Source: Candidatus Eiseniibacteriota bacterium (GTDB taxonomy: Bacteria; Joyebacterota; Joyebacteria; Joyebacterales; Joyebacteraceae). From it: 64,000 bases of DNA. The stretch lies in NCBI GenBank assembly GCA_030622115.1, contig JAUXGN010000012.1, forward strand, positions 1-64,000. The letters run 5' to 3'. The translations under genes were made by a program, and so were the position numbers. The notes under the pieces are model-generated. The model saw only the letters and a program-made list of their open reading frames with translations, made no database searches and was not told where the DNA came from. How positions within the stretch are numbered: position 1 is the first letter of the stretch; each line of letters begins with the position of its first letter. This document shows, piece after piece, positions 1-64,000 of the stretch.

Positions 1-32
1 AGTACCGCTACATATGGAGGCTCACGAAGAGA

Positions 33-66
33 CAGGCAGAACTGGCGCCACAGCTGGTTCTGCCTG
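33..66. repeat. Perfect 10-bp inverted repeat CAGGCAGAAC / GTTCTGCCTG, 14-nt loop
   Basis: Read directly; loop TGGCGCCACAGCTG itself holds palindromes TGGCGCCA and CAGCTG. Confidence 0.6.
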
Positions 67-114
67 CCTCGCAGGGGTTCCACACTCCCCACCGCTCAGG
101 CACCCTCGCAGCCT

Positions 115-1419
115 GAGGTAGTGTCCATAGTTATGTGTAGATTCAGTCGAACATACCCATCTCTTTGGCTAAAACGAGTGCATTGACGATCCTTTCGCAG
201 CTCTTGTCATCTGAGAAGCTCCTCATGGTGTCAGTGCGTCTGCGGATCTCCTGCTGGTAGCGTTCGATCGGGTTGGTGGTCCTGACGGTGCACCAGAGAT
301 GTTTCTCGAACTGCATGAAGACGAGTGTCTTGCCGAAGTTCCTCCTGAGGGAGTTGACGGCCTTCTTCTCGTCGGTTCGCCATCGTTCGGAGAAGGCGTC
401 GAGTCGCCTTCTGGCTTCCGGTACATCGGATGCCCTGTAGATGGCCCTTGCCTGAGCGAGGAAGGCTCTCCTGCTGCGCTTGTCTATCAGGTGTGCGGCC
501 GCGGCTCGCACCTTGTGCTCGGTACAGAGCTGGGATCTGATGTATGGGAAGACCTCTGCGATTGCTGCGGCTATGCCGTATGCTCCGTCGTGGATGATCA
601 GTTCGAGGATCTCGTCGTCGAGTCCGCGCTTCCTGAGGTCATCGAGGAACGCTGCCCAGTCGAGTTGGCTTTCCTGGAAGGCGAGCTTGAAGCCCAGGAG
701 GGTCTTCTTCCCGTTCTCGTCGATCGCCAGAGCGAAGAGCACGGGGCTCTTCCGGTCATAGCGCTTGCGCACGGTCATCCAGACGGCATCGATGAACAGG
801 AAGCGGTAGCGGCCCGTGATCGGTCTCTTCCTGAACTTCTGGAGCTCCCGGTCCGCTCCCTTGAGGATCCTGCTGACTGTGCCGGCCGAGACGCCCGCGT
901 CCGTGAACGCTCTGGCGATCGCCCGGTTGTTCCGCATCGAGACGCCTGCCAGGAAGCACTTGAGCACTGCCAGATCGAAGCCCTCCTGTCTGCGCTGATA
1001 CCACCGGAAGAAGCTGCTCCTGTAGGTCATGTTCCTGGCTCTTGGGATCCTCAGTTCAGCGATGTGTCCCATGGTTGTCAGGAGACCTCGGGTGTAGAAC
1101 CCATTCCGGTAGTCTTGCCGATCCTCCGATCGTTCGTATCTTTCGCACCTGATCAACTCTTCGAACTCGTCCAGGATGTTGCCTTCCAGGAGCTCCTTGA
1201 GCCTGGCCCTGGCGCCGGCGTTCATCTCGTCCCGAGCATAGTCCTTTGCTTCCGACCACAGCTTGGCTATCATGGACTTCGAGAGGCCTTGGTCTCTCAC
1301 GGGCATATCCCCCTTTTCGAAGGGTTGTGATTGGCGTTGCAAACGGATATGCCCGCTTTCTATATCAGGGCTCAGAGCTCCTCAAGCCCTTTCTACACAC
1401 AAACTGATACACTACCCTC
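115..1419 (-). mobile_element. IS256-family insertion sequence with imperfect terminal inverted repeats
   Basis: Transposase ORF flanked by GAGGTAGTGTCCATAGTTATGTGTAGA (115-141) and, at 1392-1419, the reverse complement of GAGGGTAGTGTATCAGTTTGTGTGTAGA. No clear target-site duplication seen. Confidence 0.8.
143..1342 (-). CDS. IS256-family (Mutator-type) transposase
   Basis: 399 aa intact ORF; YRNGFYTRGLLTTMGHIAELRIPRARN, FLFIDAVWMTVRKR, IHDGAYGIAAAIAEVFP, WCTVRTTNPIERYQQEIRRRTDTMRSF are typical of IS256 transposases. Confidence 0.93.
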   Translation of the reverse strand: MQRQSQPFEKGDMPVRDQGLSKSMIAKLWSEAKDYARDEMNAGARARLKELLEGNILDEFEELIRCERYERSEDRQDYRNGFYTRGLLTTMGHIAELRIPRARNMTYRSSFFRWYQRRQEGFDLAVLKCFLAGVSMRNNRAIARAFTDAGVSAGTVSRILKGADRELQKFRKRPITGRYRFLFIDAVWMTVRKRYDRKSPVLFALAIDENGKKTLLGFKLAFQESQLDWAAFLDDLRKRGLDDEILELIIHDGAYGIAAAIAEVFPYIRSQLCTEHKVRAAAAHLIDKRSRRAFLAQARAIYRASDVPEARRRLDAFSERWRTDEKKAVNSLRRNFGKTLVFMQFEKHLWCTVRTTNPIERYQQEIRRRTDTMRSFSDDKSCERIVNALVLAKEMGMFD

Positions 1420-1503
1420 ACGGGGGGCTTCCTTGCTTCCCGTGGGCCGTTGTGCTATTCCGTAGGCATCTAATGAATAAAGCCGCCCAAGACGACACAG
1501 CTG

Positions 1504-1532
1504 TTGACAGCCGCGATGAGTATCCGTATATT
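1504..1532 (+). promoter_or_regulatory. Sigma70-type promoter TTGACA-N17-TATATT upstream of LysM/M23 gene
   Basis: -35 TTGACA 1504-1509, 17-nt spacer, -10 TATATT 1527-1532. Confidence 0.7.
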
Positions 1533-1545
1533 TTCTAGTTAATCT

Positions 1546-2802
1546 ATGAACCGTGATAGCGACATAGGCGCCTGGCATACGACCAGGCTTGTTGAACGAT
1601 TCAGACGGTTGCCGGACGGAATGCGATTCTACTCGCTCCTTTCGGCCCTCGTACTGATGCTGGCCGTTGCTTCCGGGCTCACGGCGAGCCACGTGACGGG
1701 CACGTCCTCTGTTGTCGCGTTCAACCCGCGAACACCGATGTTCCGTCAGCTTTCTCCCTGGGGAAAGGTCATGGGCACATCGGGGAGTCCATTCCTCAAA
1801 TCCGGCTTCGATGTCATAGGCGTTATGACGCCCATTCCTGAAGAGGTCCAGAGCTACGACTACGTCGCTGCTGCTGGAGAAGGACTTGAGGCGATAGCAA
1901 CCACGAACGGTGTTGACCTCGATCTTCTGGCCTGTGCGAACGCGGCGAGCTATGTGCGCGTGCCGAGACGCGAGACCGACGTTCGACTGCCGCTCCTCTA
2001 CTCAAGAGAGCGAAGCTGGGACCGGTCGATGGAGTTCCTCTATCCGCTTTCAAGCAAGATGCCGCTCGGCGGAAACGGCCGGGCAAAGCGCGGCGCGCCG
2101 ACGATAGTCCGCCACGCTGTCGCCCGTGGTGAATGCCTCTGGAACATCGCGAGGAAGTACCACGTGCGCATGGAGACCATAATCGGCATAAACGACCTGC
2201 CAAGCGCGCGATATCTGAGGCCCGGCCAGATACTGGAGATACCGGACACCGACGGCACCTACTCCGTCGTTAGAAAAGGCGACACGATCAGCAGCATCTG
2301 TGCGAAGTACGACGTTGAGCTTGCAGAACTCGTGAACGCGAACCCCGGACTGGATGTCAAGACCCTCCAGATAGGCCAGAAAATCTTCGTGCCGGGTACG
2401 CAAGCACTGGAGCAGTTGTTCCGGATGGCTTGGCCGGTCTACGGCAGAATATCGAGCCGCTACGGATACAGGTTCCACCCTGTTCACAAGCGCAGGATGA
2501 TGCACACGGGCCTCGACATCGCGGCCAGACATGGGAACCCGATTCGCGCAGCCCTCGCAGGCCGTGTGACCTTCGTAGGCTGGAAGGGCGGCTACGGGAA
2601 GACCGTCATTATCGAACACCCAAACGGTTGCGAGACGTTGTACGGCCACTGCTCGAAGCTTCTCGTCAGCAGGGGTGAGACCGTAAAGAAGGGGCAGCAG
2701 ATAGCAAAGGTGGGAAGCACAGGCATCTCCACAGGCCCGCACGTGCACTTCGAGGTGAGAGAACACAACAAGCGGATCAACCCCGAGAAGCTGCTCTACT
2801 AG
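1546..2802 (+). CDS. Secreted/membrane-anchored M23 peptidase with two LysM domains (start may be ATG 1621)
   Basis: LysM repeats (HAVARGECLWNIARKYHVRMETIIGINDL; YSVVRKGDTISSICAKYDVELAELVNANPGL) and M23 core (HTGLDIAARHGNPIRAALAGRVTFVGWKGGYGKTVIIEHPNGCETLYGHCSKLL...GPHVHFEV). Confidence 0.93.
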   Translation: MNRDSDIGAWHTTRLVERFRRLPDGMRFYSLLSALVLMLAVASGLTASHVTGTSSVVAFNPRTPMFRQLSPWGKVMGTSGSPFLKSGFDVIGVMTPIPEEVQSYDYVAAAGEGLEAIATTNGVDLDLLACANAASYVRVPRRETDVRLPLLYSRERSWDRSMEFLYPLSSKMPLGGNGRAKRGAPTIVRHAVARGECLWNIARKYHVRMETIIGINDLPSARYLRPGQILEIPDTDGTYSVVRKGDTISSICAKYDVELAELVNANPGLDVKTLQIGQKIFVPGTQALEQLFRMAWPVYGRISSRYGYRFHPVHKRRMMHTGLDIAARHGNPIRAALAGRVTFVGWKGGYGKTVIIEHPNGCETLYGHCSKLLVSRGETVKKGQQIAKVGSTGISTGPHVHFEVREHNKRINPEKLLY

Positions 2803-2821
2803 TAGAACGCCGCCAGAGTCC

Positions 2822-2881
2822 GAGCCGCTACAGACCAAGCCGCTACAGACCGAACCGCTACAAACCAAGCCGCTACAAACC
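2822..2881. repeat. Four tandem 15-bp repeats (RARCCGCTACARACC) at a convergent gene junction
   Basis: 2822-2836, 2837-2851, 2852-2866, 2867-2881; the last unit contains the stop codon of the HD gene. Confidence 0.9.
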
Positions 2882-3418
2882 AAGCTCGTCGCTTATCCCC
2901 TGCATTGCCAGAAGCGCGATACCGACGAACTCCTCAAGTCCGATACCCAGCTCACCTATGGTCTCCATCTGCTCACGACTCGCGCCGGCAGCGAAGCGTT
3001 TTTCCTTGTAGCGCCGCATGACGAACGGAACATCCACGAGCGCCAGCTTCTTCTCCGGATGCATCAGAGTGGCCGCGACAATGAGTCCTGTGATGGGGTC
3101 GCCCGCGTAGAGCCCCCGATCCATAGCGCTCTCCCGCGGCACATGGCTATTGTGCGCCTTGACTGCATGAACGATTCTCTCTGAGAAACCCATTCCCTCA
3201 AGCTTCTCAGCCGATACCAGACCGTGCATCTCCGGGGCGTCCTGAGTCTCCTCAACATCGAGATCGTGCATGAGACCAGCCAGCCCCCACGACTCGGTGT
3301 CTTCCCCCAAACGCTCCGCAAGCCCCTTCATGACCGCTTCCGTGGCAAACATGTGTTTGAGGAGATTCTTGTTCCCGCAGTTCTCCTTCAGCACTCGAAC
3401 ACACTCGTCTCTCGTCAT
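2873..3418 (-). CDS. HD/HDIG domain protein (predicted metal-dependent phosphohydrolase)
   Basis: LLKHMFATEAVMKGLAE...WGLAGLMHDLDVE...HGLVSAEKLEGMGFSERIVHAVKAHNSH; start placed at MTRDEC. Confidence 0.85.
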   Translation of the reverse strand: MTRDECVRVLKENCGNKNLLKHMFATEAVMKGLAERLGEDTESWGLAGLMHDLDVEETQDAPEMHGLVSAEKLEGMGFSERIVHAVKAHNSHVPRESAMDRGLYAGDPITGLIVAATLMHPEKKLALVDVPFVMRRYKEKRFAAGASREQMETIGELGIGLEEFVGIALLAMQGISDELGL

Positions 3419-3512
3419 CTTCCCTGCTCCCTCCACCTGGATTCCTCCGTGCTCGTTTCACATTCCCGCGCCACATTCGCATGCTACTCTGCACCGGCGC
3501 CGGGATGCGCGC

Positions 3513-5645
3513 CTAGCCCACATCGATCAGCGCACCGCGGCCTTTGAATCTGCGTTTGATGGCGTCCACGACTGCGCGGCTCGCAGGCTCCGCCAGCGCA
3601 CCGTCCTTCTCAAGAAGCTCAAACGCGTCTTCCCGGGCACTGACAAGGAGCCGCATGTCCATCGCGAGATCCGCGACCGCGAACTTCGGGATCCCGTGCT
3701 GCTTCACCCCCATGAACTCACCGGGACCTCTGAGTTTGAGATCCCGCTCCGCGATGACGAAACCGTCACTCGTGTCCGCCAGCACCTGGATCCGTTCTCT
3801 CGCTTCATCCGAGGCGCCACGGCCGACCATGAGAATGCAGTATGAACGATGCTCTCCACGTCCCACGCGTCCTCTGAGCTGATGAAGTTGCGCCAATCCG
3901 AACCGCTCTGAGTGTTCTATGACCATGACTGTCGCGTTGGGAATGTCGACACCCACCTCTACCACTGTCGTGGAGACGAGGACACTGATCCTGCCCGAGG
4001 AGAACGCGTTCATAACACTCGCCTTGTCCGCGGATTTCATGCGTCCGTGCACGAGCCCTACGGCGATATCAGGAAAGATCCTCTCATTCAGTTCCTCGTG
4101 CATCTTGGTAGCGGCGGCAAGTTCGATCTTCTCCGACTCCTCGACAAGCGGGTAGACAATGAAGACTTGGCGGCCATCTTTCACCTGAGCCCGGAGGAAG
4201 TCGTAGACCCGCCTGCGAGCTGATTCGTCCCGAACCGCGGTCGTAACCGGCGTCCTGCCCGGCGGAAGCTCATCGATCACCGAAACATCGAGATCCCCAT
4301 AGACGGTGAGTGAGAGCGTCCGCGGTATCGGGGTCGCCGTCATGACGAGCACATCGGGCGAACGGCCCTTCTTCCTGAGAGCCGCCCTCTGCGTAACACC
4401 GAATCGATGCTGCTCATCGACGATCACGAGTCCCAGACGATGGAACTCGACACCCTTCTGAATGAGAGCGTGCGTTCCCACGACCACGGCCGCTGCCCCG
4501 GTCGATATGGATTCAAGCGCCTCCGCCCTCTCTCCGGCCTTCATTCCGCCGCGCAGAAGCACGGTCCTGTCGCCGAGAGCGCCGAGGAGCGATGAGATGC
4601 CCGCATAGTGCTGCTCGGCCAGGATCTCGGTAGGAGCCATGATCGCGACCTGAAGACCGGCGGCAGCGGCGTGATGCATCGCCGCGGCAGCCACAACGGT
4701 CTTGCCGGAACCAACGTCGCCCTGAAGCAGGCGATTCATGGTCCCGGGCTCCTCTATGTCGGTCCTGATCTCCGAGACGACCCGCTTCTGAGCCTCCGTG
4801 AGCCCGAACGGCAGCGATGCCAGGAATCTCTCGTGCTCACGCTTGTCCCAAGTGTATCCCTTGACGCCCGCTTCCCGTGTCTTGAGACGCCTGCGTCTCG
4901 CGGCGACCACGACTTGGAAGAGAAAGAACTCCTCGAAGGCGAGACGCATCCTCGCGTGCCCCGCGATCTCGAGTGACGTCGCGAAGTGAACGTCTCGGAA
5001 AGCATCTCTGCGAGACGGCAAAGATCTCTTCTTCACGACCCAGGCCGGCAACAGCTCCGTGACCTCATCAAGATGCCGATCGAGCGCGGTCTTCATGAAA
5101 CGCCTGATTCGTTTCCCGGAGAGACCGCCAACCTGCGAGTACTCAGGGACTATCCTCCCGGCGTGAACCAGCTCCGCCACATCTTTCTCGCCCATCAGTT
5201 CAAAGGCGGGATTTATGAACTCCTTCCGACGAGCGTGCCGATCGAAGCGAACCTCTCCGCTCAAGACGATCTTGGAACCGTTCGTAAGATTCGTCTTCAG
5301 ATAGGGTTGGTTGTACCATCGCGCGAAGATGGCGCCGGTATCGTCTTCCAGAACCGCCATGAAAACGGACCGACCGCCCCGCCATCTGTTCAGCTCGGAC
5401 GAGAGCACTCTGACGATCACGGTAACCCTATCACCTACTCTGAGCCCGTCCACCTCGGAGACCTTGGACCAATCCGTATACGCCCTCGGAACGTGGTAGA
5501 GAAGATCCTCTATCGTCTCCACACCGGTCTTCGCGAGGAATCCCGCAGACTTGGGCCCGACGCCCTTCAAGAACCCTACGGGCGAGAATATGGTTGTCTT
5601 GGTCGCTATGACGCCCTCCTGGGGAGAATTCCGGGACACCCGCAT
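3513..5645 (-). CDS. recG: ATP-dependent DNA helicase RecG
   Basis: Wedge/OB region (GVGPKSAGFLAKTGVETIEDLLYHVPRAYTDWS), LLQGDVGSGKTVVAAAAMHHA, VDEQHRFGVTQRAALR, MTATPIPRTLSLTVYGDLDVSVIDELPPGR, HQLRGRVGRGEHRSYCIL. Confidence 0.97.
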   Translation of the reverse strand: MRVSRNSPQEGVIATKTTIFSPVGFLKGVGPKSAGFLAKTGVETIEDLLYHVPRAYTDWSKVSEVDGLRVGDRVTVIVRVLSSELNRWRGGRSVFMAVLEDDTGAIFARWYNQPYLKTNLTNGSKIVLSGEVRFDRHARRKEFINPAFELMGEKDVAELVHAGRIVPEYSQVGGLSGKRIRRFMKTALDRHLDEVTELLPAWVVKKRSLPSRRDAFRDVHFATSLEIAGHARMRLAFEEFFLFQVVVAARRRRLKTREAGVKGYTWDKREHERFLASLPFGLTEAQKRVVSEIRTDIEEPGTMNRLLQGDVGSGKTVVAAAAMHHAAAAGLQVAIMAPTEILAEQHYAGISSLLGALGDRTVLLRGGMKAGERAEALESISTGAAAVVVGTHALIQKGVEFHRLGLVIVDEQHRFGVTQRAALRKKGRSPDVLVMTATPIPRTLSLTVYGDLDVSVIDELPPGRTPVTTAVRDESARRRVYDFLRAQVKDGRQVFIVYPLVEESEKIELAAATKMHEELNERIFPDIAVGLVHGRMKSADKASVMNAFSSGRISVLVSTTVVEVGVDIPNATVMVIEHSERFGLAQLHQLRGRVGRGEHRSYCILMVGRGASDEARERIQVLADTSDGFVIAERDLKLRGPGEFMGVKQHGIPKFAVADLAMDMRLLVSAREDAFELLEKDGALAEPASRAVVDAIKRRFKGRGALIDVG

Positions 5646-5738
5646 TCTAGTCGAGCAGGCAGGGGGGGTCAAGCCACCCACCAAATATGAAGGTCACCAT
5701 GCGTCTTGACATGATCCCTCTCGAGTTCAGGAAAGTGC

Positions 5739-5767
5739 TTGCGGCGCATTCCGGCCTGTGCTAGATT
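5739..5767 (+). promoter_or_regulatory. Putative promoter TTGCGG-N17-TAGATT upstream of rpmB
   Basis: Hexamers 5739-5744 and 5762-5767; RBS GGAGGA at 5791 precedes ATG 5802. Confidence 0.5.
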
Positions 5768-5801
5768 TGGGTTTCGACTGATATTCGGATGGAGGAAGAA
5801 C

Positions 5802-6005
5802 ATGTCACGGAAATGCGACATATGCGGAAAGCACCCGCGGGTAGGGAGTAACGTCAGCCACGCGCACAATGTCACAAAGCGCAGGTGGCTTCCCAATCTG
5901 CAGCGAGTGAAGGTCGTGATTGACGGCACCCCAAAGAAGCTGTCTGTCTGCACAAGCTGCATACGCTCAGGCGCCATAGACAAGTACAGGAAGACGGCTG
6001 CCTGA
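5802..6005 (+). CDS. rpmB: 50S ribosomal protein L28
   Basis: [57 protein letters not shown]; 67 aa. Confidence 0.96.
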
Positions 6006-6026
6006 CGAGCGGATGTCGAAATGCAG

Positions 6027-6053
6027 GAAGGGGCCCTCCCCGAGGGTCCCTTC
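6027..6053 (+). terminator. Hairpin terminator after rpmB
   Basis: GAAGGGGCCCTC-CCC-GAGGGTCCCTTC, 12-bp stem with one G-U pair; weak T tract follows. Confidence 0.75.
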
Positions 6054-6084
6054 TTCATGTTGATTCTTGACTGTTGCGGCGTCG

Positions 6085-6507
6085 TCAGACCGCCTTCTTG
6101 AGCGTGAGGGTCGTACCCGCGCCCTTCCCCATCTCGAACACCACCGAGTCCATCACCTCGCGCATGATGTAGATACCGCGACCCGAAACCCCCATGCATC
6201 TCTCGGGATCTGTTGGATCGAAGACCTTGTCGAGATCGAAGCCACGTCCCTCATCGTGGACTATCAGCTTGAATGTTCCCGGTGACCACTCGAACCTGAT
6301 GGTGACTTGCGTGGCATCACTCAAGTCGTTTCCGTGGACGACGGCGTTGGTCACCGCCTCGACAACAGCGATCGCAATCTCAATGAGAGGACCGTCGTCG
6401 AAACCCGCCAGCTTCCCGTACTTGCCCGCCAACGAATCCACGCGTTCCAGAATATCGAGTTCGTTCGGGAGGACGAGTTCGTCGACTCCTGATGCTGCGT
6501 CAGTCAT
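6085..6507 (-). CDS. Anti-sigma regulatory factor, RsbW/SpoIIAB-like serine kinase (HATPase_c)
   Basis: N box AIAVVEAVTNAVVHGN; G1 DEGRGFDLDKVFDP; GVSGRGIYIMREVMDSV. Confidence 0.9.
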   Translation of the reverse strand: MTDAASGVDELVLPNELDILERVDSLAGKYGKLAGFDDGPLIEIAIAVVEAVTNAVVHGNDLSDATQVTIRFEWSPGTFKLIVHDEGRGFDLDKVFDPTDPERCMGVSGRGIYIMREVMDSVVFEMGKGAGTTLTLKKAV

Positions 6508-6532
6508 CCGTTCTCCCAGGCAGTGGCCTCGA

Positions 6533-6868
6533 TCAGAAGCTGTCCAGTGCTTCCTGCAGTGTCGGATGAGTGTCGAAGATCGTCAGAAGCTTGGTGATCA
6601 TGAAGAGGCTCCGAATCCTGTCGGAGACGTGCGTCAGCTTGAGAATACCCTCTTCGCGCTGGACACTCGTGTAGATGGCCATGAGAGTCCCCAGTCCAGT
6701 ACTGTTGATCCACGGTACCCCTTTGAGATCAATGATGAACTTGCGCCCCCCGTCGTCGAGCAGCCGCTTGATCTCGTTTCTCACATCGTTGCTCTCAGCT
6801 CCGCCCATGAGGTTTCCGGATATGTGGACGACCGCGACGTCTCCCTCCATCTTGGTCTTGAACTTCAA
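6533..6868 (-). CDS. STAS-domain anti-sigma factor antagonist (SpoIIAA/RsbV-like)
   Basis: FIIDLKGVPWINSTGLGTLMAIYTSV carries the canonical Ser/Thr phosphosite region; next to the anti-sigma kinase. Confidence 0.9.
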   Translation of the reverse strand: MKFKTKMEGDVAVVHISGNLMGGAESNDVRNEIKRLLDDGGRKFIIDLKGVPWINSTGLGTLMAIYTSVQREEGILKLTHVSDRIRSLFMITKLLTIFDTHPTLQEALDSF

Positions 6869-7171
6869 CCTGCACCTCCCGAATAGGGTTCACCTTCAGA
6901 CCCTGCGCCCCTTTGCCGCGCCAGGCGCGATCGCGACCGGATCCGCTTGTGTACGCAAAAGTTACCACAATCCCTGGTATCAGGCAAAGGGGAAACATGA
7001 CGCCGGATACCACCTTGAGAGCCCCAGCTGGGCACAATACTGGTACGACTTGTGCATCCATAGTGTCACGAATCCGGGACGATTGGACGGTGCGCGCAGG
7101 GAATCTCCGCTGCCGCCGTGTGGACGTCGTAGAGTGCCCTATTCAAGGGCCATTCCTGTGATGGAGAAAGC

Positions 7172-10100
7172 ATGAGCACAAGACAGAGAACCGCGCTACT
7201 GAGCCTCGGCCTCGCGGGCGCGCTGTGGGTCGCCTATTCTGCCCTGCTCATCGCATTCTACGACATCACGTTCATTCAGGCTGCCGTCACTGGGATAACG
7301 CCCCTCGGCTGGGTCTTTCGCCTTACTCTCACAGCCTTCACGCTCGGCATCGGGCTCATGCTCAGCCACTTCGTCGAACAGCGGTCACGCATGGGACTGA
7401 GCGCTGATATCATGGAAGCCCTGAGTGAGCAGACCAACCATGGCTTCGCGGCCACCCACATAGATGGAACGATCACATACATAAACCACTACTTGGCCGA
7501 TGCGCACGGGTACGAACCCAGCGAACTGACAGGAAAGAACATCTCGATCCTGCGATCGGAGTTCCAGCCGACCCAGACGCGGACCGTCCTGGACTCGCTT
7601 GCCACAGTCGGCAGCTTCAGCGCACTCGAGGTGCGACATGTCCACAGATCGGGCTCGTTCTTCTCAATGCTCACAAACGCAAGAGTGCTGACCGATCAGG
7701 ACGGCAAGCCGGGGGCCATGGCCCTTACAGCGACTGATCTCAGAGCGCACTCGGACGCTACCCACGCCCTCGAGCATAGACGGGCGCTCGATCGCGCCGT
7801 GGCGAACTTCTCCCGCGCGCTCGTGCGGGATGTCTCCGTCGATATCGGAGAGATACTCAAGAATCTGGCGACCGCCCTCTCGGTCGACCGCGCCGGTATC
7901 TATAGATTTCGAGCCGAAGGCGTAATGGACAAGACCCACGAGTGGAATCCATATCACGTAGCGACATCCGCCGAGAGCAAGCAGGATTTCAGTGTCTCCC
8001 TGCTCCCATGGTGCACGTCCGAGATCCTCGCCGGAAGAAACGCCATTATCGAGGACGTCAGAAGCCTTCCGCAAGAGGCCGCGACCGACCAGAGGTCGCT
8101 CGACATGCTGGGGATACGCTCGGCGTTGATGGTGCCCATACACTCCGCGACGGAAGCGATCGGCTTCATCTCGTTCGAACAGGCCTCCTCAATGAAGACC
8201 CCTCCGCCCGAGGATCTGGGACCGATAGCGGCGGCGGCGGAGATGCTGGCGGCGGCCCTTCTCCGATTCGAGGCGATCGAAAAGATGAAGATCGCGCGCG
8301 ATCGCGCCCAGGGCTACCTCGATCTGGCTGAGGCGGCATTCGTAGCTCTGGGATCCGATGGCCGGGTCACGATGATCAACACCCGCGGCTGTGAGATGCT
8401 GGAGTCGAGCGAGGACGAGATACTCGGGCAGAGCTGGTTTGGCAGGTTCCTGCCTGACAACGCCCGTGAGCAGACAAGAACGGTGTTCGAGCAGCTAATG
8501 GCGGGCGATGCCGCGCCTGTAGAGCACCATGAGAACAAGATCTTGACCGCCAAGGGCAATATCCGCATGGTGGCCTGGCACAACACGATGATGTACGGGG
8601 CCGATGGGCAGATCACGGGGACTCTCAGTTCGGGCATGGATGTCACCGAGATGAGGCGCGCCGAGGCGATGCAGCAGGCCGCCTACACGGTCGCCGCTGC
8701 CGCGCACACGACTGAGGACATGGATGAACTCTACGAGACGATCCACAGGGAATTGGGAGAGGTTCTCAACACCGAGAACTTCTTCATAGCTCTCTACGAC
8801 CGCGGCGCCGACACGATTACTCTGCCCTACTTCGTGGACAAGCATGACCAAGGAGTCTACGGCTCCTTCCCTGCAGGAAGGAGCCTCACCGCCAATGTCA
8901 TACACAATGACCGGCCGCTTCTGCTGGATCGAGACACGGGCAACGCGATGGTAGCGAGCGGAGAGGTTGACATGATCGGCACACCCAGCGATGTCTGGCT
9001 TGGTGTTCCGCTCCACGCCCGCGGTGAGGTCATCGGCGCAATCGTGGTGCAGAGCTATGAGAATCCGGACGAGTTCGACAAGGATGATCTGGCGATGCTT
9101 GAGTTCGTGTCCGGACAGATCGGCACATCGATCGAGCGAAGGCGTGCTGAGGATCAGCTGCGCTTCCTGAGTTCGATCCCGACTCAGGTCTCAGACGGTG
9201 TCATGGTGACGGACCTCGAGTTCAGGATCACATACGTCAACAGGGCGGCCGAGCTGACCTACGGCTACGAACACGATGAGCTCATGGGCTTGATTCCCGA
9301 CACGCTCAGTGCGGAGCCGTCTGCCGCGAGCATCCATGCTGAGATAGCGGAGACCGTGTCGTCCGGCGGCATCTGGCATGGAACTCACATCAACAGACGT
9401 CGGGACGGAACAACCTTCGACTGCGAGATGACTGTCTCACCGATGACGGACCCGGGAGGCGAACCATCCTCATACGTCTGGATCCTGAGAGATATCACTG
9501 AACGGAAGCGTGCTGAGAAGCTGCTTCACGCCGTTAACTCGACCGCGCTTGCGATGACCCGTGCGTTGACGCCGGAGCAGGTTCTCAGCACGGCTGCCGC
9601 ATCGCTCAGGGATCTGTACATCTGCGCCGGAATTCTGATACTGGACGACTCATCCGGAACGCCGATCCTCGTGGAGCCCCTCTTCTCGGGCTCCACGACC
9701 ACACACGATGGATCCGATAGCAGCGGAGAATCGCTCCCCACATCCGACTCCGGCGGAACCGCAGACTCTGAGCAGATCTCCATAAGCATGCACGAGTTCG
9801 GTCCATCCAAGAGCGCGCTCCTCGACGGCCACAGTGTCTTCATCGAAGATGGATTGGGCATCGTCGGAGACTCATTCAGAGACGCGACAATGTGTCCATC
9901 AGGTGTGGATCAGAGTGGGGAGATCGAGCATCTTGTCGCAGCTCCGCTTGTCGCCGAGGGAGAAATGTTCGGAGTTCTGCTGATGCTGTCGTCTGATCTG
10001 CGAAGAACCGATGTGGCGATCCTCACGGCGCTTGCAAACCAGATAGCGGCTTCGTGGCGGAAGGTCAAGGTGCTCGGCGAACTCGAGAAGAGCTTGACGG

Positions 10101-11266
10101 ATCTCTCCGAGGCTCAGGGACAGCTCCTGCAGGCACAGAAGATGGAGGCTGTCGGGCGGCTCGCGGGTGGCGTCGCTCACGACTTCAACAACCTCCTCAC
10201 CGCCATCACCGGGTACTCGGATCTCGCGCTTTCCAAGATGGAGGACGACAGCCCGATCAGACCCTACATCACGGAGGTGAAGAAGGGCGCGGACCGGGCG
10301 GCCAACCTCACGGGCCAGCTGCTCGCATTCAGCCGCAGACAGCCGCTCGAGCCGAAGATCCTGGACACAGGCAGCATCATCGCCGACCTCGAGAAGATGA
10401 TGAAGCGACTCATTGGAGAGGATATCGCGCTTCACACGGACCTGACCGATGGGCTCCCCCCGATCAAGGCTGACGGCGGTCAGATCGAGCAGGTGCTCAT
10501 CAACATGGTTGTCAACGCGCGCGATGCGATGCCACACGGAGGACGTCTGTCCGTGAGTGCCAAGTGCGTTCAGATCAGCCAGGACGATTGTGCGTCCCAA
10601 GGCGATTGCCCGTCCGGGGAGTACATCCGCATCTCGGTCACCGATTCCGGATCCGGGATACCCCCCGAGGTCATGGACAGGATCTTCGAGCCGTTCTTCA
10701 CAACCAAGGGGCGCGGCGAAGGCACCGGCCTTGGGCTCGCCGGTGCCTACGGCATCATCCGTCAGCACGGGGGATGGATCCATGTTCAGACGGAGGTGGG
10801 CCGCGGCACGACTTTCCACATTCACATCCCGACAACGAACGCCGAAATCGACGTCACGTCGGATGCAAAGCCGGACACGACGGCGGAGTCAGGACGTGGT
10901 GAACGCATCCTGCTCGTGGAGGACGAACCTCTTGTGAGAGATTTCGCAGTGGGCGCGCTCAAGGACAGCGGCTACGACATCGTAGCCGCTGAAAGCGCCG
11001 AGCAGGCGCTGGAACTGTTCGAACAGGAAGAAGGGAGATTCGATCTCGTCTTCAGTGATGTTGTCCTGCCCGGCAAGAGCGGCGTTGTGCTTGTGGACGA
11101 GCTCCTGAATCGCGCCCCGGATCTCGGCGTCCTTCTCAGCAGCGGCTATACGGACCAGAAATCACAGCTGCCGCAGATCCGCGATCGCGGATACGAGTTC
11201 CTCCAGAAGCCGTACGAGCTCAACAACCTGCTCCGGGCCATCCGGAAGAGCATCGAACCGAACTAG
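7172..11266 (+). CDS. Hybrid sensor histidine kinase, (PAS-GAF)x3 - HisKA - HATPase - receiver
   Basis: N-terminal TM helices, alternating PAS and GAF segments, H box [23 protein letters not shown] boxes [36 protein letters not shown], receiver [18 protein letters not shown]...[15 protein letters not shown]. Confidence 0.93.
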
Positions 11267-11323
11267 AGACGGACCGGAAGCGCTTCGAGCCGCGGTGGTG
11301 ACGGGCCGGAAGCGCTTCGAGCC
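11242..11323. repeat. Three copies of a CCGGAAGNGCNTCGANCC motif at exact 32-bp period, first copy inside the kinase 3' end
   Basis: Motif starts at 11242 (coding), 11274 and 11306; copies 2 and 3 share GACGGRCCGGAAGCGCTTCGAGCC. Confidence 0.8.
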
Positions 11324-11345
11324 ATGCCTGCGTCTCTGGACGCAC

Positions 11346-13691
11346 CTACTTCAGGAGCACCATCGATCTCTTCTCGGAGAACTCCCCTGCCTCCATCCCG
11401 AAGAAGTAGACCCCACTCGCAACCGTCCGCCCGAGATCGTCTCGCCCGTCCCAGACCACACTGTGGCGGCCGGAATCCTGAGCCAGATCAGCGAGCGTGC
11501 AAACCAGCGCGCCCGCAACATCATACACACGCAGACAAACGTGACTCCGCTCGGGAAGCGCGTAGCGAATCACCGTTGTAGGATTGAATGGATTCGGCTC
11601 GTTCTGCGCAAGAACGAAGCGCCCGGGGCTTCCTGTCTCCGGATCGTCCGGCACGTCTGTAGACGTACTCGTGGCGGTGGTCTCGCTGTGGTAGAAGTCA
11701 TGTTTCGTCACCGTGACGTCGAGCGTTCCGGGCGATGCTATCGGCGGCGTGAGCGGAATCGATACGAACCCGGCTGCATCCGTGTAGCGGACCTCCGTAA
11801 CATCATCGTCGGCCTTCTCAACGTGCACGAGTGCATTCTCAACCGGACCGCCTCCGGACACGTTCACCGTGACATCGAAGCTCACAGCTCCGACCGGCAC
11901 TTCGGCGGCGTGGCTCACATCGAAGACGGCCGGTACGTCGGTCCAGATATCAACCGATGGATCGCCGAGGACATTGTACATCTCGAAATACCTGTGGGTG
12001 CTTCCGCCGCCGCTGTAGTGCTGGTAGAGGTGGTAGAGCGCTCGATGGCTGATGCCGCAGGCCCACGTATAGCCCTCGCCGAAGCAAGCCTCGAAGGCTG
12101 CTTTCTCAAGGACGTCGTCCGGATCCCAGTACGACGTCGCGGAAGAGCCCCAAAACGCAAGGGCGCCCTTGCCGGAAGCGTTGATCCATGTCTCACCAAA
12201 GCACGACGAGCTGTACTGCCCCGTCAAACATGAGTAGCTGTGAACAAGCGGGAGCATCTCCTGATTGGTGAGGCTGTTGACGTCCGTGGCGGTGAACATC
12301 GGACCATCGGACCAGTAGGTCACCGATCCGTGGCCGGAGAAGACGCCGAGCGAGCGACCGTCGTTGAAAGCATCCCTGACTTGCTGCGTAGTTGCGTGGT
12401 ATGTATGGCAGTAGAGCCTCTGCGAGTAGTACCCCAATGCGTCGAGGTACTGTCGGATGGCGTAGTCGTGCGTACCCTCAGAGATCTCGTAGTTGTCGTT
12501 GGAGGCCATGAAGACGGCCTTCTTGATCCAAGCGGTCCCGCTCGAGAGGTTGAACCTCTCATAGTTGACTGTCTTGTCAACGAGGTTCGTAACCTGGGAG
12601 GCCGTCGTGCAGGAGAACCTTCCGATCCAGATATCAGGCTGCCAGTCCGAGCCTCCGTCCATGGTCACGTAGTAGAGGTCGGTCGATGGGTTGCTCGACT
12701 GTGTGCCGACCCAGTGACTGATGTAGCCTGTGTCTCCAACCAGGAGCACGAAGGTCGGGGGCACGTCCCAGTTGTCGTATGCATCCTGAATGTAGGCCTT
12801 GATGTTCTCCTTGGTGTTGCCTCCGGGAATCTCTGATGTCCGGACAGCAGTCACATCAAAGCCTTTCTGCGATTTCCAATCGACGAGCGGCTGGATGGCA
12901 TCGTAGAAGTCATCGTGCGTGATGACGAGATAACCTATCTGAAGTGGGATCGTGTAGCGTCCCGTGAAACCGCCGTGGTTCACGAACATGTCCGAGGCCA
13001 GCTTCTCGGAGTAGCGATTGCCGTACCTCTCCAGGATCCGCTCTGTCTCTGAAGGATGTCCACCGGTGAACTCCACCTCGAGCGTCATGCGTGTCACGTA
13101 CTCGATCTCACCCAGAGCAGGGCTGTATCTGATCGGGCTAACCTCGAGCAGCACGAAATCATGTCCGCGGACCGTCTCCACCTCACCGACACAGGCACGA
13201 GTGGCGGGCGTGAGCGAAGAGCTCGAGTAGTACTCCCCGGAGAACGCGAAGTCGGCATCCTCGATCGCTCCAGGGATCTTCTCGATGGGCGCCTGGAGGG
13301 GGAACAGCTGGTGCCCGATCCCGAGCGAACTGAGCGTAGCCACACTGGTCTCTGCGGAAAGCACACGGACCGTAGCCTCAGCTCCGAGCGGGATCTCCAC
13401 GAACTCGCGAACTACCGGAAGCGCGGCCTCACCCACCACCGAGGTCGGGCCGTAGCCGGAGAGGCGCAGTTGCGTGTAGATACCACCGTTCCCCGTCGTC
13501 TCCATAGCATTCACTCCGAATACCTCGATCTCGAGCACAACGTGATCCATGTCGGACTCAACCACCCTGACGAGCGGCGGCGACTCCGACCCTCCATCGA
13601 AGGCAATCCAACGGCTGCCGTCGGCGAAAGCGACAGAAACGAGAAGGATCAGGAGAGCTACTGCCGGCAGGAACGGATTCGCACGCTTCAT
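11346..13691 (-). CDS. Secreted gingipain-like (peptidase C25) protease with FlgD-like C-terminal tail
   Basis: Signal peptide; YLVITHDDFYDAIQPLVDWKSQKGFDVTAV; catalytic-type GHGSVTYWSDGPMF and SYSCLTGQYSSSCFGE; C-terminal QNEPNPFNPTTVIRYALP...VVWDGRDDLGRTVASGVYFF...SMVLLK. Confidence 0.92.
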   Translation of the reverse strand: MKRANPFLPAVALLILLVSVAFADGSRWIAFDGGSESPPLVRVVESDMDHVVLEIEVFGVNAMETTGNGGIYTQLRLSGYGPTSVVGEAALPVVREFVEIPLGAEATVRVLSAETSVATLSSLGIGHQLFPLQAPIEKIPGAIEDADFAFSGEYYSSSSLTPATRACVGEVETVRGHDFVLLEVSPIRYSPALGEIEYVTRMTLEVEFTGGHPSETERILERYGNRYSEKLASDMFVNHGGFTGRYTIPLQIGYLVITHDDFYDAIQPLVDWKSQKGFDVTAVRTSEIPGGNTKENIKAYIQDAYDNWDVPPTFVLLVGDTGYISHWVGTQSSNPSTDLYYVTMDGGSDWQPDIWIGRFSCTTASQVTNLVDKTVNYERFNLSSGTAWIKKAVFMASNDNYEISEGTHDYAIRQYLDALGYYSQRLYCHTYHATTQQVRDAFNDGRSLGVFSGHGSVTYWSDGPMFTATDVNSLTNQEMLPLVHSYSCLTGQYSSSCFGETWINASGKGALAFWGSSATSYWDPDDVLEKAAFEACFGEGYTWACGISHRALYHLYQHYSGGGSTHRYFEMYNVLGDPSVDIWTDVPAVFDVSHAAEVPVGAVSFDVTVNVSGGGPVENALVHVEKADDDVTEVRYTDAAGFVSIPLTPPIASPGTLDVTVTKHDFYHSETTATSTSTDVPDDPETGSPGRFVLAQNEPNPFNPTTVIRYALPERSHVCLRVYDVAGALVCTLADLAQDSGRHSVVWDGRDDLGRTVASGVYFFGMEAGEFSEKRSMVLLK

Positions 13692-13769
13692 TTCTTCCCC
13701 CAGTAGATGTAGCGAAGTCTAGGCTCGCCAGTCAGGCGTCCTGGTCCAATGAGATTACTCAGATATCCA

Positions 13770-13798
13770 AGTTTAGTACATAAGTCTATGTATGTCAA
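13770..13798 (-). promoter_or_regulatory. Promoter TTGACA-N17-TAAACT for the C25 protease, with a TACATA/TATGTA dyad in the spacer
   Basis: -35 as TGTCAA 13793-13798, -10 as AGTTTA 13770-13775; inverted repeat TACATA 13777-13782 / TATGTA 13787-13792. Confidence 0.6.
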
Positions 13799-13831
13799 TG
13801 AATTGACCGGGGGCGAACACTGTGGCCTTCG

Positions 13832-15502
13832 TCACGGCCGCGGCATGATCTTCTCGTAGGCCATCCTCAGAACGTCCTTCGATGGCCCGGAATCGATGGT
13901 CTCCCAGGGAAGCAGTTCATCAGCACCGTACTCTCTTCCAGCGATCCACTCGGCATCCACGCCGGCGCGCCTAAGCGCCGCTTTCCACGGCACGCCTTGA
14001 GTCGCGACCATCACGATCGGCCCCGCCAGCTCACGTCCTCCACGAGCCAGCACGGCCTCCCGCCTCGCCTCCCGCGGTCCGGCGCTCGTGAGCCGAACGC
14101 GAGGCTTCGCGGAGAGCACGCGGCGAAGCGCGGCGATTCTCTGGCGGAGTTCTCGCTCGCCTGCCGCCGGCGCCCAGGCGAACGGCGTCCTGGGCTTCGG
14201 CACAAACGGAGAGAGACTCACGGTGACTCTGGCCCTACCCTGCGCCGAAGCCACGGACTGAGCACGACGAACCAGTCCTGCGATTGCCTCCACGTCCTCA
14301 TCTGTTTCTCCGGGAAGCCCCAGCATAAAGTAGAGCCTCACCGTCTTCATCCCGGCGGCCGAGGCAACAGCTACTGCTCGGAGTATCACGGCGTCACTCG
14401 TCCCCTTCCCTATTCGTCGGCGCAGCAGCTCTGTCCCGGCTTCCGGAGCAAGCGTGGCGGTCCTCACACCGCAGTCGACAAGCAGACCCGCCAGTTCGGC
14501 GTCGACGCTCTCTATTCGCAGCGATGCCACACTCACCTCGACACCCATCGACAGAAGTTCGCGGAGTATCCAGCGGATCTCCGGATGATCACCCAGCGAT
14601 GCGCTCACCAGACCGACCCTGCGCGCGAACGGCAACGCGGCCTCCACTCGCTCGATGACATCCGCCGCGGCTCTGTGTCGGACGGCGCCGTAGACGTGGC
14701 CGGCGGCGCAGAAGCGACATCCCCTCCGGCACCCGCGCGAGATCTCGATCAGGAACATGTCGCTGAAGTACGCGTCGGGCGATAGAACAACGGTCTCCGC
14801 AAATTCGCCGCCGCCGCAAGCGGAGCGGATCGGCAGGGAAACTCCCTCTTGGCCGGAGAAACCCACAGCTCTGCCTGCCTGATCGCGTTCGATATCGACA
14901 AGAGCCGGGACGTAAATGCCGGGGACCTGCGCAAGCGAGCGGATGATCAGGTCCCGCCCACTCTGGCGCTCGCTCATGAGCACTGCCAGAAACGGAGGGA
15001 GCAGCGCATCGGCTTCGCCGACCAGCACGGCATCGACGATCGGCGCGATCGGTTCCGCATTCAGGAACGCGCACATGCCGCCGAAGATGATGAGGGGATC
15101 ACCCTCCTCTCTCTCAGCCGCGAATGGCGCAAGACCGGTTGCCTCCAGCACACGAACGACATTGAAGTAGTCGTCTTCAAACGAGATGGAAAACGCGATC
15201 ACGTCGAAGTCTCTGAGCGGTGTGCCGGTCTCATAGCTTCTGCCCAGATGCCCGGATCCTTCGTCCCAGAAGACCCGCTCACAGCGGACGCCCTCATGCG
15301 AAATGAGGAAGCCAAATGTGAACTGGAAACCGAGATTGCTCATGCCCAGCGAGTACTCGGAGGGATAACAAAGGGCGACGGAGAGCTCTCGCCCTCTGCC
15401 GCCCATGGGTCTTGGTGGACGCTTGAGCCACGTCTCCAGTCTGCCCTCGGCGGACGTGCCCTTGATGGACGCGTCTTTGCGCCGACGCCGTCCGCGAGAC
15501 AT
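13832..15502 (-). CDS. Radical SAM protein with N-terminal B12-binding-like region
   Basis: C-x3-C-x2-C motif in ISRGCRRGCRFCAAGHVYG; FAFSISFEDDYFNVVRVLE-like N-terminal region; ATGA overlap with the upstream TPR gene. Confidence 0.88.
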   Translation of the reverse strand: MSRGRRRRKDASIKGTSAEGRLETWLKRPPRPMGGRGRELSVALCYPSEYSLGMSNLGFQFTFGFLISHEGVRCERVFWDEGSGHLGRSYETGTPLRDFDVIAFSISFEDDYFNVVRVLEATGLAPFAAEREEGDPLIIFGGMCAFLNAEPIAPIVDAVLVGEADALLPPFLAVLMSERQSGRDLIIRSLAQVPGIYVPALVDIERDQAGRAVGFSGQEGVSLPIRSACGGGEFAETVVLSPDAYFSDMFLIEISRGCRRGCRFCAAGHVYGAVRHRAAADVIERVEAALPFARRVGLVSASLGDHPEIRWILRELLSMGVEVSVASLRIESVDAELAGLLVDCGVRTATLAPEAGTELLRRRIGKGTSDAVILRAVAVASAAGMKTVRLYFMLGLPGETDEDVEAIAGLVRRAQSVASAQGRARVTVSLSPFVPKPRTPFAWAPAAGERELRQRIAALRRVLSAKPRVRLTSAGPREARREAVLARGGRELAGPIVMVATQGVPWKAALRRAGVDAEWIAGREYGADELLPWETIDSGPSKDVLRMAYEKIMPRP

Positions 15503-17163
15503 CAGAGCCTGATCTTCCTGAGTTCTCCGTGGCTTGGCGTCCAGTCAGAGAGCTGCGCTCTGGCCACGGGATTGCGGGAATCGATCCTCAGCACTTCACG
15601 GAACTGCTCATCTGATTCATCAGCCCGATCGACTCGTCGGTACGTGAGACCGAGCATCAGCCTTGCTTCCACATAGTCTGAGTTGATCTCGACGGCCCTT
15701 TCGAGTTCGTCTATGGCTTCGTTGTACCGCTCGCTCGCGATGTAGCGGTCGGCAAGCTCGCGATGCAGATCTGCGTACCCGGGCTTGAACATGAGGGCCT
15801 TGGACAGATGCTCTATCGCTTCATCCTCGCGCCCGAGAGCGGCCTTGGCGCGGCCCAGATATGCGTGCGCCTCGGCGTACTCCGGGTTGATGCCGATGGC
15901 TTGCTCCAGCTCCTCGGCGGCTTCCTTGTGTTTTCCACGGGCGAGGTACGCCACACCCAGACCGCACCGGAGGTCCGCGTAGTCTCCGTTCTGAGCGATC
16001 ACTACCTTGTACCGCTCGATCGCCGTATCGTAGTCGCCGCTTTCAAGAAACACTTCGGCGGGTATTCCCGGCGCATCGCTCCAGAACGCCGTGTCCTCGA
16101 ACGCCAATCTGAATGAGGCAACGGCCTTTTCGGTCTCCCCCTCCGAGTGATACACCATTCCGAGGTAGTAGTTGGCGAGCGGATACCTGGGAGATGCATC
16201 GATGACCCGCAGGAGTTCCGTGCTGGATTCGCTCAGCATCCCGCGCTTGAAGTAGGCAACGCCCAGATAGCATCTGAGGTCCCAATAGTCCGGCTCCAGC
16301 TCGACGGCTCGCTTGAGACTCTCTTGAGCATCCCGGTAGCGACCGGCCTTGAGACAGAAGACGCCGCGGTAGAAGAGCGCATCGACGTAGTTGGGGTTGA
16401 TGCTCAAACCCTCATCGAGTTCTGCCACGGCTGCGTCGTAGCGTTCGAGTTCGCCGTAGGCTATCGCCAGGCGAGCGCGGATGTCGGGATACTTCGGCTT
16501 GAGCCTGACCGCGCGCTCAAACCCCTGCACCGCTTTCTCTAGCTGCCCCGTGTTGTAAGCGGTGATTGCGTCGTTGAGAAGTGTCCGGAACTCCTCTTTC
16601 CCAACCGTCGCTCCCCGAAGCTCCTCGAAGGGAGGGATCAGGAATCGCTCGTAGTCCTCTGCGATCTGCGGCGTCTCAGGAACCGGGATATCCAGCCCCA
16701 GCTTCATCGCCTTCTCGAACGCCCGCATGGCATCCTCATGCTGCCCCCGCTCTGAGAACGCCATGGCCAGATAGCAGTAGGCCTCCATGTAGTCGGGGTT
16801 GATCTCGACGGCACGCCGGAGCGATTCCACAGCATCATCGAAACGCCCCTGCTTCTCACTGATCATTCCGAGATGATAGTGGAGATCCGGGTAGCGGTTG
16901 TTCTCCTCCACGGCCTTCCGGAACTGCTTCTCCGCCTCCTCCAGGTTCCCCTGCCTGTAGAACGTGAAACCGAGGTGAGCGTGCGTCTCCGCGGCGTAGA
17001 ACATGCCGAGCTGGTAGTAGGGATCGGACTTGTTCGTCGTCTCGGCGATGACGCGCTCAAACTCCACGACCGCGTTGTCGTAGTCGCCACGGTTGTAGAA
17101 CTCGATTCCCTTGTTGTAGTGATCGCTCTCACCCAATCCGAACAGTTTGGTGAAGAGTGACAC
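15502..17163 (-). CDS. Tetratricopeptide (TPR) repeat protein
   Basis: Repeated TPR units, e.g. PDLHYHLGMISEKQGRFDDAVESLRRAVEINPDYMEAYCYLAMAF; GTG start. Confidence 0.93.
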   Translation of the reverse strand: MSLFTKLFGLGESDHYNKGIEFYNRGDYDNAVVEFERVIAETTNKSDPYYQLGMFYAAETHAHLGFTFYRQGNLEEAEKQFRKAVEENNRYPDLHYHLGMISEKQGRFDDAVESLRRAVEINPDYMEAYCYLAMAFSERGQHEDAMRAFEKAMKLGLDIPVPETPQIAEDYERFLIPPFEELRGATVGKEEFRTLLNDAITAYNTGQLEKAVQGFERAVRLKPKYPDIRARLAIAYGELERYDAAVAELDEGLSINPNYVDALFYRGVFCLKAGRYRDAQESLKRAVELEPDYWDLRCYLGVAYFKRGMLSESSTELLRVIDASPRYPLANYYLGMVYHSEGETEKAVASFRLAFEDTAFWSDAPGIPAEVFLESGDYDTAIERYKVVIAQNGDYADLRCGLGVAYLARGKHKEAAEELEQAIGINPEYAEAHAYLGRAKAALGREDEAIEHLSKALMFKPGYADLHRELADRYIASERYNEAIDELERAVEINSDYVEARLMLGLTYRRVDRADESDEQFREVLRIDSRNPVARAQLSDWTPSHGELRKIRL

Positions 17164-17211
17164 GGCTTTCCTCCTCGCTCAGCATGTACTGTCCACACAA
17201 GCTTATTATAC

Positions 17212-18435
17212 TCAGTCCATCTGCCGGCGCAAGAACGTAGGTATCTCGAGTTCCCGCCTCGAGTTCTTGCGAGAGCCGCCCTTGGCGCACATAACAATCC
17301 TCTGGGCGGGCTCCCTGTACCTGCGGGCGGGCTCCGGGGATTCGATCCTCCTGGGAGTCGATTTGGAACGCTCCGGCGACTTTGCGGTTGTTTCTGCCAC
17401 AGCGACGCTTCTCGCGGCCGGTCTGGCCGGTCTGGGAGTGCGCGCCCGCTTGAGTTCCGTGGTTGCGCTCGTGCGCCCCATACCGATCCCTGTGGCAATG
17501 ACCGTGATCATGATCTTGTCCTTCAGTGACTCATCGATCACCGCTCCGAAGATCATATTCGTCTCTGCCCCGATGGCATCGTTGACCACCATTGCGGCTT
17601 CACTGATCTCGTGAAGGGACAGATCCACGCCGCCGGTCACATTCACGAGGACGCCCTTCGCGCCATTGATCGTGGCATCCTCGAGAAGAGGACTCGATAT
17701 CGACTGCTGCGCCGCCTCGACTGCCCTGTTCTCGCCGCCGCTGATGCCCGTGCCCATCACGGCATCTCCCATCTCGAGCATCACCGACTTCACGTCGGCG
17801 AAATCGAGATTGATGAGCCCGGGGATCATAATGAGGTCGGTGACACCCTTGGTCGCGCGGAGCAGGACCTCATCGGCGATACGGAAGGCTTCGCGCACCG
17901 GTGTGTTCTTGCTGGCGACGGCCAGAAGCCGCTGATTCGGGATCACGATGGCCGTGTCGACCTCCTGCCTGAGTATGTTCACGCCCTCGACGGCCTGGCG
18001 CATTCTCAACTGGCCCTCAAAGAGGAACGGCTTGGTGGCGATCCCCACCACCAGAGCTCCCATCTTCTTTGCCATCCTCGCCACGACTGGACCGGCGCCC
18101 GTACCGGTGCCCCCGCCCATTCCGGCGGTGATGAACACCATATCCGCGCCCTTGATGGCATTGGCTACATGCTCCTGATCGTCCTCGATAGCCTTCTTGC
18201 CGATCTCCGGCTTGCCGCCTGATCCTAAACCGTGCGTCAGCTCGCGGCCGATCTGGATCCGCGTCGCGGCGAGCGAGCCCTCAAGCGCCTGCGCATCCGT
18301 GTTGACGGCGATAAACTCCACGCCGGTGAAGCCCGACTCGATCATCCTGTTGATCGCATTGCCTCCCGCCCCGCCCACGCCCACGACCTTGATCGAAGCA
18401 CTCATCTCCGGCTCGGCGTCGAACTGGAACCGCAT
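17212..18435 (-). CDS. ftsZ: Cell division protein FtsZ
   Basis: [15 protein letters not shown], tubulin motif [21 protein letters not shown]-terminal peptide [12 protein letters not shown]; start at [19 protein letters not shown]. Confidence 0.98.
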
Positions 18436-18577
18436 CGTTCCTCCTTCCGGGCCACGGCTCTTGAGCCGCGATCCCGCCTGTCCACTGCTTGCTTTCCTTC
18501 GCTTCCCCATTTGTATTCCCTCATGTTCCGATTCCCCGCATGGCTTCGCGGGAACAATGCCAATGCCGACATGCTTC

Positions 18578-19801
18578 CTAGAGGAGGCTGTCAACCCACT
18601 GTCTCACCTTGCGGACGGTTCCGAGAACCGCCCCATCACTTCGTCTGCGCCGTCTTCTCGGTGTGCGCGACGCCGCGATGGCGACGCCTACAGCTGCAGC
18701 ATGAGACGGATCCGCTATCGCATCGAAAAGCCCCGACACCCTGTCGGGAAGTCCGACTCTCGCCGGCATTCCGAAGATATCCTCGGCCACATCGGCCACA
18801 CCTCTGAGCTTTGCCCCTCCACCGGTCAAGACAACACCCGCCGCCGTCCTCCCCCAGTACTCTGTATCCCTGACCTCAGCCAGCGCCAGTTCGAGGATCT
18901 CTCGAACCCTGGGTTCGATGATGGCCGACAGCATGTGCGTCGAACTCTCACGCGATGGCCGCCCGCCCACGCTCGGGATCTCAAGGGCCGAGTTCCCGAT
19001 CATGGACATCTTGGCACAGCCTGACTTGCGCTTCAGGAACTCCGCCTTGACCAACGGCATTCTGAGTCCCACGGCAATGTCGTTCGTGATGCTCGATGCT
19101 CCCCATCCAACAACCCCAACACACCGGATCGACCCACCATGGTGAAGAGCGACGCCCGTCGTGTCGGCGCCGATGTTCACGAGGAGAACGCCGAGTTCGC
19201 GTTCATCACTGGAGAGTGAAGAGAGTCCCGCCGCAACCGGCTTCGCAACCGTGATGCTCTCCCTTAACCCGGCCTCCCGCACGGCTCTGATCGAGTTGTC
19301 TATTACATGCTCTTCGGCCGTGACGATGTGGACCTTGGACCCCAGACGCACACCCGACATGCCGACGGGATCGCGGATCCCGCGCTGCCCGTCGACGAAG
19401 AATTCCTGAGGGAGCACGTCCACGACCGATCGTCCGACCGGCAGAGCCAAGGTTCTGGCCGCCTCGAGTACGGTGGCCACCTCAGATCGCGTGATCTCAC
19501 CGTTCGCTCCGGAGACGGCGATGACGCCCCGGCTGTCGATGCCCTTGATGTGCTCCCCGTTGAGCGAGATCGCCGCAGCTCCGATCTCAACGTCGGTGCT
19601 CTTCTCGGCCGTCACGATCGCTTCGCGAATAGAGTCCGCCGCTCTCTCCATGTTGACGATGACGCCGGCCTCTATGCCGGTGGAACGCGACTCCCCGATC
19701 CCGAGGATCTCCGGGAGCTCTCGGTCCCCGACATCCGCAACAACTGCCTTAATCGTGCTCGAGCCCAGATCGAGGCCGACAATGATCTCGCTCCGCTTCA
19801 A
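18578..19801 (-). CDS. ftsA: Cell division protein FtsA
   Basis: IIVGLDLGSSTIKAVVADVG...GVVLTGGGAKLRGVADVAEDIFGMPARVGLP. Confidence 0.96.
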   Translation of the reverse strand: MKRSEIIVGLDLGSSTIKAVVADVGDRELPEILGIGESRSTGIEAGVIVNMERAADSIREAIVTAEKSTDVEIGAAAISLNGEHIKGIDSRGVIAVSGANGEITRSEVATVLEAARTLALPVGRSVVDVLPQEFFVDGQRGIRDPVGMSGVRLGSKVHIVTAEEHVIDNSIRAVREAGLRESITVAKPVAAGLSSLSSDERELGVLLVNIGADTTGVALHHGGSIRCVGVVGWGASSITNDIAVGLRMPLVKAEFLKRKSGCAKMSMIGNSALEIPSVGGRPSRESSTHMLSAIIEPRVREILELALAEVRDTEYWGRTAAGVVLTGGGAKLRGVADVAEDIFGMPARVGLPDRVSGLFDAIADPSHAAAVGVAIAASRTPRRRRRRSDGAVLGTVRKVRQWVDSLL

Positions 19802-19816
19802 ATGGGGCCTCCCGTC

Positions 19817-20647
19817 CTACGCGCGTCCCCGAGGTCCGCCTTCGGCGGTCCTCACGACAACCTGGCTTCTGAACCTCATGTCTATGGTCTCAGCCGTTAC
19901 GCCTCTCGCTCTGAGATCACTCAGAACCGCCCAGAGTTGTGACAGCTTCATCCTGTCGTAAGCGCCGGAGCCAAACCTGATCTCTGCCCCGTCGGCTACC
20001 GTGTAGATAACCAGACCCGACCCCGGCGCAATATGCACTTCGGATATCTCTGTCCAGAATGAGGGAGAAAGCTCTCGCGCGGTCTTGAGGAGATTGAGAG
20101 CCGTCCTCAGGTTCTCCGAATCAAACACCTCGCCCGCTGAAGGAGGTTCGCTGAGACCGCTGATAAGAGGGATGTCAACGAACGGAGTCCGCTCGGCGCC
20201 CGGCAGCACGCTTCCGTCACCTGCTATCTCCACGAATCCGGAGGAACCTGCGGCCACGATGGCGGCCGGCAGTTTCTCGTCAAGCCGGATGAGCACGTGG
20301 TCGGGAAGCCGGCGAGTCACGTATGCCCGCTCGACCCTCGGACTCGATATGATCGTCGCCTCGACACGTCCGAGATCGATGGAGAGAAGGTCCATCCCGG
20401 GCTCGATTCCGGCGAGTTCAACAACCTCCGCTTCGGTCAAGACAGCATTCCCGCTGATCTCCAGGAGAGACAGCGGGAAACGCCCGGCCTCATCGCCCCA
20501 TGCGGACGCCTTGTAGGCTGAGAACGCTATTCCGGTCAAGAGCAGCACCGCGCTTGCCGCGATGATGATTCGTTTCGCTCCCCCGCTCTCGCGCTGGGAT
20601 CTTCCGCGATCATGCCGCTCTGTGCGCGTCCGTTTTCCGCCCTTCAA
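19817..20647 (-). CDS. ftsQ: Cell division protein FtsQ/DivIB (POTRA)
   Basis: One N-terminal TM; LLEISGNAVLTEAEVVELAGIEPGMDLLSIDLGRVEATIISSPRVERAYVTRRLPDHVLIRLDEKLPAAI. Confidence 0.9.
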   Translation of the reverse strand: MKGGKRTRTERHDRGRSQRESGGAKRIIIAASAVLLLTGIAFSAYKASAWGDEAGRFPLSLLEISGNAVLTEAEVVELAGIEPGMDLLSIDLGRVEATIISSPRVERAYVTRRLPDHVLIRLDEKLPAAIVAAGSSGFVEIAGDGSVLPGAERTPFVDIPLISGLSEPPSAGEVFDSENLRTALNLLKTARELSPSFWTEISEVHIAPGSGLVIYTVADGAEIRFGSGAYDRMKLSQLWAVLSDLRARGVTAETIDMRFRSQVVVRTAEGGPRGRA

Positions 20648-21558
20648 TGCGCCCTCCTGCCTACGATCTCCACCTCAGTTTCAAGATCACGTCCTGAGTG
20701 CTCGCGAACTCGCTCACGGACCAGAGTGATCAGTTCCTCGACGTCCTCGGGAGTCGCCCCCCGGTCATTCAATATGAAATTGGCATGCACGTCCGACACG
20801 ACGGCCCCACCGATACGAGTTCCGACAAGGCCCGCCGAGTTGATGAGCGTCCACGCGGCTTTGTCGGGGAAGTTGCGGAAGACGCACCCGGCGCTTCGCA
20901 TTCCGACCGGCTGTGTTCGCCACTTCCGCTCGACGATCTCCTGCAGTCGTGCTGCGACAGTCGCCGGGGCCTCCTCGGCAAGAGCCAGGACGACTCCTTC
21001 TACGACGTGTCCGTCCGGGATACCCATCCGCCTGTAGGAAGCATCGAGTTCGCTTCCGGCGACCCGAATGGAACTCTCCCCCGGTTCGAAGACCACGACG
21101 GATTCGAGATGGTCTGCGAACCAGACGTCGTAGCTTCCGGCGTTCATAACGGCTGCTCCTCCGACACTGCCGGGAATCCCGGCGAGAGGCTCAAGCCCGG
21201 TGAGACCGGACTCCGCACAGAAGCTCAAGAGACCACTCAGCGGGATCCCGCTGCCCACCGTCACAGCTCCACCGTCCGCACGCAGCGTGCTGAGCGCTTG
21301 CTCGGTAGCAAGGACGGCTCCTTCGATACCACCGCTTCTCACAAGCAGATTGGTGCCTCTGCCAAGGACCTTGATCGCCACACCGGCGTCCTTGAGGAGC
21401 GCTGCGCACTCCTTGAGGGCGCCCTCGTCGAGCGGCTGGACGTAGACATCGGCAGGACCTCCAAGCCCGAATGACGTGTGCTTCGCCATGGGCTCGTCCA
21501 GATGAACGCATCCGGGAGCTATCGCTCTGAGTTCTGTGATGATGCCAAGATCCGTCAA
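20644..21558 (-). CDS. murB: UDP-N-acetylenolpyruvoylglucosamine reductase
   Basis: HTSFGLGGPADVYVQP; VLGRGTNLLVRSGGI; GLEPLAGIPGSVGGAAVMNAG; RSAGCVFRNF. Confidence 0.96.
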   Translation of the reverse strand: MTDLGIITELRAIAPGCVHLDEPMAKHTSFGLGGPADVYVQPLDEGALKECAALLKDAGVAIKVLGRGTNLLVRSGGIEGAVLATEQALSTLRADGGAVTVGSGIPLSGLLSFCAESGLTGLEPLAGIPGSVGGAAVMNAGSYDVWFADHLESVVVFEPGESSIRVAGSELDASYRRMGIPDGHVVEGVVLALAEEAPATVAARLQEIVERKWRTQPVGMRSAGCVFRNFPDKAAWTLINSAGLVGTRIGGAVVSDVHANFILNDRGATPEDVEELITLVRERVREHSGRDLETEVEIVGRRAH

Positions 21559-21569
21559 GGGTAACCTCG

Positions 21570-22961
21570 TCAGGACGCTTCCCGCTTGCCGATGGCCGAC
21601 AGGATGCGTTCCGCTACTTTGTAGATGTCGCCGGCTCCAAGTGTTACGACGACGTCGCCGGGGCGTATGATTTCGACAGCACGCTCCAGCAGCTCGTCCA
21701 TGTCCTCGATGTACGATGCGTCTCTGTGGCCGTATCGTATCGCGGCCTCCACGATATTGGCTCCGCTCACCCCCTCGATGGGTGTTTCACTGGCGGCGTA
21801 GATTCCTGTGACCATAAGTACGTCGGCGTCGTAGAATGATCTTCCAAACTGGTCGGCCAGCTTCTGTGTTCGTGTGTATCTGTGAGGCTGGAAGAGGACG
21901 ACGAGTCTTCTGTTCCAGCACGCGGCTGCGGCCGCGAGAGTTGTTCCGACCTCTGCTGGGTGGTGGCCGTAATCATCCAGTACAAGCACATTGTTGACCT
22001 CCCCTTTGATCTCGAACCTGCGAGCGATTCCTTCAAACTCCTTCAAGGACTGAGCGATGTCCCCGAACTCCACACCGAGTTCGAGGCCCACCGCAACTGC
22101 GGCGAGGGAATTGTAGATGTTGTGAAGCCCCGGCATGTGTATCTCGATCCTGCCCATCTCCTCTCCGCGCACTACGACGGAGAATGCTGTCAGCTCCCCT
22201 GACGACTCGATATCGTAGCCCTGCACATCCACCTGACCGGTCAGGCCGTAGCTCACAACCCTGCGGTGAATGTCGGAGATTATGGACTGGATGCTGTGCT
22301 GGTCCAGGCAGACCACGGAGCAGCCGTAGAACGGAACGCTGTTGGCAAACAGAATGAACGCTTCCTTGATCTCGTCTATCCCCTTGTAGAAATCGAGATG
22401 CTCCTCATCGATGGTTGTGATGACGGCCATTGTCGGTGAGAGCTTCAGGAACGACCCGTCGCTCTCATCGGCTTCCGCCACGATGTACTCGCTGGATCCG
22501 AGTCGGGCGCCTGTTCCCATGGTCTTCACGGTTCCACCAACGACGACCGTGGGATCCAGTCCACCGGCAGTAAGCACAGTAGCTATGAGCGAGGTGACGG
22601 TCGTCTTGCCGTGTGTTCCCCCGACGGCTACCGAATACTTCATGCGCATCAGTTCGGCGAGCATTTCGACGCGTGGGATGACCGGAATCATCGCCGCCCG
22701 AGCTGCCACAACTTCTGGGTTGCTCGGCGAGATCGCGGTTGAGGTGACCACGACATCGGCCCCCTCGATATTGGCGGCATCATGACCGTAGTGGATCCTG
22801 CCGCCCAGGCGCGTGAGCCTGTCAGTAATCTCTCCCCGATGAAGATCGGAGCCGGACACGCTGAAGCCAAGAGTGAGCAGGATCTCCGCGATCCCTCCCA
22901 TCCCGACGCCGCCTATCCCCACGAGATGAACACATTTGACTCTGCCGAACATCGTAACCAT
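21570..22961 (-). CDS. murC: UDP-N-acetylmuramate--L-alanine ligase
   Basis: VHLVGIGGVGMGGIAEILLTLGFSVSGSD; VGGTHGKTTVTSLIA; DDYGHHPAEV. Confidence 0.97.
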   Translation of the reverse strand: MVTMFGRVKCVHLVGIGGVGMGGIAEILLTLGFSVSGSDLHRGEITDRLTRLGGRIHYGHDAANIEGADVVVTSTAISPSNPEVVAARAAMIPVIPRVEMLAELMRMKYSVAVGGTHGKTTVTSLIATVLTAGGLDPTVVVGGTVKTMGTGARLGSSEYIVAEADESDGSFLKLSPTMAVITTIDEEHLDFYKGIDEIKEAFILFANSVPFYGCSVVCLDQHSIQSIISDIHRRVVSYGLTGQVDVQGYDIESSGELTAFSVVVRGEEMGRIEIHMPGLHNIYNSLAAVAVGLELGVEFGDIAQSLKEFEGIARRFEIKGEVNNVLVLDDYGHHPAEVGTTLAAAAACWNRRLVVLFQPHRYTRTQKLADQFGRSFYDADVLMVTGIYAASETPIEGVSGANIVEAAIRYGHRDASYIEDMDELLERAVEIIRPGDVVVTLGAGDIYKVAERILSAIGKREAS

Positions 22962-22988
22962 GTCTCTTCTCTACTCCTTGCGGGCCTG

Positions 22989-24089
22989 TCAGTGCCTGGT
23001 CTCTGACGCCACTGCCAGAACGTCCCGCGCGACCCTGTTAGCCGCATCGGGCCGCGCGAGGACTCTGGCTGCGCTTGACATACTCGTCAGCCGCGTGCGA
23101 TCGCGAAGGAGACCTTCGATGGTGTCGGCGAGCCGATCTCCAGTTAGCTCACCGTCGGGAATCACTACAGCCGCTCCGGCATCCTCCACGGAGCGGGCGT
23201 TCTTCATCTGATGGTCGTCAGTCGCGTGCGGGTACGGAACGAGAATGGCAGGCCGCCCCACGATGGCCGCCTCGGCCAGCGTTGCAGCACCGGCGCGTGA
23301 GACAACGATGTCGCACGCCGCGAAAACCGGGGCGATATCATCGAGGAACGTCTTGACGATCGCCCGCGCTCCGACCGACACTGCCTGACGACGAACATGC
23401 TCAAGTTCCTCCACGCCGGTCTGAATGATGAACTCGACCCCTGCCGCGGACAACCGCGGCAGGGCTTCGGCCACTGCAAGGCTCAGCTGCCTGGCCCCCC
23501 GGCTTCCACCCACGACCATCACAACATCCGCCTCTTGTGTGAGGCCTAGAGTACGGCGCGCGACAGCGCGATCGATTTCATCGAATCCTCGTCGAACGGG
23601 GTTTCCCGACTGCTCGATTCTCTTCGCGCGCGGGAGGTGCCTCCCGGATTCCGCGAAGGTCACGTGCACTACCTCCGCGAACCTCGAGAGGACCCTCGTG
23701 GCGAGCCCCGGCCAGGAGTTCTGCTCCTGAAGAACGATCGGAATCCCTACGGCGCGGGCCGCAAGCACGGACGGAAGGCTGACGAACCCACCCGTTCCAA
23801 CGGCGACATCCGGTCGCGTCCTCACGAGAGCACAGACTGCCTTCAGGCAACCCGCGGCCACCGCGAACGGGACCGCTGCATTCCTGATGACTGATCCACG
23901 AGTGACTCCCATCGAAGGCACGGACACGAACCGTCTTCCCGTCCCCAGCACAACGCGCTCTTCGATCGATCCCCTGCGTCCCATGAAGAAGACCTCCGCC
24001 TCCGGGGAAAGTCCCTCAATCGCCTCGGCGATCGCGATCCCGGGGAATATGTGCCCCCCTGTACCTCCTCCGGTGATCATTATCCTCAC
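22989..24089 (-). CDS. murG: UDP-GlcNAc--undecaprenyl-PP-MurNAc-pentapeptide GlcNAc transferase
   Basis: MITGGGTGGHIFPGIAIAEA; GGFVSLPSVLAARAVGIPIVLQEQNSWPGLATR; GTG start in a GTGA overlap with the ftsW stop. Confidence 0.95.
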   Translation of the reverse strand: MRIMITGGGTGGHIFPGIAIAEAIEGLSPEAEVFFMGRRGSIEERVVLGTGRRFVSVPSMGVTRGSVIRNAAVPFAVAAGCLKAVCALVRTRPDVAVGTGGFVSLPSVLAARAVGIPIVLQEQNSWPGLATRVLSRFAEVVHVTFAESGRHLPRAKRIEQSGNPVRRGFDEIDRAVARRTLGLTQEADVVMVVGGSRGARQLSLAVAEALPRLSAAGVEFIIQTGVEELEHVRRQAVSVGARAIVKTFLDDIAPVFAACDIVVSRAGAATLAEAAIVGRPAILVPYPHATDDHQMKNARSVEDAGAAVVIPDGELTGDRLADTIEGLLRDRTRLTSMSSAARVLARPDAANRVARDVLAVASETRH

Positions 24090-25228
24090 GACCTCTTTCC
24101 TCTTCGACTCTCGCGTGACTGAGCATCGACCGTCTCGAATACCCTGCGACGCGACATGTTTATCAGAATGCCGGCTGCAGCCATGTTCACAACGAGCGAC
24201 GTGCCCCCGTAGCTCACGAACGGGAGCGGCAGACCGGTCGTCGGCATGGTGGCCGTAACAACTCCTATGTTGATCGCTGCGTAGATCACGATCATCATCG
24301 TGAGTCCGCCGGCCAGAATGGATCCGTAGGGATCGTGTGATCTGGCGGCGATCCGGAGCCCACGCACCATCAGGGTCACAAACAGGGCGACGAGAAACAG
24401 CGCTCCGATGAGTCCCAGCTCCTCTCCCCATATCGAAAACGCGAAGTCAGTGTGCGAATCCGGGATGAACGCCCGCTGGCGGCTCGCTCCCAATCCGCGT
24501 CCAACAATCCCACCTGAGCCGAGGGCGATCAGCGACTGGTAGACCTGGTAGATGGGACCTTGCGTGTTCACTCCTGCGAGCGACAGATCGTAGGTCGACT
24601 GCCAGATGTCGACACGCTCAGCAATGCGGGGGACAAGCTTGTATGCCAGAAATCCCAGAGGCGCAGCTACGAAACCGAGCGCGGAGATATGCGACAGCCT
24701 GGCGCCTCCGAGAAAGAGCATTGTCAGCGCGAGAATCAGAATCGCAAGAGCGCTTCCATAGTCCTGCTGTCCGGCTATGAGAGCCACCGCGAGCACGACC
24801 AGCACAAGCCGTGGAGCAAGCCCATGTGCGAAGTCGCCGAGATCCTTCTGCCTGCGATCAAGAACATCGGCGAGGTAGAGAACGAGAACCAGTTTCGCCA
24901 CCTCACCTGTCTGTATGATCAGGAGCGTCGAGGTTGCTCCCTTGATGGTCTTCCCGGAAGTGAGCGTGAGCACAAGGAGCAGAAGCGATGTCAGCATCGC
25001 GGGCTTCGCGAATCTCCGATACCACCTGTAGTCGACGGAGGCGAACGCACCCATGGCGGCGAATCCGATCAGAAGCCTGACAGTCTGCCTCTGCATCATG
25101 ACATTCTCCCCCCCGAGCTTGATGCTCGAGAAGTAGACGCTGGCCGTGTAGACGGTCATTGTGCCGACCAGGACGAGCAGAAGCACCGTCCAGACAAGAG
25201 GCCTGTCGTATCTGATCGCACCCCTCAC
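24086..25228 (-). CDS. ftsW: Septal peptidoglycan polymerase FtsW (SEDS family)
   Basis: Polytopic SEDS protein; SHTDFAFSIWGEELGLIGALFL; TTGLPLPFVSYGGTSLVVNMAAAGIL. Confidence 0.96.
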   Translation of the reverse strand: MRGAIRYDRPLVWTVLLLVLVGTMTVYTASVYFSSIKLGGENVMMQRQTVRLLIGFAAMGAFASVDYRWYRRFAKPAMLTSLLLLVLTLTSGKTIKGATSTLLIIQTGEVAKLVLVLYLADVLDRRQKDLGDFAHGLAPRLVLVVLAVALIAGQQDYGSALAILILALTMLFLGGARLSHISALGFVAAPLGFLAYKLVPRIAERVDIWQSTYDLSLAGVNTQGPIYQVYQSLIALGSGGIVGRGLGASRQRAFIPDSHTDFAFSIWGEELGLIGALFLVALFVTLMVRGLRIAARSHDPYGSILAGGLTMMIVIYAAINIGVVTATMPTTGLPLPFVSYGGTSLVVNMAAAGILINMSRRRVFETVDAQSRESRRGKRS

Positions 25229-26652
25229 GCCTTGTTCTCCCTTCCGCCGGACGCCGCGGCCGCGTTCATGAGTCGCGTTACCTCAGTCTTGAATCTGCGC
25301 CCCCGGTCCTCGAAATCCTCAAACATGTCGAAGCTCGCGCAGGCCGGCGACAGGAGAACAACATCTCCGTATTCGGCCATCGTCCTGGCCAACTCGAGCG
25401 CTTCTCTGAGTGATCCTGCAAGCCTGACCGGCACAGCTCCGTCGAGCGCGGCCTTCATCTTGACCGCTGCCTCTCCGATGAAGATGGCCTCCCTCACACC
25501 GTGGCCTGCCTGTTCCCTTAAGATATCGAAACCCGAGCCCTTGTCCCTGCCCCCTCCTATCCAGATGATCGGGGCGTCGTAGCTCATGAGCGCGTACCTG
25601 ACGGAGTCGGCATTGGTCGCCTTGGAGTCGTTCACATAGCGCACTCCATCTATCAGCGCCACGTCCTCCAGCCGGTGTTCGAGAGACCTGAACGTCCTGA
25701 GCACGTCTGATGCATCCACGTAGTCGATGTCGACGAGGAGTGCCGCCGCCAGTGCCGCCAGTGAGTTCCAGACATTGTGCGGCCCCGGAAGGCCTAGTTC
25801 GCTCACGGGCATGATCTCCGTCTCACCACCACCGATCCGCGACACTATCTGTCCATCCCGGACAAAAACGCCGCCTTCGACTTCCCGGAATCTGCTCACG
25901 GGAACAACAGTCCCGGGTATCTCGTACGCAGCTTCATTGAGAAGCTCGTCATCGACGTTCAGAACTGCGTAGTCGTCGGATGTCTGGTTCTGGAATATCC
26001 TGAGCTTCGCGGCGATGTAGTCCTCGTACGAATCGTACCGGTCAAGATGATCCTCTGTAATGTTGAGCAGGACTCCGACGTGCGGCCTGAAGGTCTCGAT
26101 CGTATCCAGCTGAAAGCTCGACACTTCCGCCACGATGAGCCCGTCGGACGGCAGACCGGCGATCTCCCCCGAGATCGCCTCGCCGGTGTTCCCACCGACA
26201 GCAACCCGACGACCGGAGCTTCTCGCGAGTTCCCCGATCAGAGTCGTGGTCGTTGTCTTTCCGTTCGTTCCCGTCACTGCCACCCACTCCGCATCTGAGT
26301 TCGAATACGCGAGTTCGAGTTCCCCGATGATGGGGATGCCGCTGTCGCGCGCCTCGCACAGAAGAGGAGACGCGAGCGGCACGCCGGGACTCGTAACCAC
26401 GAGATCGATGCCGTTCATGAGTCCCCGCGGATGCTCACCAAACACGAGCTCAACCCCTCTCTCGCGCCAGTCCCCTAAAGAAAGAGCGAGTTCGACCTCG
26501 CGCTTGCGATCGGTCGCCACCACCTTGCTTCCCAGACTCAGGAGCAGATCGACGGCCGCTCTTCCGCTTCTCGCCAAGCCGACAACAAGCACTCTCTTCC
26601 CTTCCAGCTCTCGCCGTACCCGAGTTTCCAAGGAGTACCGCCCTCCTCCCAC
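25225..26652 (-). CDS. murD: UDP-N-acetylmuramoylalanine--D-glutamate ligase
   Basis: VLVVGLARSGRAAVDLLLSLG; VTGTNGKTTTTTLIGELAR; ALIDGVRYVNDSKATN. True start may be a TTG just after a GGAGGAGGG RBS near 26640. Confidence 0.96.
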   Translation of the reverse strand: MGGGRYSLETRVRRELEGKRVLVVGLARSGRAAVDLLLSLGSKVVATDRKREVELALSLGDWRERGVELVFGEHPRGLMNGIDLVVTSPGVPLASPLLCEARDSGIPIIGELELAYSNSDAEWVAVTGTNGKTTTTTLIGELARSSGRRVAVGGNTGEAISGEIAGLPSDGLIVAEVSSFQLDTIETFRPHVGVLLNITEDHLDRYDSYEDYIAAKLRIFQNQTSDDYAVLNVDDELLNEAAYEIPGTVVPVSRFREVEGGVFVRDGQIVSRIGGGETEIMPVSELGLPGPHNVWNSLAALAAALLVDIDYVDASDVLRTFRSLEHRLEDVALIDGVRYVNDSKATNADSVRYALMSYDAPIIWIGGGRDKGSGFDILREQAGHGVREAIFIGEAAVKMKAALDGAVPVRLAGSLREALELARTMAEYGDVVLLSPACASFDMFEDFEDRGRRFKTEVTRLMNAAAASGGRENKA

Positions 26653-26741
26653 GTCGCTCTTTGGTTCCCCACCAACCGGTCTTCATTAGGTCACGCTGCG
26701 CTTTCCGGTTCGAGTCGTCAGTCCGATGACGCGGCTCTCCA

Positions 26742-27851
26742 TCACTGGAGTTTCAGCGTCGAGAGCGAGAGGAGCGCGAAAAGAGCCCCGACGATCCAGA
26801 ATCGAACGACGATCTTGCTCTCCGGCCATCCCAGCTTCTGGAAATGGTGGTGGAGAGGAGCCATGAGAAATACCCGTTTGCCTCGTAGCTTGTATGAGGC
26901 GACCTGGATGATGACCGAAGCGGCGACCATGACAAACAACCCGCCCACGATCAGCAGCCACATCTCCTTCTTTATGAGAATAGCCAGTGTCCCGAGTGCG
27001 CCGCCTACCGCCAGCGAACCTGTGTCTCCCATGAAGATCTCGGCGGGGTGCGCGTTGAACCACAGGAATCCGAGCCCGGCGCCTATGAGCGCTGAGCAGT
27101 AGACCGTCAGTTCTCCCGCACCCGAGATGTACGGGATGTTCAGGTAGTCGCTGAACCTGACGTGCCCAGTTACGTAGCTCAAGGCGGCAAATGCGAGCGC
27201 GCAGAAAACAACCAGACCTATCGCGAGACCGTCCAGCCCATCCGTCAGATTCACCGCATTGGAGCTGGCCGTGATGACGATCATCACGAAAAGCACGTAG
27301 GCCGGACCGAGGGACAGAAGCGCGTCCTTGAGGAACGGGATAGCGACGTTGGTCGGATCCGCGATGAATGTACCGCGATAGATGAGCAGTCCGATGACGA
27401 GCCCCAGCACGAGCTGTCCGGCAAGCTTGTAGCGCGCGACCAGCCCCTTTCGCCGCTTCTTGACGACCTTGAGGTAGTCGTCCGTGAAACCGACGATCCC
27501 AAGCCAGAGCGTGGCCATCACCATGAGCCAGATGAACTCGTTGTCGAGGCGCGCCCAGAGAAGCGTGGGAACGACCGTAGCGACGAGAATAAGGAGTCCG
27601 CCCATCGTCGGCGTGCCGGCCTTGTCGGTGTGCGACTCCGGTGCGTATTCGCGCACGCCGTTGGTGAGCGCGCGGCGCTTGAGCATGCGAATGAAGAAGG
27701 GGCCCAGGAGGAAGCTTATGAGCAGGGCTGTCATGGCCGCGTACGCCGAACGGAAGGTGATGTAACGGAAAACGTTGAAGGCAGATATGTAGTCCCTCAA
27801 GGGGTACAGCCAGTGATACAACATGTCAGCCCTTTTCCGATGGGGAGCCAA
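26742..27851 (-). CDS. mraY: Phospho-N-acetylmuramoyl-pentapeptide transferase
   Basis: GTPTMGGLLILVATVVPTLLWA; GFTDDYLKVVKKRRKGL; NLTDGLDGLAIG; FMGDTGSLAVGGALG; PLHHHFQKLGWPE. Confidence 0.97.
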   Translation of the reverse strand: MAPHRKRADMLYHWLYPLRDYISAFNVFRYITFRSAYAAMTALLISFLLGPFFIRMLKRRALTNGVREYAPESHTDKAGTPTMGGLLILVATVVPTLLWARLDNEFIWLMVMATLWLGIVGFTDDYLKVVKKRRKGLVARYKLAGQLVLGLVIGLLIYRGTFIADPTNVAIPFLKDALLSLGPAYVLFVMIVITASSNAVNLTDGLDGLAIGLVVFCALAFAALSYVTGHVRFSDYLNIPYISGAGELTVYCSALIGAGLGFLWFNAHPAEIFMGDTGSLAVGGALGTLAILIKKEMWLLIVGGLFVMVAASVIIQVASYKLRGKRVFLMAPLHHHFQKLGWPESKIVVRFWIVGALFALLSLSTLKLQ

Positions 27852-27864
27852 GTGGTCCCGCCGG

Positions 27865-29259
27865 CTAGGAGACGGGCGTCTCCTTCACCAGCAACTCAAC
27901 CACTTCCTCCATGCGCATTCCGCGCGACCCCTTCAACAAAACGACGCCGTCCGGTGCGAGGTCTCTATCGAGTTCCCGTACCAGCGCGTCCTTATCTCTA
28001 TACATTCCCACCCTGTCGGGTGGCATTCCGCTGTCTATCGCTCCGTCCCGAAGAGCCTCGATCTCGCTTCCGAAGAGATAGAGCCTCTCAACGCCAAGCT
28101 CTGCTGCGGCGACACCGGCCTCGCGATGAACGTCCTCGCTCCTCTCGCCCATCTCGAGCATGTCGCCTATCACCGCGGCGGTCTCCTTCCCGCGTCCCAC
28201 GGACACGAGAGTCTCGAGCGCGGCCCGAAGCGACCCTGGATTGCAGTTGTAGGCATCGTTGATGACTGTTCTTCCTCCGACGGTCAGGACGGCCATTCTC
28301 ATCGGGCTCGGTTCGAAGTCCGACAGCGCGCCCGCCGCCTCAGCCACCGACACACCAAGCACCGCACCTGCGGCGACGGCAGCGAGGGCGTTCATCACGT
28401 TGTGCCGCCCGGGAACCGGAAGAACTATCGTCGTGGACGCACCTACGATGTCGCTCTTCTCAACGCGGAAGCGCACGCCGGAGGCGCTCGCCTCTATGTC
28501 GGAGGCTCTCACGTCGGCGTTCTCCGACAAACCAAACGTTGTCACGTCCGTCTGAGCCCGCCCTGCCTGCGACATAACACGAGGATCATCGGCGTTCAGG
28601 ATGGCGGCTCCTCCAACCTCAAGAACGTCCAGGAGCTCCCCCTTCGCTTCTGCCACCGTCTCTATGTCATGCATCGTCTCGATATGCGCTTCAGAAACGT
28701 TCGTGATGATACCCACCTGCGGCTTCACGGCTGCCCCCAGGCGTGCTATCTCGCCCGGGTGGTTCATGCCGATCTCGACAACGGCTGCGGTGTGCCGCTC
28801 CTCCACTCCAAGGAGGGTGAGTGGAACTCCGATGTGATTGTTGTAGTTGCCCGCTGTCTTGGTCACACACCACTTCTTGGCGAGCACGGCGGCGGTCATA
28901 TCCTTGGTCGTCGTCTTGCCGTTCGTTCCCGTTACAGCAACGACGCGCAGTGCGAATCTGTCTCTGTACCAGCCGCTCAGGGTCAGGAGGGCATCGGTCG
29001 TGTCAGACACACGAACGAGCGGTCCGGAAGCCGACCGTACCTCGGCCGATTCGGCGACAACGGCGGCAACCGCGCCCCGCTCGAATGCCGCGTCGACGAA
29101 GTCGTGCCCATCGTAACGCTCTCCGCGAATAGCGATGAAGAGGTCGTCCGCTCGCGTGGTCCGTGAATCGATCGAGACCCCCGCTGCTACCGCAGCCGGA
29201 GGACCGTCGCTGACCACACCCAGAGCCTGTGCCATCTCGGTCAAGAGCACCCTCTCCAT
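27865..29259 (-). CDS. murF: UDP-N-acetylmuramoyl-tripeptide--D-alanyl-D-alanine ligase
   Basis: VTGTNGKTTTKDMTAAVLAKKWCVTKTAGNYNNHIGVPLTLL; NDAYNCNPGSLRAALETL; VLLKGSRGMRME. Confidence 0.96.
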   Translation of the reverse strand: MERVLLTEMAQALGVVSDGPPAAVAAGVSIDSRTTRADDLFIAIRGERYDGHDFVDAAFERGAVAAVVAESAEVRSASGPLVRVSDTTDALLTLSGWYRDRFALRVVAVTGTNGKTTTKDMTAAVLAKKWCVTKTAGNYNNHIGVPLTLLGVEERHTAAVVEIGMNHPGEIARLGAAVKPQVGIITNVSEAHIETMHDIETVAEAKGELLDVLEVGGAAILNADDPRVMSQAGRAQTDVTTFGLSENADVRASDIEASASGVRFRVEKSDIVGASTTIVLPVPGRHNVMNALAAVAAGAVLGVSVAEAAGALSDFEPSPMRMAVLTVGGRTVINDAYNCNPGSLRAALETLVSVGRGKETAAVIGDMLEMGERSEDVHREAGVAAAELGVERLYLFGSEIEALRDGAIDSGMPPDRVGMYRDKDALVRELDRDLAPDGVVLLKGSRGMRMEEVVELLVKETPVS

Positions 29260-30783
29260 TCAGTGCGCCTCTGCTTCTCTAGCAGCGATTGCTGCCCGGG
29301 CCTCTTCACGATCATCGAAGTGGAGTCTCTCGTTGCCGATGATCTGGTAATCCTCGTGCCCCTTCCCGGCGATGACGACAATGTCGCCGATCGCAGCCCT
29401 TGCGACGGCGACCATGATGGCCTCGCGCCGATCCTCTATGATGATGATTTCGGTGCTACCACCGGTACCGCGCATGCCCCCGAGGATCTCGGCTATGATG
29501 GCGCCGGGCCTCTCGGTTCGCGGGTTGTCGGAGGTAACCACGACCAGATCTGATGCGAGAGCGGCGATGCGACCCATTATCGGGCGCTTCCTCCGGTCAC
29601 GGTCGCCACCACATCCGAACACTGTTATGACACGAGCCGGATTCAGATCCCGGACGGCCGCGAGAACCTTATCGAGGGCGTCGGGAGTGTGCGCGTAGTC
29701 CACAACGACCGAGAACCCACGCCCTCCCGGGACAAGCTCCAGCCTTCCGGCGACACGCGTCACCTTCTTGAGCCCGGAACTGATGGCATCAAGCGAGACA
29801 CTCTGTGTGACGGCCACGGCTGTGGCCGCCAGTGCGTTCATGACGTTGAAGCCGGCTATGAGATTGAGATGTACGTCGACCTCACCAGCGGGCGTGTGGA
29901 AGACGGCCGTCGTTCCCTCGGGGGTCGTTTCAACATGCGAGGCGTGTACGTCTCCTTCGATCATCCCGTAGGAAAGCAGTGTGACTCCCGGAGCATCCGA
30001 CAACGATGCCAGGATCTCCCGACCGAAATCATCGTCGCGATTCACGATCGCCGATGCTCCCGGCTTGTTGGCGTCGCCGGCGATGAGAGTGAACAGCCTG
30101 CTCTTGGCCGCGCCGTACTCCGCCATCGAGCCGTGGAAATCGAGGTGGTCATGCGACAGATTGGTGAATGTCGCCGTGTCCATCTTCATACCCAACACGC
30201 GCCCGAGAGAGAGAGCGTGCGATGACACCTCCATCGTGACAGCCTCAACGCCATCATCCAGCATCGAGGCCAGGAGTCTGGCCAGGTCGGCGGATTCCGG
30301 GCTTGTCCGTTCCGCGGCGGTGCTCGCCCCTGCCCCGCGATACCCCAGGGTTCCGATGGCGCCCGTCTTGATGCCGCTCTCCCTGAGAATCGAATCGATG
30401 AGATGAAGGGTCGTCGTCTTGCCGTTCGTTCCTGTGATCGTGTGAATCTTGAGACGCTCGGAGGGCCGTCCGTAGAATTCGTGCGCCACGGGACCCATCG
30501 CAGCTCGCGTGTCGGCGACGACGATCTCCGTCAGACCGGAGGCGCCGGTCGGCTCCTCGACGAGAGCGGCAACGGCTCCCCGCCTCGCGGCCTCGGCCAC
30601 GTGTGAGTGCCCGTCGGAGACAAACCCTCTGACGGCTACAAAGAGACCATTCTCTCTCACCATCCGCGAGTCGTACTCGACGGCGCCCACCTCGATCTCA
30701 TCGATCGTGGTCTTCGCATGCGTGTCTGCGATCTGAAACTGCATGCCGCTTCCTCTGAGAATGTCACCGAGTCTCTGAAGCAC
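29260..30783 (-). CDS. murE: UDP-N-acetylmuramoyl-L-alanyl-D-glutamate--diamino acid ligase
   Basis: ITGTNGKTTTLHLIDSIL; VTMEVSSHALSLGRVLG; LSHDHLDFHGSMAEYGAAK; VFGCGGDRDRRKRPIMGRIA; TSDNPRTERP (DNPR motif, compatible with meso-DAP). Confidence 0.96.
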   Translation of the reverse strand: MLQRLGDILRGSGMQFQIADTHAKTTIDEIEVGAVEYDSRMVRENGLFVAVRGFVSDGHSHVAEAARRGAVAALVEEPTGASGLTEIVVADTRAAMGPVAHEFYGRPSERLKIHTITGTNGKTTTLHLIDSILRESGIKTGAIGTLGYRGAGASTAAERTSPESADLARLLASMLDDGVEAVTMEVSSHALSLGRVLGMKMDTATFTNLSHDHLDFHGSMAEYGAAKSRLFTLIAGDANKPGASAIVNRDDDFGREILASLSDAPGVTLLSYGMIEGDVHASHVETTPEGTTAVFHTPAGEVDVHLNLIAGFNVMNALAATAVAVTQSVSLDAISSGLKKVTRVAGRLELVPGGRGFSVVVDYAHTPDALDKVLAAVRDLNPARVITVFGCGGDRDRRKRPIMGRIAALASDLVVVTSDNPRTERPGAIIAEILGGMRGTGGSTEIIIIEDRREAIMVAVARAAIGDIVVIAGKGHEDYQIIGNERLHFDDREEARAAIAAREAEAH

Positions 30784-30792
30784 AGATGCCCT

Positions 30793-32901
30793 CTATCCGG
30801 GAGCGCAGGTCAGAAAGACCCTGTCTCCCACCTCAATCTCCGATCCTGATCTTGGTGATTGCGCCTGAACCAGCCCGTTTCCCTCGAAGGCCACTGCGAG
30901 CCCGAAGCTCGAAGCGAGCCTGCGGGCGGCTCTCACACTCATTCCGCGAAGCTCCGGCATGCGCGCCGGAGCGCCGGTGTCCACATCGCAGGAGGCCGGC
31001 CGGATGGCGGCGGTCAGATTGCCGGACACATCGGCCAAGCTGTGGAGCGGTAACGCCGACAGGATCCCCACGGCCCCGACCGGCGCGAACAGGTCGGAAC
31101 CGCAGTCTTCGTAGCCGAAGCCGGACGCAACACTCATATCCGATACCGTGTGAGGATCCCGATCCACTCGTCTGCGAAGCCGCTGCCTCCCCAACACCAG
31201 GTCATGACCGGATCCTCTGATAAGCCGTTCAACGATGCGACGGAAGACCGGGGCCGCTACCTGCCCACCCAGACCTCTCCCCCTTGGCTCGTCTATCACA
31301 ACCAGACAAACGATCCCCGCATCCTCAGCCGGAGCCAATCCGACGAACGACGAGACCCATTTGCCGGGCGCGTATCCGCGAATGCCCGGCACGACCTTCT
31401 GGGCGGTTCCGGTCTTGCCGGCTACGGTCACCTCGTCGGGCGAGGCATTCATCCCGGTCCCGCGCTCTGTCACCTCAAGCATGATGCCGCGCACAGCGGC
31501 AGCTACCTCCGGGTCAACCACTCGCCGGATGACGCATGGACTCGCTTCCTCCACAACCCGTCCATCATCATCGAGAACCGCTTTCACGATGCGCGGCTCC
31601 ATGAGGCAACCACCGTTCGCGATGGCGGAGTAGGCAGTGACGAGCTGAAGCGCCGTCACTGCGATCTCCTGACCGATGCCTATCGTGTGCACGGAGCGCG
31701 AACTCCATTCGGTCGGTTCCCTGAGCGTTCCGCGCACTTCACCGGGAAGATTGACAGCAGTGAGACAACCGAAGCCGAAGTCTCTCGCGTACGAGTAGAG
31801 AGGATTTGCTCCAACCTCACCGGCTATCTGTGCGAAGCAGACATTCGACGATTTCACGAGCGCCGTCTCGAAATCCATCCAGCCGTGCGGCTTGACATCT
31901 CGAATGGTGAAGCTCCCAAACCGCCCCTTTCCCTGGAATGCGTAGTAGACGGATGTCATGTCGGCGGCGCCTGTGGCGAGGGAGGCGCAGGCTGTGAAGA
32001 CCTTGAAGGTCGATCCCGGTTCAAACTGGTCGGTCACCGCCCTGTTGCGCCAGTTCTCCTCAGCGAAGCGATCCGGCGCATTGCAGTCGAAAGACGGCCA
32101 GTTGGCCATCGCGAGTATGTCCCCGGTCCACGGGTCCTGCACGATGACGGTTCCGCTCTTGGCCTCGTACTCCCGCACGGTGCGTTCAAGCTCAACCTCG
32201 ACGATCGCCTGCAGATTCATGTCGATCGTGAGGACAACCGACATGCCGTCGTCAGGCGTCGTTCGCGTGCTGGCAGGTGCGGGTGTGCGCTGCCGCCTAC
32301 TGTCCATGTAGTAGTAGACCGTTGCCTCAGAGCCGGTGAGCAAGTCGTCCATGCGGCTCTCCATTCCAGAGATGCCGCCCCCGTCGATATCCGTGTACCC
32401 GATGACGTGGCACGCGCCCCTGCCGAACGGATAGATCCGCTTCGTCTCAGCGAGGAACTCGATGCCCGGGAGATCCAGCACCGCGAGGGCCTCAGCTCTC
32501 GCAGGTTCCACCTGCCGCTCGATCCACACGAAACTCGTGTTCTTCCTGAGACGTGCCTCATACGAGGCAGTGGAACCGCCGAGCGCTCTCGACAATCCCC
32601 GTGCCACGGTCCTCGGCGATTTGATCTCCCCGGGATAGGCGCAGATAGAACTCACCGTGAGGTTGTCGGTGAGGCACACCATATTCCTGTCGTAGATCTG
32701 ACCCCTCTCGGGAGCCAGCTTGACCTCCACGACCTGCTGACGCTCGGCAAGACTAGCCAGGCGAGGTGCGTGCACGACCTGGATCAGGATCAGGCGAAGC
32801 ACGATGAATGCCCACACACCCAGACCCACCAGAAGCGTGACGCTGAACCGCTTCGAGTGGACCTGCCCGGTCTTCGTGCCTTTAGCCGTTAGTCTGTGCA
32901 T
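30793..32901 (-). CDS. ftsI: Septal penicillin-binding protein (FtsI/PBP3-like) with C-terminal PASTA region
   Basis: Active-site KSSN (ALVKSSNVCFAQIA), SxxK-type EPGSTFKVFTACASL, KTGTAQKV; C-terminal PELRGMSVRAARRLASSFGLAVAFEGNGLVQAQSPRSG resembles PASTA. Confidence 0.94.
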   Translation of the reverse strand: MHRLTAKGTKTGQVHSKRFSVTLLVGLGVWAFIVLRLILIQVVHAPRLASLAERQQVVEVKLAPERGQIYDRNMVCLTDNLTVSSICAYPGEIKSPRTVARGLSRALGGSTASYEARLRKNTSFVWIERQVEPARAEALAVLDLPGIEFLAETKRIYPFGRGACHVIGYTDIDGGGISGMESRMDDLLTGSEATVYYYMDSRRQRTPAPASTRTTPDDGMSVVLTIDMNLQAIVEVELERTVREYEAKSGTVIVQDPWTGDILAMANWPSFDCNAPDRFAEENWRNRAVTDQFEPGSTFKVFTACASLATGAADMTSVYYAFQGKGRFGSFTIRDVKPHGWMDFETALVKSSNVCFAQIAGEVGANPLYSYARDFGFGCLTAVNLPGEVRGTLREPTEWSSRSVHTIGIGQEIAVTALQLVTAYSAIANGGCLMEPRIVKAVLDDDGRVVEEASPCVIRRVVDPEVAAAVRGIMLEVTERGTGMNASPDEVTVAGKTGTAQKVVPGIRGYAPGKWVSSFVGLAPAEDAGIVCLVVIDEPRGRGLGGQVAAPVFRRIVERLIRGSGHDLVLGRQRLRRRVDRDPHTVSDMSVASGFGYEDCGSDLFAPVGAVGILSALPLHSLADVSGNLTAAIRPASCDVDTGAPARMPELRGMSVRAARRLASSFGLAVAFEGNGLVQAQSPRSGSEIEVGDRVFLTCAPG

Positions 32902-33262
32902 CGTCGGTCCCCGCGGCCAGGTCCCCCGGCCGAATCGTGCGGCTGATGGTGCCATCCCCAAGGCGGATGGTCTCGCCAGGCCTCGGATGGCGCATGCCGA
33001 GGCGTTCCCGAGCGTATTCCTGAATCCGCTCCCGGCTCGAGAGAGTCACGCACTCCATTCTCAGAAACCCGATCTCCGTCCTGAGACATTCCCGTCTGTG
33101 CTGGAGTTCCTCGATCTCGGACGCGAGTCTTGTGGCATAGACCTGCTGCCAGATGCAGAGAACGCCGGTCACGAGCACGGCGCCCCAGATCAGGAGGCCC
33201 CTTGCGTGAAGCGGTCCACCAACCCTGTTCACTAGTCGTGTGAGGAGCTGCAGCTTCTTCAC
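32882..33262 (-). CDS. ftsL: FtsL-like septum component
   Basis: Short bitopic protein with a TM helix then coiled coil (LASEIEELQHRRECLRTEIGFLRMECVTLSSRERIQEYARERLGMRHPRPGE), between rsmH and ftsI. Confidence 0.8.
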   Translation of the reverse strand: MKKLQLLTRLVNRVGGPLHARGLLIWGAVLVTGVLCIWQQVYATRLASEIEELQHRRECLRTEIGFLRMECVTLSSRERIQEYARERLGMRHPRPGETIRLGDGTISRTIRPGDLAAGTDDAQTNG

Positions 33263-33383
33263 GATCCGTCACGCCTCCGTTCCTCCCCGGCCCCGGCTCT
33301 GCTCGTCGTTCTGCTCTTTCCGGATTCTTCCCGGGCTGACCGGTTGCCGGCGCCTCATGGCCTCCGGCAGACCGGCGGCCCGG

Positions 33384-34328
33384 TCAACCATTGTCATACG
33401 GAGCCAGCTTCTCGGCGGCTCTGAGCTTCGCTGATCTTGCCCTCGGGTTCCTTGCTATCTCAACGTCGCCCGGACGAACCACGCGCCGCGTGAGAATGCG
33501 CAATGTGGGCTTGCGCCCGCACACGCAGACCGGGAGATCCCTGGGACAGATGCACGGCCGTTCGGCCTTGACGAAGTCCTGCTTCACGATGCGATCCTCG
33601 AGCGAGTGATACGAGATAACGACAATCCTTCCACCTGCACTCAGAAGTGATTCAGCCTGCGCGAGGCCGGAGCGCAGGTTCTCCAGTTCGGAGTTGACGG
33701 CAATCCTGAGAGCCTGGAACACACGCGCCAACGTCTTGTTGCGATTCCGTGGCTTCGTGCTCACAACCGCGTCGGCCAGCTCCGCCGTTGTTCGGCATCG
33801 CCCAGCGTCTCGAGCCCGGATGATGGCCCGCGCGATCGGACGCGCGCGATGCTCCTCTCCGAAGCTGTAGAGAATTCTGGACAACGACCGCTCATCGCTC
33901 TTCGCTATGAGTCCCATGGCGCTCGTGCCGTGGTCTCTCCCCAGACGCATATCGATCGGTCCATCATTGCGGTAGCTGAATCCGCGTTCCGCATCGTCGA
34001 GCTGCATGGAGGAGAAACCAAGATCGAAGAGAACGCCGTCCACTCCCGCAAATCCCCGCTCCTCGGCGAGCACGGACAGATCGGCGAAATTGCCTTCAGT
34101 GATCTCCACTCTCTCTCCGAACGGTTTGAGGACCCTCGCCGCCTCATCGCATGCCGTGCTGTCCAGGTCCAGACCCAGGAGTCGGCCGGCTGGAGCATTG
34201 TCGAGAATCCGACTCGCATGCCCCCCACCACCCAGGGTGCAATCGATATACTGACCGTCCGTGCGGGTTACGAGGTAGTCGATGACCTCGGCAACCATCA
34301 CCGGCAGATGCAGAGCCTGCATTGTCAC
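33384..34328 (-). CDS. rsmH: 16S rRNA (cytosine(1402)-N(4))-methyltransferase
   Basis: HLPVMVAEVIDYLVTRTDGQYIDCTLGGGGHASRIL; GVLFDLGFSSMQLDDAERGFSYRNDGPIDMRL; ISYHSLEDRIVKQDF. Confidence 0.97.
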   Translation of the reverse strand: MTMQALHLPVMVAEVIDYLVTRTDGQYIDCTLGGGGHASRILDNAPAGRLLGLDLDSTACDEAARVLKPFGERVEITEGNFADLSVLAEERGFAGVDGVLFDLGFSSMQLDDAERGFSYRNDGPIDMRLGRDHGTSAMGLIAKSDERSLSRILYSFGEEHRARPIARAIIRARDAGRCRTTAELADAVVSTKPRNRNKTLARVFQALRIAVNSELENLRSGLAQAESLLSAGGRIVVISYHSLEDRIVKQDFVKAERPCICPRDLPVCVCGRKPTLRILTRRVVRPGDVEIARNPRARSAKLRAAEKLAPYDNG

Positions 34329-34392
34329 TTCGCTTTGTTTCAGATACGCGGCGTTGTTCTACCAACAGCGAGAACGGGACGGGCGAGTGCGG

Positions 34393-34752
34393 TCAGCTCG
34401 CTCGAAGATCGTGTGAAGATGCCGGCCCCATGTGTGTGTTCGCACCGTATGTACTCATTTCGAGGACGCCGTGGAGTCCGGCGAGGAGCAAGATGTTCCT
34501 CACATATGGGCTCAGACCGGCGACCGTCAGCTCACCCCTGTGCGAATGGACGAACTCGAACTCGCGGGCAAGCCGTGCTGCGTCCTGGTAGTCCACGTGA
34601 TCCACATCGGAGAAATCGAGGACGATTCGCGTCCTTCGCGAGATCAGAAGACCGGCAAGGTGCTGATGCAGCCGGTCGAAGTCACGCGCTCCCATGGACC
34701 CGGCCATGTGAAGTACGGTTGTCCTCGCTGTTTCCCTTGGAAGGATGGTCAT
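34393..34752 (-). CDS. STAS-domain protein inserted in the dcw cluster
   Basis: HQHLAGLLISRRTRIVLDFSDVDHVDYQDAARLAREFEFVHSHRGELTVAGLSPYVRNILLLAGLHGVLEM: STAS fold pattern, DYQD at the usual DSS/NST site. Confidence 0.75.
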   Translation of the reverse strand: MTILPRETARTTVLHMAGSMGARDFDRLHQHLAGLLISRRTRIVLDFSDVDHVDYQDAARLAREFEFVHSHRGELTVAGLSPYVRNILLLAGLHGVLEMSTYGANTHMGPASSHDLRAS

Positions 34753-34756
34753 GTTT

Positions 34757-35218
34757 CTACTCCTCCCCATTGCCGATCACGTCGCCCGGGTTCTCCCAGA
34801 GGGTCTCAGCGACCTCCTCGTAGGAAAGGCCGAACTCGTCCTTGTACTTCCGGTAGCGCTCGGGATTCCAGAACTCCACGCGCTCTATCGCACCTATCAC
34901 GAGCACGTCCTTCTCCAGTCCAACGAGTTCTCTGAGTTCCTGTGGGATGACAACGCGTCCATGACTGTCCACACTGACTTCACATGCTCGTGACGCGATC
35001 TCCCGCTTGAAGAACCGCGACTTGCCCGAGGTGAAGGAGAGCGAGCGTAGATCGCTCAGGACACGCTGCCACTCATCCCGGGGATAGAAAAAGAGACAAC
35101 CGTCGAGTCCAAGCGTGAGGATGAAGATCTCCCCCGTAGCCTTCCTGAACTTCGAGGGGATCGAGAGACGTCCCTTCGCGTCGAGCGTGTGTGTGTATGT
35201 TCCCAGAAAGGAGGTCAT
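34757..35218 (-). CDS. mraZ: Transcriptional regulator MraZ
   Basis: LGTYTHTLDAKGRLSIPSKFR...FFKREIASRACEVSVDSHGRVVIPQELRELVGLEKDVLVIGAIERVEFWNPERY: two DxxGR SpoVT/AbrB-like halves. Confidence 0.97.
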   Translation of the reverse strand: MTSFLGTYTHTLDAKGRLSIPSKFRKATGEIFILTLGLDGCLFFYPRDEWQRVLSDLRSLSFTSGKSRFFKREIASRACEVSVDSHGRVVIPQELRELVGLEKDVLVIGAIERVEFWNPERYRKYKDEFGLSYEEVAETLWENPGDVIGNGEE

Positions 35219-35242
35219 ATGGACTTCCAGAGCAAGAACTGG

Positions 35243-35266
35243 CCCACTTCATCCCATTCCATCCCA
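35243..35266 (-). promoter_or_regulatory. MraZ operator: three TGGG boxes at 10-bp spacing
   Basis: Minus strand TGGGATGGAATGGGATGAAGTGGG; boxes at 35263-35266, 35253-35256, 35243-35246, upstream of mraZ. Confidence 0.85.
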
Positions 35267-35274
35267 CTCGCGGG

Positions 35275-35304
35275 ATAGTAGCCGCCCTCCCCTGACACTG
35301 TCAA
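35275..35304 (-). promoter_or_regulatory. dcw promoter TTGACA-N18-TACTAT
   Basis: -35 as TGTCAA 35299-35304, -10 as ATAGTA 35275-35280; MraZ boxes directly downstream. Confidence 0.75.
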
Positions 35305-35361
35305 GTGAAAAAGATGCCTGTGCTATGGGCTGTTCGTAGGTTTTCTCGTACTGCAGCAACC

Positions 35362-35388
35362 GGTGGGATGGCTCGGCCGTATCCCACC
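35362..35388. repeat. Inverted repeat GGTGGGAT...ATCCCACC upstream of the dcw promoter
   Basis: Half-sites 35362-35369 and 35381-35388; both contain TGGGAT as in the MraZ boxes. Confidence 0.65.
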
Positions 35389-35399
35389 CCATTTCGCGG

Positions 35400-35441
35400 G
35401 CGAATCGAGTGAGGCGAGGCGAATCGAGTGAGGCGAGGCGA
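35400..35441. repeat. 19-bp tandem repeat GCGAATCGAGTGAGGCGAG (two copies plus a partial)
   Basis: Copies at 35400-35418 and 35419-35437, then GCGAAC. Confidence 0.85.
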
Positions 35442-35456
35442 ACGTGCTCTACAAGG

Positions 35457-35490
35457 CGAAGCGCCCGGGGTCGTCGTCCCGAGCGCTTCG
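35457..35490 (-). terminator. Hairpin downstream of the large C25 protease gene
   Basis: CGAAGCGCCCGGG ... CCCGAGCGCTTCG, 13-bp stem with one mismatch. Confidence 0.6.
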
Positions 35491-35561
35491 ATTCAGATCA
35501 ATTCTGTGTCTATGCTCCGGTCGGCGATCTCCACCTCCGCCGGATCCAATTCGTCGACGCG

Positions 35562-38500
35562 TTACTTGATGAGCAACATTTTCTTCGACTCGCTCTTGTC
35601 GCCGACGGCGATTCTGTAGAAGTAGACGCCCGATGCAACGAGCCTCCCACTTCCGTCACGCCCGTCCCAGACTGCCGAGTGGCGTCCGGGCTCCACGCGC
35701 GAATCCAGAAGCGTGCGAACGACAACTCCACCAACTGTGTAGATGGAAAGAGACACGGGCACACCGTCCTCGGCGGCCGGCACAATGAACTCTATCGTTG
35801 TGAGCGGGTTGAAAGGATTCGGAACATTCTGTTCCAGGAGTCGTCCACCGGCGTTCACAACATCATTGTCGTCGACCCCGACAGGGATCTCAAAGCCGTA
35901 GTGCTGCGTCCGCCACAGGTCGTGAAGGAAGCACCCCCATTCTATTCCGGCGCCATCATCGTAGGCGCCCTCGCAGTCCCAGACATAGACTCTGGTGTCC
36001 ATCCCGCCAACCACGACCTCAACATCACCGTCCCCGTCGACATCGTCCACGGTCGGAGACCCGTAGATGTCTGCTCCTGTCTGGATCGGCCAACCATCCA
36101 GAAGCGCCCCGTCAAGATCGAAGGCAAACAGCTTGCCCGCATCACTTCCTACGACCAACTCGAGATCCGGATCGGCATCGACATTGGCGATCGCCGGACT
36201 CGACTTCACCTTCCCGCCCAGGAACTGCGGCCAGCCGGTCATCGCGTTGCCCTGGTAGTCCCATATCATGATCTCACCGTCAGATCCCACCTGAACCAGT
36301 TCGAGGAATCCGTCACCCGTCAGGTCCGCAAGAACCGGCGAAGGGGGGAAATCTCCACTGTTCGCCATCGACTTCGGCCACCCTGCAAGCGTGTTCCCCT
36401 CATGATCGAACAGCCAGATACTCCAGCTCTTCGACGCAATCGCGATCTCCAGATCGCCATCCCCATCAACGTCTCCGACAGCCGGCGAGCTGTACGCCCT
36501 GGACGAGATTGATATGGGCCAACCGGGCACGTTGGAACCATCCGCATTGAAGCAATAGACGCTCTCCGTCGCTGCCGGCTGCAGGATTTCCAACTCTCCA
36601 TCCCCGTCTATGTCCGCAATCGCCGGAGAAGCATATACGTAGGGACTTCCAAGATCAGCGAAGACGCCGACGGTGAGCGGGTCGCCGTCTCCGTCAATAA
36701 ACTCGGATCCATTGTAGCTCCAACAGTAGAGCTTGCCGTCAGCGCAGGGAATCACCACCTCGCTTCGCCCATCACGGTCGAGATCGGCGAGGGCCGGACT
36801 GGCCCAGCAGAACTTCCCGGTCGTGACAGGCCACCCTGAAACCACGCTGCCATCTTCTCCGTTCCACACAAACACCTCGTGCGCGGGAACGCCACCTGTC
36901 CCCACGTCGGCCCAAGCCGCCGCGACGATCTCGACGCCGACGTCGCCGTCCACTTCGCCGACAGCAGGTGTGCAGCGGTATCCACCTTGACCATCGACTG
37001 CGAAAATGCCGGCGGTCCTTGGGTCGCCGTCTCCATCCTGGACCTCCGTACCGTCCGCATACCAGGCGTAGAGCTGTTCCGAGGCGGCGAGGATCTCCTT
37101 CGAACCATCACCATCCAGATCGACAACTGCCACGCTCGAGTACATCCCTCCCGACGTGGCAAGCGGCCATCCCGAAAGACTCGGTGGATTGGTGCTGATA
37201 CCGAGCACAGGGGAAGCGGTGCTCACGTTCCCTGACGAGTCCACAGCAACAACGTAGTAGTAGTATTGCGTGTTCTCATCGAGCCCACCATCAGCGAAAC
37301 ACGAGACGCCCTCGACGATCGCTGTGTTGGCTACGTCGTAGGGACCGGACTGGTTCTCGCTCCTCCACACATCGTATCCTCTGAGGTCGGGCTCAACGAC
37401 CTGTTCCCAGTGAACACTGATGGTCGTACCCACGACATCGCCCCAGATCGAGTCGGGCGGGTCGGGCCTGTGCAGATCAAGGTACTGCGTCCATGTCTTG
37501 CCGTACTCGTCGACAAGAAGAAGCTCGAGGTGGTTGGAGAGGTCACCGAGGATCGCAAATTCAAAACCGTCAAGGCCCGGCGCAGCCGCACCGGCTGAGA
37601 TATCTCCCCACACGTCGATGCTGTCCGCGAAGTTGATCAAGCCCGGGTCGGAGTAGCTGAGTTCGCCGGTGATCCCGTCTGCGTCTCCGTTTCCGTCATT
37701 GTGAACGTCGCAGAGGAGAATCACGGTCTCCCCCGTCTCGGGAACGCCGTCTCCGTCACCGCCAACTGAATCATCGATCTGTGTGTAGATGTGAACCAAC
37801 TCCGGTGCATACACGCGAACCGTGAACTCCTCCTGCCACGTGGTTCTCCCGGGCTCCGAAAAGCTCAAGGTGAATTCGGCGTCATGGTTGTTTGGACAAT
37901 CGGATGTGACAAGAAGTCTGAACGCTGCGGGGAACTGAGCAGTCGCCATGGATTCCACATCACCCACGAACACCGAGTCCGCCTCGATCACGATGTATGA
38001 ATCGATCGAAGAGACGATAGCTGAGACCGCGGAAGCCGTTACGATTCCACCGTTGCGAACGCTGATGTCGAGCTCCACAACTTCGTCCGGTTCCGGTTTG
38101 CCGTTCTCGTTCCCGGAGCTTCCTCCGATGCTGTCGTCATCCACGGTTACGTCCGTGAGATGTATGTAGGCTCCGGCTGCCATGACTACATTGATGCTCG
38201 ATTCGAAGACGTAGTAGTTGGGACACGTGACGGTGACCTGGAGTACACCGGTCACCGTCGGAGTGAAATCTATGTGGACCTGTCCGGCGGCGTCCGTTGT
38301 CCCGTAGGCGTAGACATCCCCGGATGAAGAGGACACACAGACCCTGGCGCCCTCCACGAGGCCGGGATCGGTCACGTTGAACGTTACACCATCTTCCCCG
38401 ACCAGCATCGCGCCTGAGAAGGCCACGGAGAGATTCCTCGGACGCGCTGTCCTCATGGCTATCTCGGGGTCACCCAGCAGAACCATGGAGAACTGCGTCC

Positions 38501-40298
38501 ACCTGTCGGTGTTGTCGCGGCCTGACTCCTCGAAACTCGCGTGAAGCGCGCACACCATCCCGTGCAAAGGTCCTATCTCCTGGCATCCAGAGACATACAG
38601 GAGGTCCATCCAGTCCCAGTAGTAGTCGCGGCACGTCGTGGGAAAAGCGTACCGGGTCGGCCCCAGTGTGGCGAATCCCCCACCAGTCGGGTTGATGACA
38701 ACGCGCTCTGCGATGCAATCGTAGTCAATGGCCGAGGATGTACAGTCAAGTAGCCAGTAGAATCCGGCCTTGTCGATGCCGTTCGTGAGACCCGATGCGT
38801 CGGACATCGTGATGTAGTTGTCGAGACCTACCCTCATAATGTCCTTGTTCCCATGGCCGACGTGAACACTGAGGTTGTACCCCTGTTCCAGCGATTCCAC
38901 AGCTGCAGCGGCACTGATGGGATACGATTCCGGAAACGCAGCCGTGTTCGCGTACAGCGCGATATTGGAGACTTGAGCGGGGACGAACGGCAACCCCGGC
39001 TCGATAATGTCGGTTGCGCCGTCAAGACTGTACGGTCCGCTCTCCCAATCGTACGGAAAGAGCACTTCCCCCATGTACAGGTTGCGATCTGTGAAGTGCG
39101 GTACGGGACTCTCCCGATAAGCCTCGCACTTGGCCAGGAACGCCTGCACGTCGACGATATTGCTCACCGGAGCACGCCCAACGAAAACATCCGGATAGAG
39201 ATCAACGCCATCACCCGGCTGTTCCTCGGTCTTGTAGCCCTCGCCGTACATATCATCTCCGTCGTCGTTCCAGGTGCCGTCCAAGTCCGAGTAGTAGAGG
39301 TCTGTCGGGATATCCTCACCACTGTAGTAGGTCGTGCGCCCGTACCGCGCGGGAACGAACTCGGTGTCACCTCCGAGCAGCACATACGTTGTCCCCCACA
39401 GAGCGTATGCATCCTGGAGGAAGAACCGTATGCGTTCGGCGGTGTCGCTCCCCCCGGGGTAGTTCGCATTGATCCACGACACGGTTCGAACGACAGCCGG
39501 CACACCCTTTTGCGTTTTCCAATCAGCGAGTTCCTGGAAATACGGTTCGTGTTCGGTCGTGGTGACGATGACGTACTCGACGGGGCTGCCCTCGAGTGAC
39601 GGTGCATACCGGGGCGCAAACCCTCCACTCAGCGGGCCGGAGATCACGTCTGTCTGCATGTTCCTGAGGACACCCACCTCACCCGGATTGGCAACGATGG
39701 TCTGCACAAGACGACGATAGAGCTTGTCGGAAGCAGCGGTGATTCTCTCCCGATCCGCCGCTCTTCTGCTACACGGCTCCAGTCTGAGTTCGACGGTCAG
39801 CTCGGGCGCCAGTACGAGCCGTCCTGATAACGGCCTCAGCTGCACGGGATAGAGTGCAATGGTAGCGATGCGATACCCGCCCAGAAATCCATCCCCGAGG
39901 TAGACCGCCCGCTTCGGAGGATAACGAAGATCACTCGCGTAGATGCGGTCATCGGGTTCGACCCAAGGCGCGCTCGCCCCGATCGGAACCTCGGTCTGGA
40001 CCGGATAGATCGCGTGCGTGCCCTCGAGAACGATCTCATCGCCTTCGATGATCACCAGATCCTCCACCGTCATTCCATCCGGAATCACGAAGCGGACGAT
40101 GCGAGCCGGAATGTCCGGCTCCCCTTCGGCTGCCAGCCGCCTTCCACCGGCAAAGTTCAGGGTCTCGAATCCCCTCGTCTGTCCCAACACAATGTCAGCA
40201 GCGATCAGTTCGGTGTGCGCGACGGGTCCGGCTGCAGCCGTGACCGATGCCACGGTTGTCGCAAGGACAAGCAGCGTGACAAGGAGTGTGGATCGCAT
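35562..40298 (-). CDS. Large secreted gingipain-like (C25) protease with FG-GAP/VCBS-type beta-propeller repeats and FlgD-like C-terminal tail
   Basis: EYVIVTTTEHEPYFQELADWKTQKGVPAVVRTVSWI; VGHGNKDIMRVGL; LLDCTSSAIDYDCIAE; eight D-x-D-G-D type repeats (VDLDGDGSKEIL ... VDDVDGDGDVEVVVGG); tail QNVPNPFNPLTTIEFIVP...AVWDGRDGSGRLVASGVYFYRIAVGDKSESKKMLLIK. Confidence 0.9.
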   Translation of the reverse strand: MRSTLLVTLLVLATTVASVTAAAGPVAHTELIAADIVLGQTRGFETLNFAGGRRLAAEGEPDIPARIVRFVIPDGMTVEDLVIIEGDEIVLEGTHAIYPVQTEVPIGASAPWVEPDDRIYASDLRYPPKRAVYLGDGFLGGYRIATIALYPVQLRPLSGRLVLAPELTVELRLEPCSRRAADRERITAASDKLYRRLVQTIVANPGEVGVLRNMQTDVISGPLSGGFAPRYAPSLEGSPVEYVIVTTTEHEPYFQELADWKTQKGVPAVVRTVSWINANYPGGSDTAERIRFFLQDAYALWGTTYVLLGGDTEFVPARYGRTTYYSGEDIPTDLYYSDLDGTWNDDGDDMYGEGYKTEEQPGDGVDLYPDVFVGRAPVSNIVDVQAFLAKCEAYRESPVPHFTDRNLYMGEVLFPYDWESGPYSLDGATDIIEPGLPFVPAQVSNIALYANTAAFPESYPISAAAAVESLEQGYNLSVHVGHGNKDIMRVGLDNYITMSDASGLTNGIDKAGFYWLLDCTSSAIDYDCIAERVVINPTGGGFATLGPTRYAFPTTCRDYYWDWMDLLYVSGCQEIGPLHGMVCALHASFEESGRDNTDRWTQFSMVLLGDPEIAMRTARPRNLSVAFSGAMLVGEDGVTFNVTDPGLVEGARVCVSSSSGDVYAYGTTDAAGQVHIDFTPTVTGVLQVTVTCPNYYVFESSINVVMAAGAYIHLTDVTVDDDSIGGSSGNENGKPEPDEVVELDISVRNGGIVTASAVSAIVSSIDSYIVIEADSVFVGDVESMATAQFPAAFRLLVTSDCPNNHDAEFTLSFSEPGRTTWQEEFTVRVYAPELVHIYTQIDDSVGGDGDGVPETGETVILLCDVHNDGNGDADGITGELSYSDPGLINFADSIDVWGDISAGAAAPGLDGFEFAILGDLSNHLELLLVDEYGKTWTQYLDLHRPDPPDSIWGDVVGTTISVHWEQVVEPDLRGYDVWRSENQSGPYDVANTAIVEGVSCFADGGLDENTQYYYYVVAVDSSGNVSTASPVLGISTNPPSLSGWPLATSGGMYSSVAVVDLDGDGSKEILAASEQLYAWYADGTEVQDGDGDPRTAGIFAVDGQGGYRCTPAVGEVDGDVGVEIVAAAWADVGTGGVPAHEVFVWNGEDGSVVSGWPVTTGKFCWASPALADLDRDGRSEVVIPCADGKLYCWSYNGSEFIDGDGDPLTVGVFADLGSPYVYASPAIADIDGDGELEILQPAATESVYCFNADGSNVPGWPISISSRAYSSPAVGDVDGDGDLEIAIASKSWSIWLFDHEGNTLAGWPKSMANSGDFPPSPVLADLTGDGFLELVQVGSDGEIMIWDYQGNAMTGWPQFLGGKVKSSPAIANVDADPDLELVVGSDAGKLFAFDLDGALLDGWPIQTGADIYGSPTVDDVDGDGDVEVVVGGMDTRVYVWDCEGAYDDGAGIEWGCFLHDLWRTQHYGFEIPVGVDDNDVVNAGGRLLEQNVPNPFNPLTTIEFIVPAAEDGVPVSLSIYTVGGVVVRTLLDSRVEPGRHSAVWDGRDGSGRLVASGVYFYRIAVGDKSESKKMLLIK

Positions 40299-40402
40299 TC
40301 GGTCTCCCCCACTAGCGGCCATGTAGCAGATAGATGGCGCAAGGCTACAATCAAGAAAAACAGGAGTTAGCTTCCACTCCGACCGACTGCCCTCTTGCGC
40401 CT

Positions 40403-40425
40403 CACTCGTCCCCCCCGGACGAGTG
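40403..40425 (-). promoter_or_regulatory. Perfect 9-bp hairpin in the predicted 5' leader of the large C25 protease gene
   Basis: CACTCGTCC-CCCCC-GGACGAGTG between predicted promoter (40516-40544) and start (40298). Confidence 0.55.
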
Positions 40426-40515
40426 CCGATGAATCACTGTTTGCGCTCAAGAGCAGTAGCAGTCTGAGTAGATGCGAACCCCTGTTGCTGACGTGCAATT
40501 CAGACACCTGTTGGT

Positions 40516-40544
40516 ATGATATCATCCTGCAATTACGATGTCAA
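40516..40544 (-). promoter_or_regulatory. Promoter TTGACA-N17-TATCAT for the large C25 protease gene
   Basis: -35 as TGTCAA 40539-40544; -10 as ATGATA 40516-40521, within palindrome ATGATATCAT. Confidence 0.7.
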
Positions 40545-40641
40545 CTCACCCAGCACCGTAATCGATATGACTCTGCGCGGTTAGAGCACCGCCGAGCAAC
40601 CCCATGGGCCACCCGGCGCGACTCGATCGCTCACCTATGAG

Positions 40642-40718
40642 TGGTGGAGCCAGGGGGGATCGAACCCCCGACCTCCTGACTGCCAGTCAGGCGCTCATCC
40701 CAACTGAGCTATGGCCCC
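40642..40718 (-). tRNA. tRNA-Ala(GGC), CCA encoded
   Basis: Reads GGGGCCATAGCTCAGTTGGGATGAGCGCCTGACTGGCAGTCAGGAGGTCGGGGGTTCGATCCCCCCTGGCTCCACCA; anticodon loop CTGGCAG. Confidence 0.96.
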
Positions 40719-40747
40719 ACGCATCTTCCTAAGAACTCAGGAAGAGG

Positions 40748-40775
40748 ATTCTAGCACTCTTGAGCGTCCAGTCAA
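40748..40775 (-). promoter_or_regulatory. tRNA-Ala promoter TTGACT-N16-TAGAAT
   Basis: -35 as AGTCAA 40770-40775, -10 as ATTCTA 40748-40753. Confidence 0.65.
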
Positions 40776-40796
40776 GCGCAATCTCGCCTGTGGCTT

Positions 40797-40846
40797 CGAG
40801 CCACCGCCGTCCCACAACCATCGAGTCACCGCCGTCCCACAACCCC
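40797..40846. repeat. 25-bp tandem duplication between divergent tRNA promoters
   Basis: CGAGCCACCGCCGTCCCACAACCAT / CGAGTCACCGCCGTCCCACAACCCC. Confidence 0.85.
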
Positions 40847-40883
40847 TGATCGGCCGTGAACGGACCCACCTCGACCCGCACGG

Positions 40884-40912
40884 TTGACGCATCACGTCAG
40901 CGATGCTAGATT
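40884..40912 (+). promoter_or_regulatory. tRNA-Leu promoter TTGACG-N17-TAGATT
   Basis: Hexamers 40884-40889 and 40907-40912, 17 nt before the tRNA. Confidence 0.65.
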
Positions 40913-40929
40913 CATGCACTGACGTCTCC

Positions 40930-41018
40930 GCCGGAGTGGTGAAATTGGTAGACGCACGGGACTCAAAATCCCGCGGAGCGTTAGCTCCATGCCGGTTCGA
41001 TTCCGGCCTCCGGCACCA
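40930..41018 (+). tRNA. tRNA-Leu(CAA), CCA encoded
   Basis: GCCGGAGTGGTGAAATTGGTAGACGCACGGGACTCAAAATCCCGCGGAGCGTTAGCTCCATGCCGGTTCGATTCCGGCCTCCGGCACCA; long variable arm. Confidence 0.96.
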
Positions 41019-41024
41019 AATGCA

Positions 41025-41050
41025 CGGGGCTGCCGCATGCGGCAGCCCCG
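41025..41050 (+). terminator. 26-bp perfect palindrome after tRNA-Leu
   Basis: CGGGGCTGCCGCATGCGGCAGCCCCG; no strong T tract. Confidence 0.65.
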
Positions 41051-41096
41051 CTCTCACAAACAACCACTGTTCAAACCGGACACGCCCTTCATCCGC

Positions 41097-41558
41097 TTAT
41101 TCGAACATGGATTGCGGATCACCAGGTTCAGTATCCGTCTCATCAAGCACGATCGTCACTACGCATTCGACGTCCTTCATAACCGTCACCGTGCAGCAGT
41201 AGCTCACGTAGCTCTCATTGAGCGATACGTCTGCGTCCTTCATGCGGTTGACGTATACATCGTATGTCTGTGCGAAGGAGTGCGGGTCGCCCAGATCGAC
41301 CTCCATCAACTCAAACGTGCCGTCGGCCCCGCTCGTCACTTCGTACGTCACCTCGCGGGCCTCGCTTCCGACCTCGGCCCACATCTGGACCGTCATCGCC
41401 TCGATCGGGCTGCCCATTCGATCATTGATCGTTCCTGTAACCGTACCACTGTTGCCGTCCCACGCCGACTCCGGCCCCACCGTACTGCAGCCGGTCGCGA
41501 TCACGACAACGAACGCCGCCAGGGCGAGCGTCCTCAGAGCAAAATGCCCTCTCCTCAT
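41097..41558 (-). CDS. Small lipoprotein with carboxypeptidase-regulatory-like beta-sandwich
   Basis: Lipobox LAAFVVVIATGCSTVG; GTVTGTINDRMGSPIEAMTVQMWAE...TSGADGTFELMEVDLG. Confidence 0.65.
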   Translation of the reverse strand: MRRGHFALRTLALAAFVVVIATGCSTVGPESAWDGNSGTVTGTINDRMGSPIEAMTVQMWAEVGSEAREVTYEVTSGADGTFELMEVDLGDPHSFAQTYDVYVNRMKDADVSLNESYVSYCCTVTVMKDVECVVTIVLDETDTEPGDPQSMFE

Positions 41559-41932
41559 CTCTGCTTCCCTCCCAGAGCACGCCGACGCAACCTGTGTGCG
41601 CCTGCGCTCCGTCATTGGCAGCCTGTCTTCAGTGTCAATTCATGAAGGCTGCATCACCCCTCGAACGCAATGTTACAATGCACTCGAATAGCCTCTCTCG
41701 CCCCAGCTAGATTGCATAGATTGTGCCATGCGGCGCGGAGATGAGTCACGTAGGCCGTATCGATTCCTGAGTCGCCGCTCTGTCCAGCCGTTTCCGCTTG
41801 CCACGGCGAGCGGAGAGCCCCTATAGTGACCCCGTTAACACTGACGAGGCTTCAGAGCAACGGTCTGCCTTGCCGATCTCGGTCTGTGGAGAGCGCGAGC
41901 GAAGGGCTGGACCCACAAGAGGAGGGTTTTTC

Positions 41933-42451
41933 GTGAATCTCGTAGACTATCTCAAGAAGGGGTGGGAGGCGGCCCAACTCAAGATGGAGGCCATCGAGTC
42001 TCTGGCCACAGATGAGAAGGCCTTCGTACCCGCAATTGGCATTCTGGCCATCGGTGGGCTTGCAATGGCAATTGGCACGTTGAACCCGCGTGGCATCATC
42101 CTGTTCCCGATCATCTTCGTCGTAGGGGCTTTCGTTGCCCTGGGCCTCATGCATCTCGCCGCAACGCTCATCTTCGGCGCCAAGGGCGACTTCAAGTCAC
42201 TGGTTAATGTGATCGGATGCGCATCAATAATTCGCTGGGTCGCTGTCGTACCCCTCCTCGGCCCTGCTCTCATGGTCCTCTCCGGCCTCTGGCTCCTGGT
42301 GGTTGGTGTTCTGACGGTCGAGAAGGGTTACGAGCTGGATCGCGGCAAGTCTGTCGTAGTGGTGGCCGTTCCGGTGGTCCTGGCTCTGATACTTGGCGCT
42401 CTGTTTTCCGCCGTCGCCGGGTTCTCACTACTGATGATGAACAGTCGATAG
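41933..42451 (+). CDS. Polytopic membrane protein, Yip1-domain-like
   Basis: GTG start after GGAGGG RBS; FVDYLKKGW-like N terminus then several TM helices. Confidence 0.6.
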   Translation: MNLVDYLKKGWEAAQLKMEAIESLATDEKAFVPAIGILAIGGLAMAIGTLNPRGIILFPIIFVVGAFVALGLMHLAATLIFGAKGDFKSLVNVIGCASIIRWVAVVPLLGPALMVLSGLWLLVVGVLTVEKGYELDRGKSVVVVAVPVVLALILGALFSAVAGFSLLMMNSR

Positions 42452-42635
42452 CCGACTGCGACGTGAGCCCTGGCCCATTCATGCCCCCTTCAACCATACC
42501 GCCAACACGGTGTCGAAGACGAGTGGAGGGTGGAAATGAGGCCACTCGCGGCCAGAGTGACCTCGACGATGAGAATGTCATGCTGCCTGTCTGCCTTCGG
42601 TCAGCCGGGGACATGAGGGAGCAAGGAGGTTGGAC

Positions 42636-43742
42636 ATGATGGGGCGAACGCGCGCGGCATTGATCCTGTCAGGAGCATTCCTGGCGCTCCTGCTTCTGCC
42701 TGCGATGCTCGTGGCCGGCCAGGTCGACGAGGAAGCCATCATAGTCAAAGTGCGGGCCGACGGCGATGACAACGCGAAAGTCGTAACGATCGAGTTGACC
42801 GGTGACGATTCCGGTTGGCTCGGCGTGGGCATTACGGATCTCGATGAGACGAAGCGCGGGAGCTTGGGAATCGACAAGCAACACGTGGTCGTCGTCACAG
42901 AGATTTACGAAGACAGTCCTGCGAAGGAGGCGGGCATTCAGACGGGCGACGTTATCGTCAGTGTGAGCGGCAATGACGTCAGGAGCACGAAACAGCTCGT
43001 CGAGATCATCGCGGGTATGGATCCCTACACCAAGATCGAGATCGAACTCCTGAGAGACGGGAAGAAGACGATCAAGAACGTCGTCCTCGGTGTTCGTCCT
43101 CACCGCTTCGTATTCGGAGATGATGAGAATGAGCAGTTCTTCCTCAATCTGGAAGGACTCGGGGCTCTCACGCAGCTCGGCATGGGAGGACTTGAGGCTC
43201 TCGGAACGCTCGAGCGGGCGTTTTTCCCGAGAGTGGACATCGGCATGGGATGGGCGGGTAAGGGCAGGCTGGGAGTCTACGTTGACAACCTGAGCGACGG
43301 ACTGGCTGAGTACTTCGAGATCAGTGATGGAAGAGGAGTTCTTGTCGAGGAGATCGTCCAGGGTGGTCCAGCTGCGATTGGCGGCATCAGAGCCGGTGAC
43401 GTCATCATCATGATCGGAGACACCAGGGTTTCGGACACTGACGAGCTGATCGACGCAATCAGTGATATGACGGCTGACGTTCCGACACCCATCGTCATAG
43501 TCCGCAAGGGATCCGAGATGACTCTCGAGGTCACCGTAGCTGAGTCCGACTCTGACGAGCACGCCGCAACAATCAAGCGAATTCAGATCAGTGGCGACGA
43601 GGAAACCTGGATTCCCCCAGAGGAACTCGAGGCGCTTCGTGACGCCAAGAAGGAGATGCTGCAGGAGAAGATAGAGGCTCTTCGTGAGGCCCTGGAGGAA
43701 CTCAAGGAGGACATGGAGGAACTCAAGGCCGATAACCAGTAG
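42636..43742 (+). CDS. Secreted protein with two PDZ domains and a C-terminal coiled coil
   Basis: PDZ1 VVVVTEIYEDSPAKEAGIQTGDVIVSVSGNDVRSTKQLVEII; PDZ2 GVLVEEIVQGGPAAIGGIRAGDVIIMIGDTRVSDTDELIDAI; RBS AAGGAGG. Confidence 0.88.
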   Translation: MMGRTRAALILSGAFLALLLLPAMLVAGQVDEEAIIVKVRADGDDNAKVVTIELTGDDSGWLGVGITDLDETKRGSLGIDKQHVVVVTEIYEDSPAKEAGIQTGDVIVSVSGNDVRSTKQLVEIIAGMDPYTKIEIELLRDGKKTIKNVVLGVRPHRFVFGDDENEQFFLNLEGLGALTQLGMGGLEALGTLERAFFPRVDIGMGWAGKGRLGVYVDNLSDGLAEYFEISDGRGVLVEEIVQGGPAAIGGIRAGDVIIMIGDTRVSDTDELIDAISDMTADVPTPIVIVRKGSEMTLEVTVAESDSDEHAATIKRIQISGDEETWIPPEELEALRDAKKEMLQEKIEALREALEELKEDMEELKADNQ

Positions 43743-43779
43743 TGCGGCCGGAGCGAACCATTCGCTCTGTCCCCCCCCG

Positions 43780-43808
43780 ACCCCCCGTCTCCAGCACAGG
43801 CGGGGGGT
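43780..43808 (+). terminator. Hairpin terminator after the PDZ gene
   Basis: ACCCCCCG-N13-CGGGGGGT then TCCCTT. Confidence 0.65.
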
Positions 43809-43881
43809 TCCCTTATCACGAACGACTTGAGCCCTGTGATTAAGGGTCATGCGTCCTGAGGATCATCCACGTGCCGGACAC

Positions 43882-45111
43882 CTACGCGGGGTCTGTCTCT
43901 CTTCGGTGGACCTCGCGGATGGCGGCCTCTTCCACCCCCGTCAGGTCCACGCCGCGGCGCGCCATGACAAGGCGGGCGGTCGCAATCGCGCGCTCTATGT
44001 CGTGTTCTACGAAGCCGTCCCCGCTCCCCCATGAGAAGGAGGGGATGGACTTCGGCGCGAAGCCGTTGCTCACTATGTTGCAGAAGACGCCTATCACAGT
44101 ACCGGTGTTCAGTTTCGTCCCGATGGCGGTCTTGGTGTGGTCGCCTATCGTCGCACCGACAAAGGTGTCTCCCGTATCGATGATCTCACCATTCAGCTCG
44201 ACGCGAACAGCGCCGTAGTTGTTCTTGAGGTCACTGTTATCCGTCGCGGCGCCGATATTGACCCAGCTTCCGAGGTAGGCGTGTCCGAGAAATCCTTCGT
44301 GCTGCTTGTTCGTAAACGAGTGAAGCACTGATCCTTCCACTTCACCTCCCACCTTGCATGACCTGCCGATCGACGTACCCGGATAGATCTTGGCGCCCAC
44401 CTTTATGCACGACCCGGCGCCCACGAACGCGGGTCCCAGTACCACGGCGTTGGCCATCACGTCGACATTCGCGTCCACGACCACGGAACCGGAACTCGCG
44501 TCGATCACGACTCCCGGGCCGAGTGTGCTTCCCTCTCCTATCGAGATCCTAGTCGGCTCCACAAGCTGCGCTGAAGGATGAACCTCTCCCTCGACGATCC
44601 CCGGGCGTCTCAGGACAGCGGCATCAGCCTCTATCTCCTCAGCCGTCAATCGCACGAGTTCCCACGGATAGCGGACCGTGCGAGCCGGTATCTCGCGAGT
44701 CAACGGTATCTCAAGCACACCCAGGTCTCCGTTCGCATCACGCACCGAGCGCACTCTCTCAACAGCTCCTCCGTGGAGGAGCGCTCCGACGGGCTCGCCG
44801 CCGGATGTCAGAAGAACATCACCCGACTCGGCGTCGATGGCCGCCAGGAGTCCGTCGGTAACAATCACACGAGCAGACAGAAGCAGCACGTCCGAGTCCT
44901 GCACGCTGTCAATGCCTCGACCTGGATAGAGCTCCGACACCAGCGCACGGAGCTCCCGGCGCGGAAGCAGACTTACCGCCCAACCAGGTCTCCTGACTTC
45001 CAGCTTCTCCCTCAAGAGCAGCAAACCGCATCTCAGATCAAAGACCGGACGTAGAAGCGTAAGCGGACCAAACCACTTGGCGCCGGCATCTTCATAGAGA
45101 ACAACCTGCAA
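43882..45111 (-). CDS. GlmU-like putative sugar nucleotidyltransferase/acetyltransferase (left-handed beta-helix C-terminus)
   Basis: VVLYEDAGAKWFGPLTLLRPVFDLRCG N terminus; hexapeptide repeats (SIGEGSTLGPGVVIDASSGSVVVDANVDVMANAVVLGPAFVGAGSCIKVGAKIYPGTSIG). Confidence 0.8.
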   Translation of the reverse strand: MQVVLYEDAGAKWFGPLTLLRPVFDLRCGLLLLREKLEVRRPGWAVSLLPRRELRALVSELYPGRGIDSVQDSDVLLLSARVIVTDGLLAAIDAESGDVLLTSGGEPVGALLHGGAVERVRSVRDANGDLGVLEIPLTREIPARTVRYPWELVRLTAEEIEADAAVLRRPGIVEGEVHPSAQLVEPTRISIGEGSTLGPGVVIDASSGSVVVDANVDVMANAVVLGPAFVGAGSCIKVGAKIYPGTSIGRSCKVGGEVEGSVLHSFTNKQHEGFLGHAYLGSWVNIGAATDNSDLKNNYGAVRVELNGEIIDTGDTFVGATIGDHTKTAIGTKLNTGTVIGVFCNIVSNGFAPKSIPSFSWGSGDGFVEHDIERAIATARLVMARRGVDLTGVEEAAIREVHRRETDPA

Positions 45112-45167
45112 TCTGGTACCTCCTCACTGCTAACGGCGCACCGTGACCGGGCGTGGGCCTGCGAGGC

Positions 45168-46100
45168 CTACGCTCCTTCCCTCAGTTCATCGAGAAGCTT
45201 CAGATAGCTATCGTAGCGCGCGGCGTTCAGTGCACCGGTCTCCACGGCCTCCTTGACGGCACAATCGGGTTCGTGCGAATGGCTGCATCCTCTGAAGCGA
45301 CATCTCGCGATGTACTCACGGAACTCCGGAAAGAAATAGTCCAGTTCGCTCGGCCGTATCCTCCAGAAGCCGAGTTCGCGGAAGCCTGGAGTATCAGCTA
45401 CGAGCGTTCCGTCCCCGACACGGAAGACGGTAACGTTGGTCGTCGCGTGCTTGCCCTTTCCACTCTTCCTGCTTACTTCCTTCACTCTGAGACCAAGCCC
45501 GGGTCTGATGATGTTCAGCAGCGAGCTTTTCCCGGCTCCGCTCGGACCCGCAAGAACGGAGAACGTGCCTGCAAGCACCGATGCGAGCCTGTCAACGTTC
45601 GTGCCGTTCGTGGCGGATGTGGGAATCACCTCATAACCCGCGTTCTCATAGGCCGCGGCAGCAGGACGCCACTCCTTCTCGGGGACGAGGTCTGTCTTGT
45701 TGAACACAACGACCGAATGCAGTTCCGCCACCTCCGAGATGATCAGGAACCGATCCAGCAAGCGCCTGTTGAGACTCGGAGCCCCAAGGGATGCGACGGT
45801 CACTAGTTGCCTCACGTTCGAGATGATGATCTGCTCGGCCGGCTTGCGTCTCCCGGGAAGCAGCCTGGAGAGGACGGTCTCTCTCGGAAGCGCGCGTTCG
45901 ATGACGCCCGAGCCGTCTCTCAGGAGGCTGAGTTCGACCAAGTCCCCCGGAACCACGGGCTTCGTCCCACCGGGAAGCTTGGAGAACTGCCTTCCCCGAA
46001 TGCGGCAGCGGATGATGTCACCGCCGCTCAGGGCGACCTCCCACTCGTCATGGAAGCAGGCGAGCACTCTGCCGGTCACTGTTGAGGACGCCTCGCTCAC
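45168..46100 (-). CDS. rsgA: Ribosome small subunit-dependent GTPase A
   Basis: Circularly permuted GTPase: VVFNKTDLV, LAGPSGAGKSSLLNIIRPG, VADTPGFRELGFW, and Zn motif CRFRGCSHSHEPDCAV. Confidence 0.96.
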   Translation of the reverse strand: MSEASSTVTGRVLACFHDEWEVALSGGDIIRCRIRGRQFSKLPGGTKPVVPGDLVELSLLRDGSGVIERALPRETVLSRLLPGRRKPAEQIIISNVRQLVTVASLGAPSLNRRLLDRFLIISEVAELHSVVVFNKTDLVPEKEWRPAAAAYENAGYEVIPTSATNGTNVDRLASVLAGTFSVLAGPSGAGKSSLLNIIRPGLGLRVKEVSRKSGKGKHATTNVTVFRVGDGTLVADTPGFRELGFWRIRPSELDYFFPEFREYIARCRFRGCSHSHEPDCAVKEAVETGALNAARYDSYLKLLDELREGA

Positions 46101-49100
46101 GTTCTCTCCAATTCATCCGCGTCGGACGATAGCGCCGCGCCCCGCTTGAGCCGGCCCAGCTCTTCCGCCACGTGGGGCGTGAGTTCGGGGTGCTTACCAC
46201 CCGGGACATGGAGCTTGCCGAAGCGCGCACGGATATCATCCACGATCGAGTAGAGAGCCGGAATCACAAAGAGCGTCAGAACCGTCGCAAAAGCCAGACC
46301 CCACGCGATCGAGGAGGCCATCGGCCCCCAACTCTCAGACGAGCCGCCCCAACCCATCGCCAGAGGCAGAATCCCGAAGATGGTCGTGATCGAGGTCAGA
46401 AGGATCGGGCGCAGCCTCGTGCACCCCGCCCTCACAACCGACTCCCATCGATCGACGCCCTTCAGACGCGAATTCTTGATGAAGTCCACGAGGACGATCG
46501 AGTCGTTGACGACGACTCCTGCCAGTGCGACAACGGCGATCCCGGCCGTCAGCGTTAGCGGGAAGCGCATGACCAGAAGACCGATGACGACACCGATGAA
46601 CGCGAAGGGGACCGTGAACATGATGACAAGCGGCTGGATGAACGATTGGAACTCGGTACCCAGGATCGCGTAGATGAGGAGAATCGCAACAAGGAACGCC
46701 AGGAACAACGACGCGAATGACTCCTGCGTCGCCTGGAACTCGCCTCCGAAGTCCAGTCGATAGCCCGGGTACACGGCAGAGATGTCAGAGAACTCCTGCT
46801 GCAGAAATCGGTTGACCTCGGTCGAGGTCGTGCTCTCATCCACGTCGGCCGTCACAGTGACGACGCGTTCCCCGTTTCGCCGATGCAGTTCCGCCTGAGC
46901 CTCGTCGATCGTGAGCTGAGCAACGTTGCTGAGTGGTATGGCAACTCCCAAGTTGGTCGCGATCGGAAGCCGCTTCAGGTCATCTATGTCAATCCGATCC
47001 CGCTCCCTGAGCCGGACAACCACATCGATCTCATCTCCACCACCACCCCTGAATTTCGTCGCCTCCACACCCTCGAATCCGGTTCGGAGCGCTGAGGCAA
47101 TACTCGTAACCGTCAGCCCGTAGAGCGATGCGCGCTCCTGATCCACTGTGACCCTGAGTTCGGACTTCCCCAGCTTGGCGTTGTCATCTATGTCGACGAC
47201 ACCAGGAAACCCCGTGAGCTTGGCCCTGATCTGTCCTGCAATCACCTTGAGGATCTCGAGATCGTCGCCCTTGATGCGAACCTCGACCGGCATGCCGGAC
47301 GGCGGACCTTGCACTGGTCTCGACAGCGAAAGCCACGTGAGACCGGGAATCTCCGACATCTCCTCCCTGAGAGCATCCATGATCTCAGTGTCCGAGCGCC
47401 GGCGCGAGTCCGAGTCAACGAGATCGATATTGATCTGCATATTGTTGGACGCCAGCTCCCCTCGGTAGTTCACGATCATGAAACCAACACGCGTGACGAC
47501 TGCCTCAAGTTCGTCAGGAGGAAGCGATGCGGTTATCTCCTCCAGCCTCTTGGCGGCTATGTCGGTCTCCTCGAGCCGCATCCCCACCTTCATCTGAGCT
47601 CTGACCTCAATCTGGTTGAGGTCCTCGTCCTCAAAGAGCCTGACATCGAGTGTGGTCGCGAGCCCGATTGCTATGACGGCCAGCACGATGATGGCGAGAA
47701 CGGCACGGTAGCGCCTGCGGAGTACGCGTCTCAGTGCAACCTCGTATCTCCGCGTAAGCGTCAGAAACACCGGGTGGTACGTGTTCTGCTTGCGGGAGAC
47801 ACGACTGAAGTCTGCCATGTGCGATGGCAGAATGAACAGAGCCTCGATCAGTGAAACGAGAAGCGCGAACGTGACGGTCTTTGGAATCACCGCCATGAAC
47901 TTGCCCCAGGTCCCGCTCATGAGCAGAAGCGGGAGAAACGCTGCGACCGTGGTCAGAACAGCGGCCGTAACCGGAGCCTGCACTTCCTGAACCCCGATGA
48001 TGGCCGCTTCTCGTGGTGGTTTGCCCATCTCCATGTGACGATAGATATTCTCGATCACGATGATGGCATCGTCCACGAGCATCCCTAGAACAAGCACAAG
48101 AGAGAAAAGCGAGAGCGTGTTGATGGTCATGCCGACCGCGTTCATTAGAATGAACGCACCGAAGAAGCTGAAGGGGATGCCGATACACGCGAGGAGAGCG
48201 TTGCGGGCTCCGATAAAGATGAAGAGCGTCAGGGCCACAAGCAGGATACCGAACGCCCCGTTTCGCTTGAGAACTGCAAGGGAGTCTTCAACTACGATCG
48301 ACGCATCGTTTCTGATCTCGAAGCTCACGTTCTCCGTGACTCTACAATCGAACTCCGCCACGAGATCACGCGCCTTTGCAGCAACCTTGACTACGCTACC
48401 GTCGTCCTCCTTCATCACCCAGAGGGTGACGCTCCGCTCGCCGTTGAGTCGGGCCAGCGTGAGGTTGTCGGCAAGAGTGTCACGCACTGCGCCGAGATCG
48501 CGAATCCGTATCTGACGACCGAACGGATCAGAGAGCACGACGTGCTCGGCAATGTCCTCAAGCGACTCGAACTCCCCTATCGCGCGGACGATGTATTCGG
48601 AATCACCGGCATCGAGCGTCCCACCGGGGACATTCAGATTCCGGGCCGCCAGCGAGGCGACAACGCTGCCGATGGGCACACCGTACGCCTTCAGTCGCGC
48701 GGCGTCGAGTTCGATGCGTATCTCACGCTCGCGTTCTCCAAGTACATCGACGTCGGCGATGTACTTGAGATCCAGCAGCTCCTCACGGAGATCCTCGGCG
48801 ATCTCCCGAAGCAGGGTCTCGCTCTCCGGTCCGCCCAGACTTATCGACATGATGGGTGCGACCTCACCCATCTTGACGGGAATGACAACAGGATCCCGGG
48901 CATCATCGGGCAGTCGAGCATCGGCGGCGGACACCGCCGACCTGAGGTCGAGAATCCGCTTGTCGAAGTCGTCATCCGAAAGCCCCGGCTTGAATAAGAC
49001 GTTGATCACGCAACGGCTCTCGCTGGAGATGGAGACCACGTGGTCCACATCCTCCACGTTCTCTATCTCCTCCTCAAGCGGCTTGGTGACGAGAGTCTCC

Positions 49101-49276
49101 ATCTCCTGAGGCGCGACCCCGGGATAGGCGACCCAGACAACCGCCTCATCCATGCTGACATTCGGTATGAGTTCCGCAGGCATGCTGAAGAACGTGAACA
49201 ACCCTACCAGGAGAACCCCGATCATCACGAGGTTCACCAGCACAGGCTGCCTTACGGAGAACTCCCCCAGCGTCAT
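46097..49276 (-). CDS. RND-family efflux transporter permease (AcrB-like)
   Basis: 1059 aa; SVRQPVLVNLVMIGVLLVGLFTFFSMPAELIPNVSMDEAVVWVAYPGVAPQEMETLVTKPLEEEIENVEDV; LGMLVDDAIIVIENIYRHME; VVNDSIVLVDFIKNSR. Confidence 0.96.
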   Translation of the reverse strand: MTLGEFSVRQPVLVNLVMIGVLLVGLFTFFSMPAELIPNVSMDEAVVWVAYPGVAPQEMETLVTKPLEEEIENVEDVDHVVSISSESRCVINVLFKPGLSDDDFDKRILDLRSAVSAADARLPDDARDPVVIPVKMGEVAPIMSISLGGPESETLLREIAEDLREELLDLKYIADVDVLGEREREIRIELDAARLKAYGVPIGSVVASLAARNLNVPGGTLDAGDSEYIVRAIGEFESLEDIAEHVVLSDPFGRQIRIRDLGAVRDTLADNLTLARLNGERSVTLWVMKEDDGSVVKVAAKARDLVAEFDCRVTENVSFEIRNDASIVVEDSLAVLKRNGAFGILLVALTLFIFIGARNALLACIGIPFSFFGAFILMNAVGMTINTLSLFSLVLVLGMLVDDAIIVIENIYRHMEMGKPPREAAIIGVQEVQAPVTAAVLTTVAAFLPLLLMSGTWGKFMAVIPKTVTFALLVSLIEALFILPSHMADFSRVSRKQNTYHPVFLTLTRRYEVALRRVLRRRYRAVLAIIVLAVIAIGLATTLDVRLFEDEDLNQIEVRAQMKVGMRLEETDIAAKRLEEITASLPPDELEAVVTRVGFMIVNYRGELASNNMQINIDLVDSDSRRRSDTEIMDALREEMSEIPGLTWLSLSRPVQGPPSGMPVEVRIKGDDLEILKVIAGQIRAKLTGFPGVVDIDDNAKLGKSELRVTVDQERASLYGLTVTSIASALRTGFEGVEATKFRGGGGDEIDVVVRLRERDRIDIDDLKRLPIATNLGVAIPLSNVAQLTIDEAQAELHRRNGERVVTVTADVDESTTSTEVNRFLQQEFSDISAVYPGYRLDFGGEFQATQESFASLFLAFLVAILLIYAILGTEFQSFIQPLVIMFTVPFAFIGVVIGLLVMRFPLTLTAGIAVVALAGVVVNDSIVLVDFIKNSRLKGVDRWESVVRAGCTRLRPILLTSITTIFGILPLAMGWGGSSESWGPMASSIAWGLAFATVLTLFVIPALYSIVDDIRARFGKLHVPGGKHPELTPHVAEELGRLKRGAALSSDADELERT

Positions 49277-49297
49277 CTCAGATTTCCCCCGACCGAT

Positions 49298-50389
49298 CTA
49301 GTGCTCCGCCTTAATCCCAATACGCGCGCCGTCGCTCAACTGACTCAGTCCCAGCGTGACCAGCTTGTCCCCGGACTCCAGTCCGGCGAGCACAACCACG
49401 CGAGCACCCACGACGCGCCCCAATGATATCTTCCTCCGGACGGCTGTTGAATCCACGGCCACAAAGACGGCGGATTCGCCGTACCGGTCGAGCACCCAAT
49501 CGCGCTCGATCACGATGACGTCGCGCAGCACGTGAGCCGCGATGCCGACATCCGCAATCATCCCGGCGCGAAGAGCGCCGTCTCGATTTCTGATGGTGAC
49601 TCTCACGGGGTAAGTCTTCGTAAGATCGTCGGCGCGGGGCCCCACGTACTCCACTCTTCCTCTGAAGGTCTTCCCAGGTAGCGGCCGAACCTCGATCTCC
49701 GCTCCGGCTCCAGGCTTCACGTTGACAACATCCTCTTCACCGATTCCCAGGTCCACCTCGAGTTCGGCATCATTGACGACGTGGACGACAGGGGTACCGG
49801 GAGCCACCAGCTGTCCTTCCTCAACATGGACGAACGCGACCGTCCCAGCAATGGGTGAGGCCACAAGGGTATCCCTCAGCTGTCGCGAGGAGATGGCAAG
49901 CGCCGCCTCCGCGGTCATGTGAACGCCGCGCGCCGCTATCGCTCTCGTCTCCGCCGCCTCGTGGTCCGCATCCGAGATATCCTTGTTCCTCCAGAGATAG
50001 CTCGCGCGCTTGAGCCCGGCCTCGGCATCTCTCAGATCCGCCTCAGCCATCAGCAGCTGAGCCTCGGCCTGCTTCACCGCCAGCGCCGGCAGCTCATCAT
50101 CGAGCACAACAAGCACACCACCCATCTCCACATCGTCACCGACGACAGCGGGAATGCGGACAACACGACCCCCTACCTCAGCACTCACAAGCACATCATC
50201 GTGTGCCGTGATCGTCCCGGTTCCGCGCACGAACGCCGTGATGCTACCGCGCTCCACGGCGGTCACCTCCACGGGAATCGGCGCCGGACGCCGAAGCCCG
50301 TCAGAGCCTTCACCTCGACGACCGCACCCGACGATCATCAGCGCGATCATCAGTGCGATCACAGGAACACCTGCCATGAGTCTCTTCAT
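49298..50389 (-). CDS. RND efflux periplasmic adaptor (membrane fusion protein)
   Basis: GTGTITAHDDVLVSAEVGGRVVRIPAVVGDDVEMGGVLVVLDDELPALAVKQAEAQL; between the RND and TolC-like genes. Confidence 0.93.
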   Translation of the reverse strand: MKRLMAGVPVIALMIALMIVGCGRRGEGSDGLRRPAPIPVEVTAVERGSITAFVRGTGTITAHDDVLVSAEVGGRVVRIPAVVGDDVEMGGVLVVLDDELPALAVKQAEAQLLMAEADLRDAEAGLKRASYLWRNKDISDADHEAAETRAIAARGVHMTAEAALAISSRQLRDTLVASPIAGTVAFVHVEEGQLVAPGTPVVHVVNDAELEVDLGIGEEDVVNVKPGAGAEIEVRPLPGKTFRGRVEYVGPRADDLTKTYPVRVTIRNRDGALRAGMIADVGIAAHVLRDVIVIERDWVLDRYGESAVFVAVDSTAVRRKISLGRVVGARVVVLAGLESGDKLVTLGLSQLSDGARIGIKAEH

Positions 50390-51831
50390 TGTGTCCTCTC
50401 TACTGCGGGCGACCTGCCCACAAGCTGCTCCAGCTCCGCGAGGCTGATAAAACAGTCGTAGAGCGCGTTGATATACCCGACCCTGCTTCTGTCGTACGCA
50501 ACCCGGGCATCGATGAGATCGGAGTCTGCGATCATCCCCTGATCGAACATGTTCTTCATGCTGCTGAAGTGCTGATCCGCCTGTTCGACGAATCGTTCGG
50601 CGGCATCCAGACCTCTGAGCCGCGACTCGAGCGTTGCCGCAGCGGCGCGCAGACCGACGATCATCTGACGTTCAGCATCTTCCTTCATTCTGACGGCGGC
50701 GAGGTACGAGCGTCGACTCACCTGATAGTCCGAGAGGTTCTTGAAGCTCGTGAAGACAGGGATCTCCAGGAACACCGTCATCGACCAAGCCACCTCGTCG
50801 TCCGGCTTGATGTCGCCGTCGGCCTTCCAACCGTATGAACCCTGTGCATTCAGCGATGGAAGAAAAGCCCCGCGCGCGATAGCAACGCCGCTGGCTCCGA
50901 TTCTGGCGGCGTCCCCCGGAGCGAGGAAATCGGGGTTGGACGCCAGGAGCCTCCGCGCCTCATCTTCGCTCACCAGGTCATCACCCATGAGACCGACAAA
51001 ATCGCCGGTGCGCGCCCTGAGTTCGAGTCTTGAAACGTCCTGCGGTTCAAGATCCGCATCGAGCGGTAGCCCCAGAACGTTGGCCAATTGCATGCGAGCG
51101 AGCACATGAGAGTTTTCCGCATCGACGAGGAGCATCTTGTCCTCGGCAAGCTGAGCTTCCCAGCGCAGCAGTTCGAATCTGCCTGAGATGCCGACATCGA
51201 CCTCCCGCGCGGCCGCCCCAACTCTCTTCTCCGAAGCGGACGCGGCGTCACGCGCGACTCCCTGGAGCGCCTTCGCCCGGAGCACATTCAGGTAGGACTC
51301 CTTCGCCACAACCTCGATCGCGCGCACCTTGGACTCAAACGAGTGAAGAGCCGCGTCCCGGGCAGCGCCGGCAAGTCCGACACCTCCCCACAGCCTCCCC
51401 CCGTTGAACACCGGAACCGATGCGCTGAAACCAGTTTCGTAGGTCGTCTCGTACATGAACGGTTCGACCTCGATACCCATCCCCTCCAGGAAATCAAGAG
51501 ACGCGTTCGCGCGCGCATAGGTGTCAGGGTCGACGCGACGCGCCGAGGAGCCAAAACTGACTGAGGGAAGAAGAGACGCCCAGGCGCTCCTGACTCCCCA
51601 GAGAGCGGCCTGATGGTCTTCGGAGGCCGCCCTGACGCTGAGGTTGTTCTGCCTGGCCAGTTCGACCGCCTGCCGCATCGTGATCGGCTCGGCTGCAACG
51701 TGGCTCTGCGGCAGGATCAGCATGAGAGCAAGCACGATCGCGCGAGCGAGCGATTGTGGTTTCATCATCCGTGTGCTCTCCCTGAAGGGCAAGTCTGATG
51801 CACGATTTCGCTTTAGTATGCGACTATACAA
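50386..51831 (-). CDS. TolC-family outer membrane efflux protein
   Basis: ITMRQAVELARQNNLSVRAASEDHQAALWGVRSAWASLLPSVSFGSSARR; LPSLNAQGSYGW...EIPVFTSFKNLSDYQVSRRSYLAA. Confidence 0.92.
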   Translation of the reverse strand: MYSRILKRNRASDLPFRESTRMMKPQSLARAIVLALMLILPQSHVAAEPITMRQAVELARQNNLSVRAASEDHQAALWGVRSAWASLLPSVSFGSSARRVDPDTYARANASLDFLEGMGIEVEPFMYETTYETGFSASVPVFNGGRLWGGVGLAGAARDAALHSFESKVRAIEVVAKESYLNVLRAKALQGVARDAASASEKRVGAAAREVDVGISGRFELLRWEAQLAEDKMLLVDAENSHVLARMQLANVLGLPLDADLEPQDVSRLELRARTGDFVGLMGDDLVSEDEARRLLASNPDFLAPGDAARIGASGVAIARGAFLPSLNAQGSYGWKADGDIKPDDEVAWSMTVFLEIPVFTSFKNLSDYQVSRRSYLAAVRMKEDAERQMIVGLRAAAATLESRLRGLDAAERFVEQADQHFSSMKNMFDQGMIADSDLIDARVAYDRSRVGYINALYDCFISLAELEQLVGRSPAVERTQ

Positions 51832-51848
51832 CAGTGCCCTCCCCCGCG

Positions 51849-54116
51849 CTACAGCGTGAATAGATAGGAGGTCTTGATGGTGAGAACGGGGTCGATGAAC
51901 TCCGCTCCGCCACCGTCATCGATGAGCGCCTGATCGTACGCGACATAGAACATGCTGCCGGGACTGAACTCCCACCCATAGAGAAGGCTCAGATCGTATC
52001 GACTGTACGTGCCGTCCTCTCCCTCGTGCTCTTCTCTGAACTGCGTGCCCTGCACTATGTTGCGCAGGAACATCGTCGAGGAGAGGCGATAGTTGGTCCT
52101 CAGGTCGCCGACCCACCAATCCACATCCCGATGCTCACGCAGGAAGACGGCTCTGACATTGAATGCCATCGTCAGAGGTTCAATGGGCTGCAGCCGCCCA
52201 CCCAACCTCCCGCGCGTGATCCGCGAGTCGTGGTAGTCACCAAGTTCCACGGAGGCAACGTAGCCCGTCCAAGCTACGCTGTTCGTGACAACGTAGAGGC
52301 TACCTGTCATCCTGTCCGGATTGTCCGCGAAGTTGAGGGCGTCGTACCCGCGGCAGGCCTCGATTCCTACGAGGGTGTCATCGTTGAACCTGACGGCAAA
52401 TTCCCCACCACCCCAGTACTCGACGACTTCACCATCCAGATCCTCGTACAGCCCGGTCCAGCAACTCGTGTCGAAGTGAGCAACAAGCGCGCCGTCACGC
52501 TCGTGACGTTTCCAGAAGTAACCGTTAAAGCCGACGCGGTTCCGCCAGGTCGGCAGGATGAACCCGATCCCCGGACTGAACTCCTCTCCTATGTACTCGA
52601 TCTCCCCTCCGCTGCTCATATCCGGCGAACTGTACGACCAAGTCAGCGAGTACGCATCGTCATCGGATGTATCATCGGAGTTCGAGGTTCTGGCCGCAAG
52701 CCCGGTCAGACGCAGGTTGTCGAATACGTCGACGCCTCCGGTCAGCGCCCCGACGCGGCTGTAGGTCTCGTCACCCTCCCTGACTCCCACGTAGGCGCCG
52801 ATCGTGGCATTCTCCATCACGTCCTGTCTGTAGATCATGGCGCCGTAGTTACTCATCTCCGCGGAAAGAGGCTGCCCCAGTGTGTCCATGAGCGCGCCTC
52901 CGTAGTCGTCACGTGGAAGGTCCTCGGACCTGACGTACAGAACAGCGTAGCTCGCTCCTCTTGACTTCCCGGTGATCTTCCCACCGAAGACGATGTCCTC
53001 CATCCTCCGCGTGTAGAGAAGCGGCAACGGCATCCTGAAGATGTCCGCGTTCTCAGAGAAGAACGGACGCCTCTCGTCGAGAAAGAGCTCGTTTCCGGTC
53101 AGGTTGATCTCGTTCTCGTCCGCCTCAATCTGGGCGAAGTCCGGGTTCAGGGTGAAGCTCACTGTCGTGGTGGAGACCGGAGCGAATTCGATGTCGAGTC
53201 CCACATCAGGATGAACGTCCCAGTCCGAATCGCCCGGCTCCAGCGGATAGTCGTACATGTTCGACGTGTCGTACTTCATGAGAACGAATGGAAGCACGTC
53301 GATGCCGCGAGACACTTCGATATCAGAGAGCCCCACGAGGCGACCGTAGTCCGAGGGGTCAAGACTGCCGCCGTCACGATTCGACCAGCTCGACACCTCC
53401 CGGTGAGGTCGCTCTGAGCGCCAGAAATCGATACCCCAGGTCGTCTCCCCGGCGCCGGCGTGTCTGAGCGCACTGAACGGGATCGCAAGCTCTGCGGTCC
53501 AACGATCCTCCGACCGACTCGTCGCAACGCTCCATACGGCATCCCATCCCTCATCGACTGAGCGACCGCACTCGCTGACGTGGAGGTCCATCTTGGTCCC
53601 CAGAGCATTGCAGAAGAAGGCGTAGCTGCTCCGACCGTCAAGAAACGTGTCGAAGGCAATGGCCACCAGGTCATCCTCCTCCAGTTCCTGTGCGTCCCGC
53701 ACTGCGACCGCCGCTGAGAGCGCATCCATCCGGTCCTCGAGACACTCGAAGGCGATGTAGATGTGCGTGCCGTCGTGGCAGATGCGGACGATCGTCTGTT
53801 GGCTCGGTACATCACCGTCGCCGGTCCGGATCATGAAGTTCGTGGACGGCACGGCTGTGTCCCAGCAGGAGTCATCCAATCGACCGTCGATGACCGGCGG
53901 ATCATCGGTTCGGCGCGTCACTGCCTCGCGCGCCGATGCGCGAACAGACCCGTTCTCGCGCACGGATGCCTCCTGCGCCGACAGCACTGCCGGCAGGGCA
54001 AGCGTGAGCAGCACCAACGCGGCAATGCGTAGAAGCCCGGTCGCCGTCCAGTGCGCGGGCAGACCTGTCTTCGCGCACCTATGCGCGAACAGACTCATCA
54101 TCGCGCACCGACGCAT
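51849..54116 (-). CDS. Secreted DUF5916-like protein with N-terminal carbohydrate-binding-family-9-like domain
   Basis: DDPPVIDGRLDDSCWDTAVPSTNFM...TIVRICHDGTHIYIAFECLEDR; TTVSFTLNPDFAQIEADENEINLTGNELFLDERRPFFSENADIF; beta-barrel-like C terminus ending YLFTL. Confidence 0.85.
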   Translation of the reverse strand: MRRCAMMSLFAHRCAKTGLPAHWTATGLLRIAALVLLTLALPAVLSAQEASVRENGSVRASAREAVTRRTDDPPVIDGRLDDSCWDTAVPSTNFMIRTGDGDVPSQQTIVRICHDGTHIYIAFECLEDRMDALSAAVAVRDAQELEEDDLVAIAFDTFLDGRSSYAFFCNALGTKMDLHVSECGRSVDEGWDAVWSVATSRSEDRWTAELAIPFSALRHAGAGETTWGIDFWRSERPHREVSSWSNRDGGSLDPSDYGRLVGLSDIEVSRGIDVLPFVLMKYDTSNMYDYPLEPGDSDWDVHPDVGLDIEFAPVSTTTVSFTLNPDFAQIEADENEINLTGNELFLDERRPFFSENADIFRMPLPLLYTRRMEDIVFGGKITGKSRGASYAVLYVRSEDLPRDDYGGALMDTLGQPLSAEMSNYGAMIYRQDVMENATIGAYVGVREGDETYSRVGALTGGVDVFDNLRLTGLAARTSNSDDTSDDDAYSLTWSYSSPDMSSGGEIEYIGEEFSPGIGFILPTWRNRVGFNGYFWKRHERDGALVAHFDTSCWTGLYEDLDGEVVEYWGGGEFAVRFNDDTLVGIEACRGYDALNFADNPDRMTGSLYVVTNSVAWTGYVASVELGDYHDSRITRGRLGGRLQPIEPLTMAFNVRAVFLREHRDVDWWVGDLRTNYRLSSTMFLRNIVQGTQFREEHEGEDGTYSRYDLSLLYGWEFSPGSMFYVAYDQALIDDGGGAEFIDPVLTIKTSYLFTL
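53926..54115. repeat. 45-bp DNA repeat, two copies around the start and signal-peptide region of the DUF5916-like gene
   Basis: 53926-53970 and 54071-54115 match at 36/45 positions, including the 14-mer ATGCGCGAACAGAC. Confidence 0.75.
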
Positions 54117-54124
54117 ATGGCTGT

Positions 54125-54940
54125 TCAAGGTCGTCCTCCTGCACCCACCAGGTTCGTCATCTGTGTATGTATGAGACCGTTGCTGGCAACGATGTCGCCG
54201 ACCGAATGATCCCATCCTTCACCGGAAAAATTGCTGACGGTCCCACCCGCCTCTCTCACGATGATCCCTGCGGCAGCCACGTCCCATATGTTGAGGTTCA
54301 ACTCCCAGAACCCATCCAGGCGTCCGCATGCAACGTAGACGAGATCCAACACTGCGGAACCTCCCCGCCTGATCCCCCTCACGGACAGGATGAATCTGTT
54401 CAGGTTCATCAGGTTGTTCTCGCTCCCCTCCGTGCGATTGTACGGGAACCCGGTCGCCACGATCGAATCACCCAGGGACTCGGCGCTCGAAACGTGGATC
54501 GGTTCTCCATTGAGCTGGGCCCCTCGCCCGCGTTCCGCGACAAAGAGCTCATCCCTCAGCGGATCGTACGCAACTCCCGCAACCAGTTCTCCGCCCTCTT
54601 CGATGGCAATGGCGACACAGAAGAAAGGATATCCGTGCGCATAGTTGTTCGTTCCGTCAAGCGGATCGATGATCCAGGCTCGCCCCGTGCTCTCCCCTGT
54701 CCCCTCGCCCGGAGCAACCGGCGCTGACTCCTCGGCCACGATCCTGTCTCCGGGGTAGCGACGTTTGATCGTCTGGATGATCAGCGCCTCTGACTCGCGG
54801 TCGATCGACGTAACAAGATCGCGTTTTCCCTTCATGCTGATATCGAACGGCCGTGATACTCCGTTCCTGATGATCTTCCCTGCCTCTTGCGCGGCCCGCA
54901 CGGCAAGAGCTGTGGTCTCTTCTCTGATCACACCCGTCAC
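54125..54940 (-). CDS. Inositol monophosphatase family protein (start placed at GTG 54940)
   Basis: DLVTSIDRESEALIIQTIKRRYPGDRIVAEES; AWIIDPLDGTNNYAHGYPFFCVAIA; WELNLNIWDVAAAGIIVREAGG. Confidence 0.94.
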   Translation of the reverse strand: MTGVIREETTALAVRAAQEAGKIIRNGVSRPFDISMKGKRDLVTSIDRESEALIIQTIKRRYPGDRIVAEESAPVAPGEGTGESTGRAWIIDPLDGTNNYAHGYPFFCVAIAIEEGGELVAGVAYDPLRDELFVAERGRGAQLNGEPIHVSSAESLGDSIVATGFPYNRTEGSENNLMNLNRFILSVRGIRRGGSAVLDLVYVACGRLDGFWELNLNIWDVAAAGIIVREAGGTVSNFSGEGWDHSVGDIVASNGLIHTQMTNLVGAGGRP

Positions 54941-55139
54941 GCTCCCCTCTCCAACCACGGCTACCACATGCGATGCGCCGAGCCGGGGCTTTCCCAACCG
55001 CCGGCACGGCGTTGCCTTCATTGTACTCGAATATCCAACCACACACCGGCCCGGCAATCAACGAGGAATGAGGCGTTCTCAGCACGGCAATTCTGTTGCG
55101 TCGGGCGGCACACAACCGCGCCTCAAATGCTCGGCCTCC

Positions 55140-55169
55140 TTGACCGTGGACAACGACACGGGCTATAGT
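55140..55169 (+). promoter_or_regulatory. Promoter TTGACC-N18-TATAGT for the M16 peptidase
   Basis: Hexamers 55140-55145 and 55164-55169. Confidence 0.5.
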
Positions 55170-55308
55170 TGTGTCCAAGCTTCCGAAACATCAAACGGAC
55201 CACCGTGCATCGGCGCCCCCAAGACGCCCCTGCAATCGGCGGTTCCTGACACAGACGGGCCAGACGGATGCGCCGGAGGGTCCGAACCACTGCGAAAAGG
55301 AGTGTTGG

Positions 55309-57909
55309 ATGAAGTCCATCTTGAAGACCCTTGCGGTTGTCACCGCCCTGCTTCTTCTGGTCACCGTGGCGGCCGGAGCCGGCGAGACGATCAGGCGCGT
55401 TCTCCCTGAGAACGGCATGACGGTCATCCTGCAGGAGAATCACTCGTCACCGGTCATCAACATGCGGTTCTACGTGAAGGCCGGGAGCATCTACGAGGGC
55501 GAGTATCTTGGAGCCGGCATCTCCCACTACTGTGAGCATATTCTGAGCGACGGCACGACGACCCGTACGCTCGAAGAGATCGAGAGAGAGATCGAGGCGA
55601 TAGGAGGCGGGTACAACGCCTATACCACCAAGGATCACACCTGCTACTTCATCGAAACGTCAAGCGAGCACTTCGACAAGGCCCTCGAACTCCTGTCCGA
55701 CCAGGCCATGAACGCCTGCCTGCCACAGGAGCAGGTTGACGCGCAGCACGGCGTCATAACGCGCGAGATCAACATGGGCTACGATGAGCCTGGGCGGCGG
55801 ATCTACGCGCTTTTCGGGGAGACCATGTTCTCGCGACACCCCGCCAAGTTTCCGGTGATCGGGTACATCGAGAATTTCCTCAGGCTGACAAGGGACGATC
55901 TCGCCGGCTATATCGACAAGATGTACGTTCCAAACAACATCGTTTTCGTTGTCGCCGGTGACTTCGACGCCGAGGAAGCCTACGCAAAGATCCGCGAAGC
56001 ATTCATCGAGTTTGAGCGGCGCCCTCTGGAGATCCCTACGCTGACCGCCGAGCCTCCACAGCTTGGACGCCGCACTCTCAGGGCTGAGCGCGACCTGGAC
56101 ATGGCATATGTCATGATGGGCTTCCACACTGTTGCGCTGTCTGACCCCGATCTCTACCCGCTGGATGTTCTGTCGTACATCATGTCCGCAGGTGAGAGTT
56201 CCAGGCTTCACAGGAAGCTCGTGGAGGAGCTTGGCCTCGCCTATAACGTGACGAGTTGGTCCAGCACTCCGTCGTACGGAGCCGGAACGTTCGTCGTCTC
56301 GATGACGATGGATCCAGCGAACATCGATGCAGCCGTGGACGCGGTCCTCGATGAGCTTTATCTCGTTACCAAGAGAAGTGTATCGAAATCGGAGCTTGCC
56401 AAGGCCAAGAGACTCAAGGCCGCCGAATTCCATCTGGGGCGGCAGGATATGGAGAGCATCGCCTCAAGTCTCGGTACTTCGGAGCTCTCGACAGGCAATC
56501 CCGATTTCGACGCGCTCTATGTCTCTCACATACAGGACGTGACCGCTCAGGAGATCCGCGAGGCGGCCGCAAGATACTTCTATGACGACAACCTCGGCGT
56601 AGCCATCCTCGAGCCCATCGTGGAGGAAGCGACCGCAACACTGACCAGCTCGGTCGAGGTCGAGGTCGGCGAGATCGAGAGGCACGTCCTGGATAACGGT
56701 CTCACCGTTCTCATCAAGGAGAACCGCACTAGCCCGATAGTGACGGTCGGAAGCTACTCGTTCGGCGGCACCCGTTTCGAAAGCACGGACAGGAGCGGAC
56801 TCGGCAATTTCGTGGCGCAGATGATGCCCCGTGGCACGAAGAAGAGAAGCGGCTCTCGCATATCGGAGGCATTCGATTCGATGGGCGCCGTCTACTACAC
56901 ATCAGGCAATCACACAAGAATACAGTCAGAGCTGACGTTGCTCTCCGACGATTTCTCAGATGGCCTCGAGATCTTTGCGGACATCCTGGTGAATCCGGAG
57001 TTCGATTCTGTGCAGGTCGAGAAGGAACGCGAGCTTGTTCAGGCTGCCGTTCTCGCCCGCCGGGACAATTGGACGGCGGATGCGCTCGACAGAATGCGAC
57101 TGGAGCTTCTGGGAGATCATCCCTACGCGATGCCGTCGGTTGGAACGGAGGAGACGATCGCCGCCATCACGCGCGAGGACATTGTTCTTCACCACGCGAT
57201 GTATGTGGCTCCGGACAACACGGTACTCACGGTCTTTGGTGACGTGGATCCGGACGAGGCGCTCGCGCTGGTCGAGAAGGCATTCCGCAAGTGGGAACCG
57301 TCAGGCGTGGTGCTGCCCGAATCGGTGCCTGCTCCTGAGAGGACTGAGCCCGCGACGTTCACCAGCTACCACAGTAGAGCTCAGACTGTCATAGCTATCG
57401 GCTACGATGGAATGCCCTACGAATCAGAGGATCGCTACGCGACTGACGTACTCGACGCCGTCATATCCGGTATCTACTACCCGGGCGGTCGGCTGCACGC
57501 CGATCTGCGCGGGCAGGGTCTTGTCTACGTGGTACATGCATTCAACTGGACCGGCTACGATATCGGCTACTTCGCGATCTACGCGGCCACATTCGATGAG
57601 GCCCTCGATCAGGCGATGGGCATCATCGAAGGGCACATGGGACGGATCACAGAAGAACTCGTGACCGAAGAGGAGCTTGAGCTGGCGAAGCAGCTCTGCA
57701 TCATCATGGACCAGACATCGAACCAGACCAACTCCAGCCAGGCGACCGATGCCGCGATTGCGGAACTCTACGGCCTCGGATACGACCACACGGAAGACTA
57801 CGATGAGAGGATCAGGGAGATAACCCGGGAGGATGTTCTCCGAGTTGCCGGCAAGTACCTGAGGAACCCGGTTACGATGCTCAGGCGACCGGAGCCGGAA
57901 GAGGGCTAG
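55309..57909 (+). CDS. M16 family zinc metallopeptidase, two-domain, secreted
   Basis: Signal peptide; inverzincin HYCEH in GAGISHYCEHILSDGTTTRTLEEIEREIEAIGGGYNAYTTKDHTCYFIE; second M16-like half lacks HxxEH. Confidence 0.94.
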   Translation: MKSILKTLAVVTALLLLVTVAAGAGETIRRVLPENGMTVILQENHSSPVINMRFYVKAGSIYEGEYLGAGISHYCEHILSDGTTTRTLEEIEREIEAIGGGYNAYTTKDHTCYFIETSSEHFDKALELLSDQAMNACLPQEQVDAQHGVITREINMGYDEPGRRIYALFGETMFSRHPAKFPVIGYIENFLRLTRDDLAGYIDKMYVPNNIVFVVAGDFDAEEAYAKIREAFIEFERRPLEIPTLTAEPPQLGRRTLRAERDLDMAYVMMGFHTVALSDPDLYPLDVLSYIMSAGESSRLHRKLVEELGLAYNVTSWSSTPSYGAGTFVVSMTMDPANIDAAVDAVLDELYLVTKRSVSKSELAKAKRLKAAEFHLGRQDMESIASSLGTSELSTGNPDFDALYVSHIQDVTAQEIREAAARYFYDDNLGVAILEPIVEEATATLTSSVEVEVGEIERHVLDNGLTVLIKENRTSPIVTVGSYSFGGTRFESTDRSGLGNFVAQMMPRGTKKRSGSRISEAFDSMGAVYYTSGNHTRIQSELTLLSDDFSDGLEIFADILVNPEFDSVQVEKERELVQAAVLARRDNWTADALDRMRLELLGDHPYAMPSVGTEETIAAITREDIVLHHAMYVAPDNTVLTVFGDVDPDEALALVEKAFRKWEPSGVVLPESVPAPERTEPATFTSYHSRAQTVIAIGYDGMPYESEDRYATDVLDAVISGIYYPGGRLHADLRGQGLVYVVHAFNWTGYDIGYFAIYAATFDEALDQAMGIIEGHMGRITEELVTEEELELAKQLCIIMDQTSNQTNSSQATDAAIAELYGLGYDHTEDYDERIREITREDVLRVAGKYLRNPVTMLRRPEPEEG

Positions 57910-57935
57910 CTGGACGAGAATCGAGGATCATACAC

Positions 57936-57979
57936 GAGCCGGCGCGGGGGCAGCGTGAGTATCAGCCCTCCGCCGGCTC
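57936..57979. terminator. Possible bidirectional hairpin at the M16/PAP2 convergent junction
   Basis: GAGCCGGCG ... CGCCGGCTC, 9-bp stem with a 26-nt loop. Confidence 0.35.
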
Positions 57980-58543
57980 CGTCACGTTTCTTCTCTCCCA
58001 CCTGCGGCGCACAGCGACAACGATCCAGATGGCTGCTCGGCCGCAGGCCACTCCCAGGATTGCCCCGGCCAGAACATCCAGGGGGTAGTGCACACCGACG
58101 TAGACCCTCGAATAGGCCACGAGGATTGCGAACGCAATGAAGATGATCGCAAGGCGCGGCCAGCGCCACGCCAGCACCGTCGCCATCCCGAATGAGTTGG
58201 TCGCGTGGGACGATGGAAAGGAGAACGCCCCGGATCTTCTGACGAGAAGCCGCATCTCCTCAAGAGGAAGAGCGTTGCAGGGTCGCACCCTTCGCACGAG
58301 CGGTTTGAGCAGGGCGCTCGACAGTTGGTCCGACAGCGCTACTGCGATGATGAGCATGACGGCCGCCATCCTGCCGCGCCGCCCACCCCAGATCAGAAGC
58401 GCGATCCACAGGCCTCCTAGCGCCGGATACCAGTTCTCCTGCCTCGTGACGGCGGGCATGATCGCATCCAGAATGGGACAATAGGCAATCCCATTCAGGA
58501 ACGCGAAGAGGCTCTGGTCAATGGCGATCACTTGATCGATCAC
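57962..58543 (-). CDS. PAP2-family phosphatase
   Basis: KPLVRRVRPCNAL ... SFPSSHATNSFGMATVL ... YSRVYVGVHYPLDVLAGAILG: three PAP2 motifs. Confidence 0.93.
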   Translation of the reverse strand: MIDQVIAIDQSLFAFLNGIAYCPILDAIMPAVTRQENWYPALGGLWIALLIWGGRRGRMAAVMLIIAVALSDQLSSALLKPLVRRVRPCNALPLEEMRLLVRRSGAFSFPSSHATNSFGMATVLAWRWPRLAIIFIAFAILVAYSRVYVGVHYPLDVLAGAILGVACGRAAIWIVVAVRRRWERRNVTEPAEG

Positions 58544-60267
58544 GGAGAATCTCCAGCCTGTTCATCCAAGCCGTTCCGAAGCCGCGCGGCGCGCTCATCC
58601 TCCTGCTTCGCCTCGATCTCGTCCTCGCTGAGATGAGGAGCATCCCAATGCAATCGGTAGACGACCATCTCAGGCCCCCCGCAGACGATGTTGTCCTCAA
58701 GAACGACTCGGTACACAGGCTCGAATACGGCCTCTCCCCTCACCATCTCCGGATACCAATTCGGAAAGAGAGCTGCGTAGTCCGGTCTCCTCTCCTTGAG
58801 GAACGAGAACACGGCCGACTCCCGGCTGACTCCCGGCTTCATGTATGCCAACACCTCAGGTGAAACAAGCCCGCACGTATCCAGAACCTCGCGCTGAGAA
58901 AAATATGTGATCGCGCCGATGTCGTTCGTGGCCAGTGTCGCATCCGCGGGCAAGCTGAGATCGATCCACCGCCCCAGGGCGACTTGCATTTCCTCGATAT
59001 TCGCGACTTCTCTGCCGTAGATGCGGCCGCGGTACCAGCCGTTTCTGACCTGAGCGGACAGCGCTATCACCATGAGGCCCCATATGAGCGCGCGCTCAAG
59101 TGCGATCCGCGCCGGCTGACCCATGAACTTCGCCTCTCCAAGAACGCGCGACGCGTAGCTCGCCGCTCCATACATTCCGATCGTCCCCATGATCAGCATG
59201 AACGGCGCAACCGGAGTAATGTATCGTCCTCCCTGGTAACCAGCGGTCCCAAATGGAACGAACACTCCGATCGCGAGCGGAAACAGTAGAACCGAAAGCG
59301 GGATGATGAAAGAGCGGTACTTGCTTCCCTCCACGAACGGAAGCAGGAACACCATGCGAAGAGCTCCCAGACCCGCGAACACGAAAAGGAGCGGGTTGTT
59401 GTCCAAGCTCTCGTGCATGAAGGAGAGGAAGTAGTCGAACGGCCTCACAGTAAGGGAACGTAGGAACTCGACCCCACTGTGACTGGCGAACGCGGCTATC
59501 ATGCCTGCGTTCCACTGAAGGGCCTTCGCATACGCCGTGTTCGGCAGAAAGCCTATTCCGAACCTCTTGCTGAACAGCAGGAACGGAGACACGATGAGCA
59601 GGAAAAGGACGATATGGATGGCCGTCGGCAGTAGCCAATTGCGTGCGGCCAGCTCCCTCCATCTGATTAGCTTGCTGGAGAGGATCCTGTCGAGCATCGC
59701 AGCGACGAAGAAGACGGTACACTCCGGACGAGCGAGCGCAGCGAGCCCCAGCGCCACCGTCGATATGTACTGGCGTTTGTCACCGGGGGTCGAATACAGA
59801 ACGTGCGCCATGATCCCCGCGAGGCTCAGAGTCACGGCCAGCGTGACCTCCATGCCTGAGAGCGAAGCCCAAGTGAGCCGTGACAGCGAAGCCAGGAGCA
59901 CGGCGGCGAAAAGGGCCTCCCTCGAATCTCCCGAGATCGTCCTCACAAGCACGTAGACGAAGTAGACGGATAGTGAAAGGAAGAAAACGCCCATAAGCTT
60001 GGCAGCGAACACGACGTCTCCCCCGATGAGATAGCCGGTCCCCATCACGAGCGTCCAGAGTGGAGCCGTGGAACCGGAAACCGGCACGCCGGGGTTGTAC
60101 GAGAATCCGTTGCCAAGAACAAGATTGCGCGCGAACTGGGCGTGTATCCACGCATCATCGAGTGGGAAGCCGAACGCACCGGCGATCGTGTACTCGCGCC
60201 ACAGATAGTAACCCACGAAAACGAGCATGATCATGAGCGCAATGGTGATGTGTCTACGTGCTTCCAT
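58540..60267 (-). CDS. Polytopic membrane glycosyltransferase-like protein (GT39/ArnT-like)
   Basis: AFGFPLDDAWIHAQFARNLVLGNGFSYNPGVPVSGSTAPLWTLVMGTGYL followed by many TM segments. Confidence 0.75.
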   Translation of the reverse strand: MEARRHITIALMIMLVFVGYYLWREYTIAGAFGFPLDDAWIHAQFARNLVLGNGFSYNPGVPVSGSTAPLWTLVMGTGYLIGGDVVFAAKLMGVFFLSLSVYFVYVLVRTISGDSREALFAAVLLASLSRLTWASLSGMEVTLAVTLSLAGIMAHVLYSTPGDKRQYISTVALGLAALARPECTVFFVAAMLDRILSSKLIRWRELAARNWLLPTAIHIVLFLLIVSPFLLFSKRFGIGFLPNTAYAKALQWNAGMIAAFASHSGVEFLRSLTVRPFDYFLSFMHESLDNNPLLFVFAGLGALRMVFLLPFVEGSKYRSFIIPLSVLLFPLAIGVFVPFGTAGYQGGRYITPVAPFMLIMGTIGMYGAASYASRVLGEAKFMGQPARIALERALIWGLMVIALSAQVRNGWYRGRIYGREVANIEEMQVALGRWIDLSLPADATLATNDIGAITYFSQREVLDTCGLVSPEVLAYMKPGVSRESAVFSFLKERRPDYAALFPNWYPEMVRGEAVFEPVYRVVLEDNIVCGGPEMVVYRLHWDAPHLSEDEIEAKQEDERAARLRNGLDEQAGDSP

Positions 60268-60322
60268 TCCCTGCCTGTTGTTCCTGGGCCTGAGGAAAGC
60301 GTTCCGGAGGATCGGACGTTAC

Positions 60323-63307
60323 CTATCGTTTCAGACGTTCTATCTCTTCTCGCACACGCTGAGCATTGCTTGCAGCCGGAGCATTGGCCAGATAGCGCTC
60401 GAGCGCCGCAAGCCGGGCCCCGGTCTCTCCCCTGATCTCATGGATCATCGCCATGTTGAGATGCGCTTCAGAACAGTCAGGATCCTGGTCCAGGGCCGTG
60501 CAGAACTGTGCCTCCGCATCCGCTATGCGTCCAAGCTCCACAAGCTCGGCGCCCAGGAGACACCTGGGTTGAGGAAGATGCGGCGCTTCCTTCACGGCCG
60601 CTTCGAAGTAGCGCAGCGCTTCTTCGGGGCGTTGCTCCGCACGCAGAGCCGACCCGAGGCGGCACAGGAGCTTGCTTAGCGCCTCCATTGCCTCGGGCTC
60701 ACCCGGACTCGCGCTCGCAGCATCGCGGTAGGTGCTCAGAGCATCTTCCTGCCTGCCCGCCTCCTCAGCCACGATACCCCGACCCAGGAAGCGTCTGGAC
60801 AGCGCGCGCGACTCGATGGCCTCTACGATCCGTTCTCCCTCTTCGCCCTCGGGTATGTCCGTCAATATGGTCTCCGGGGTCGAGCGGTAGGAATCGAGCG
60901 CGATCAGCTGCTCCGCCTTCGACTGGCGGTACATGTTCTTGGGCGCCGAAAATTCGAGTTCCAGACCGTTGTCCGTATGAATGGGCGCATCGCCCGCGTA
61001 GCTCCTCATGGCTCCGCTTCCCATTAGGAAGAGGCCCGTGTAGTCGAGAGGCGTGCGAACACCCACGGATCTCAGATCCGCCCCGACCGACTCATCTGCA
61101 AGACGCCTCGTCAGAAGCCCGTAGTCCAGCTTCATCTCGCCAACCGTTCCGACGAGCATGTAGTCAATGCCGGGATCCAGCTCCCAAACCGAGGCGTTCG
61201 CGAACACATCGCTGAAGGTCCGCACGATCATTCTGAACTCGTCGGGTGACATGTTGTACGCCTGGAACCACATCCCCACAACTCCGCCGGGATTCATTCT
61301 GTCGCGCGCGAGAGTGAAAAACTCACGAGTGAAGAGGTTGGAGATGCCGGCAATCCATGGATTCGAGGGCTGCGAGATCATGACGTCGTATCGCCGCGCC
61401 GTGAACGCCACATGGTTCCGGCCGTCCTCGATCACGATCCTGAGACGAGGATCATCCATGCAGTGGCCGTTGGCCTCCGCGAAGAATGTCTCGGCGACTT
61501 CGATCATCGCAGGTGCAATCTCGACGCAGTCGATGGACTCGATCGGATAGCTGAGTGCCGCTCCGGCCGTGACGCCGCTGGCAAGACCGATGACCAAGAC
61601 ATCACGTGGGTCCTGGTGAAGCATCATTGGCGTATGGGCGAGAAGCTTCTGCGTCCGCATGTCCGGCCCCGTGGACGCTTCCGTCTTTCCGTTCGACTGG
61701 AGGTAGATGTCGCTCCTCGCCTGCCGAACGGTCACCGTAGTGGCGACACCTTCCTTGTGGTAGAGAACTGTTCCGAAAAGGCGGATCGCATCCTCCTTGG
61801 ACACGTCCCACGACCGCGCCTCATTCATGTACATGTCGGCGTAGAGATACGCACCGCTGGACATGATGACGGGATCCCACGAGGGCATTGCCGGTACGAC
61901 CGCCACGAGAAGCAGAGCCGCCACACCCACTGTTACGAACTTCCGGACACGCGTCGGAGAGGCGCCTGAGAGCAGAATCGTGATCCCAAGGATGAGGTTC
62001 ACGACCACGGCGACCGCGATCGTTCGCTGAATCCCGAGCCACGGTATCAGCAGGAACCCCCCGGCGAAGGCGCCGAGGATGTTTCCAACGGTGTTCGCCG
62101 CGTACACATTGCCCACCGACCTGCCGACCGATTCCACACGCCTTGTGCAGATCCGTATCGCCGTCGGGAAAACGCCGCCCATGAGAACCGTGGGTATGAG
62201 AATGACCAGAAAGACGATGGCGAACTCAACGAACATGAGCGTCGCGAAGGAACCCTTGTTGCTCTCTACAACCGCCACCATCCAGACAGGCAGCTTCCCG
62301 AGAACGGGCACCACGAGTAGCGCCGCCGCTCCTATTCCCACCTGAAGGGTTCCGAGCGTGGAGAGAAGATGACGAGATCTGTCTACGAAGCGTGAGAAGA
62401 CGGTCGTACCGATCGCCAGACCAAGAATGTAGGCCGTGAGGATCAGACTCATGGCGTAGACCGACGAGCCTATTGTGAGAGACAGCGTGCGCATCCACGC
62501 TACCTGGTAGACCAACGCTGCGAAGCCCGAACACGCGAGAGCCGCCAGCACGAGCGCGAGCACCCAGTTCCGCGACTCCGGTTGCGTGGGCTCCGGCTGC
62601 ATGCGCTCCGGCCGCGTTGGCTCCGGCTTCGCTCCGCGTTCACGGGCCTTCGGCGCGCGCCCTCCACTCTCCTCGGCCTTCTCCCGCCGGTAGCGAATAA
62701 GAACCAGCGCAGACACGACGATGTTGATGCCCGCCGCGATGAAAACGGTACCGATGATGCCGAACCTCGGCATGAGTACGAAGCCCGCTGCGAACGAGCC
62801 AATGACCGCTCCGAATGTGTTGACGGCATAGAGCCGACCGACGGTCATGCCCAGATTGTCATACTTCGTTGTGAAGTACTTCGAGAGAACGGGCAGCGTC
62901 GCACCCATCAGAGTCGTTGGAATGAGAAGCACTATGCCCGAGATGAGAAATCTGATGAGACTGAACGTGTGGAATGTTGCCTCGAATCCCTGGTATGCGG
63001 CGCGGTAGATCGGGATCGTGGCAGCAACGATGACGGGCACGAGGAGACAGAAAACGCCGATCAGACCTTCAAGTATGCCATAGACGCGAAGAGGGTCAGA
63101 CCGGCGATCTATGATCTTGCCGGCGATGAAACTCCCCAGGGCCAGACCAGCCATGAAGACCGTGAGGACAGTCGTGATGGAGTAGACGGTGGCCCCCATC
63201 ACGCGCTCCAGCAGGCGCGCCCAGACAACCTCATAGACAAGGCCCGACAGTCCCGAAAGGAAGAAGAACCAGAGGACGAGTGTCTTCGATCTGGACTGCG
63301 CGAGCAT
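60323..63307 (-). CDS. Fused MFS transporter / spermidine synthase-like protein with C-terminal TPRs
   Basis: FFFLSGLSGLVYEVVWARLLERVMGATVYSI; many TM helices; DVLVIGLASGVTAGAALSYPIESIDCVEIAPAMIEVAETFF...YDVMISQPSNPWIAGISNLFTREFF; TPRs. Confidence 0.9.
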   Translation of the reverse strand: MLAQSRSKTLVLWFFFLSGLSGLVYEVVWARLLERVMGATVYSITTVLTVFMAGLALGSFIAGKIIDRRSDPLRVYGILEGLIGVFCLLVPVIVAATIPIYRAAYQGFEATFHTFSLIRFLISGIVLLIPTTLMGATLPVLSKYFTTKYDNLGMTVGRLYAVNTFGAVIGSFAAGFVLMPRFGIIGTVFIAAGINIVVSALVLIRYRREKAEESGGRAPKARERGAKPEPTRPERMQPEPTQPESRNWVLALVLAALACSGFAALVYQVAWMRTLSLTIGSSVYAMSLILTAYILGLAIGTTVFSRFVDRSRHLLSTLGTLQVGIGAAALLVVPVLGKLPVWMVAVVESNKGSFATLMFVEFAIVFLVILIPTVLMGGVFPTAIRICTRRVESVGRSVGNVYAANTVGNILGAFAGGFLLIPWLGIQRTIAVAVVVNLILGITILLSGASPTRVRKFVTVGVAALLLVAVVPAMPSWDPVIMSSGAYLYADMYMNEARSWDVSKEDAIRLFGTVLYHKEGVATTVTVRQARSDIYLQSNGKTEASTGPDMRTQKLLAHTPMMLHQDPRDVLVIGLASGVTAGAALSYPIESIDCVEIAPAMIEVAETFFAEANGHCMDDPRLRIVIEDGRNHVAFTARRYDVMISQPSNPWIAGISNLFTREFFTLARDRMNPGGVVGMWFQAYNMSPDEFRMIVRTFSDVFANASVWELDPGIDYMLVGTVGEMKLDYGLLTRRLADESVGADLRSVGVRTPLDYTGLFLMGSGAMRSYAGDAPIHTDNGLELEFSAPKNMYRQSKAEQLIALDSYRSTPETILTDIPEGEEGERIVEAIESRALSRRFLGRGIVAEEAGRQEDALSTYRDAASASPGEPEAMEALSKLLCRLGSALRAEQRPEEALRYFEAAVKEAPHLPQPRCLLGAELVELGRIADAEAQFCTALDQDPDCSEAHLNMAMIHEIRGETGARLAALERYLANAPAASNAQRVREEIERLKR

Positions 63308-63483
63308 CGGACAACTCCCGTCGTACGTAAGGACAGGGTCCGACGCCCTGTCACGCTGACAATCCACGTGTTTCATCCTATAGGCCCGTCACCTCGTAGT
63401 CAACACTAACAGCCCGGCAGGGAGTTCCTCCTTCCGGATGGCGCCGGCTTCGCGGGGTACATGTGGCCGCGGAACGTACAAGA

Positions 63484-63506
63484 GGCTCGAGGATGACCCT
63501 CGAGCC
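63484..63506 (-). terminator. Perfect 9-bp hairpin downstream of the FlgD-tailed gene
   Basis: GGCTCGAGG-ATGAC-CCTCGAGCC. Confidence 0.6.
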
Positions 63507-63570
63507 CCTGCACTGAATCAGGATGCGCGCTCCCTGATGCCTCCGCCGCACGTGGCGGCTGAACTCCAGC

Positions 63571-64000
63571 CTACCGCAGCAGAACCATCTTCCTCTCCAG
63601 CTCCAGGCCGTCCGCCCGAAGGCTGTAGAAATAGACGCCTGATGCGAGTTCGGAGCCGTCATCGCTTCTGCCGTCCCAGATGGCCTCATACCTATCCGGG
63701 CCGAGATCAACGTTCACCAGCCGTCTCACGCGCCTCCCGTTCACGTCGAAGATGTCGATGATGACCCTCGATGCCGCAGGGATCTCGTAGGTGATGCGCG
63801 TAATGGGGTTGAACGGATTGGGCGCATTCTGGAAGAGAGCGAGCTGATCGGGCGCCGGCCAATCCGGAACGTCCGAGTCGGTGGTGGTTGAGAAATCACC
63901 ATCCGAATCGTCGTATGATGCCAGCCCGGCTCCGTCGCGCGCGATCACGCGAATGCGTGTCGTCTCGCTGGAGCTGTCCGGAACCGACCACATGAACGAT
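63571..64000 (-). CDS. C-terminal part of a secreted protein with FlgD-like tail (5' end beyond the window)
   Basis: LALFQNAPNPFNPITRITYEIPAASRVIIDIFDVNGRRVRRLVNVDLGPDRYEAIWDGRSDDGSELASGVYFYSLRADGLELERKMVLLR. Confidence 0.85.
   Translation of the reverse strand, partial: SFMWSVPDSSSETTRIRVIARDGAGLASYDDSDGDFSTTTDSDVPDWPAPDQLALFQNAPNPFNPITRITYEIPAASRVIIDIFDVNGRRVRRLVNVDLGPDRYEAIWDGRSDDGSELASGVYFYSLRADGLELERKMVLLR

Follow-up and report, generated by a model that had tools for sequence, protein, structure and literature searches.

Three direct repeats downstream of the dcw promoter Pmra in a Candidatus Eiseniibacteriota bacterium form, with high confidence, the operator through which MraZ would autorepress the dcw operon by occluding the region where transcription is predicted to start. 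The stretch of DNA analyzed, referred to here as the window, comprises 64,000 nucleotides of contig JAUXGN010000012.1. That the boxes are a real and strongly conserved MraZ-binding site, predicted to lie at the start of the regulator's own operon, is very probable given their uniqueness in the genome, the conservation of both their phase and their spacing relative to the promoter, and the identification of the neighboring gene as mraZ.

The promoter and its repeat array

Read on the minus strand from 35304 to 35243, the sequence is TTGACA-N18-TACTAT-CCCGCGA-GTGGG-ATGGA-ATGGG-ATGAA-GTGGG. The -35 hexamer (TTGACA, 35299-35304, minus strand) and the -10 hexamer (TACTAT, 35275-35280, minus strand) are separated by an 18-nt spacer and constitute the sole promoter returned by a simple sigma-70 scan of positions 33000-35700. 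The start was placed 7 nt past the -10 element, at A35268, so that box 1 is located at about +2 of this predicted start. Seven nucleotides separate the -10 element from box 1 (GTGGG, 35263-35267), which begins 49 bp upstream of the mraZ start and is followed on the same strand by box 2 (ATGGG, 35253-35257) and box 3 (GTGGG, 35243-35247), the three together occupying 35267-35243. Their TGGG cores, at 35266-35263, 35256-35253, and 35246-35243, have an exact 10-bp period. The initial annotation had described the two hexamers and three TGGG boxes with precisely this spacing, a reading that is correct to the base, and its placement of the start near 35268, with boxes running from about that point, agrees with the position computed from the only promoter found.

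The pattern TGGGN6TGGGN6TGGG occurs once in the window, compared with 0.02 occurrences expected from shuffled sequences, and that copy, at the mraZ promoter, is the only one among the 2,631,142 bases of the genome; a search of the same 2.63 Mb for a second three-box operator returned none. Conservation extends beyond TGGG to a unit that reads roughly aaGTGGGNNgaa across the phylum, with a purine preceding TGGG. Box 2 carries A rather than G before TGGG, a departure that was counted against the operator reading. As a candidate fourth box, no further in-phase position in the source genome scores as box-like; two genera (g3 and g7) have an additional GTGGG at -21, one base out of phase. The region contains neither a site resembling a terminator nor a match to any Rfam family. 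Just 5' of the -35 element is a T-tract (35308-35312, minus strand) that is kept across the phylum at about -45 to -42 from box 1 and resembles a proximal UP element, a role we infer for it from its conserved columns.

Comparison within the phylum made use of 20 genomes, 18 of them with mraZ, the relatives being mostly labelled Candidatus Eisenbacteria in the public collection. Conservation of the TGGG phase in related genomes, a point raised in the initial annotation, is borne out: the exact triple box lies directly 5' of mraZ in 17 of the 18, and the remaining genome (G009) no longer has box 1 but keeps the other two with their phase unchanged, which indicates that three intact boxes are not strictly required. 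TTGACA is found upstream in all 18, in the context TTGACA or TTGACAC. With genera equally weighted, the mean information content is 1.73 bits for box columns, 1.15 bits for spacer columns, and 0.39 bits for the immediate downstream flank. In every one of the 17 triple-box genomes, the distance from the start of the -35 element to box 1 is 36-38 nt, whereas the interval between box 1 and the mraZ start ranges between 48 and 70, some of these gene starts having been set by the match and not by a start codon. It is therefore the promoter, and not the gene, with which the operator keeps a constant register.

The triple array is absent from both phylum genomes that lack mraZ. These belong to a single genus (g8; G011 and G014, 90% and 57% complete, respectively), in which mraZ, the STAS gene described below, and rsmH were not found; either the beginning of the dcw cluster has been lost there, or the assemblies may not include it. 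This genus was considered as a control for co-loss of regulator and operator but is uninformative, because rsmH and the STAS gene are missing too and the locus may simply be absent.

The regulator and the cluster it precedes

The gene adjoining the array (34757-35218, minus strand) encodes a protein of 153 amino acids, and its designation as mraZ, made in the initial annotation, is confirmed by curated protein-family models. The product matches PF02381 (2.3e-33) in two stretches and scores 119.9 bits with the equivalog model TIGR00242, above its cut-off of 98.35; at the sequence level, it also matches solved MraZ chains. A ring-shaped oligomer, an octamer, that binds the repeat is the form expected of a member of the MraZ family. 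Both DxxxR motifs are kept, as DAKGR (D13-R17) and DSHGR (D84-R88), and both are invariant in an alignment of eleven proteins extending from the phylum to E. coli MraZ.

From mraZ, the dcw gene order continues on the minus strand to ftsZ, ending at 17212. The gene rsmH (mraW) is located at 33384-34328 (minus strand; TIGR00006, 4.9e-94), and 17212-33262 contains, on the same strand and as assigned from open reading frames and Pfam matches, ftsL, ftsI with PASTA domains, Mur ligases in the murE and murF positions, mraY, and murD, then ftsW, murG, murC, murB, ftsQ, ftsA, and ftsZ, the individual Mur ligases being named by position. In the 121 bp that separate rsmH from ftsL, the promoter scan detected no promoter-like site. 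Near the cluster are two genes for large proteins of the peptidase C25 (gingipain-like) type that carry FlgD-Ig domains at the C terminus. One (35562-40322, minus strand) lies a short distance upstream of mraZ, and the other (11346-13691, minus strand) is downstream of ftsZ, from which it is separated by genes for a TPR protein and a radical-SAM protein.

The interval between mraZ and rsmH is occupied by a gene for a STAS-domain protein (34393-34752, minus strand; PF01740, 5.8e-9), and each of the phylum's 18 genomes with mraZ has such a gene at this point. Farther afield, STAS genes occupy the same position in two genomes (L021 and L022). A literature search for a link between STAS proteins and the dcw cluster found no paper. 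The region of the phospho-acceptor serine in SpoIIAA reads DSSG; the corresponding residues of the dcw STAS proteins are DYQD or SYRD, and a phospho-switch therefore looks unlikely.

Mode of action and alternative readings

In the proposed mechanism, RNA polymerase would use TTGACA-N18-TACTAT, and MraZ oligomers would bind the three in-phase GTGGG-type boxes, from about +2 to +26. Bound MraZ would then cover the start and the initial transcribed region, lowering transcription and giving rise to negative feedback on mraZ itself and on the genes behind it, in the order mraZ-STAS-rsmH-ftsL-ftsI-mur genes towards ftsZ. Binding by the MraZ of the source organism is a prediction from the sequence comparisons, as are repression, its direction, and its presumed reach down the operon. 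With regard to this reach, the initial annotation had predicted autorepression of the "whole" dcw operon, a wider claim than the evidence bears out: the effect reported in E. coli covers the initial 11 genes, from mraZ through murC (PMC7761207).

An addition to this scheme, rather than a replacement for it, is offered by two inverted copies of the box, GTGGGAT-N11-ATCCCAC (35363-35387), whose arms precede box 1 by 120 and 100 bp. An oligomer bound at the start could conceivably reach back to this pair as an auxiliary operator, bridging and clamping the whole promoter, although we regard such contact as unlikely. Each arm is a copy of the operator word GTGGGAT, and the pair, the single one of its kind in the source genome, occurs in four of the 20 phylum genomes, from two genera, in one copy each and always upstream of mraZ. 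Within the genus, the arms outlast their surroundings (13 of 16 columns invariant, compared with 15 of 48 in the stretch separating the pair from the T-tract), and TCCCAC is present in the upstream segments of four of seven genera (p about 0.001 by shuffling, in a test made after the element had been seen). However, three genera are entirely without the element, its right arm is broken in one genome (G001), and both the spacing of the arms and their distance to the operator vary; a fixed helical phasing is ruled out, since the distances differ among genera. The pair could also act as a hairpin, but one that would be only mildly stable (z -1.6) and has no T-run behind it, and a terminator or RNA element at this site was rejected. 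Were the auxiliary operator real, it would amount to two-site control by MraZ, which is not seen in E. coli.

It is improbable that the boxes are an MraZ site at which the protein, in this phylum, mainly activates or fine-tunes the promoter instead of occluding it. The effects of MraZ do vary between bacteria, and its overexpression in Mycoplasma gallisepticum was accompanied by higher FtsZ levels (PMC8475190). Against this, the boxes lie 3' of the -10 element and over the predicted start, where binding normally blocks initiation, and repression is what the data from E. coli and M. genitalium demonstrate, deletion of mraZ in the latter leading to increased mraW and ftsZ (PMC8475190). Least plausible, despite a GC-rich region and an upstream inverted pair able to fold, is the idea that the triple repeat is a G-rich match produced by chance or base composition, or belongs to a leader RNA, given its rarity in shuffled sequences and in the genome, a phase that is kept from genus to genus and shared with E. 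coli, box columns that stay fixed while the leader changes, and the lack of a match in Rfam. Autorepression by occlusion is the reading that we retain.

Comparison with known MraZ sites

The closest parallel is Pmra (mraZ1p) of E. coli K-12, which reads TTGACA-N18-TAAACT-N7-GTGGG-AAATT-GTGGG-GCAAA-GTGGG 5' of mraZ. The 18-nt spacer, the 7-nt gap, the 10-bp period, and the number of boxes are identical in the two, and in both the boxes are 3' of the -10 element and over the start, which in the present case is predicted. They differ in box 2, which is ATGGG here and GTGGG in E. coli, in the STAS gene that here separates mraZ from rsmH, and in the inverted box pair upstream. PmraBc of Burkholderia cenocepacia likewise has 10-bp-period repeats 3' of the -10 element that overlap the start site, but these number four rather than three, and binding of MraZ to a fragment carrying them was demonstrated by EMSA, whereas the site described here is predicted (PMC7761207). 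The Mollicute site, given as (AAAGTGKN3)3 in a report citing Fisunov 2016 (PMC5282649), is also made up of three direct repeats of 10-bp period at the dcw promoter, with a GTG core and an A-rich left flank; GTG is followed by G or T in that site and by GG here. In other phyla, many mraZ genes are preceded by arrays of GTGG in 10-bp phase that outscore all of their shuffled versions (200 shuffles; floor 0.005), several of them 36-38 nt from a -35 element, and a minority lack either the array or such a promoter distance.

The Eisenbacteria operator is an ordinary, if very clean, example of an established regulatory switch, from a phylum that has received little study, and it leaves established knowledge of MraZ unchanged. 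Less ordinary are the upstream inverted pair and the STAS gene within the mraZ-rsmH interval. What the site adds is the extension to an uncultured phylum of the precise promoter-operator layout of E. coli, in spacer, gap, and box period alike, and this shared geometry argues that control of the dcw cluster by MraZ is old and geometrically constrained.
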